Shown one piece after another: positions 1 through 30,276 of a stretch of 30,276 nucleotides of DNA (the stretch's first letter is position 1; each line of letters begins with the position of its first letter). The DNA comes from a virus. The translations under genes were made by a program, and so were the position numbers. Location: positions 1-30,276 of the IMG/VR virus record IMGVR_UViG_3300004448_001446; one strand, written 5' to 3'. The notes beneath the pieces are model-generated. The model was not told the DNA's origin. It was given only the letters and a program-made list of their open reading frames with translations, and made no database searches.

Positions 1-999
1 AAAGATTTTATTAAAGGTAAAAGAATACTTGTAACCGGTGGTGCAGGTTCAATAGGTAGTGAAATAGTAAGACAACTTGTTAATTTTAATGCCTCATCAG
101 TAACTGTTTTTGATAATGCTGAAGCATCTATGTTTCATTTGGAACAAGAGATTAGTAGGTCAAATCCAAAATCTCATATAAAATATGTAATAGGTGATGT
201 AAGAGATAAGTATAGATTAGAAGAAGTTTTTGAAAGCTTTAAACCTAACGTAGTATTTCATGCAGCTGCTTATAAACATGTTCCTATGATGGAGGCTAAT
301 CCAATTGAAGCAATTAAAACAAATGTTCTAGGAACAAAGAATGTTGCTGATATTTCTTTTATGAATGAGGTTGATAAATTTGTTATGGTATCAACAGATA
401 AAGCAGTTAATCCTACAAACATAATGGGTGCTACGAAAAGAATAGCAGAATTATATACTCAGTTTTTAGAAACTAAGTCAGCCACTAATTTTATAGTAAC
501 AAGATTTGGTAATGTATTAGGATCTGAAGGCTCAGTAATTCCAACATTTTTAAAACAAATTAAAAGCGGTGGTCCTGTAAGTGTTACCCATAAAGAAGTT
601 ATAAGATACTTTATGACTATACCTGAGGCATGCCAATTGGTTTTACAGGGGAGTGTATTAGGTAAAGGTGGAGAAGTATTTTTATTTGATATGGGAGAAC
701 CTGTAAGTATAAATGATTTAGCAAAAAATCTTATTAAACATTTTAAAAGTAAAGCTAAGATAGAATACATAGGATTAAGGCCCGGTGAAAAGCTATATGA
801 AGAACTATTATGTGATGGCGAAAATATGGTAACTACCGAAGATAATAATATAATGAAACTTAATCATATAGATTATGACTTTAAAACACTTATTCCTAAA
901 ATAGAAAAGTTATCTAAAATTAGATCAAATGATTTTTACAAAATACTTCTATTAATGAAAAGTATTGTTCCTGAATTTAAAAGAGAAGGCAATGAATAA
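1..999 (+). CDS. Nucleotide-sugar 4,6-dehydratase, PglF/WbpM/CapD type (5' partial)
   Basis: The reading frame is open from base 1, so the true start lies upstream; 332 codons are visible. It encodes the catalytic Rossmann domain of the extended SDR family that converts UDP-GlcNAc to the 4-keto-6-deoxy sugar. The NAD-binding TGGAGSIG motif is at codons 12-19. The motifs HAAAYKHVPMME and STDKAVNPTNIMGATK follow. Met replaces the usual SDR Tyr before GATK, which is typical of the long PglF/WbpM/CapD branch rather than the short PseB/FlaA1 branch. Long members carry N-terminal membrane helices; whether this one does cannot be seen. The stop overlaps the next gene by 8 bases, so the genes are probably translated together. 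With the acetyltransferase (2835) and aminotransferase (3413) it would make a diamino-trideoxy sugar. The family call is firm; the exact substrate is inferred. Confidence 0.85.
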   Translation, partial: KDFIKGKRILVTGGAGSIGSEIVRQLVNFNASSVTVFDNAEASMFHLEQEISRSNPKSHIKYVIGDVRDKYRLEEVFESFKPNVVFHAAAYKHVPMMEANPIEAIKTNVLGTKNVADISFMNEVDKFVMVSTDKAVNPTNIMGATKRIAELYTQFLETKSATNFIVTRFGNVLGSEGSVIPTFLKQIKSGGPVSVTHKEVIRYFMTIPEACQLVLQGSVLGKGGEVFLFDMGEPVSINDLAKNLIKHFKSKAKIEYIGLRPGEKLYEELLCDGENMVTTEDNNIMKLNHIDYDFKTLIPKIEKLSKIRSNDFYKILLLMKSIVPEFKREGNE

Positions 1000-2842
1000 A
1001 AAAAGAAAAATTAATTTATATTGGGATAAATGGAACTTTGGAAATGAGGAGAGGGCTGGGCATTTACCTTCTACACCTAGTCAGTATATAGAATGGACTA
1101 ATGATCCTACAGATGTTGCTATTTTTGTAGATTATGACGGTTCACTAGATAATTTAGAAACTATAGTTAAAAATTCAAATCAAAAATATAAAGTTATGGT
1201 TCAAATGGAACCTATGAGTTTTAATAGAGCTTTACATTCTTGGATTTTAGAGAATGAACATTTATTTGATTTAATATTTGTTCATTACCCTGCATGGAAA
1301 GGCACAGGTAAATATCCGGAAAAGTATAAGTATTATATAGCTGGTTCCAGAACTTTTATTGATTCTAATGAAAGAAAAATTTATAATAAAAGTAAAAATG
1401 TCACGGCTATATGGTCTAATAAAAACCTTGGGCTGCAAGGGCATATATTAAGACATACTGCAAGGGACTATATAAAAAATAAAATACCTAAGACTGTTGA
1501 TTGGAATAATCCTGTAAAAAAGATTGATGTATTAAAGGATTATAGATATGAAATAGTTGTAGAAAACGAATTTCCTTATTTTTTAACAGAGAAACATTTA
1601 GATTGTATGTTAACTGGTACTATTCCTATAATATGGGGCCATAAAGATACTAAGCAATGGGAAGGGTTTAATACAGATGGTATGATATTTTTTAATACAG
1701 CTGAAGAATTATATGATATCTTAACTAGCAATAAATTAACTTCTGAATTTTACAATTCAAAAGAAAAAGAAATTAAGCATAATTTTAAAGAATGTTTTAA
1801 ACACTTAAGTTTTGGCGATATTATTTGGAGGTCAGGTTTATCTGATCTTTTAAAAAGTGAATCTTCGGATAATTTAACTATTGATTTTAATTTAGACGGC
1901 GGTGGGACACTTTCTCAATTAGAAGTAATGGTTAAATCTCTTGTACATAATCCTAAGTTGCTAAAAACAATAGAAGAAGCACCATCAATTTATATAAAAT
2001 TAGGTGAGCATATTAAAAGCCATTGGCTTAAAGACAATAAAGGACTACGAAGAGTTCCTAATTGGTTTGATTTTGTTTTTGATCAATCTCCAAACGAAAA
2101 TAATAAAGTATTAAATCTTTATCGCCCTAATCTATGTAATGATAATTATATAATACCTTGTACTAATCTTATTACTAATAAAAGGGATAAGGATCTTTTG
2201 CCTATTATGAGAAAGGTCGTCAATACATTATGTAAATGGAAACCTTCATTAATAAATGATGTAAATAATTATTATAAAAAGTGGAAGTTAGATTCTAATA
2301 CATTAGGAGTTCATCTAAGAACTACTGATATGAATTTACATACAGAGTGGGGTAAGGCAGAGTTAAGTGATTACCTTATTTTAATTCGTAAGGTTATAAA
2401 AGAAAATCCTAATATTAATAAGATTTTTATAGCAAGTGATGCAGTAAAGAGCATTGAGTATTTAAAAACGTTTTCCGATCTTCCACCTATTTATTATTTT
2501 AATATAGAAAGAGTAGACCTAACCGACCAAACAGATTCTCAAGTTACTCAACAAATACTTAACTGGGAAAAGAAAGATAATGCATATGAGCTTTTTAGAG
2601 ATGTACATATGCTATCTAAATTTCCTATTTTTATAGGAAGAATAAGTTCTGTGACAAATTTTTCTATAATATTAAATGAGAATATTAAAAAATATTATTG
2701 CATTAATGAATTTTTTAATGATCATAATGAATTAGAAAAAGAAAGAAGAAAATATGTTAAAACATTTTTACCTTCTGGTGGTTGGGATAGGTTAGAATTA
2801 TCTGAAGAAGAAATAGAAAAATTTGCAAAAATAAATGATTAA
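992..2842 (+). CDS. Two-domain fucosyltransferase-like glycosyltransferase (GT10-like plus GT23/NodZ-like)
   Basis: The protein has 616 residues from the ATG at 992, which overlaps the upstream stop and has GAGAAGG just before it. An earlier in-frame ATG at 965 would overlap the dehydratase more and is less likely. The N-terminal half (about residues 1-290) looks like a GT10 alpha-1,3/1,4-fucosyltransferase: the segment at about 184-216 contains YEIVVEN, LTEKHLDC and GTIPIIWG, matching the family's conserved donor-site block. The C-terminal half (about 370-580) carries LGVHLRTTD with His441 and Arg443, then FIASDA, then DVHMLSKFPIFIGRISS. This is the pattern of GDP-fucose enzymes of the GT23/NodZ/GT11 type. 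Both halves would use GDP-fucose, but no GDP-fucose synthesis genes are in the window. Each family call rests on short motifs. Joining two such domains in one phage protein is unusual. Confidence 0.65.
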   Translation: MNKKRKINLYWDKWNFGNEERAGHLPSTPSQYIEWTNDPTDVAIFVDYDGSLDNLETIVKNSNQKYKVMVQMEPMSFNRALHSWILENEHLFDLIFVHYPAWKGTGKYPEKYKYYIAGSRTFIDSNERKIYNKSKNVTAIWSNKNLGLQGHILRHTARDYIKNKIPKTVDWNNPVKKIDVLKDYRYEIVVENEFPYFLTEKHLDCMLTGTIPIIWGHKDTKQWEGFNTDGMIFFNTAEELYDILTSNKLTSEFYNSKEKEIKHNFKECFKHLSFGDIIWRSGLSDLLKSESSDNLTIDFNLDGGGTLSQLEVMVKSLVHNPKLLKTIEEAPSIYIKLGEHIKSHWLKDNKGLRRVPNWFDFVFDQSPNENNKVLNLYRPNLCNDNYIIPCTNLITNKRDKDLLPIMRKVVNTLCKWKPSLINDVNNYYKKWKLDSNTLGVHLRTTDMNLHTEWGKAELSDYLILIRKVIKENPNINKIFIASDAVKSIEYLKTFSDLPPIYYFNIERVDLTDQTDSQVTQQILNWEKKDNAYELFRDVHMLSKFPIFIGRISSVTNFSIILNENIKKYYCINEFFNDHNELEKERRKYVKTFLPSGGWDRLELSEEEIEKFAKIND

Positions 2843-3416
2843 TATTTACGGAAAAGGCGGGCATGCAAAAGTAATAAGTTCTGTTTTGTATAATACACAC
2901 CCTAAACAAATAAAATTTTGGGATGATGAAAGTTATGAAAAAGAAGTTGGGGATTTTGATCCTTATAATAATAATATAGAAGGTGATTGGTTAATTGCTA
3001 TTGGTAATAATAGTTCAAGAAAAAGAATAGCAGAATTATTAGGAAATGATTGTTATATTACAGTAATTCATGACTCGGCTGTTTTGGATAGAAATATTAA
3101 TCCTGGGAAGGGTTCTCAGATATTGCATAATTCTACAATACAAGTTGGTACTAAAATAGGAAAGCATTGTATAATAAATACGGCGGCATCAATAGATCAT
3201 GATTGTATATTAGGAGACTTTAGTTTTATAGGACCTAATGCAACATTGTGTGGTGGTGTAGAAATTGGAGAAGGTACATTTATTGGAGCAGGTGCTGTGA
3301 TATTACCTTATATTAAAATTGGTAAAAATTGTATGATTGGTGCAGGCTCAGTTGTTACAAAAAATTTACCTGATGGAATTACTGCTTATGGAAATCCTGT
3401 TAAAATAAAATTATGA
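2835..3416 (+). CDS. PglD/NeuD-family sugar acetyltransferase
   Basis: The protein has 193 residues, close to C. jejuni PglD (195). The N-terminal domain begins INIYGKGGHAKV, the Rossmann-like sugar-nucleotide binding motif of the NeuD/PglD family. From about residue 85 onward there are hexapeptide repeats of a left-handed beta-helix (IGKHC, ILGDFSFIGPNATLCGG, IGEGTFIGAGAV, IGKNCMIGAGSVV) and a VTKNLPDG ending. His122 in the sequence ASIDHDC corresponds to the catalytic His of PglD. The expected role is acetyl-CoA-dependent N-acetylation of the 4-amino group made by the aminotransferase encoded next. The gene overlaps its upstream neighbour by 8 bases and the downstream one by 4. O-acetylation of a sialic acid (NeuD-like) is an alternative, but the dehydratase and aminotransferase neighbours favour the PglD role. 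Confidence 0.83.
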   Translation: MINIYGKGGHAKVISSVLYNTHPKQIKFWDDESYEKEVGDFDPYNNNIEGDWLIAIGNNSSRKRIAELLGNDCYITVIHDSAVLDRNINPGKGSQILHNSTIQVGTKIGKHCIINTAASIDHDCILGDFSFIGPNATLCGGVEIGEGTFIGAGAVILPYIKIGKNCMIGAGSVVTKNLPDGITAYGNPVKIKL

Positions 3417-4528
3417 AAAAAATTTATCTTTCACCGCCTCATATGTCAGGCAAAGAGTTAGAATATATTAATGATGTGTTTAAAGATAATTGGATAGCTC
3501 CAATTGGGCCACATCTTAATATGTTTGAAGATACTGTTAAAGAATATACTAATTCTAAATACGCAGTAGCTGTTACTTCAGCAACTGCAGGTATTCATTT
3601 AGCATTAAGAGCATTAAGGGTTGAAGAAGGTGATTATGTTTTATGTTCTTCATTAACTTTCGTAGCAACCGTTAATCCTATAATTTACTGTGGTGCTGAA
3701 CCTATTTTTATTGATTCAGAAGAAGGTACATGGAATATGGATCCTATACTATTAGAAAAAGCAATTCTTAATTCAACAGCTTTAGGTAAAAAACCAAAAG
3801 CTATTATACCCGTCCATATTTTTGGAGTACCATGTAATATGGATGCAATTAAAAAATTATCAGATGAATATGACATACCTATTATTGAAGATGCCGCTGA
3901 AAGTTTGGGATCTACTTTTAATAATAAGCACACAGGAACCTTTGGTCCTATTGGTGTTTATTCTTTTAATGGAAATAAGTTATTATCTACCTCAGGTGGT
4001 GGGGTTATTGTAACCAATGATGATAAACTTGCAGATTATATGAGATTTTTATCTACGCAAGCTAAAGATAAAAAACCATTTTATCATCATACTGAAATAG
4101 GTTATAATTATAGAATGAGTAATGTTCTTGCTGCAATTGGTGTAGGCCAAATGGAGTCTATAGAAGATAGAATAAAAAGAACAAGAGAAATTAATCAAAT
4201 TTATAGAAAAGAAGTAGGTAATTTATTTTATTCTTTTCAAGAAGAGAGAGAAACTGATAGATCTAATATGTGGTTAAGCTGTGCTCTTATGAAAGGTGAA
4301 GATAAACCAGAAGATTTAATTGACCATTTAGCTAATGATAATATAGAAGCAAGAAGAATTTGGAAACCAATGCATGAACAACCAGTTATGCAAGGATATA
4401 AAAAATATATAAATGGAAACAGTTCTTTATTATTCTTACAAGGTATTTGTTTACCTTCAGGTTCAGATCTTACAAACAAAGATATGAAAAGAATTATAAA
4501 GTCTATAAAAACATTTTTTAATAAATGA
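3413..4528 (+). CDS. DegT/DnrJ/EryC1 (PglE-like) PLP-dependent sugar aminotransferase
   Basis: The protein has 371 residues, a normal length for the family. It opens with IYLSPPHMSGKELEY and NWIAPIGPHLNMFE, the usual start of PglE/EpsN-type enzymes. SATAGIHLAL binds the cofactor phosphate. Asp160 in IIEDAAESLG contacts the pyridoxal nitrogen, and Lys189 in SFNGNKLLSTSGGG is the expected Schiff-base lysine. The reaction is transfer of an amino group, normally from glutamate, to C4 of the 4-keto-6-deoxy sugar made by the first gene. The start codon overlaps the previous stop by 4 bases (ATGA), and its own stop overlaps the next start by 4 bases, so translation is probably coupled. All key residues are present. 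Confidence 0.87.
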   Translation: MKKIYLSPPHMSGKELEYINDVFKDNWIAPIGPHLNMFEDTVKEYTNSKYAVAVTSATAGIHLALRALRVEEGDYVLCSSLTFVATVNPIIYCGAEPIFIDSEEGTWNMDPILLEKAILNSTALGKKPKAIIPVHIFGVPCNMDAIKKLSDEYDIPIIEDAAESLGSTFNNKHTGTFGPIGVYSFNGNKLLSTSGGGVIVTNDDKLADYMRFLSTQAKDKKPFYHHTEIGYNYRMSNVLAAIGVGQMESIEDRIKRTREINQIYRKEVGNLFYSFQEERETDRSNMWLSCALMKGEDKPEDLIDHLANDNIEARRIWKPMHEQPVMQGYKKYINGNSSLLFLQGICLPSGSDLTNKDMKRIIKSIKTFFNK

Positions 4529-5433
4529 TAACTTTTGAAGAATATAACTTATTAGAGTCTTATATAGGCCAAGAAAATTTTCAAATTCTTTTAGAAAAAA
4601 ATCTTGGATCAAAAATAGATAATGATATTAAGTTTGGAATAGTGATGGCTACTCATGATATGAATGCTGGTGCTGCAAACAAACAGAGGGCAAAGCATAT
4701 GACAACTCCTGGCGTTTTAGCAGATGCTTTAAATTCTATTAAGAATCAAAAATATAAAAACTGGAAAATTTATTTGACTGCTGATAAATATGAAGGTGAT
4801 GAGAATGAAATTAAAAAAGTAATAGAAGATATTATACCTGCTGATCAAATTCAATATAAGAATAGATCAACACCAGGTGAAAGAAATAATAAAAAGTGGA
4901 CAACTAAACAAATTAGATTTACTGCAGGCTGTGGTGCATTAAATGATTCCTTAAATATGGCAGACAAAGACGGTTGTGATTATATCATACGATTAGATCA
5001 TGATGATAAATGGGCTCCTAATCACTTAGAGACTATTGCTAAAGCGTACTCACAATTTCCTGATTTAGGTTTTGTGTTTACTAGAAGTAAAAAGAAAGTA
5101 ACTGCTCATAATACTGCAAAGAAAGTATTTATGCAACCGCAAAAAGAATATGATATGGATTTAAATAATAAAGGATACGGAGCAAATGATACTTCGCATT
5201 CTGCTGTGTCTTGGAGACCTAGCATAATAGGTAAATTAAGATATAGAAATCCAGATCAACAGAAAAACACTGCTCCTAAGCTAAAGGGTGCACCATCTAA
5301 TTCAGGTGGTATATTACCTGCTGATTGGGACATGTTTAAAAGAGTCATGATGAACGTCAAGGACAAAGGAAAAAATTATATGTACATTCCTAAAGTAACA
5401 AGTTTTTACAGAAACCGTGAAGGTAAGTTCTAG
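4525..5433 (+). CDS. GT2-type (GT-A fold) glycosyltransferase
   Basis: The protein has 302 residues. The N-terminal third resembles family 2 glycosyltransferases: a beta-strand FGIVMATHD, then LADALNSIKNQKYKNWKIYL, where the helix and NW.IYL pattern is typical of GT2. The metal- and donor-binding motif is RLDHDDKW (Asp158, Asp160, Asp161). The insert with ERNNKKWTTKQIRFTAGCGALNDSL fits the segment before the DxD motif. The C-terminal part (about 190-302) is not recognised and may set the acceptor. This is the last gene of the five-gene glycan cluster; its start overlaps the aminotransferase stop. It could transfer the trideoxy sugar made by the cluster, but neither donor nor acceptor can be read from the sequence. 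Confidence 0.72.
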   Translation: MITFEEYNLLESYIGQENFQILLEKNLGSKIDNDIKFGIVMATHDMNAGAANKQRAKHMTTPGVLADALNSIKNQKYKNWKIYLTADKYEGDENEIKKVIEDIIPADQIQYKNRSTPGERNNKKWTTKQIRFTAGCGALNDSLNMADKDGCDYIIRLDHDDKWAPNHLETIAKAYSQFPDLGFVFTRSKKKVTAHNTAKKVFMQPQKEYDMDLNNKGYGANDTSHSAVSWRPSIIGKLRYRNPDQQKNTAPKLKGAPSNSGGILPADWDMFKRVMMNVKDKGKNYMYIPKVTSFYRNREGKF

Positions 5434-5440
5434 TGATGAA

Positions 5441-5456
5441 TATATAGATTAAATAA
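5441..5456 (+). promoter_or_regulatory. Promoter-like AT motif before the H1-like gene
   Basis: TATATAGATTAAATAA begins 8 bases after the stop of the glycosyltransferase and about 40 bases before the next ATG. An A/C-rich leader without a Shine-Dalgarno sequence follows. It is weaker than the TATAAnAATAAA motifs seen elsewhere in the window. Its position before a monocistronic gene that ends in a terminator supports a role as promoter. Confidence 0.35.
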
Positions 5457-5481
5457 ACAATAACAACAAAAACAATTAATT

Positions 5482-5658
5482 ATGGAAAAATTTGAAGAAA
5501 TTAAAGCGTTAATCGAAGCGTGTAATGAAGATGTAGATAAGTTTTATGTAAAAGGAAATAAAGCTGCTGCTGTTAGAATTCGTAAAACAATGCAAGATAT
5601 TAAAAATCTAGCACAAGAAGTAAGAATACACGTACAAGATACTAAGAACAGTCTTTAA
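5482..5658 (+). CDS. Histone H1-like DNA-binding protein (Hc1-type)
   Basis: This small 58-residue gene begins MEKFEEIKALIEACNEDVDK and continues with FYVKGNKAAAVRIRKTMQ and DIKNLAQEVRIHVQDTKNSL. The KFY.KGNKAA..R.RK.MQ.IK.LAQE.R pattern is that of the short histone H1-like (Hc1 family) proteins common in Bacteroidota, which are about 58-60 residues long. It would be a basic helical nucleoid-binding protein, possibly for compacting or remodelling host or phage DNA. It stands alone: promoter-like motif upstream, A-rich leader without Shine-Dalgarno, and an intrinsic terminator 25 bases after the stop. It sits between two sugar operons, which suggests a cargo gene taken from a host. Family recognition is from memory of the conserved pattern; its function in the phage is inferred. 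Confidence 0.8.
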   Translation: MEKFEEIKALIEACNEDVDKFYVKGNKAAAVRIRKTMQDIKNLAQEVRIHVQDTKNSL

Positions 5659-5680
5659 TACAAATACCGTTCACCTAAAA

Positions 5681-5709
5681 AGAGGCTGCCATCTAGGCGG
5701 TCTTTTTTT
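5681..5709 (+). terminator. Intrinsic terminator after the H1-like gene
   Basis: The stem AGGCTGCC (5683-5690) pairs with GGCGGTCT (5696-5703) with two G-T wobbles. The loop is ATCTA, and a run of seven T follows (5703-5709). It ends the single-gene unit and separates it from the operon starting at 5781. Confidence 0.85.
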
Positions 5710-5757
5710 GTCTTAAAAATATCTCTAGCACTCTTAAAACATTTGTTATTTTATCCA

Positions 5758-5770
5758 TATAATAATAAAT
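5758..5770 (+). promoter_or_regulatory. TATAAnAATAAA-class promoter of the sugar/methyltransferase operon
   Basis: TATAATAATAAAT lies 23 bases before the ATG at 5781, directly downstream of the terminator at 5681-5709. The same 12-base core occurs before uvsX (13580) and the gp55 gene (22727), with one-base variants before gp45, the polymerase unit and gp41. The short spacing implies a very short mRNA leader if this is a -10 element. It may be used by a phage-modified RNA polymerase. Confidence 0.6.
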
Positions 5771-5780
5771 TAGGATTTAT

Positions 5781-6332
5781 ATGGAAAAATGTTTAATGTT
5801 AGATTTTGATGATACACTAGTTAAAACTATTGAGATTCATGCTGATTCCTGGAGAAAGGCATTAGAAAAGGTCTTAAACATAGAAATACCGTTATCCGCT
5901 ATCATGGCAGATATTAATTATGGTATGGATGTTTTATTAGAAAAATATCAATTAACTAATAAAGAATCTAAGTTAGCACAAAAATATAAAAAGGAAATAT
6001 TTTCAAAAAACTTACATAAAACTAAAGTAAATGAATTACTTTTATATATGTGTAAGAGTAAAGTATTTAAAAATTTAGTTATAGCATCTAATTCTTCTAG
6101 AGAAAATGTAGATAGAATCATGAGTTATCATCAAATAGATCCTAAGTTATTTGATTACATATATACAAGAGAAGATGTATCAAATAAAAAACCGTCTATA
6201 GATATGGGAAATCTAATAATAGAAAAATTTCCACAATATAACAAAGAAGACTTTTTAATGGTTGGTGATTCTGACGTAGATTCAACCTTTGCACGTAAAC
6301 TAGGAATAAAATGCATAATAGTAAAATTTTAG
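5781..6332 (+). CDS. HAD-superfamily phosphatase
   Basis: The protein has 183 residues with all four HAD motifs: DFDDT with nucleophile Asp8 and acid/base Asp10; motif II at S103 in ASNSS; Lys in SNKKPS; and the Mg-binding motif GDSDVD at 162-167. A helical cap lies between residues 15 and 85, as in the beta-phosphoglucomutase-like subfamily. It is the first gene of a six-gene operon with a kinase, a nucleotidyltransferase, a glycosyltransferase, an epimerase and a DNA methyltransferase. It probably dephosphorylates, or isomerises, a sugar phosphate on the way to an activated sugar. The substrate cannot be read from the sequence. The gene overlaps the next by 22 bases. Confidence 0.8.
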   Translation: MEKCLMLDFDDTLVKTIEIHADSWRKALEKVLNIEIPLSAIMADINYGMDVLLEKYQLTNKESKLAQKYKKEIFSKNLHKTKVNELLLYMCKSKVFKNLVIASNSSRENVDRIMSYHQIDPKLFDYIYTREDVSNKKPSIDMGNLIIEKFPQYNKEDFLMVGDSDVDSTFARKLGIKCIIVKF

Positions 6333-7057
6333 TAGGGAATAGTGGAGATAAAGTATTTCTCCAAGGTAACAAAGTAATTAAAGAGGCTGGGCATTATCCA
6401 GAAAAATTCAAACAGCAAATGGAATTTCTTATGTGCTGTGATCATCCTAATTTTATTAATGTTAAGCCTCTATCAGAAACAAGTTATGAAATGAAAAGGT
6501 TTTCAACTTGGTATGATAAAATTTTAACTCAACCTATTACTAACTCATTAAATCAATTAGAAAATCTTATTTCAATTATAGGCAAGTTTGATAATATAGG
6601 ATCTGATGTAAAGACTCAAGATTATTTTAATAAACTTCAATTAAGAACAGGTTATACTTATGAAGGTAAATTTGATGCAGTATCTTGTTGGGGTTTTGTA
6701 CATGGAGATTTAACCGTAAGTAACATTTTACATGATAAAGATTTTCTTTTTATAGACCCAAGAGGTACCGAAGAACAGGACTATTATGATTATGGAAAAC
6801 TGATGCAATCATTTGTCATGGAATATGAGTCCCATATATACAATAATCCAAATAAAAAATACAGTAAGTTCTGTAAAGAAGCTGAAAAGATAATGTATGA
6901 ATGGTGTGATGAATATCAACTTAAGTTCTTTTTAGCTGTTCATTTATTAGGAGCAGTACCTTTCTTTGAATTAAATGAAAGGTATGAATTAGCAGGATCT
7001 TTCCTTAAAAAAGGACATGAATTATTTGATGAATTAGAAATAAAGTATACTAAATGA
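6311..7057 (+). CDS. APH/choline-kinase-like small-molecule kinase
   Basis: The protein has 248 residues with the active-site pattern of the aminoglycoside phosphotransferase/choline kinase fold: HGDLTVSN at 131-138 (catalytic Asp133, metal ligand Asn138) and FIDPRG with Asp149. An N-terminal lobe with KVFLQGNKVIKEA would bind ATP. Such kinases occur in capsule and LPS loci, where they phosphorylate sugars or alcohols before nucleotidyl transfer. The next gene encodes a nucleotidyltransferase, which suits a kinase then pyrophosphorylase order. The chosen ATG is the only reasonable start, and it overlaps the upstream gene by 22 bases. The stop overlaps the next start by 4 bases. Antibiotic resistance is unlikely in this context. 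Confidence 0.72.
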   Translation: MHNSKILVGNSGDKVFLQGNKVIKEAGHYPEKFKQQMEFLMCCDHPNFINVKPLSETSYEMKRFSTWYDKILTQPITNSLNQLENLISIIGKFDNIGSDVKTQDYFNKLQLRTGYTYEGKFDAVSCWGFVHGDLTVSNILHDKDFLFIDPRGTEEQDYYDYGKLMQSFVMEYESHIYNNPNKKYSKFCKEAEKIMYEWCDEYQLKFFLAVHLLGAVPFFELNERYELAGSFLKKGHELFDELEIKYTK

Positions 7058-7758
7058 AAAGAGTAAGTAAAGCAATTATATTAGCAGCAGGCCGTTCTAC
7101 AAGATATGGCAAAAATAAATTAGTTGATCCTATCTTAGGCAAATCAACAGTTGAATATTGTATTGAATTTTGTATTGAGAATGGAATAGAAGATTGTTAT
7201 GTAACAATTAGTAAAGCCGATTTCTTTTTTAAAGATAGTATAAAACTTTCTCATCCTATTATAGAAAAACTTAATAAGTATAAAAAAGACATTAACATAT
7301 TTTATGAATTTCAAAAGGATGATGAATATGGTCCAGGTGCAGCAATAAAGGTTTGGGCTGGTAAATTTAATGAAGGCTTCTTGTGTTTATTTGGAGATAA
7401 TTATTATCAAGGAAATATAGGATTAGAATATCATGATCCAAACAGTACAGTAGTTACTTACAAAGATTATGATACAAGAGCTAGGAATTTACAATTAGCT
7501 TCCATATTAGAAAATGTTGTTATAGAAAAACCACATGGAATTGTTTCAGGAAGATATTTCTGTGGTTATATGATATTTTCAAAAGAAGCATTTGATAATC
7601 TTGATAGTATTAAAATGTCAAATAGAAATGAATATGAAATTACCCATCTTATTAATTCAATGGATAATTTAAAGTTTGAGGAATTAAATATATGTTGGTA
7701 TGATCTAACGTATGAAAATGATAAAGAAGTAATAGAAGATTTAATTAAAACGTGTTAA
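7054..7758 (+). CDS. Sugar-phosphate nucleotidyltransferase (NTP_transferase family)
   Basis: The protein has 234 residues. The N-terminal nucleotide-binding signature is AIILAAGRSTRYGKNKL, with the GRSTRYG loop at 13-19 and Lys22. The metal-binding position is FGDNYY with Asp115, and GPGAAIKVW resembles the substrate-binding segment of RmlA/GalU-like enzymes. EITHLINSM near residue 195 fits the usual EITD.IN motif. It should join a sugar 1-phosphate (or similar alcohol phosphate) to a nucleotide and release pyrophosphate. It starts inside the stop of the kinase gene (ATGA overlap), and the next gene begins immediately after its stop. This tight packing suggests one pathway supplying the glycosyltransferase encoded next. 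Confidence 0.82.
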   Translation: MKRVSKAIILAAGRSTRYGKNKLVDPILGKSTVEYCIEFCIENGIEDCYVTISKADFFFKDSIKLSHPIIEKLNKYKKDINIFYEFQKDDEYGPGAAIKVWAGKFNEGFLCLFGDNYYQGNIGLEYHDPNSTVVTYKDYDTRARNLQLASILENVVIEKPHGIVSGRYFCGYMIFSKEAFDNLDSIKMSNRNEYEITHLINSMDNLKFEELNICWYDLTYENDKEVIEDLIKTC

Positions 7759-9003
7759 ATGGAAAATGTTAAAAAAGTAGGTTTCTTTAAACTTGGTAAA
7801 GCGATTAAGTTTAATGAAAACAGTTGGGGCGCAATCGGTGGAGATTGTGAACCTAAGCAATTAATAAATGCAATAGCAAAAAGAAATCCTAATATTGAAT
7901 ATTGGTTATTAAGCCCTAATGATTTAGGCAGAGTTAGAGCAAAAGAAAAGCCGGCAGTTCAATCATTATTTGGAGATCCTGTTAAAGCAGAGTCAGCGGC
8001 AGAATCAAACATTCATGAATTTCATTCTAAAATGGAGAATAGAAAATCTGCTGATGAAACTGTAAAATTTATAAAAGAATTAGATTTAGATTTTATTTTC
8101 TTTTACACTGGACCATCAAGTACAGTTAATATTCCTAATTATATTAATAAGAAGGATGGGAATGGTCAAGTTAAATCATTAGACTTTTTTAAATATTATG
8201 CAGCACCAATAATTCAAGCAATGAATGAATTGGAAAAGAAAGTACCAATTGTTGGTTTACTTGTAGATAATCGATATGTATTAGCCTGTAAAGATTGGGG
8301 TATTAATAATAGACCTACATATTACTTAGCTCAAAATAATTTTACAAAAGAAGAGCAGTATTTTTATCAACCACCACTAAGAGATGTTAAAACAATTACT
8401 TCTACTTATGAATATTCAGGTATTGAAACTGTCTTTCTTTTAGATAAGACTAGGTATAACACTGATGAATTGTTTGAAATGAAAAAGACAAATTCATTTA
8501 TGATGTTACAAAATCAAGGAAAAGGTACGGGAGGAATGGACCGATGGGATCCAGTTAAAGATTATATTGTAGAGAATGATATAAAGACAGATATTTATGG
8601 TAAGTGGGATGATGAATTAAAAGAAAAATATCCAAATTGGTTTAAAGGAGAAAAAAGAATTGAATCAATGACAGATGAATTACTTTCTACTAAGTATACT
8701 TTCTGTGTACCTATTAAAGAAGGAATGGTAACCTCTAAGTATGCTGAAATGCTACACTATGGTATTATACCATTCTTACATCCATCTTACGATACTGAAT
8801 TTAATGTCTTCCCTGACGGTCATTTCATTAGATGTAAATCTCCAGAAGATTTAAAAAAGAAAGTAGATTTTTTAAATGCAAACCCAGAGCATTATAAAAA
8901 ACTCTTTTATAATCTCCAAGAAAAGTATTTAAAAGATTCTTATTATACTGGAGAACACGTAGATAATAAAATATGGGAAGCTTATAACAAAATAACAAAC
9001 TAA
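7759..9003 (+). CDS. GT-B glycosyltransferase resembling phage DNA glucosyltransferases
   Basis: The protein has 414 residues and is not a close match to a family I can name with certainty. Its layout resembles T4 beta-glucosyltransferase. The N-terminus KVGFFKLGKAIKFNENSWG recalls a first Rossmann strand. VPIVGLLVDNRYVL has Asp170 where the T4 enzyme has catalytic Asp100 in a FTDIRLPF context. DIYGKWDDELKEKYPNW matches the FFGNAREKQFKNPKYPW region. The C-terminal stretch (AEMLHYGIIPFLHPSYDTEF, then FIRCKSPEDLKKKVDFLN) parallels the T4 donor-binding end. I infer transfer of the sugar made by the preceding genes, possibly to a modified base, because a cytosine-5 methyltransferase lies two genes downstream. 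A glycosyltransferase acting on capsid or cell wall is the main alternative. Confidence 0.55.
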   Translation: MENVKKVGFFKLGKAIKFNENSWGAIGGDCEPKQLINAIAKRNPNIEYWLLSPNDLGRVRAKEKPAVQSLFGDPVKAESAAESNIHEFHSKMENRKSADETVKFIKELDLDFIFFYTGPSSTVNIPNYINKKDGNGQVKSLDFFKYYAAPIIQAMNELEKKVPIVGLLVDNRYVLACKDWGINNRPTYYLAQNNFTKEEQYFYQPPLRDVKTITSTYEYSGIETVFLLDKTRYNTDELFEMKKTNSFMMLQNQGKGTGGMDRWDPVKDYIVENDIKTDIYGKWDDELKEKYPNWFKGEKRIESMTDELLSTKYTFCVPIKEGMVTSKYAEMLHYGIIPFLHPSYDTEFNVFPDGHFIRCKSPEDLKKKVDFLNANPEHYKKLFYNLQEKYLKDSYYTGEHVDNKIWEAYNKITN

Positions 9004-9007
9004 ATAT

Positions 9008-10027
9008 ATGTATAATTCTGAAACTAAAATCCTAGTCACCGGTGGTGCTGGGTTCGTTGGTACAAATTTTATCAATGATTTATTAAATAGAGGACATAAT
9101 CCTGAATGTATTGCAGTTATTGATAATATGGAACATGGAACTTATATTCCTAAAGTTCATGATCAAATAGAAAACTTTCATAGAGTTGATATTAGAAATC
9201 AATTTGTAGAAACAATTATTGAAAAATTTGCACCAGATTATGTTTATCACTTTGCAGGTTTAGTTTCAATTTATGATTGTCATGAAGATGTATATGAAGC
9301 AGTAGATAATAATATCTTAGGAAGTATTAATGTAATGAATGGCTGTCTTAAGGCAGATGTTAAAAGAATTATCTTTAGTGAAACTTCAGCAGTATATGAA
9401 AATTGCGAAATGCCTAAAGCAGGATTTAATGAAACTCAATCAGATCCTACTACAATTTATTCTACAACAAAAGCATGTCTTGCCCTATTAGCAGAATCTT
9501 ATTGTAGAACTAAAGGATTGAATTATACTGCACTTAGATATTTTAATGTAGCAGGACCACTACAAGATTACGAAAGAACAATCCCACCAGTTTTTGCTGG
9601 ATTTATTCTAAGAATCAAAGGTGGCCGTAATCCTATTGTGTTTGGTGATTATATGAAGGCAAGAGATTATATAGATGTATCTGATGTTAATGCATTCCAT
9701 ATTCTTTGTATGGAAAATGAAGATACTGCAAATCAAACATTTAATCTAGGAACTGGTAAAATGACTAACCTAATGGATCTTAAAAATATGATAGCAGACA
9801 TTATGGATGTTAATGTTGATTTTGATCATTATGATGCAATTGCAGGAGAAGCATTAAATTCTTATGGAGATATTTCTAAAGCAAAATCAATGGGATGGGA
9901 ACCTAAAAAAGATATAACTGATACAATCAAAGAAACTATTGTATATTTGGAAAATGAAATAGAAGAAGGTAATATTGATCCTTTTACATTCATGGAAGAT
10001 TTAGAAATTGAAAAAGTTAAAATATGA
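9008..10027 (+). CDS. NAD-dependent sugar epimerase (GalE-like extended SDR)
   Basis: The protein has 339 residues, the normal length for UDP-glucose 4-epimerase relatives. The NAD-binding motif ILVTGGAGFVG is at 8-18. The catalytic triad is visible: Ser127 in SETSAVYE, Tyr151 and Lys155 in IYSTTK. LRYFNVAGP and RDYIDVSDV are typical of GalE/WbpP-type enzymes. It would invert a hydroxyl, or otherwise modify a nucleotide sugar, probably the product of the nucleotidyltransferase two genes upstream. It starts 4 bases after the glycosyltransferase stop and overlaps the methyltransferase start by 4 bases (ATGA). A UDP-sugar decarboxylase is less likely, because the C-terminal part lacks the hallmarks I would expect. 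Confidence 0.85.
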   Translation: MYNSETKILVTGGAGFVGTNFINDLLNRGHNPECIAVIDNMEHGTYIPKVHDQIENFHRVDIRNQFVETIIEKFAPDYVYHFAGLVSIYDCHEDVYEAVDNNILGSINVMNGCLKADVKRIIFSETSAVYENCEMPKAGFNETQSDPTTIYSTTKACLALLAESYCRTKGLNYTALRYFNVAGPLQDYERTIPPVFAGFILRIKGGRNPIVFGDYMKARDYIDVSDVNAFHILCMENEDTANQTFNLGTGKMTNLMDLKNMIADIMDVNVDFDHYDAIAGEALNSYGDISKAKSMGWEPKKDITDTIKETIVYLENEIEEGNIDPFTFMEDLEIEKVKI

Positions 10028-11292
10028 AAAAAGAAAAAGAATTAAAATGGGGTACTATAATTCCACTGATTGGTGGTAGTGCAATAGGTTGTAATAAAGC
10101 AACAGGTAATTTACCAGCATTTCATTTAAGCTATGAAGCATTTGCTGCAAATGAAAGTCATATTGAAGATTATTGGCCAGAAGTACCGATGTATAGGCTA
10201 GATCATGAAGAATTAGATATTCCTAATCAAACATTTGAAAAAGTTGATTTTGTAAATTCAGTTTGCCCTTGTGCAGGATTGTCACAGTTAAATTCTGCTA
10301 GCGGTAGCGCCTCATCTAGAGGATCTGATGCGGTTCAAAATCAATGGATGTATAATTCATCGGAGTATGTTTTGGAGAATGTTAAACCTAAAGTCTTATG
10401 GGGTGAAAACGCGCCAGGATTATTTACCAAAATGGGTGAAGGTGTTGTTAATAGGCTAAAGGCCATCGGTGAAAAATATGGATATAGCTTTTCTTTAATT
10501 AAAACAAATACTGAATTACATGGAATTCCACAAAGAAGAATACGAACATTCTATTTCTTTTGGAATACACCAACTGTACCTTTATTGGAATGGAAATTCA
10601 GAGAAAAGAAACATCTTATAGATTATCTTAAAGAAATACCAGAAGATGCAACATTACAAGATATGTTTATGGTAGCCGGAAAGGTAACGGATCATTATAA
10701 ACCTTATGAATTCGTATTAGAAAAAGAAGAATTGAATCATGCTGATTTTGCTAAGAAGTTTGGTAAAGGTACAATTGCTCAGTATTTAGAAAAGAATGAA
10801 TTACTTGATGAATGTATTCAATGGTTAGATAAAAATTATCATAAACAAGGGTTCTCTAATAAAAAATCCACAAAATCATTTGGTGATATGTTAGAGCATC
10901 AGAAATATAAAACAAGCCAAGGTTTAGGTTATTGGGATGCATCACCTCACTTCTTTAATGAAAGTTTCTCAGCTCTTATCGGTAGAAATATGTTTAATGG
11001 TGTACACCCAACGGAAAACCGATATTTAAACATTAGAGAAATGTTACACTTAATGGGATTACCTTTAGACTTTGGTATTAAGGATGCTAGGCAAGTTAAT
11101 CATATTGCTCAAAATGTACCTGCAACAACGGCTATGGATATGGCAGTTGAAGTTAAAAAGTTCTGTGAAGGTAAATCTAAAATGACAAACTTTACTTTTA
11201 TGAAACAGGATAATACAAACCAAAAAATCCTAGTAACAGAAGAACTGGGCGCAGTACCTAAAAAGAAGTATAAAGTTAAGAGTACTTTTTAA
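10024..11292 (+). CDS. Divergent DNA (cytosine-5) methyltransferase
   Basis: The protein has 422 residues with most C5-methyltransferase motifs in order. Motif IV is CPCAGLSQLN with catalytic Cys83; the family consensus is PCQ, so Gln is replaced by Ala. Motif VI is ENAP at 128-131 and motif VIII is QRRIR at 170-174. Motif IX is represented by YLNIREMLHLMGLP and motif X by HIAQNVPATTA near the C-terminus. Motif I is unusual: IIPLIGGSAIGC stands in place of the FAGxGG type. The central region (about 190-310) would be the target-recognition domain. It is the last gene of the operon and no terminator separates it from gp45 downstream. It could methylate phage DNA against restriction, or make the first change in a hypermodified cytosine. 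The family call is firm; product chemistry is open. Confidence 0.82.
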   Translation: MKKEKELKWGTIIPLIGGSAIGCNKATGNLPAFHLSYEAFAANESHIEDYWPEVPMYRLDHEELDIPNQTFEKVDFVNSVCPCAGLSQLNSASGSASSRGSDAVQNQWMYNSSEYVLENVKPKVLWGENAPGLFTKMGEGVVNRLKAIGEKYGYSFSLIKTNTELHGIPQRRIRTFYFFWNTPTVPLLEWKFREKKHLIDYLKEIPEDATLQDMFMVAGKVTDHYKPYEFVLEKEELNHADFAKKFGKGTIAQYLEKNELLDECIQWLDKNYHKQGFSNKKSTKSFGDMLEHQKYKTSQGLGYWDASPHFFNESFSALIGRNMFNGVHPTENRYLNIREMLHLMGLPLDFGIKDARQVNHIAQNVPATTAMDMAVEVKKFCEGKSKMTNFTFMKQDNTNQKILVTEELGAVPKKKYKVKSTF

Positions 11293-11312
11293 AACTAAAT
11301 TAAATTAATGCA

Positions 11313-11324
11313 TATAACAATAAA
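11313..11324 (+). promoter_or_regulatory. TATAAnAATAAA-class promoter before gp45
   Basis: TATAACAATAAA lies 27 bases before the clamp start, within GCATATAAC. The GCATATAA context is shared with the motifs before the polymerase unit and gp41. The A-rich leader has no Shine-Dalgarno sequence. Confidence 0.55.
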
Positions 11325-11339
11325 CAAATAATAAATTCA

Positions 11340-12089
11340 ATGGAAGCAACTATTAAAAAAATTGACGGTTACGAATTAAGTACATTCGTCAAAAAACTTT
11401 TACCAATTGATAAATTCATTTTTATGAAAATTGGAAAGGAAGGAACCGTTTCATCTGTATACTTCCCAGAAAGGGATGCAGTGAAATTAGTATCAACACC
11501 AACATCTGATATCTTTGACACTGACATTACTAATCCAGTAAAGGTTAGTTTTTATAATGGTACCAAAGTAATCGATGCACTATCTCATTTTAATGGAGAT
11601 GTACAAGGTAAAATTAAGTACTCAGAAATTGATGGAGAATTAATGGCAAGTGATTTTACTTTAGAGAATGCTGATCTTCAAATTAATTTAGCATGTGCTG
11701 ATCCATCATTATCATTTATGGAAATGAGTAAAGAAGAAACTGATCGTGCATTTGGAACTGACGGTAATATATTTCAGTTTGATCTTTTAACAACTCATGT
11801 GGATAAAATGAAATCTTTATTTAATTTAGAAAGAGAAGAAGATACATTTACATTAGCAGTAACTGATAAAGGTATTGCAGTACAAGGTCTTTCTTATGAT
11901 GCTACTTTAGCTCATTCATATGAAGGTGAAAATGCAGTAGGACAAAAGGTTGTAATTTACAAAAAATATATTAACCTTTTAGATAAAGAAAACTATAAAG
12001 TGGTAGTTTGTAATAATAAAGTTGTATTTAGATCTTTAGATACCAACACTCACTTAACTGTCGCTGTGGCGATTACTGACGAGGATTAA
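11340..12089 (+). CDS. 45: DNA polymerase sliding clamp, T4 gp45-like
   Basis: The protein has 249 residues (T4 gp45: 228). It shows the alternating beta-rich composition of a PCNA-like clamp subunit. LACADPSLSFMEMSK sits where T4 has WPAADPSTVVAPNK, and the end YKVVVCNNKVVF then THLTVAVAITDED parallels the T4 ending YKLLLWAKG then NYVVALEADS. It would form a trimeric ring that tethers polymerase and, in T4, also activates late transcription with gp55. The gene is flanked by its own promoter motif and a strong terminator. The clamp-loader genes 44 and 62, next to gene 45 in T4, are not in the window. Sequence identity to T4 is low, so the call also rests on the replication-gene neighbourhood. 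Confidence 0.78.
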   Translation: MEATIKKIDGYELSTFVKKLLPIDKFIFMKIGKEGTVSSVYFPERDAVKLVSTPTSDIFDTDITNPVKVSFYNGTKVIDALSHFNGDVQGKIKYSEIDGELMASDFTLENADLQINLACADPSLSFMEMSKEETDRAFGTDGNIFQFDLLTTHVDKMKSLFNLEREEDTFTLAVTDKGIAVQGLSYDATLAHSYEGENAVGQKVVIYKKYINLLDKENYKVVVCNNKVVFRSLDTNTHLTVAVAITDED

Positions 12090-12113
12090 TTTTTACTTAT
12101 CCTTAATATAATA

Positions 12114-12142
12114 AAGGCATCTCTATATGAGGTGCCTTTTTT
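12114..12142 (+). terminator. Intrinsic terminator after gp45
   Basis: AAGGCATCTC (12114-12123) pairs with GAGGTGCCTT (12129-12138) with one T-G wobble. The loop is TATAT and a run of T follows. It isolates the clamp unit from the polymerase unit. Confidence 0.9.
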
Positions 12143-12158
12143 CTTAAACTTTTTATAG

Positions 12159-12180
12159 TTTTTAGCATATAAAAATAAAT
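12159..12180 (+). promoter_or_regulatory. TATAAAAATAAA promoter in a 21-base sequence repeated at 15100
   Basis: The core TATAAAAATAAAT (12168-12180) lies 21 bases before the ATG at 12189 and follows TTTTTAGCA. The 21 bases at 12159-12179 are identical to those at 15100-15120, which precede gp41. It would drive the small unknown gene and the polymerase fragment. Confidence 0.6.
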
Positions 12181-12188
12181 AATAAATT

Positions 12189-12428
12189 ATGGCATATAAA
12201 ACAAAAATTGGTCTCAGAGCTAATATAACTAAAAAGAATGGTCAAGATACAATAGAGTTTATAGAATTTGATGCAAGATACCAAGATACCTATATTCAGT
12301 ATATCACCGAATATTATAATCCTTTAACAGGTTTATTTGACACCGAAAAAACCCTCATATATTTTGAAGGCAATGATACATTACTTATAAATCAAGACTT
12401 TGCTACAACTTCTACTGAATTAACATAA
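12189..12428 (+). CDS. Small hypothetical protein before the polymerase fragment
   Basis: The protein has 79 residues and I do not recognise it. It begins MAYKTKIGLRANITKKNGQD and appears beta-rich and slightly acidic, with several aromatic residues (YQDTYIQYITEYYNPLTG) and a threonine-rich tail. It has no membrane segment or signal peptide. It starts after an A-rich leader without Shine-Dalgarno and ends one base before the start of the polymerase fragment, so the two are transcribed and probably translated together. This suggests a link to the polymerase, but nothing in the sequence resembles the missing N-terminal polymerase domains. Confidence 0.65.
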   Translation: MAYKTKIGLRANITKKNGQDTIEFIEFDARYQDTYIQYITEYYNPLTGLFDTEKTLIYFEGNDTLLINQDFATTSTELT

Positions 12429-12429
12429 T

Positions 12430-13554
12430 ATGACAGAGCTTACAGAATTACAGCAAATCAATAAAGAAGCAAGTAAGTTTTATAATTATGAGCAAGCAGT
12501 TAAGTTAATGCTTAACTCTATTTATGGTGCATTTGGTAATCCTTACTTTTATTTCTTTAATGTTGATATAGCAGAGACTATAACATTACAAGGTAAAGAT
12601 GCAATTTTATATACTGAAGAATTACTTAACATGTACTTTAGTAAATATTGGCATAAAGACATTGCTGCTCATAAAGAAATGGGAATAACAGTAACTGGAA
12701 GAATAGAAAATCCTGTAGGTATTTATATTGATACAGATTCAGTATATGTAAAGTTTGATGAAGTAATAGAAAAATCAGAAGGTTGGAAAGGTGATGAAAA
12801 GGAATTTATTTTAAAATTATATAAGGTTAGAGTAAATGGTTATTTAGAAAAAATTCTTCAAAAATATGCTGATGATAATAATGCAGAAAACTTTTTATCT
12901 TTTGAATTAGAAAGCATTGCCAAAAATGCAATATGGTTAGCTAAGAAAAAGTACATGCAAAATATTGTATGGAAAGATCCAGATATTCATTATGAAGATT
13001 TGTCTAAAATTAGTTCAAAAGGTTTTGAAATTATTCAATCGTCTACTCCAATATTTGCTAGAGAAAAACTAAAAGATTTATTAACATACATATTCTCTGT
13101 TGATAAGTTAGATATGAAAGCATTTGCCGCATTACTTAAAGATATAAAAAGACAATTTAAATTGGCAAATGTAGATCAAATTTGTTTTTCTAGAAAAGTA
13201 AATAATTATCAAAAATACATTACAAATGATTATGAAGCTTTTGAATTTGCATCAAGGTGTCCCATTGGAGTAAGATCTGCAGGTTACCATAATTATTTAT
13301 TAAATAATTCTACATCTAAAGGTAAGTATCAGCCGCTAGGCAATGGTGAAAAATGTAAAATGTATTTCTCTAAAGATAAAGCATGTGATGTGTTTGCATT
13401 TGCACCTGGTGAATATCCTTATGAATTTGCACCAGAAATGGATCATGATAGACAATTTGAAAAAACAATACTAGATCCTATTAATCGAGTAGTAACTGCA
13501 ATGGGATTTAAAGCATTTAATAGAAATTTGATTTACACTACAAGCCTATTTTAA
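12430..13554 (+). CDS. 43: DNA polymerase, family B, C-terminal half (split T4 gp43)
   Basis: The protein has 374 residues and starts just upstream of family B motif B, KLMLNSIYGAFGN (Lys25, Asn29, Tyr32, Gly33). Motif C, YIDTDSVYV, has catalytic Asp101 and Asp103. The thumb is recognisable: WLAKKKYMQ, QSSTP and CPIGVRSAGYHNYLL match T4 KAKKRYALN, QSSTP and CPFHIRGVLTYRRAV. T4 gp43 has 898 residues with motif B near 560, so this is the last 40 percent: part of palm, fingers and thumb. The exonuclease domain and motif A are not upstream in any frame here and must be encoded elsewhere. The start is clean, with its own ATG and an upstream promoter, so this looks like a working split gene rather than decay. 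The tail IYTTSLF may be the clamp-binding peptide. Confidence 0.88.
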   Translation: MTELTELQQINKEASKFYNYEQAVKLMLNSIYGAFGNPYFYFFNVDIAETITLQGKDAILYTEELLNMYFSKYWHKDIAAHKEMGITVTGRIENPVGIYIDTDSVYVKFDEVIEKSEGWKGDEKEFILKLYKVRVNGYLEKILQKYADDNNAENFLSFELESIAKNAIWLAKKKYMQNIVWKDPDIHYEDLSKISSKGFEIIQSSTPIFAREKLKDLLTYIFSVDKLDMKAFAALLKDIKRQFKLANVDQICFSRKVNNYQKYITNDYEAFEFASRCPIGVRSAGYHNYLLNNSTSKGKYQPLGNGEKCKMYFSKDKACDVFAFAPGEYPYEFAPEMDHDRQFEKTILDPINRVVTAMGFKAFNRNLIYTTSLF

Positions 13555-13579
13555 CTTTAAACAAAAGGCAAAAAATCAA

Positions 13580-13591
13580 TATAATAATAAA
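13580..13591 (+). promoter_or_regulatory. TATAAnAATAAA-class promoter before uvsX
   Basis: TATAATAATAAA lies 22 bases before the uvsX ATG and is followed by an A-rich leader without Shine-Dalgarno. The core is identical to the ones at 5758 and 22727. Confidence 0.6.
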
Positions 13592-13601
13592 CAAAAATAA
13601 T

Positions 13602-14807
13602 ATGGCAAAGGAATTCTCATTCGCAGATTTAAACAAAGAAATGTCAAAGATATCCGAGTACGGAAATACTTTAGACAAATCAACAATTTCAGAAATTGAT
13701 CATTATATACCAACAGGAAATTATCATCTTAATGCATGCTTAACAGGATCTCTATTTGGAGGTTATCCTAACAACAGAGCAGTTGCATTAGCAGGACCAT
13801 CTGGGACTGGTAAAACTTATCTTATTTTAAATGCAATTAAACAAGCACAAAAACAAGGGTATAGTATAATTTTTTATGATTCCGAAAATGCAGTAGATAA
13901 AAAATTAGTTGAAAAATTTGGTATTGATCCAAAAACATTTAGATATGAACCGTGTAATACTGTTCAAGAATTTAGAAGTTCAGTAACTGCAATTACTGAT
14001 GTACTAATTGAGCAAAAGAAAAAAGGAATTGAATTGCCTAAAATAATGGTAGTTTTAGATTCTGCTGGTAACCTTGCAACGCAAAAAGAAATTGATGATG
14101 CAAAGACTGGAAGTAGTAAAGCTGATATGACAAGAGCTAAACTTTTAAAATCTACTTTTAGAATTATTATGACACAATTTGGTATTTGTAAAATTCCATT
14201 CTTATTTACTAATCATACATACCAAACTCAAGATTTATTTTCAAGACAAGTTGGCGGCGGCGGTACTGGTCCAGAATATGCAGCCTCAATTATTTTATTT
14301 TTAGGTAAAGCTAAACTTAAAGAAGGTATAGAACAGACTGGAATTATTGTAACTGCTAAACCAAATAAAAACAGATTTGCAAAACCAACAAATATTAAAT
14401 TCCATATTTCTTTTAATAAAGGTATGAATCCTTATGTAGGTTTAGAAGAATACATAGGCTGGGATATCTGTGGCATTGAAAGAGGAAGGTTTATAACTGA
14501 CGGTGCATTTAATAAATTAACTGATCCAGGAAAGGCTGACTGTAGAAAGCATTCATTTAAAAAAGATAAAAAGGATGTAATTGTTTATTTTCAACCTTCT
14601 CCAACTGCTCGTAAGCTCTGTGTAAAACATTTAAATGATACAGTAGATCTTAATCAATTATATTCACCACAAGTATTAACTGATGATGTATTAAAATTAC
14701 TAGAACCTATTGTTGCTGAAAAGTTTACATACGGTGATGAATTAGACCAGGAAGAATTAGGTAATATAATTACAGAAACAGTTGATGATGTTACCGAAAA
14801 CTCTTAA
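13602..14807 (+). CDS. uvsX: UvsX, RecA-like recombinase
   Basis: The protein has 401 residues (T4 UvsX: 391). Walker A is GPSGTGKT at 65-72. The Walker B region is IMVVLDSAGNLATQKE, matching T4 VVVFIDSLGNLASKKE, followed by DMTRAKLLKSTFRI and FLFTNHTYQTQDLFSRQVGGGGTGPEY, nearly the T4 motif. It catalyses strand exchange in recombination-dependent replication and repair, with UvsY and gp32 as partners in T4. The C-terminus is acidic (EELGNIITETVDDVTEN), as in T4. It overlaps the next small gene by about 23 bases. The T4 gene order uvsX-40-41 is preserved in outline, since gp41 lies one gene downstream. Confidence 0.95.
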   Translation: MAKEFSFADLNKEMSKISEYGNTLDKSTISEIDHYIPTGNYHLNACLTGSLFGGYPNNRAVALAGPSGTGKTYLILNAIKQAQKQGYSIIFYDSENAVDKKLVEKFGIDPKTFRYEPCNTVQEFRSSVTAITDVLIEQKKKGIELPKIMVVLDSAGNLATQKEIDDAKTGSSKADMTRAKLLKSTFRIIMTQFGICKIPFLFTNHTYQTQDLFSRQVGGGGTGPEYAASIILFLGKAKLKEGIEQTGIIVTAKPNKNRFAKPTNIKFHISFNKGMNPYVGLEEYIGWDICGIERGRFITDGAFNKLTDPGKADCRKHSFKKDKKDVIVYFQPSPTARKLCVKHLNDTVDLNQLYSPQVLTDDVLKLLEPIVAEKFTYGDELDQEELGNIITETVDDVTENS

Positions 14808-15087
14808 TACTACAAAGCTTAAAGTAAAGTATGTATTAGGAAACCACACAACATTGCCACATTACCCTGATGCTGAAGATATACTTTTTGAATTAATTAG
14901 AGACTACTGTGGGAAAGTTTCTAAAGACATAAAATTTACAGATGTTTCAATGGCAAAACGCTGGAACTTATCCAAAGAACAATGTGATATTATTTTAAAA
15001 GAATTATTAAAGCATAAGTTTTTAGAAATATCTTTACAGAATTCTGCATATACAACTTATGAAGTAATCTATAATCCTTATCAATAA
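14785..15087 (+). CDS. Small hypothetical protein, possible winged-helix
   Basis: The protein has 100 residues from the ATG at 14785; a second ATG follows at once at 14788. I do not recognise it. The middle (DVSMAKRWNLSKEQCDIILKELLKHKFLEIS) looks like a winged helix-turn-helix: a recognition-type helix followed by a K.KFLEIS strand. It occupies the place of T4 gene 40, between uvsX and gene 41, and has a similar length, but I cannot match the sequence to gp40. It is translated from within the 3' end of uvsX, so expression is coupled. A role with the helicase or recombinase is only suggested by position. Confidence 0.6.
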   Translation: MMLPKTLNTTKLKVKYVLGNHTTLPHYPDAEDILFELIRDYCGKVSKDIKFTDVSMAKRWNLSKEQCDIILKELLKHKFLEISLQNSAYTTYEVIYNPYQ

Positions 15088-15099
15088 AACTAAATATGT

Positions 15100-15120
15100 T
15101 TTTTAGCATATAAAAATAAA
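15100..15120 (+). promoter_or_regulatory. TATAAAAATAAA promoter before gp41, second copy of the 21-base repeat
   Basis: The 21 bases are identical to 12159-12179. The core TATAAAAATAAA (15109-15120) is only 17 bases before the gp41 start, which implies an extremely short leader if it is a -10 element. Confidence 0.55.
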
Positions 15121-15125
15121 ACTAC

Positions 15126-16412
15126 ATGAAATCAAGTATAGATCACGAAAAGATTTTCTTTAACTATTTTTTAACAAAGCCACATTATCTGAAAGGAACA
15201 GGTAAAGGCTTTTTTGCAAATAGAGATTTAGATCAGATTGCAAAACTCTCAAAAGATTTCTATTTAAAATTTGGCGAAAGCCCGTCTAAACAACAGATGT
15301 CAGCTTTAGTTAAGGATGACCCTAATGAGATATCTCAGGATATTGTAAAATCTGTTTTTGATATTAATATTAATGAATATGATCAAGATTGGTTAAAGAG
15401 AACTGGAGAGGCGTGGGTTAAATGGAAACATTTTGATAAACAATTAGTTAGAACAATTGAATATGTAAAAACTCAAGATGTATCACCAGAAAATGTAGAG
15501 GATGTAGTTCAGCGCGCAATAGGAATGATCTCAACTGATGGGTCAATTAATTTTGATACTGATACAGGTTTAGATTTCTTTAATCCTGAATCTCATATTC
15601 AAAGAACATCAAAGAAAATAGAAACAGGTTGGAGCTTTGTAGACCGAGTATCTGGTGGAGGTTATGATACTAAATCATTAATAGTTTATGCAGGAGAACA
15701 AAACATTGGTAAATCTATATGGTTAGCAAACGATGCAGCCAATTTTGTAAAGATGGGGCATAATGTAGTTTTTATAACAGCAGAAATGTCAGCTCAAAAG
15801 GTATTAAAAAGAATAGGTGCTAATCTTTTACATGTTCCAATGAGTGATTATGATAAAAATGCAACTAATAGGGATTATATGAAAAGAAAGTTGGAAAAGG
15901 TATCTAGGGGTTTATTACCTCCTGGTAAATTATTTGTTAAAGAATATCCAACTTCACAAGGAACTATACCAGATATTGAATCATACTTAAAAGATTTAGA
16001 AGAATCAACAGATCATAAAGTAAATGTATTAGTTGTAGATTATATTAATATTCTTGCAAATTATAGAAATCCTAATACTGAAAATACTTATATGAAGATT
16101 AAGCAAATAGCTGAAGATCTTAGAGCATTAGCAGTTAAAAGAGATATGCTAGTTATCTCTGCTACTCAGATTAATCGTGGCGCATGGGATGCAACAGAAG
16201 TAAGAATGGAAAATATAGCAGAATCCGCAGGTCTTGCGCATACTGCCGATGTAATGTATGCACTGATACAAGATTCAGTAATGCATGCTGAGCGTGAATA
16301 TTGGTTAAAGGTTTTAAAAATTAGAGACGGTCAAGGAAAGGGATCAAGATGTAGGTTTAATATTGACTATGAACATATGAGATTAACAGAAACTGATGAT
16401 ATATCAGGATAA
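15126..16412 (+). CDS. 41: Replicative DNA helicase, DnaB/T4 gp41-like
   Basis: The protein has 428 residues (T4 gp41: 475). The N-terminal helical domain is followed by a RecA-type ATPase core. Walker A is GEQNIGKS at 190-197, preceded by TGWSFVDRVSGGGYDTKSL. GHNVVFITAEMSAQKVLKRIGANLL matches T4 GHNVLYISMEMAEEVCAKRIDANML. The Walker B strand is VLVVDYINIL, and QIAEDLRALAVKRDMLVISATQINR and NIAESAGLAHTADVMYALI are close to T4. It unwinds DNA 5' to 3' as a hexamer and works with the gp61 primase (not in the window). It has its own promoter motif. The 18-base gap to the next gene is A-rich and has no terminator. Confidence 0.95.
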   Translation: MKSSIDHEKIFFNYFLTKPHYLKGTGKGFFANRDLDQIAKLSKDFYLKFGESPSKQQMSALVKDDPNEISQDIVKSVFDININEYDQDWLKRTGEAWVKWKHFDKQLVRTIEYVKTQDVSPENVEDVVQRAIGMISTDGSINFDTDTGLDFFNPESHIQRTSKKIETGWSFVDRVSGGGYDTKSLIVYAGEQNIGKSIWLANDAANFVKMGHNVVFITAEMSAQKVLKRIGANLLHVPMSDYDKNATNRDYMKRKLEKVSRGLLPPGKLFVKEYPTSQGTIPDIESYLKDLEESTDHKVNVLVVDYINILANYRNPNTENTYMKIKQIAEDLRALAVKRDMLVISATQINRGAWDATEVRMENIAESAGLAHTADVMYALIQDSVMHAEREYWLKVLKIRDGQGKGSRCRFNIDYEHMRLTETDDISG

Positions 16413-16429
16413 AAATAAAATAAAACATT

Positions 16430-16924
16430 ATGTGGGGTAAAAAGAAAAAGAAACTTACAAAAGCAGAAGAAGATAAAAAATCAGGCTATCAAGAAAAAGA
16501 TAAGATTTTTAATAATACTTATGGAGAACAGGATTTAGGTGGCCAAAAGATAAACTTTACAGTATCATCGTCATGGTTAGACGGAATGGATCCAGATGAT
16601 AAACAGCACTATGATTCGTTATTTGAAGTAATTGATAAATTAATTAAAGGTAGTGAATTTGAGCATTTAAACGAAGCAACACCAGAAGGCGTTATTAAAA
16701 AATTAAATAAAGTTCAAATTAATAAAGTCTTTTTTTATATTATAGAAAACACAGGTGATGATTATACTAGAATAGATTTATTTAGTGTTCTTTCAGATTA
16801 TTTTGATGTATTTCCTAATAAATTTTACAATTCATTATCCAATAAATTTAAGGATGAGCTTATAAAAGAATTAGATGCAAAATACAATATTTTAGAAAAA
16901 AGAAAAATTAGAAAATTATTTTAA
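16430..16924 (+). CDS. Hypothetical protein between gp41 and gp47
   Basis: The protein has 164 residues and I do not recognise it with confidence. It starts with a strongly basic segment (WGKKKKKLTKAEEDKK), continues with a polar stretch, and ends in a helical domain at about 85-164 containing GDDYTRIDLFSVLSDYF and KFYNSLSNKFKDELIKELD. The last residues KIRKLF are basic and hydrophobic and could bind the sliding clamp, as C-terminal peptides of T4 gp43 and gp33 do. A gp33-like late coactivator or a helicase accessory factor is possible but unsupported by clear motifs. The stop is one base from the gp47 start, so it belongs to the gp41-gp47-gp46 unit. Confidence 0.6.
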   Translation: MWGKKKKKLTKAEEDKKSGYQEKDKIFNNTYGEQDLGGQKINFTVSSSWLDGMDPDDKQHYDSLFEVIDKLIKGSEFEHLNEATPEGVIKKLNKVQINKVFFYIIENTGDDYTRIDLFSVLSDYFDVFPNKFYNSLSNKFKDELIKELDAKYNILEKRKIRKLF

Positions 16925-16925
16925 T

Positions 16926-18014
16926 ATGACAAAAAGAATATGGATGTTATCCGATTCTCATTTAGGCTGCAGGTCAAATTCTGTTTTATGGCTTAAAATA
17001 ATTGAAGATTACTTTTTTGAATTCTTTATACCTTTAGTAAAAAAAGAATATAAGAAAGGTGATGTTCTTTATCATTTAGGTGATGTATTTGATAACAGAC
17101 AAAGTGTTAATTTAGCAGCACAAGATTTAGCCATTAGAGTATTTGAAGAATTAGGAAAGATATTTCCAGATATTCATATCATTGTAGGTAATCATGATAT
17201 AATGAGAAAAAACAGTAATGAAATATCATCTGTTGACTGTTTAAAATATTTACCTAATGTAAACGTATTAAAAGAACCTAAGGTTTTAAAATATAAAGAT
17301 GCTACGTGTTTATTAATGCCGTGGAGAAGAAATCATGAACATGAAAAAGAAACTTTAGATAATATTAAAGATAAGATTGATTATATGTTTTGTCATACTG
17401 AAACTCGAGGGGTTCAGACTAGTCCTAGTACAAAACATTTACATGACGGTGGAAATGAGGTAGGAATCTTTAAAAGATTTAAGAGAGTTTATTCTGGCCA
17501 TATTCACTATAGACAAGATAAAGAAAATTTTGTTCTTGTAGGAAACCCTTATCAAATGACAAGATCTGATAGGGATAATCAAAAAGGGATATACTTATTA
17601 GATTTAGAAACTGGAAAGCATCAGTTTTTTGAAAATCATGTAAGCCCTATTTTTATTAGATATTATATTAATGAAATATTAGAAATGAGAATGGAAGATG
17701 TTGCAAAGGAAATACAAGATAATTTTGTAGATGTTTTTATTCCTTCTAATGTATTAGGTAAGTATAATATTAATATGTTTATGGATTATCTTGACGGTTT
17801 AGCTAGAAAATTAGAACCGAGGATTTATGATGAAGAAAATCCTTATGATAGAGAAGATGGTGAAATGTCAGATTTTAACGGTGAATTAAACTTAATGAAT
17901 ATTGCAGCAGAGCATATTAATTCTTTAGATTATGATGAAGATTTAAAGGAAAGACTAAAGGTATCAGTGCAAGAATTATATAAAAGAACATTATCTCCAA
18001 ACTATGAAAATTAA
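16926..18014 (+). CDS. 47: Recombination endonuclease subunit, T4 gp47/SbcD/Mre11-like
   Basis: The protein has 362 residues (T4 gp47: 339). It has the full metallophosphoesterase motif set: DSHLG (Asp10, His12), GDVFDNR at 52-58, GNHD at 88-91, FCHTE for the later His, and GHIH at 191-194. These residues bind the two Mn ions of Mre11-type nucleases. With gp46 it processes DNA ends for recombination-dependent replication and host DNA degradation. The start follows one base after the previous stop, and its end overlaps gp46 by 11 bases, the usual arrangement for this pair. Confidence 0.93.
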   Translation: MTKRIWMLSDSHLGCRSNSVLWLKIIEDYFFEFFIPLVKKEYKKGDVLYHLGDVFDNRQSVNLAAQDLAIRVFEELGKIFPDIHIIVGNHDIMRKNSNEISSVDCLKYLPNVNVLKEPKVLKYKDATCLLMPWRRNHEHEKETLDNIKDKIDYMFCHTETRGVQTSPSTKHLHDGGNEVGIFKRFKRVYSGHIHYRQDKENFVLVGNPYQMTRSDRDNQKGIYLLDLETGKHQFFENHVSPIFIRYYINEILEMRMEDVAKEIQDNFVDVFIPSNVLGKYNINMFMDYLDGLARKLEPRIYDEENPYDREDGEMSDFNGELNLMNIAAEHINSLDYDEDLKERLKVSVQELYKRTLSPNYEN

Positions 18015-19674
18015 AAAGGTAGAGTTTAAGAATTTTGCAAGTTATGGAAATAGATTGCAAATAATAGATTTTGAAGAAGATAAGAGCAACTTATACTTAG
18101 TACTAGGCGGAAACGGTGCTGGTAAAAGTACACTAGCAAAAGTTATAACTTATTTATGTTATGGTAAAGTAGAAGGCTCAACGTTAAAAGATTTACCTAA
18201 CAGAGTAAATGGAGAACTTTATGGAAGAATATGGTTAGAATCAAAAGGTAATAAAATTGAAATAGAAAGAGGAATTAATCCAGGCATATTTAATGTTAAG
18301 ATTAATGGTTCTGAATATGATGTTGCAGGTAAAGTAAATTTACAAGATTTTTTAGAAACAGAAATTTATGAAATACCATATCATGTTTTTAAGAATGTAA
18401 TTATTTTATCGGTAAATGATTTTAAATCTTTTATTACAATGTCTCCTTATGATAAGAAAAGAATTATTGATAAAATATTTGGCTTTTCAATTATTAATGA
18501 AATGGCTGAAGCTGTTAAAGAAAAAAGAAAAGGAATCATTGAAGAAATTAGAACTTATGAAGATGAAATAAGAACTCTTAATGAATCCATTGGCTCGGTT
18601 TATGATAAGATAGAACAAATAGAATTATTAACAGCAGAAAAGGATAAATCTAAAGTTAAAAAATTAAAGGAAGATTTAATTTCTTTAAATGAAAATAGAA
18701 AAAAATTAAATACATTTACACAAACAACAAAGCTAAAGCTTGAAGAATTAGATAAGGATTCTAGAAAAAAAGCAACAGATCACTCCTCTCTTAATCATCA
18801 AATTTTAAATGTTAAAAAAGATTTAAAATTATTTGAAAATTCTACATGCCCAACATGTACAGCTCCTCTTACTTCAGACTTTCACTTAGATATTAAAAAA
18901 GAAAAGGAAAAATCATTAATAACTCTTACTAAACAATTTGAGGTTATTAAAATTCAATATGAAGAAGCAGAATCTAAGTTAACAGATTTAAGAACAAAAG
19001 GTAGGCAGATTCATGTTAAGGCTGGTCAATTAGAAACTCAAATGGAAGCTATTAAAGATAAGTTAATTGAATTATCTGAAAAGGATGAATCAGATTCGTC
19101 TACCAATTTAAAACAATTGGTGAAAGATTTTAAAATTCGCAAAACTGAAAAGTCAAATGGTAAACTAAAAAGTGAAGCAGATGATTTTTATTTAACTATC
19201 TTAGAAAACTTAATGGGTGAAGATGGTATAAAGAATTTAGCAGTAAGATCTATCTTACCTTCTTTTAATAATCATATACTTTTAATGGGAAGAGAAATGG
19301 GAATTCCATTTGGTATTAGATTTAATGAAAAGTTTTATTGTACATTACATCACTTAGGAACTGAAATAAGTGCAAAGACATTAAGCACAGGTGAAAAGAA
19401 AAAAGTAGACTTTGTAATTATTATGGCATTGATGAAAATGATTAAAGTTAGGTTCCCATCTTTAAATATTTTATTTTTAGATGAAATCTTTTCTTCTATT
19501 GATTCTGATGGTGTATATCATATAATTAATATACTTCATGATACTATACAAGATATAGGATTAAATACATTTGTGATTAATCATACAGTATTACCTAGTG
19601 AATATTTTGATAAAAAGTTAGAAATAACAAAAGATGCAGGCTTTAGTGAATTTACAATTGAAACTATTGGATAA
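18004..19674 (+). CDS. 46: Recombination endonuclease subunit, T4 gp46/SbcC/Rad50-like ATPase
   Basis: The protein has 556 residues (T4 gp46: 560). The N-terminal ATPase half has Walker A GGNGAGKST at 35-43. A long coiled coil runs from about 170 to 380 and is interrupted by the zinc-hook CPTC (Cys282, Cys285). The C-terminal half has the ABC signature LSTGEKKKVD and Walker B with LFLDEIFSSID. It pairs with gp47, encoded just upstream with an 11-base overlap. The first residues (MKIKKVEFKNFASYGN) are the standard Rad50/SbcC opening. No terminator follows; 31 AT-rich bases separate it from the tail gene at 19706. Confidence 0.95.
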   Translation: MKIKKVEFKNFASYGNRLQIIDFEEDKSNLYLVLGGNGAGKSTLAKVITYLCYGKVEGSTLKDLPNRVNGELYGRIWLESKGNKIEIERGINPGIFNVKINGSEYDVAGKVNLQDFLETEIYEIPYHVFKNVIILSVNDFKSFITMSPYDKKRIIDKIFGFSIINEMAEAVKEKRKGIIEEIRTYEDEIRTLNESIGSVYDKIEQIELLTAEKDKSKVKKLKEDLISLNENRKKLNTFTQTTKLKLEELDKDSRKKATDHSSLNHQILNVKKDLKLFENSTCPTCTAPLTSDFHLDIKKEKEKSLITLTKQFEVIKIQYEEAESKLTDLRTKGRQIHVKAGQLETQMEAIKDKLIELSEKDESDSSTNLKQLVKDFKIRKTEKSNGKLKSEADDFYLTILENLMGEDGIKNLAVRSILPSFNNHILLMGREMGIPFGIRFNEKFYCTLHHLGTEISAKTLSTGEKKKVDFVIIMALMKMIKVRFPSLNILFLDEIFSSIDSDGVYHIINILHDTIQDIGLNTFVINHTVLPSEYFDKKLEITKDAGFSEFTIETIG

Positions 19675-19705
19675 ATATAATACAAGAAAAAATTAAACAT
19701 GACGA

Positions 19706-20707
19706 ATGTCAGCATATAATCAAGAGTTTAATAAAGACAATACTATACTACGTTATATTATAGTAGCTCTTTTAGCAGAACTAAAAGATAAGGTTTATTA
19801 TTATAATCAAATAGATGAAGATACTTTAAAGAAAATACCAGTTCCTTTCTTTTATTCAATAACAGGAGACGGTAGATTTTTAATGGATAATTTTTTGTTT
19901 GATGCCGAAGCCTCAGGTAAGGCTATTGGTGACTATGAGACAGTACCAAGAGGTATAGTACAGCTAACTGGCATATCCATAGATTCAGGTAACCAAACAA
20001 ATAAGTTCGCTAGAGGTGAGTTTGTTCAAGAATGGGAAGGTATATTAAAAACCTTTTCAATGGAGACTAACTTTTTACCTCTTAACATGTCGTTTGATTG
20101 CACAGTAGTATGCTCTTCTAATTTAGAAATGTTAAAGGTTACTGAATCTTTAATGAGTAAGATTTATAAAAATACACTGTTTCAAGTTGATCTAGGCATG
20201 ATGAGAGTTCAGGCCAGTTTTGCAGTCCCAGAAGACTATACTCAAAATAGATTATTTGAATTTCAGTTAAATGATAAAAAAGAATGGAGTGTAACCTTTC
20301 CTATCGAAGTAGCTTCATTTATGCCAGTATTTGAACATGGTATTTTAATTCCTGAAATAAGTTTAATGACTAAAGCAGCAATTAAAGCTAACCCTAAAGC
20401 TGCAGGTGTAGGAATGTTAAGATCAGGTATAGACAATGAATTAGGAATATACTTTGGTGGAATATTTCAAAAATTTAATTATACAGAAGAAAGTTTATTG
20501 AAAGTTCAGCCTAGTGGAACTTTCAGCAATAAAGGTTATATTAATCCAGATGCTATACAAACAGGAGGTCCTTATTTAGATGCAACTATAACGTCCGCTC
20601 CAATAGTTCCTGAATCCTTAGAAAGTTTAAATTATAGGAATGCAAAGGCTAAACCTAAAGTAGATGAATCAGGATTAGGAAGTGTTGATTCAGGTTTTGA
20701 TGGATAA
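19706..20707 (+). CDS. Tail sheath stabiliser/completion protein, T4 gp15-like
   Basis: The protein has 333 residues (T4 gp15: 272). Similarity to gp15 is at the level of layout. It has an N-terminal segment LRYIIVALLAELKDKVYYY and then IPVPFFYSI, compared with T4 YATLMGDLFSNIQI and IRVPITYA. There is a PRG.VQLTGISID block like the LPRINLHLVDFSYN segment. MSFDCTVVCSSNLEMLKVTESLM matches MIYELSIFTRYEDDMFQIVEQIL. EWSVTFPIEVASFMPVFE matches EWSLTFEVNGWMYPPV. In T4 this protein caps the tail and joins it to the neck. It is the first virion gene after the replication block. The C-terminal 100 residues have no T4 counterpart. Remote similarity only, hence moderate confidence. Confidence 0.6.
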   Translation: MSAYNQEFNKDNTILRYIIVALLAELKDKVYYYNQIDEDTLKKIPVPFFYSITGDGRFLMDNFLFDAEASGKAIGDYETVPRGIVQLTGISIDSGNQTNKFARGEFVQEWEGILKTFSMETNFLPLNMSFDCTVVCSSNLEMLKVTESLMSKIYKNTLFQVDLGMMRVQASFAVPEDYTQNRLFEFQLNDKKEWSVTFPIEVASFMPVFEHGILIPEISLMTKAAIKANPKAAGVGMLRSGIDNELGIYFGGIFQKFNYTEESLLKVQPSGTFSNKGYINPDAIQTGGPYLDATITSAPIVPESLESLNYRNAKAKPKVDESGLGSVDSGFDG

Positions 20708-20726
20708 ACAATTAATCAAAGAGACT

Positions 20727-20740
20727 TATAATATATAAAA
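20727..20740 (+). promoter_or_regulatory. TATAATATATAAA-class (late-type) promoter
   Basis: TATAATATATAAAA followed by CAAATCAAAT lies 32 bases before the ATG at 20759. The same arrangement (TATAATATATAAAT then CAAAT, 31 bases before the ATG) precedes the gp21-gp22 gene. It contains a TATATAAA core close to the T4 late consensus TATAAATA. Confidence 0.6.
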
Positions 20741-20758
20741 CAAATCAAATAGTGTAAT

Positions 20759-22657
20759 ATGGAAAACACAGTTAACGAAGGACAAACACAAGTTTATGCA
20801 GATGGGGCAATTGATGCTCAACCTGGTGTAAATACTAATGCCCTTTATCTTAATAACCCTAAGCAACAATTAATAGATATAATTCATGTATTATTTAGCC
20901 AAAGTGGTAAAATGTCAGATGTGGCACCAACTGGAGATAATATAGATGGAAAAATTACTCATAGTGAGGCTATGACAGATCAACAAGTCATGGCAATATT
21001 AGTTGGGATGGGAATTCCACAGCAAATGGCAATGAGTGGTATTGCAAAATATCGTGAAATGACTAAAGAACAGTCCGATATATACACTGAAAATAATAAT
21101 CAAAAAAATCATAACAAAATGAAATTTACATTAACAGACCTGTACGAAAACGTTATGGATAGCATTAATGGATTGAAGGCAATGGATAATGACAATTCCA
21201 GGGTTTCGTATTCTGTTAAAGAATCTTTAACTATTTTGGAAGAAGCAATAACTGCATTTCCAATGAAACTTAAAAATGCCGATCTTACTGCAATTAGTGA
21301 AGAACTAGAAAATTCAGTTAGCCCGGACCTTAAATTTAAAATTGCAAGAAACTTATATACTAAATTAGCTCAGTCAACTTGGTTAAATCCAATTTCTGAA
21401 TTAAGAGAGTATATAATGGAATCATATAATAATTCCAAATGGTACTTTAGAATTAGTGAATCTATTGAAAGAACTTCAAATCAAAAAGGAAAATTAATGG
21501 AATCATTTAATTCTGATTTAGTTTCTTTATTAAATGAATCAGATGTAAAATCTAAATTTGCTGTTGTTGCTACAAAACACCCATGGTCAATGGATGCTAA
21601 GCAAATAGTAAATGAAATGAATGCTGAAGATCAAAAAGTTGCATCTACTGCAAATGGTAAAGTTGTATCTGTTCTTTCTCCAGTATTAGAATCTGAAGAA
21701 GGATTAACATTCCACTTACATGGAAAGAATTATACTTATAATGGAACTGACATTACTGAAGCTAATGTAACTGATCCAAGATTCTTCGATGTATCTGAAG
21801 GTTTAAATATGTTCTCAAGAAATGGAAACATTCTTTCATTACATGGAGAAAATGGTAAATCATTAGAATATAACATTACTGAAGGAACTTTAACAATGGG
21901 TAAAGTTAATATGACTAACTACAGTATAATTGAATTAAAAGAATCTTTATTAGCAACTAACTTTTCAGGATACAGAAACCAATGGCAAAATGATAAAATC
22001 TGTAAATTCTTTGAATCAGTTGATTTAATCGCTGAAATGGATAATTTTACAACAGTACAAAATCAAGAATTCTTAGATGTATTTTTAACAATGATTGGGG
22101 TAAATGAAGGTATTTACATTAATAAAGTAAATCCTGGAATGAACTTAAATGAAATGGTAAAAATTGATACTGCTACTGAAACTGTTGAAATAGTAAAAGA
22201 ATTTATTAACTTTGATGTTTCTCCAATTCTTTCTGAAAGATTAATTGCAGAGAATAATGAAAAGGCAATTGATGAAAACAAAAGAAAAGATCTTACTGAT
22301 TCTATTTCTTTCTTAGAAGAAAAGAAAGCTGAAGTTGAAGCCGCTATTAAAAAGTTAGGTGAAACTGAAGAATTAACTGAAGCTTTAAATTTATTAGCTG
22401 AAGAGTTAAAAGGAAAAGAAAAAGAATTAGCTGATTCATATATTTCTGAAAAAAAAAGTAAAGACGACTATTTAAATGATGGTTTCGTAGAAGCATCGGT
22501 TAAAAAAAGTGGACAAGGTCTTAAAAAGAGACAAGAAGTCTTAGTTAATGCTGAAGAATATGCTTCTCTAGGCGATGATGATATGTTAAGTATAATTGTT
22601 CCTAAGGATGGGAAAAGTATAATATTACCTAAAGGTGATCTAGAGGTTAAGATTTAA
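20759..22657 (+). CDS. Large hypothetical virion-associated protein (possible head protein)
   Basis: The protein has 632 residues and I do not recognise a family. Residues 1-120 form a Gln/Asn-rich acidic segment with QQLIDIIHVLFSQSG and QQVMAILVGMGIPQQMAMSGI. From Met121 (MKFTLTDLYENVMDSINGL) a helical region follows to about 260. A mixed beta region (about 290-400) contains LTFHLHGKNYTYNGTD. A coiled coil (about 505-575) is rich in Glu and Lys, and a short tail completes it. The protein is unusually rich in [LI]-x-E followed by Ser or Ala (IMES, LMES, LLNES, LKES, ITEA), the cleavage pattern of T4 gp21 protease, so it may be a processed head component. It has a late-type promoter and a strong terminator of its own. 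Met121 is preceded by an A-rich stretch resembling gene leaders here, so a second start is possible. Confidence 0.7.
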   Translation: MENTVNEGQTQVYADGAIDAQPGVNTNALYLNNPKQQLIDIIHVLFSQSGKMSDVAPTGDNIDGKITHSEAMTDQQVMAILVGMGIPQQMAMSGIAKYREMTKEQSDIYTENNNQKNHNKMKFTLTDLYENVMDSINGLKAMDNDNSRVSYSVKESLTILEEAITAFPMKLKNADLTAISEELENSVSPDLKFKIARNLYTKLAQSTWLNPISELREYIMESYNNSKWYFRISESIERTSNQKGKLMESFNSDLVSLLNESDVKSKFAVVATKHPWSMDAKQIVNEMNAEDQKVASTANGKVVSVLSPVLESEEGLTFHLHGKNYTYNGTDITEANVTDPRFFDVSEGLNMFSRNGNILSLHGENGKSLEYNITEGTLTMGKVNMTNYSIIELKESLLATNFSGYRNQWQNDKICKFFESVDLIAEMDNFTTVQNQEFLDVFLTMIGVNEGIYINKVNPGMNLNEMVKIDTATETVEIVKEFINFDVSPILSERLIAENNEKAIDENKRKDLTDSISFLEEKKAEVEAAIKKLGETEELTEALNLLAEELKGKEKELADSYISEKKSKDDYLNDGFVEASVKKSGQGLKKRQEVLVNAEEYASLGDDDMLSIIVPKDGKSIILPKGDLEVKI

Positions 22658-22688
22658 TCTGCAATACATTCTAGTTTAATATAATTAG

Positions 22689-22723
22689 AGGACCGATTGA
22701 AATTAAACAATCGGTCCTTTTTT
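22689..22723 (+). terminator. Strong intrinsic terminator
   Basis: A perfect 11-base stem AGGACCGATTG (22689-22699) pairs with CAATCGGTCCT (22708-22718). The loop has 8 bases and a run of six T follows. It ends the unit of the 632-residue protein. The gp55 promoter motif starts four bases later. Confidence 0.93.
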
Positions 22724-22726
22724 GTA

Positions 22727-22739
22727 TATAATAATAAAT
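22727..22739 (+). promoter_or_regulatory. TATAAnAATAAA-class promoter before gp55
   Basis: TATAATAATAAAT lies 25 bases before the gp55 ATG, immediately after the terminator. It has the same core as the motifs before uvsX and the operon at 5781, which fits a regulator made before late virion proteins. Confidence 0.6.
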
Positions 22740-22751
22740 TAAACAAATCTA

Positions 22752-23117
22752 ATGGCAAGAAAAAGAAATTATTTAAATAACAGAGATCTCCTTGAGCAGA
22801 TTGTATTATCTAAAGAAAAGGATGAATTAACGCCAAAGGCTTTGGAATTTTTAATGTTATTAGCTGATAAGTGTTCTAGGAAATTAACTTATAGAAACCC
22901 AGAAGATAGGCAAGATTGTATTGCTTATGCTTATATGGATCTTTATAGATATTGGAGAAATTTTAATCCAGAAAAAAGTACCAATGCATTTGCTTATTTT
23001 ACTGAAATAGCAAAAAGAGGATTTGCAAAAGGTTGGAACAAATTACACCCAAAGAAATATCATGGCACTGTATCAATTAACGGGAGCGCTGATAGCGAAG
23101 GAATTTATACAATATAG
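22752..23117 (+). CDS. 55: Late-transcription sigma factor, T4 gp55-like
   Basis: The protein has 121 residues (T4 gp55: 185). YLNNRDLLEQIVLSKEK matches T4 YVNNKELLQAIIDWKTE. EFLMLLADKCSRKLTYRNPEDRQDCIAYAYMDLYRYWRNFNPEKSTNAFAYFTEIAKRGFAKGW follows the T4 segment from LAIMLIAEGLSKRFNF through NPHAYITQACFNAFVQRI. This is the region 2-like core that binds RNA polymerase and opens TATAAATA-type late promoters. The T4 C-terminal extension with the clamp-binding peptide SLDFLY is missing; the protein ends soon after the core with SEGIYTI. Either the clamp contact is supplied differently or it is not needed. The gene lies in the virion block with its own promoter. Confidence 0.82.
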   Translation: MARKRNYLNNRDLLEQIVLSKEKDELTPKALEFLMLLADKCSRKLTYRNPEDRQDCIAYAYMDLYRYWRNFNPEKSTNAFAYFTEIAKRGFAKGWNKLHPKKYHGTVSINGSADSEGIYTI

Positions 23118-23127
23118 TTAATTGCCT

Positions 23128-23604
23128 ATGAGCATTAAAAAGGTAAAGCCTACTTCAAAGTCTGGATTTAAACAAGGTTATTATAAACCTAAGTACCCTC
23201 AAAAATATCGAGGGGAAGGTCCAATCATATATAGAAGTAGTTGGGAAAGAAAATTTTGTTATTGGTGCGATCATAATGAAGATGTGATTTATTGGATATC
23301 AGAACCTTTCTCTATACCTTATTTTAATTTGCTAGATAATAAGTTTCATAAGTATTATCCTGATTTTTTCTTTAAAATGAAAAAAGGAGATGAGACTCAA
23401 GAATATGTAGTAGAAATAAAACCTAAGGCACAATTACAAAAACCAAAGGAACCTAAAAGAAAAACAGCAAAAGCATTAAAGAATTTTAAATATGCTTACG
23501 AATCATATGTAAGAAATTTATGTAAAACTAATGCACTAAACAAAATGGCAAAAGAAAGAAATTGTAAAGTAATGCTATTAACTGAAGATTCAAAATTATT
23601 TTAA
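23128..23604 (+). CDS. 4: Head completion protein, T4 gp4 (gp50/65)-like
   Basis: The protein has 158 residues from ATG 23128; the in-frame TTG six bases earlier is a less likely start. T4 gp4 has 150. YYKPKYPQKYRGEGPIIYRSSWERKFCYWCDHNEDVIYW closely follows the T4 gp4 block with KYKPKNPEKY and IIYRSLWERKFMKYCDENPSIIQW. It has features of a PD-(D/E)XK nuclease fold: Glu in SWERKF, Asp in HKYYPDFFF and the ExK-like VEIKPK. In T4 it completes filled heads before tail joining. Its stop overlaps the next start by one base (TAATG), so the two are coupled. The conserved motif makes this call strong. Confidence 0.9.
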   Translation: MSIKKVKPTSKSGFKQGYYKPKYPQKYRGEGPIIYRSSWERKFCYWCDHNEDVIYWISEPFSIPYFNLLDNKFHKYYPDFFFKMKKGDETQEYVVEIKPKAQLQKPKEPKRKTAKALKNFKYAYESYVRNLCKTNALNKMAKERNCKVMLLTEDSKLF

Positions 23605-24182
23605 TGGCTTTAATAGGATCATTTACAGAAGACTTAGAACTTTATCTTGCTGAAAGTAAAGGTAGAAATCGTGCATCTAAACAATCACAAATAGATATAC
23701 CTCGAATTTCTGCAAAGGCTGATGGTGTTTTAAATCCTGGTCAAATGTATAGTTTTTATTATTATACTAAAGATGAGGCTTTTTATGATTCACATCCACT
23801 AGTTATAGGTTTAGGAGAATCTGACAACGGACACCAATTAGGTATTAATTTACATTATATGCCGTATGAGGCAAGAATACCTTTCTTAACAGAACTTACA
23901 GTATCGCTAAAAACACAAATAGCAGCTTTAACTAAAGGTAAAGCATTAGGCAATCCTGACTCACAAGCACCTATTACAGCCTTTAGGTGGGAATTTGTCA
24001 AACAAGCATTTGGTAAAAAATATAATTTAACTTACTGTACAAGACAGTATATAATAAAGAAAATGAAAAACCCTTATGTTTTAGGATATGAGGATTGGTA
24101 TGTTGGGGCAGTTAATAATGAAAGCGATTTTTATGGTGGAAATATTAACCAAGCCCAAGCATTATACTATAAGAATATATAA
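23604..24182 (+). CDS. Conserved hypothetical virion-assembly protein
   Basis: The protein has 192 residues. A central block, GQMYSFYYYTKDEAFYDSHPLVIGL followed by QLGINLHYMPYEARIPFL, has the look of a conserved phage family (aromatic MYxFxY, then HPLV, then G.NLHY.P...R), but I cannot name it. In T4 the gene after 4 is 53 (baseplate wedge, 195 residues). Position and length agree with gp53 here, yet I see no gp53 sequence pattern, so I do not assign it. A DNA end protector or head-tail joining role is equally possible. It starts within the stop codon of gp4 and precedes the portal gene by 19 A-rich bases. Confidence 0.65.
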   Translation: MALIGSFTEDLELYLAESKGRNRASKQSQIDIPRISAKADGVLNPGQMYSFYYYTKDEAFYDSHPLVIGLGESDNGHQLGINLHYMPYEARIPFLTELTVSLKTQIAALTKGKALGNPDSQAPITAFRWEFVKQAFGKKYNLTYCTRQYIIKKMKNPYVLGYEDWYVGAVNNESDFYGGNINQAQALYYKNI

Positions 24183-24201
24183 ACTAATAAAAAAATAGAT
24201 T

Positions 24202-25848
24202 ATGGCAGGTTTTACAGATAGAAGAGGTCCTTTAAGTACTGGAAATCCAGTAAGAAGACTTCTAAAAGATCTTTCTAATTTAGGAATGGCATACGATGAT
24301 ATGATCATTCGTAATTCACGTGCAGTAGGTTTTACTGAAAATCAAATGGGTTATTCATTTAATCCTATGGGTTCGGATGGTGATGATATGTATGGTGCAT
24401 TTGCTGCACTATCATTAACTGATACAAACCTAAAGAAAAATATTGCATTTTTTGATCAAGACTATGTTAGAAAAAGAGACCAACTTAGAACCTTTGCAGT
24501 ACAAGATGAAATAGAAGATATCTTAGATGTATTAACTGATGAAGCAATTGTATTTGACGAATCTAATTACATGGCTTATGCAGACTTTAATGGCCATATT
24601 GGAGAATCAATCGAAGAAGAAATTAATGATGTATATAATAATATCTATAATTACTTTGGATTTAATGATATGGTTGCTCCGTGGAATTATTTTAGAAAAT
24701 GGTTAATTGATGGATTTCTTGCATTTGAAATAGTTTATAATGATAAGCAAACAGAAATTATTGGTTTTAAAGAATTAGATCCAATATCATTAATGCCAGG
24801 TATCGATACGGATGACGGTAAAAAAGTTTGGATTCAATATAAAGGTGAAGGTGCAAAGGAAAGAACATTATGGGATTCTCAAATAATATACATTTCATAT
24901 TCTTCAGTAAATTCCCCAATGAGAATATCTTATGTGGAAAGATTAATAAGATCTTTTAACCTTTTAAGAATAATGGAACATAGTAGAATTATCTGGGCTG
25001 TATCTAATGCTTCATTTAAAACACAGTTTACAATACCTGTCGGAGGTAAATCTAAAACAAGAGCAAAGCAATCTCTAGCAACATTAATGAATTCATATCG
25101 TGAGGTTGTAGACTTTAATTTTGAAAGTGGTGAGATTCAAACCAATGGTAAACCAATGATGCCATTCAATAAAGAATATTGGTTACCTTCTAAAGATGGG
25201 GAATCACCAGAAATTCAAACAATAGGTGGGGACGGTCCTGATTTAGGAGATACTGAATCTTTAAAATATTTCTCTGATAAATTACAATTAGCATCTAAGA
25301 TACCATTCTCTAGGTTTGATAGAGAAGGTGGTAATACATATGATATGGAAGCAAGTGGTATGTTAAGAGATGAAATTAAGTTTGGAAGGTTTATTTCAAG
25401 ATTAAGATCAATATTTCAAGAAATACTAGTTAAACCTGTATATCTTCAAATGTGTCTTAACCATCCTGAATTAAAAAATGATATTGCTTTTAAAGCAGGT
25501 TTAGGATTAAACTTTATGAAGGATAATGTATTTGAAGAAATGAAAGAGATGGAACTCCAAACTAAACGTGTTGATTTTATAGGTAATATGAAAACTCAAT
25601 TAAGTACAATGACTGCTGAGATGGAAGAAATACCATATTTTGATTTAGGATTCTTAATTAAGAGATATGGTGGATTTACACGCGATGATATTAAAGCCAA
25701 TGCTCGAGCTAAAGAACGTACTGAGTTAGAAGCAGATGGTTATAAAGAAGAAGATATTGAAAAGATCTTGTTAGGTGCAAATCCTAAAGATTTTAAGCCT
25801 GAGAAGAAATCTGATGGAATAGATGAAGACCCATTAGCTGGAATCTAA
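24202..25848 (+). CDS. 20: Portal vertex protein, T4 gp20-like
   Basis: The protein has 548 residues (T4 gp20: 524). Characteristic segments include RDQLRTFAVQDEIEDILDVLTDEAIVFDE, the conserved gp20 stretch before the stem; KELDPISLMPGI; SYVERLIRSFNLLRIMEHSRIIWAVSNAS; the clip and stem region with KYFSDKLQLASKIPFSRFDREGG; and RDEIKFGRFISRLRSIFQEILVKP. It forms the dodecameric ring at one head vertex through which DNA passes, nucleates prohead assembly and docks terminase. It is followed 45 bases later by the gp21-gp22 gene with its own late-type promoter, keeping the T4 order 20-21-22-23. Confidence 0.95.
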   Translation: MAGFTDRRGPLSTGNPVRRLLKDLSNLGMAYDDMIIRNSRAVGFTENQMGYSFNPMGSDGDDMYGAFAALSLTDTNLKKNIAFFDQDYVRKRDQLRTFAVQDEIEDILDVLTDEAIVFDESNYMAYADFNGHIGESIEEEINDVYNNIYNYFGFNDMVAPWNYFRKWLIDGFLAFEIVYNDKQTEIIGFKELDPISLMPGIDTDDGKKVWIQYKGEGAKERTLWDSQIIYISYSSVNSPMRISYVERLIRSFNLLRIMEHSRIIWAVSNASFKTQFTIPVGGKSKTRAKQSLATLMNSYREVVDFNFESGEIQTNGKPMMPFNKEYWLPSKDGESPEIQTIGGDGPDLGDTESLKYFSDKLQLASKIPFSRFDREGGNTYDMEASGMLRDEIKFGRFISRLRSIFQEILVKPVYLQMCLNHPELKNDIAFKAGLGLNFMKDNVFEEMKEMELQTKRVDFIGNMKTQLSTMTAEMEEIPYFDLGFLIKRYGGFTRDDIKANARAKERTELEADGYKEEDIEKILLGANPKDFKPEKKSDGIDEDPLAGI

Positions 25849-25862
25849 AAACTATCAAGAGT

Positions 25863-25876
25863 TATAATATATAAAT
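25863..25876 (+). promoter_or_regulatory. TATAATATATAAA-class (late-type) promoter before gp21-gp22
   Basis: TATAATATATAAAT followed by CAAAT lies 31 bases before the ATG at 25894. It matches the motif at 20727 in both sequence and spacing. Confidence 0.6.
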
Positions 25877-25893
25877 CAAATAATACTAGAAAG

Positions 25894-27606
25894 ATGTCAA
25901 ATAAGAAACTTTTAATTCTAGAAAGATCTAAGTCTAATTTAAGTATGACAAAGGATGCCGATGGCTCTGTTGTCCTTGAAGGTGTATTTACTGAGATTGG
26001 AGTAAAGAATAAAAATAATAGAATTTATGAAGAAGCTGAAGTACTTCCTCATATTAATGAATTAAAGGAAAAAGTTAAAACTAACAAATTGTTAGGTGAA
26101 CTTGATCACCCAAAAGATTTTGATATTAGCCTATCAAACGTTTCTCATGTTATTGAAGATTTAGAATATGATAAGGACAAGAAACAAGTTCTAGGAAGAA
26201 TAAGATTATTAAATACTTCAAAAGGTAAAGAAGCTCAGGCATTAATAGAAGATGGTATTCCATTACATATTTCAAGCAGAGCAGCTGGAACAGTTGATGA
26301 AGCTGGAAAGGTTAAAATTAAAAAATTCTTCACGTATGATTTAGTTGCAGATCCTGGATTTGAAAATGCTGAATTATCAAAAGTAAATGAATCTTATGGT
26401 TTTGGAGATACTGAAGGTTTATACATTTATGAAATGGCAGAAACTGAAGATGAAATAAATAAAACAAATAAAACAGATCTAACAATGGAAAATACATCAG
26501 ACAAATTTGTAACTGTTGACGATTTTAATAAGTACACTGAATATGTAAAGAATACATTAGACAGTGTTAAGGAATCTGCAAATTCTAATAACGATGAGTT
26601 AATTGAAAAGCTAGTTAAATATACTGAGCATATTGCAGAGAAAGTAAATCAGGTTACTGATTATACTGAATACTTATCAGAAAATCTAGACAAGAGCATA
26701 TCTCACTCTGACTACTTAGCAGAGAACATCGACAAAATTAAAAATTATGCTTCTTACTTAGGAGAAGAACTAGACAGTTCTATTCAATATACTGAGCATG
26801 TTGCTGAACAGGCAGATAAAGGAATTGCATATTCTAATTATTTAGGTGAAAGCTTGGATAAAGGAATTAAGTATTCTGAATATGTTGCTGAAAAGGTTGA
26901 TCAAAATATTGCTTACTCTGAATATCTTGGAGAAAATGTAGATAAGAGTATTAAATATTCTGAATACATTGCAGAAAATGTAGCTGCTGTAGCTACTGAA
27001 TCAATTAATGAAGAATCATCTGATCCAGTAATTGAAGAAGCTATTAATGAATCAGTTGAAATTAAAGAAGAGAAGAAATCTTATAAAGATACTATTAGCG
27101 AAAAATTAGCAAACTTAATTTCTAAAGCAGAAACTAAGAATCTATCTGAAATGCACTTTATGAACTTCTTATCAGAATCTAAAAAGAATGAATTTGATTC
27201 TTTATCTGAAGACAAAAGAGGTTTAATAGTTGAATCAATGAATAAAGATTCTATCATGTCAACTGTGCAAGCTGAGAATGTTTGGGAATCATGTTTTATA
27301 GTAGAAAGAAAGGCAATTAACTTTATTGATGATATGCCATCAAAGTATTCTGATAAATGGAATGCTCTTTCTGAAAATAGAAAAGAACAAATCATATCAG
27401 AATCTAAATTCCATTCGTTAAGTACTCCTTATGCCATTAATAACTTTTGGCAAACAAGAGATCTTAGAGATACTCAAATGAATTTAGAAACTCTGAACGA
27501 AAGTAAAACTGCTGCTGAAGCTGCTCAGGAAAAATCTGAGCCATTATTAAATGAAAGCTACCAAGCAGATTTAATTCAAAAAATGAAATTCAGATTAAAT
27601 AGATAA
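25894..27606 (+). CDS. 21: Prohead core protease gp21 fused to gp22-like scaffold
   Basis: The protein has 570 residues. Residues 1-197 are the protease: VVLEGVFTEIGVKNKNNRIY matches T4 LYIEGIFMQAEVVNRNKRLY; catalytic His72 is in LGELDHP; and the Ser of HISSRAAG (Ser127 or Ser128) matches T4 VSSRG. The length equals T4 gp21 (212). Residues 198-570 resemble the gp22 scaffold: acidic, helical, with 14-residue repeats at 243-363 and many [LI]-x-E sites. SESKKNEFDSLSEDKRGLIVESM parallels T4 SESVKDLTESQKEKVSALVEGI, and the basic end KMKFRLNR parallels AKVASRF. In T4 these are two genes and scaffold greatly outnumbers protease. Here an in-frame ATG at 26485 after an A-rich stretch could give separate scaffold. 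The expected roles are to shape the prohead and then degrade the core. Confidence 0.88.
   Translation: MSNKKLLILERSKSNLSMTKDADGSVVLEGVFTEIGVKNKNNRIYEEAEVLPHINELKEKVKTNKLLGELDHPKDFDISLSNVSHVIEDLEYDKDKKQVLGRIRLLNTSKGKEAQALIEDGIPLHISSRAAGTVDEAGKVKIKKFFTYDLVADPGFENAELSKVNESYGFGDTEGLYIYEMAETEDEINKTNKTDLTMENTSDKFVTVDDFNKYTEYVKNTLDSVKESANSNNDELIEKLVKYTEHIAEKVNQVTDYTEYLSENLDKSISHSDYLAENIDKIKNYASYLGEELDSSIQYTEHVAEQADKGIAYSNYLGESLDKGIKYSEYVAEKVDQNIAYSEYLGENVDKSIKYSEYIAENVAAVATESINEESSDPVIEEAINESVEIKEEKKSYKDTISEKLANLISKAETKNLSEMHFMNFLSESKKNEFDSLSEDKRGLIVESMNKDSIMSTVQAENVWESCFIVERKAINFIDDMPSKYSDKWNALSENRKEQIISESKFHSLSTPYAINNFWQTRDLRDTQMNLETLNESKTAAEAAQEKSEPLLNESYQADLIQKMKFRLNR
26485..27606 (+). CDS. Candidate nested start for a separate gp22-like scaffold protein
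   Basis: The ATG at 26485 is codon 198 of the gp21-gp22 frame, exactly where the protease domain ends. The bases before it (about 26456-26484) are A-rich and include ATAAATAAAACAAATAAAAC. This resembles the Shine-Dalgarno-free leaders of other genes here, such as those at 20759 and 5482. The product would be 373 residues starting MENTSDKFVTVDDFNKYTEY. A nested scaffold gene would restore the scaffold excess that T4-type assembly needs. This is inference from position and base composition; the linker may simply be Lys/Asn/Thr-rich. Confidence 0.4.
   Translation: MENTSDKFVTVDDFNKYTEYVKNTLDSVKESANSNNDELIEKLVKYTEHIAEKVNQVTDYTEYLSENLDKSISHSDYLAENIDKIKNYASYLGEELDSSIQYTEHVAEQADKGIAYSNYLGESLDKGIKYSEYVAEKVDQNIAYSEYLGENVDKSIKYSEYIAENVAAVATESINEESSDPVIEEAINESVEIKEEKKSYKDTISEKLANLISKAETKNLSEMHFMNFLSESKKNEFDSLSEDKRGLIVESMNKDSIMSTVQAENVWESCFIVERKAINFIDDMPSKYSDKWNALSENRKEQIISESKFHSLSTPYAINNFWQTRDLRDTQMNLETLNESKTAAEAAQEKSEPLLNESYQADLIQKMKFRLNR
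26620..26982 (+). repeat. Tandem 42-base (14-residue) coding repeats in the scaffold domain
   Basis: Nine consecutive units begin at residues 243, 257, 271, 285, 299, 313, 327, 341 and 355, the last one partial. The consensus is Y-S/T-E-Y-L-A/G-E-N-V/L-D-K-S/G-I-K. A further diverged unit lies at 214-227. The period never slips. Fourteen residues equal two heptads, which suggests a long regular helix or coiled coil. The DNA units have diverged at third positions, so the repeat is maintained at protein level and is not a recent duplication. Confidence 0.9.
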
Positions 27607-27714
27607 TCATTTAATCTAAACAATATAATCGAATAGTCAAGAAGAAAAGGACTCAGGCGATTAAAAACGGAATATTAATAGTATTCCACAAAATGCGAAA
27701 AATAATTTTAAAAA
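27607..27714 (+). promoter_or_regulatory. Long leader of the major capsid gene with a hairpin
   Basis: This 108-base gap is the longest leader in the virion block. It has a weak TATAAT at 27624-27629 and a purine-rich stretch GAAGAAAAGGA further on. GGAATAT (27669-27675) and GTATTCC (27681-27687) can form a 7-base hairpin with a 5-base loop. No T run follows, so it is not a terminator. The hairpin may stabilise the mRNA or tune translation of the most abundant virion protein. Confidence 0.4.
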
Positions 27715-29637
27715 ATGTACGCAAATCAATTAATCAACGAGGCTGAGGTTCAAAAGACTTGGGGACCTGTTATTGAGGAAAGTACTGGAATTACTGAAAA
27801 GTCTAAGTTATCTTGGATGTCTAAGTACTGCCATTACCATAATCTTAATGAGAGTGTTTACAATACTGTACACCTTAACCCGAACATGAATGTTCAAAGT
27901 ATGGGGAACGTAACATTGCCAGGAAACCCTGGATCAATGAATGCTTTCCCAGCACAAGCTACTGGATCTGGTGACAGACCTTTTTCTTTGCTACCACTTG
28001 CAATGCAAGTAGCTGCTCAGACTGTAGGTTTAGACTTAGTACCTGTAGTACCAATGCAAGGCCCAATGGGAGTTTTAACTTACCTAGACTTTGTATACGG
28101 TGGAGGTAGAGGATCAGGAGCTCCTGTTAACGGCGCTTTAGATACATCTGCTGCTCCATTACTAATTAAATTTAGTGCAACTAATAATGATGGAACTGCT
28201 TTCTTAGTAAATGATGTATTATATGCTGATCAATACAACTCATCATCAACTGCGTTAACTCCAGTAGCTGCGAATTTAGCTTTTGCTTCTTATGAACTTA
28301 CTTTTGTAGGTGTATCAAGAATCGATGGTTTACAAATATTCAGAGTTAGAGCTAACAATACTGCACAAGGTTTAACAACTGCTAATACAAACTTAGGAGC
28401 AACTTCAACTAACGTTGGATCTAATTATGCTCAAGGTTCTGAATTAGCTGCATCAACAATCTATAATTCAATTGTAGCTCAACCTGCTGCTGCTGTAGCT
28501 GGTTCTGCAACATGTAAGCTTTATGGATTAGCAAGAGCTTTAGCTACATCAGTAAGAGCTGGTTCTGCTGCAACCGATATGGGTGCTGGTGCAACTATTA
28601 CTGTAATGGCATCATGTGCTGCTGCTCCAAGTTTAGGTTTAGTTAAAGCTTTGGAAGATCATATTACTGGTTTTTCTGGTAATGCTTTCCAACCAACTAA
28701 CGACCCTGCAACTGGCTTCCCTGCTTTTGGAACTGAGAATATTAACGGAAACGATCCTTACCAAAGAGGTGTAGGTGAATCTACTGTTGATAACATCATG
28801 GGACTAAGCTTATTCAACAAGTCTGTAGCTGCTGAAACTTTCCAAGTTGCTGCTGCTGTGACTAGAGAACAAGTTCAAGATCTGAAGCAATTCGGAATTG
28901 ATGCTGTTGCTCAAGTTGAGGCTGTATTGGTAAATGAGTTAACTCAATCTATCAATAAATACATCCTAGACAGAATTTTCAGAAATGGAACAACTAACGC
29001 TGTAAATATCTTTGGTATTAACGCTACTACATTATCTGCATCATTTACTACTGCTGTAGGTGCTGGTGCTGGTGTTGCTGTCAACTTAGGACCAAACAAT
29101 ACAACTAATGCAAACCAGGCGCAAGCAATTGCTCAGTTTACATCTGTTGCTCAGGGTGGTTCAACTCAAGGTGATGTACAACGTAGAATCTATACTAAAA
29201 TTCTTGCTGCAAGTAACTTAATTGCTACTAGAGGAAGAAGAGGACCTGCAACGTTTGCAGTAACAGGTGGAGAAATGGCAACTGCTCTTCAATCTGTGGC
29301 TGGATTTATTGCATATCCGTTATCTAATACAGTTAACCAAGCTGGTGGATCTTTATATCCAATCGGTGCAATTGCTGGGGTAACAATTTATGTAGATCCT
29401 AACAGAGCTTTTAATGACTATACAATTTGTGTAGGACGTAAAGGTGATGGTAATTCTCCAGGATTAGTATTTATGCCATACTTAATGGCTGAATCTGTAG
29501 AAACTATCGCAGAAGGAACAATGGCGCCGAAAATCGCTATTAAGTCTAGATTTGCTTTAGTAGATGCAGGATTTAATCCAGAATTAATGTATTACACAAT
29601 GGGCTTCAACTTTAATGCTGGTGCTTCTCTGATATAA
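27715..29637 (+). CDS. 23: Major capsid protein, T4 gp23-like
   Basis: The protein has 640 residues (T4 gp23: 521). An N-terminal prosequence is followed by AMQVAAQTVGLDLVPVVPMQGPMGVLTYLDFVYGG, the conserved HK97-fold start (T4: RRAIPNLIAFDICGVQPMNSPTGQVFALRAVYG). AAAVTREQVQDLKQFGIDAVAQVEAVL and NELTQSINKYILDRIFRNG match the T4 spine helix region. The end, from TIYVDPNRAFNDYTICVGRKGDG and GLVFMPYLMAESVETI to FALVDAGFNPELMY, matches the P domain. By alignment, gp21 cleavage should fall after Glu46 in HNLNES (T4: FLTE then AE). About 100 extra residues between roughly 140 and 310, rich in Ala, Thr, Ser and Asn, enlarge the region where T4 has its insertion domain. No Shine-Dalgarno is seen. A terminator follows the stop. 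Confidence 0.95.
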   Translation: MYANQLINEAEVQKTWGPVIEESTGITEKSKLSWMSKYCHYHNLNESVYNTVHLNPNMNVQSMGNVTLPGNPGSMNAFPAQATGSGDRPFSLLPLAMQVAAQTVGLDLVPVVPMQGPMGVLTYLDFVYGGGRGSGAPVNGALDTSAAPLLIKFSATNNDGTAFLVNDVLYADQYNSSSTALTPVAANLAFASYELTFVGVSRIDGLQIFRVRANNTAQGLTTANTNLGATSTNVGSNYAQGSELAASTIYNSIVAQPAAAVAGSATCKLYGLARALATSVRAGSAATDMGAGATITVMASCAAAPSLGLVKALEDHITGFSGNAFQPTNDPATGFPAFGTENINGNDPYQRGVGESTVDNIMGLSLFNKSVAAETFQVAAAVTREQVQDLKQFGIDAVAQVEAVLVNELTQSINKYILDRIFRNGTTNAVNIFGINATTLSASFTTAVGAGAGVAVNLGPNNTTNANQAQAIAQFTSVAQGGSTQGDVQRRIYTKILAASNLIATRGRRGPATFAVTGGEMATALQSVAGFIAYPLSNTVNQAGGSLYPIGAIAGVTIYVDPNRAFNDYTICVGRKGDGNSPGLVFMPYLMAESVETIAEGTMAPKIAIKSRFALVDAGFNPELMYYTMGFNFNAGASLI

Positions 29638-29665
29638 TTTATATCAAAGTAATATCTTTATATAG

Positions 29666-29692
29666 AAAGCCACTCTTCGGGGTGGCTTTTTT
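29666..29692 (+). terminator. Intrinsic terminator after the capsid gene
   Basis: AAAGCCACTC (29666-29675) pairs with GGGTGGCTTT (29680-29689) with one T-G wobble. The loop is a TTCG tetraloop closed by C-G, an unusually stable hairpin. A run of T follows. Confidence 0.93.
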
Positions 29693-29708
29693 GTTCTTAC
29701 ATCTCTAA

Positions 29709-29721
29709 TATATAAAAAAAT
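29709..29721 (+). promoter_or_regulatory. Late-type promoter before the last gene
   Basis: TATATAAAAAAAT, preceded by TAA, lies 31 bases before the ATG at 29740, the same distance as the late-type motif before gp21-gp22. A leader rich in A follows (TTAAAAACAATAATAG). Confidence 0.5.
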
Positions 29722-29739
29722 TAAAAACAATAATAGATC

Positions 29740-30276
29740 ATGGCAAAATTAAAGACATATAGTGAATTTGTTAACGAAGCATTAATAGATGCCGTTAAGA
29801 ATCCAATTAAGTGGAAAAAAATTAAAAACAATGCAAAGAAATATCAAAAAGCTAAAGTAGCACAAGCACTTAATGATGTAGATTTTGCAAAGAGAAAAGA
29901 AAAGGGTAAAGCTGCTGATTTACCTAAAGAAAAGATTGAAGTTTTAAATCAAGCAAATAAAGCTAAAAATGCTGCACTAAAAGATGCAGCATCAAATGTA
30001 GCACAAAGAATGTCTGATCTTGCTACAACTACAGGTTTAAAAAGAGTTGCTCAATTAGCCAAAACTAAAGCTTCATTGGCTGCTAATCAAATTGCTCTTA
30101 AGGCTGCAACTGGAGAAGAAGCTAAACAATTAAAGATTAAACAAAAGGAATTAGCAACAGATGCTGCAGGCCAACAAAAGGCATTAGCAGATTATGAATC
30201 AACTGAAAAGAAAAAAGGAGATGACGGTCCTGCATTTGATGCAGGAGAAGGTAAGCCAAAGACAGATGGTAAACCA
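29740..30276 (+). CDS. Putative capsid-targeted internal protein (3' partial)
   Basis: The frame is open to the window end; 179 residues are visible. The N-terminus MAKLKTYSEFVNEA resembles the T4 capsid-targeting sequence of internal proteins (MKTYQEFIAEA), which directs proteins into the prohead and is removed by gp21 after Glu. The likely cleavage here is VNE then Ala. The rest is highly basic and Ala/Lys/Gln-rich, mostly helical (KWKKIKNNAKKYQKAKVAQ; LAKTKASLAANQIALKAA). A polar Gly/Asp/Lys/Pro segment follows near the window end. This suits a DNA-associated internal head protein. It has its own late-type promoter directly after the capsid gene. An unrelated core protein (gp67/gp68-like) is an alternative; the downstream part is not visible. 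Confidence 0.65.
   Translation, partial: MAKLKTYSEFVNEALIDAVKNPIKWKKIKNNAKKYQKAKVAQALNDVDFAKRKEKGKAADLPKEKIEVLNQANKAKNAALKDAASNVAQRMSDLATTTGLKRVAQLAKTKASLAANQIALKAATGEEAKQLKIKQKELATDAAGQQKALADYESTEKKKGDDGPAFDAGEGKPKTDGKP

Follow-up and report, generated by a model that had tools for sequence, protein, structure and literature searches.

Sugar-coated cytosine protects phage DNA against restriction and CRISPR nucleases, according to PMC12838424, and glucosyl-, arabinosyl- and pentosyl-cytosines have already been published (PMC6024577, PMC12838424). The system of T4, which carries glucosyl-hydroxymethylcytosine (glucosyl-hmC), comprises gp42, gp56, a beta-glucosyltransferase (BGT) and an alpha-glucosyltransferase (AGT); RB69 carries arabinosyl-hmC, with an arabinose 5-phosphate isomerase annotated in its genome. 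A C5-methyltransferase fold has also been recruited for hypermodification, in the C5-carboxymethyltransferase CmoX of phage S-B43, which is defined by SPPC and by Arg350 at the position of HhaI Asn304 (PMC12783734).

We analyzed a 30,276-nucleotide stretch of viral DNA, here called the window (IMGVR_UViG_3300004448_001446, positions 1 to 30,276), in which an earlier note had described a tightly packed cluster of six genes. The cluster is present as six open reading frames (ORFs), closely spaced and most with a Pfam family, running from the HAD gene at 5781 to the end of the C5-methylase gene at 11292. These and the gene that follows are:

5781..6332, + strand, HAD-family phosphatase (Pfam HAD_2, 4.9e-24)
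6311..7057, + strand, APH-like sugar kinase, proposed sugar 1-kinase (HGDLTVSNIL...IDPRG core, hhalign)
7054..7758, + strand, sugar-1-phosphate nucleotidyltransferase (Pfam NTP_transf_3, 1.1e-6; PDB 5z09, 5.3e-9)
7759..9003, + strand, GT-B glycosyltransferase (GT), T4-BGT-like (AF2 model, T4 BGT match, residues)
9008..10027, + strand, NAD-dependent nucleotide-sugar epimerase/dehydratase, GalE-like (Pfam Epimerase, 1.2e-44)
10024..11292, + strand, C5-cytosine methyltransferase homologue, "PLIGG" subfamily, a name coined here (Pfam DNA_methylase, 2.9e-19; fold, residues)
11340..12089, + strand, putative sliding clamp as labelled in the earlier note (common to 35/35 near loci)

Two of the junctions are 4-base overlaps (7054-7057 and 10024-10027), where several had been claimed; the others are a 22-base overlap (6311-6332), an abutment (7758/7759) and a 4-base gap (9003/9008). 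The claimed upstream promoter motif does not stand out from chance, with 29 promoter-like sites against 38.8 expected by shuffling, and the claimed lack of internal terminators is uninformative, with 1 terminator-like site within the operon against 1.7 expected. Upstream of the island lies a surface-sugar-like cluster of a dehydratase, a NeuD-like acetyltransferase, a LegC-like aminotransferase and a GT2. Downstream, the putative clamp ORF found no match in PHROGs, Pfam, NCBIfam or PDB sequences, and the interval separating it from the methylase in many relatives fits one or two extra ORFs, which are present in loci L004, L006 and L008.

The lineage and its relatives share with T4 a dCMP hydroxymethylase signature (Cys148 and Asp179), a BGT-fold transferase and, in 6 of 17 records, a gp56-like dCTPase; the island adds its own sugar-activation line, an epimerase and a C5-methyltransferase homologue. 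RB69 is alike in its sugar genes, with ORF051 resembling the HAD profile and ORF053 and ORF052 the NTP-transferase/kinase fusion profiles of the island's distant relatives (2.2e-14, 2.9e-15 and 1.6e-10 for ORF051, ORF052 and ORF053, as E for 100,000 sequences). Pseudoalteromonas phage XG4 and Denvervirus supplied the seed sequences for these short-HAD and fusion profiles, which therefore match those two by construction. Unlike RB69 and the Thanatos pentosyl-cytosine system, the window lineage encodes kinase and nucleotidyltransferase in two genes, its HAD belongs to another subfamily, and it also has the GalE-like epimerase, the BGT-like GT and the methylase.

The gp301-gp319 region of Bacillus phage G contains a C5-methylase relative (gp301, motif I FIFGG), a thymidylate synthase (TS)-like protein in the Asp form (gp319), a HAD (gp310), a nucleotidyltransferase (gp309) and a kinase-like protein (gp311), but it uses both strands and has two annotated alpha glucosyl transferase genes (gp306, gp313); the window GT as query found no match in phage G. 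In Enterococcus phage 9183 and Planchet (Denvervirus) and in XG4, a GT 26-29% identical to that of the window sits in clusters of HAD, NTP-transferase/kinase and TS-like genes. At the Denvervirus cluster no methylase is annotated and the methylase search matched none, whereas XG4 (consecutively TS-like, HAD, NTP-transferase/kinase, GT, an ORF, methylase) has the methylase and differs from the window in having another ORF at the epimerase position.

By sequence, the GT resembles BGT weakly: its Pfam match is a weak Glyco_trans_1_2 (0.0011), no BGT family match appeared in Pfam at 0.1 or in PHROGs or NCBIfam, no useful PDB match was found, and hhalign against BGT gave a probability of 26%. Its AF2 model (pLDDT 82.7) adopts the BGT fold, with T4 BGT at ranks 1-4 of 998 aligned PDB chains (Z 21.6-21.0), followed by 6eji (19.4), BshA (19.1-17.9) and T4 AGT (17.5); the match to T4 BGT 1j39 (Z 21.6) extends over 314 residues with an rmsd of 3.9. 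Residue Asp170 pairs with Asp100, which we take to be the catalytic residue of T4 BGT, and residues Arg262, Lys327 and Glu330 pair with Arg195, Arg269 (a conservative change) and Glu272, presumably of the donor site. All four are invariant across 26 aligned GT sequences. MAFFT put BGT Asp100 out of place in the family alignment, and the pairing was therefore read from pairwise and profile alignments. The best local alignment, which pairs Asp170 with Asp100, scored 94.5 and was equalled by 4 of 1000 shuffles, and the test of a segment picked after alignment gave 8 of 5000; the pairing was reproduced singly by 8 of the 26 GT sequences, a moderate level of support. The T4-BGT layout with Asp170 at the catalytic position, as the earlier note had it, is borne out in the best local alignment, and the structural comparison that it had proposed returned T4 BGT as the best PDB match, with the donor-site residues kept apart from the one conservative change.

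We infer that four of the enzymes (phosphatase, kinase, nucleotidyltransferase, epimerase) act together as a sugar-activation line. The HAD phosphatase, found in 29 of 35 near loci (a label that also counts HADx) and matched by profile to phage G gp310 (1.3e-8), is proposed to dephosphorylate a sugar-phosphate ahead of anomeric phosphorylation. The APH-like assignment of the kinase stands in part: the ORF found no Pfam APH match and no useful PDB match by sequence, but it has the HGDLTVSNIL...IDPRG motif and matches by hhalign the kinase half of the NTP-transferase/kinase fusions (1.7e-11) and phage G gp311 (9.7e-10). The nucleotidyltransferase is 37% identical to S-CBWM1 gp11, and its PDB match 5z09 is a dual sugar-1-P nucleotidylyltransferase. 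The epimerase matches galE at 8.8e-39, under the galE equivalog cut-off, and the UDP-glucose 4-epimerase 4zrm at 9.9e-40. MupP-AmgK-MurU, presumably a cell-wall recycling set, was considered as the identity of the HAD-kinase-nucleotidyltransferase trio and rejected: the MurU match was weak and confined to the XG4 fusion, and RB69 offers the better link.

The likely acceptor is indicated by genes outside the island. Longer contigs of the lineage encode, some 50 kb off, a divergent TS homologue with the Cys148 and Asp179 of T4 gp42, residues found in 36/36 distinct TS-like sequences, while both ThyA controls have Asn. TS homologues turned up in seven of the 35 near IMG/VR records, every one in the Asp form and two of them beside a separate ThyA. 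The dCMP hydroxymethylase gene is absent from the window fragment and from an identical 62 kb contig (G030) and was found at 0/35 near loci within the stretch examined; in this lineage it lies well away from the island, and those seven longer records are the only ones with it. More widely, 18 of 22 longer methylase records contain it. The 88 distant loci (42, plus 35 with window-like ones removed, plus 11 MAG loci) gave a further count: after 60 with less than 6 kb upstream were dropped, and with the 35 near loci outside the count, the hydroxymethylase was present in 28/28 (23/23 dereplicated), against 0/52 loci of canonical viral C5-methyltransferases, 28 of 80 having been dropped likewise. 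Among the dropped loci, L144-L146 share the window's downstream gene and have no hydroxymethylase in their loci; the record of L144 (G044) has no TS homologue anywhere. A T4 gp56-like dCTPase was found in 6 of 17 records (including two pairs that look near-identical), in XG4 near the island, and not in the other 11; the records are mostly fragments. The genome search that the earlier note had recommended came out divided, with Tet_JBP in 0/38 records at E up to 1 (mostly fragments, and a phage TET could get a low score) and the hydroxymethylase signature in longer relatives rather than in the window. Because Tet_JBP was not detected whereas the signature was, the handle for the GT is probably hmC made at the nucleotide level before replication, as in T4, and not 5-methylcytosine.

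Taken together, we read the locus, with a probability of roughly 0.77, as a T4/RB69-type island for glycosylating cytosine in phage DNA, by which a T4-like virus group appears to add extra sugar to its DNA cytosines. Judging by homology and signature residues in relatives, a dCMP hydroxymethylase whose gene lies in another part of the genome would make hm-dCMP, so that hmC enters DNA, and in some members a dCTPase would remove dCTP. From their families, the HAD phosphatase, kinase and nucleotidyltransferase would convert a sugar phosphate to an NDP-sugar, whose final form the epimerase would set. The BGT-like GT, by its fold and residues, would then transfer the sugar onto the oxygen of the hydroxymethyl group in DNA, with Asp170 as the base. 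Lastly, the C5-methyltransferase homologue would act on cytosines of hmC-bearing DNA in a putative reaction, its genomic link to dCMP hydroxymethylase coming from distant relatives; on the plain reading, this would be SAM-dependent methylation of cytosines left unreplaced.

This homologue has the C5-methyltransferase fold (AF2 pLDDT 90.1; M.HaeIII, Z 25.3), the catalytic PC Cys, the ENx Glu and QxRxR, with Cys83, Glu128, Arg172/Arg174 and Asn364 invariant in 37 aligned members. Its Pfam match starts only at profile position 46. Motif I is rebuilt in 37/37 members, with Ile/Val at the Phe position and Leu for the first Gly (IPLIGG for FxGxGG); IPLIGG or VPLIGG occurs in 87 of the 88 distant loci, the exception being a fragment without the relevant end, and a loose canonical motif I in 78 of 80 control loci. 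Motif IV reads PCA instead of PCQ throughout (C/P-PCA), so the divergence noted earlier in both motifs is general. The GT precedes the methylase in 42/42 distant loci, at most 20 bases away in 36, with GTs 29-35% identical to that of the window; the joining of an unusual C5-methyltransferase homologue to the GT has held across widely diverged sequences. On these sequence grounds the PLIGG homologues are an hmC-linked subfamily, and since they neighbour hmC genes in many distant viruses, their chemistry may be new.

A variant of this last step is possible, though tentative, in which the homologue has given up its cofactor or switched to another and works on hmC itself: Cys would attack C6, and the CH2OH would be activated or removed, after which another group is joined or hmC is trimmed. 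The catalytic residues are kept in the same 37 members in which motif I is rebuilt, and the company of hydroxymethylase and, in some genomes, dCTPase would leave little cytosine for methylation. PMC11347137 describes an in vitro reaction of a known C5-methyltransferase with hmC-DNA and cites SAM-free dehydroxymethylation by other C5-methyltransferases. Against this, the motif II acid (26/37), motif III Asp (25/37) and motif X Asn (QN364VP, 37/37) remain and the fold matches SAM enzymes, so SAM may still be bound; replacement of cytosine may also be partial. With some 70% of members still carrying the acids of motifs II and III, cofactor loss is not proven. About as tentative is the wider proposal of a new hmC-acting class, in which a C5-methyltransferase scaffold with SAM dropped or changed would use C6-Cys chemistry (exchange, trimming or coupling) with dCMP hydroxymethylase as core partner across phages with differing sugar modules.

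It is unlikely that the sugar genes are there to glycosylate capsule, LPS or virions, with the methylase a chance neighbour shielding DNA by plain methylation. The cluster just upstream would fit such a role, as would the ORFs, GT-like by eye, that separate the methylase from the putative clamp in L004 and L006, but the BGT-like fold and residues, the 42/42 linkage at about 30% identity and the company of dCMP hydroxymethylase and dCTPase argue otherwise, and they answer, as far as sequence can, the earlier note's concern over a capsule/LPS transferase. The earlier proposal of a hypermodified cytosine built from 5-methylcytosine, made by the methylase, oxidized by a dioxygenase and glycosylated by the GT, draws on the closeness of methylase and GT and is very improbable given the Tet_JBP result (0/38 records, mostly fragments) and the hydroxymethylase found instead. 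A Cx-SAM carboxymethyltransferase of CmoX type is the least credible identity and was rejected: the fold is shared (8yf3, Z 23.9), but the presumed Asn304 equivalent, in motif X, is Asn in 37/37 rather than Arg, C/P-PCA replaces the SPPC of PMC12783734, and the gene neighbours differ.

If the island is a cytosine glycosylation island, each new sugar or linkage is a new reagent and a new host-defence target. Why a phage should keep a C5-working enzyme when hydroxymethyl already occupies C5 is a directly testable puzzle, and DNA for such tests is to be had from the isolates XG4, S-TIM5 and phage G. Literature searched by title and abstract start gave no description of the methylase-hydroxymethylase pairing, of which an earlier mention may exist. 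The methylase family is far from rare, with at least 551 confirmed matches in one IMG/VR scan, and in one methylase island (L148) there is also a relative of T4 AGT (Pfam AGT, 1.4e-5, slightly under the cut-off).

The 30,276-base IMG/VR fragment encodes a T4-like tail-sheath stabiliser, portal, protease and capsid, and also carries genes for UvsX, a helicase, SbcCD and a DNA polymerase. The six-gene sugar–methyltransferase island claimed in the earlier note was recovered with all its ORFs as described, and directly upstream of it lies a second sugar cluster resembling a pathway of the bacillosamine or legionaminic type. The features are as follows.

1-5433, upstream sugar cluster: PseB/FnlA-like UDP-GlcNAc 4,6-dehydratase, NeuD/PglD-type acetyltransferase, LegC-family aminotransferase, GT2
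5781-6332, HAD phosphatase
6311-7057, kinase
7054-7758, nucleotidyltransferase
7759-9003, glycosyltransferase (GT)
9008-10027, epimerase
10024-11292, C5-methyltransferase homologue (methylase)

The GT, epimerase, methylase and the gene downstream, first read as a sliding clamp, occur in all 35 near IMG/VR relatives, with GTs 74-100% identical, and the HAD occurs in 29/35 and the kinase and nucleotidyltransferase in 30/35 each, the loci without them being stretches that start inside the island. Because it is common to these 35 relatives, the gene order is no accident. The epimerase lies between the GT and the methylase in all 35, in some with one more ORF there, and parts of the upstream sugar cluster were found again in many of these loci. 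At 12430-13554 the window encodes a family B DNA polymerase as the C-terminal part only, beginning near the NSIYG motif; no N-terminal half was seen among the window ORFs tested, and the polymerase seems to be split. The 462-kb uncultured phage LR756500.1, a huge-phage relative of the backbone, gave the sole match for the downstream "clamp" gene (49%) and the best match for dCMP hydroxymethylase (55%), with no GT or methylase match at the limits used.

By sequence, the GT is almost without named relatives, with weak Pfam matches, no PHROG match and no PDB sequence match below 0.1. An AF2 model, built on a 26-sequence alignment (pLDDT 82.7, pTM 0.84), agreed with the proposed likeness to T4 β-glucosyltransferase (BGT): this enzyme (1j39) was the top match, with Z 21.6 over 314 residues at 12% identity, and ranked first among the 998 top-ranked PDB chains aligned. 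Runners-up were 6eji (Z 19.4), BshA enzymes (19.1-17.9) and T4 α-glucosyltransferase (AGT; 17.5), a small margin, so the fold alone is not decisive for a BGT-like GT. A local alignment with T4 BGT scored 94.5, equalled or beaten by 4 of 1000 shuffles, and paired VDNRY...NRPTYYL of the GT with TDIRL...NRPWAYL. This sets Asp170, as the earlier note had it, opposite the catalytic Asp100 of T4 BGT, though only 8 of the 26 GT members, taken singly, find an alignment with this pairing. By hhalign (probability 26%, E 7e-4), Arg262, Lys327 and Glu330 fall opposite Arg195, Arg269 and Glu272 of BGT; together with Asp170, these three residues are invariant across the 26 GT sequences.

In profile comparison, the window nucleotidyltransferase and kinase correspond to the two halves of a nucleotidyltransferase-kinase fusion (hhalign 2.2e-8 and 1.7e-11). 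In phage G, gp309 and gp311 correspond by profile to these two proteins and gp310 to the window HAD, which showed no correspondence to the short HAD of distant islands. Phage RB69, whose DNA is described in PMC6024577 as containing arabinosyl-5-hydroxymethylcytosine (hmC), encodes a match to the short HAD phosphatase profile in ORF051 (L230 1209-1595; 2.2e-14), despite its annotation as a phosphoheptose isomerase, and matches to the fusion in ORF052 and ORF053 (2.9e-15 and 1.6e-10). In RB69, ORF051 may supply the phosphatase activity for making arabinosyl-hmC. Phage growth nearly halted when the Thanatos homologue TH1_060 was inactivated, as reported in PMC12838424. Given these profile matches and the TH1_060 effect, a line from phosphatase to kinase to nucleotidyltransferase, taking a sugar phosphate to an NDP-sugar, is likely. 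The epimerase matched galE at 8.8e-39, yet under the cut-off, and points to a putative change in sugar stereochemistry.

A GT profile scan yielded 42 distant loci at 29-35% identity, in every one of which the same methylase family follows the GT, within 20 bases in 36 and at a spacing of ~1.13 kb in 6; in one of these (L062), the spacer holds one ORF without a clear Pfam match. A short-HAD profile match was present in 40/42, the fusion in 23/42 and a dCMP hydroxymethylase inside the fetched stretch in 22/42. Pseudoalteromonas phage XG4 has consecutive genes for a TS-like (thymidylate synthase-like) enzyme, HAD, fusion, GT, one ORF and methylase, and in the Enterococcus Denverviruses the GT is clustered with thymidylate kinase, a TS-like enzyme, dUTPase, HAD and fusion.

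The sugar acceptor could be hmC made at the nucleotide level or by oxidation of 5-methylcytosine. Among 38 records (35 near IMG/VR relatives, XG4, S-TIM5 and phage 9183), 10 contained a TS homologue. Two long contigs, G002 and G024, each encode an ordinary ThyA alongside a divergent homologue. At the position of T4 gp42 Asp179, ThyA has Asn and the divergent homologues have Asp. Cys148 and Asp179 occur in 36/36 distinct divergent sequences, with Asn in two ThyA controls. Of a further 22 methylase-bearing records, each at least 30 kb, 18 had a TS homologue, all of the Asp form and five also with an Asn-form ThyA; none was found in the other four. The methylases of G002 and G056, which carry the Asp-form hydroxymethylase, are 95% and 93% identical to that of the window. 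A gp56-like dCTPase was present in 6 of 17 records, the XG4 copy just downstream of the methylase.

The earlier note had proposed a search for a TET/JBP dioxygenase or a dCMP hydroxymethylase elsewhere in the genome. Tet_JBP was found in 0/38 records, most of them fragments, and relatives have the Asp-form hydroxymethylase instead, which speaks against the 5-methylcytosine route. With Asp-form TS homologues, dCTPase in some records and no Tet_JBP, the evidence is much stronger for synthesis of hmC at the nucleotide level than for 5-methylcytosine oxidation. The hydroxymethylase gene is absent from the window and from the fetched stretches of the 35 near loci. In G002 it lies ~48 kb downstream of the GT, and G030, a 62-kb contig identical to the window, extends only ~45 kb downstream of the GT, short of that distance.

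The methylase loci were retrieved through similarity to the methylase or the GT, with the hydroxymethylase playing no part in their selection. The count was limited to the 28 of 88 distant loci in which the methylase has an upstream flank of 6 kb or more; all 28 encode dCMP hydroxymethylase, the end of its gene falling in the range from 5.6 kb upstream to 6.4 kb downstream of where the methylase starts. Dereplicated at 90%, the set has the hydroxymethylase in 23/23 loci and a BGT-like GT in just 14/23. For comparison, the same tool was used to fetch 80 viral loci around canonical C5-methylases, 78 of which show the normal motif I in a loose form; the hydroxymethylase was found in 0 of the 52 with 6 kb upstream. 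The sugar modules vary: L160, for example, has a UDP-glucose dehydrogenase gene and two epimerase-like ones, and L148 an AGT-like transferase. Because the hydroxymethylase is constant in these loci and absent from controls while sugar modules differ, the methylase is, judged from gene content, tied to hmC and not to one particular sugar. This rule describes the distant loci, the window lineage having the gene far off; L144-L146, which carry the window's downstream gene, show no local hydroxymethylase and were left out of the count for their short upstream flank. The hydroxymethylase query matched 1458 of 50,697 phage-collection records at 1e-5, an approximate base rate in which other TS-like enzymes are also counted. 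Most of the IMG/VR and MAG records are fragments, and the loci include many near-duplicates, such as G024/G026 and G046/G047.

The methylase model (pLDDT 90.1) matched M.HaeIII (Z 25.3), CmoX (23.9) and M.HhaI (23.8). CmoX identity was rejected, as CmoX requires Arg (PMC12783734) where the family, named PLIGG after its motif I, has Asn. Residues Cys83, Glu128, Arg172, Arg174 and Asn364 are invariant in 37 diverse members. The noted alteration of motifs I and IV holds throughout these members: motif I columns are changed, and PCA replaces PCQ in 37/37. With SAM contacts judged from sequence columns, position 13 is Ile or Val in the 37 members and Phe in 8/9 canonical enzymes, and the invariant Leu15 is Gly in 9/9; the motif II acid is kept in 26/37 and the motif III Asp in 25/37. 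Motif I reads IPLIGG in XG4, IPLVGG in S-TIM5 and FIFGG in the more distant phage G gp301. In cyanophage S-TIM5 (L038), a gene annotated ThyA (11763-12599) has the Asp of dCMP hydroxymethylases ~2.4 kb from the PLIGG-family methylase (14983-16200; IIPLVGG), and the DNA of this phage may carry hmC.

Were C fully replaced by hmC, there would be no substrate for ordinary methylation. Either replacement would be partial, with methylation of leftover C, or the methylase would perform a different reaction on hmC. For the latter, PMC11347137 describes low-level methyl transfer to hmC DNA in vitro by a C5-methyltransferase, and cites dehydroxymethylation without SAM by such enzymes. Plain methylation of residual C is somewhat more likely than new chemistry on hmC, which is itself less likely than not. 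The L148 island, with its T4-AGT-like transferase, encodes two tandem PLIGG methylase paralogues (7974-10410).
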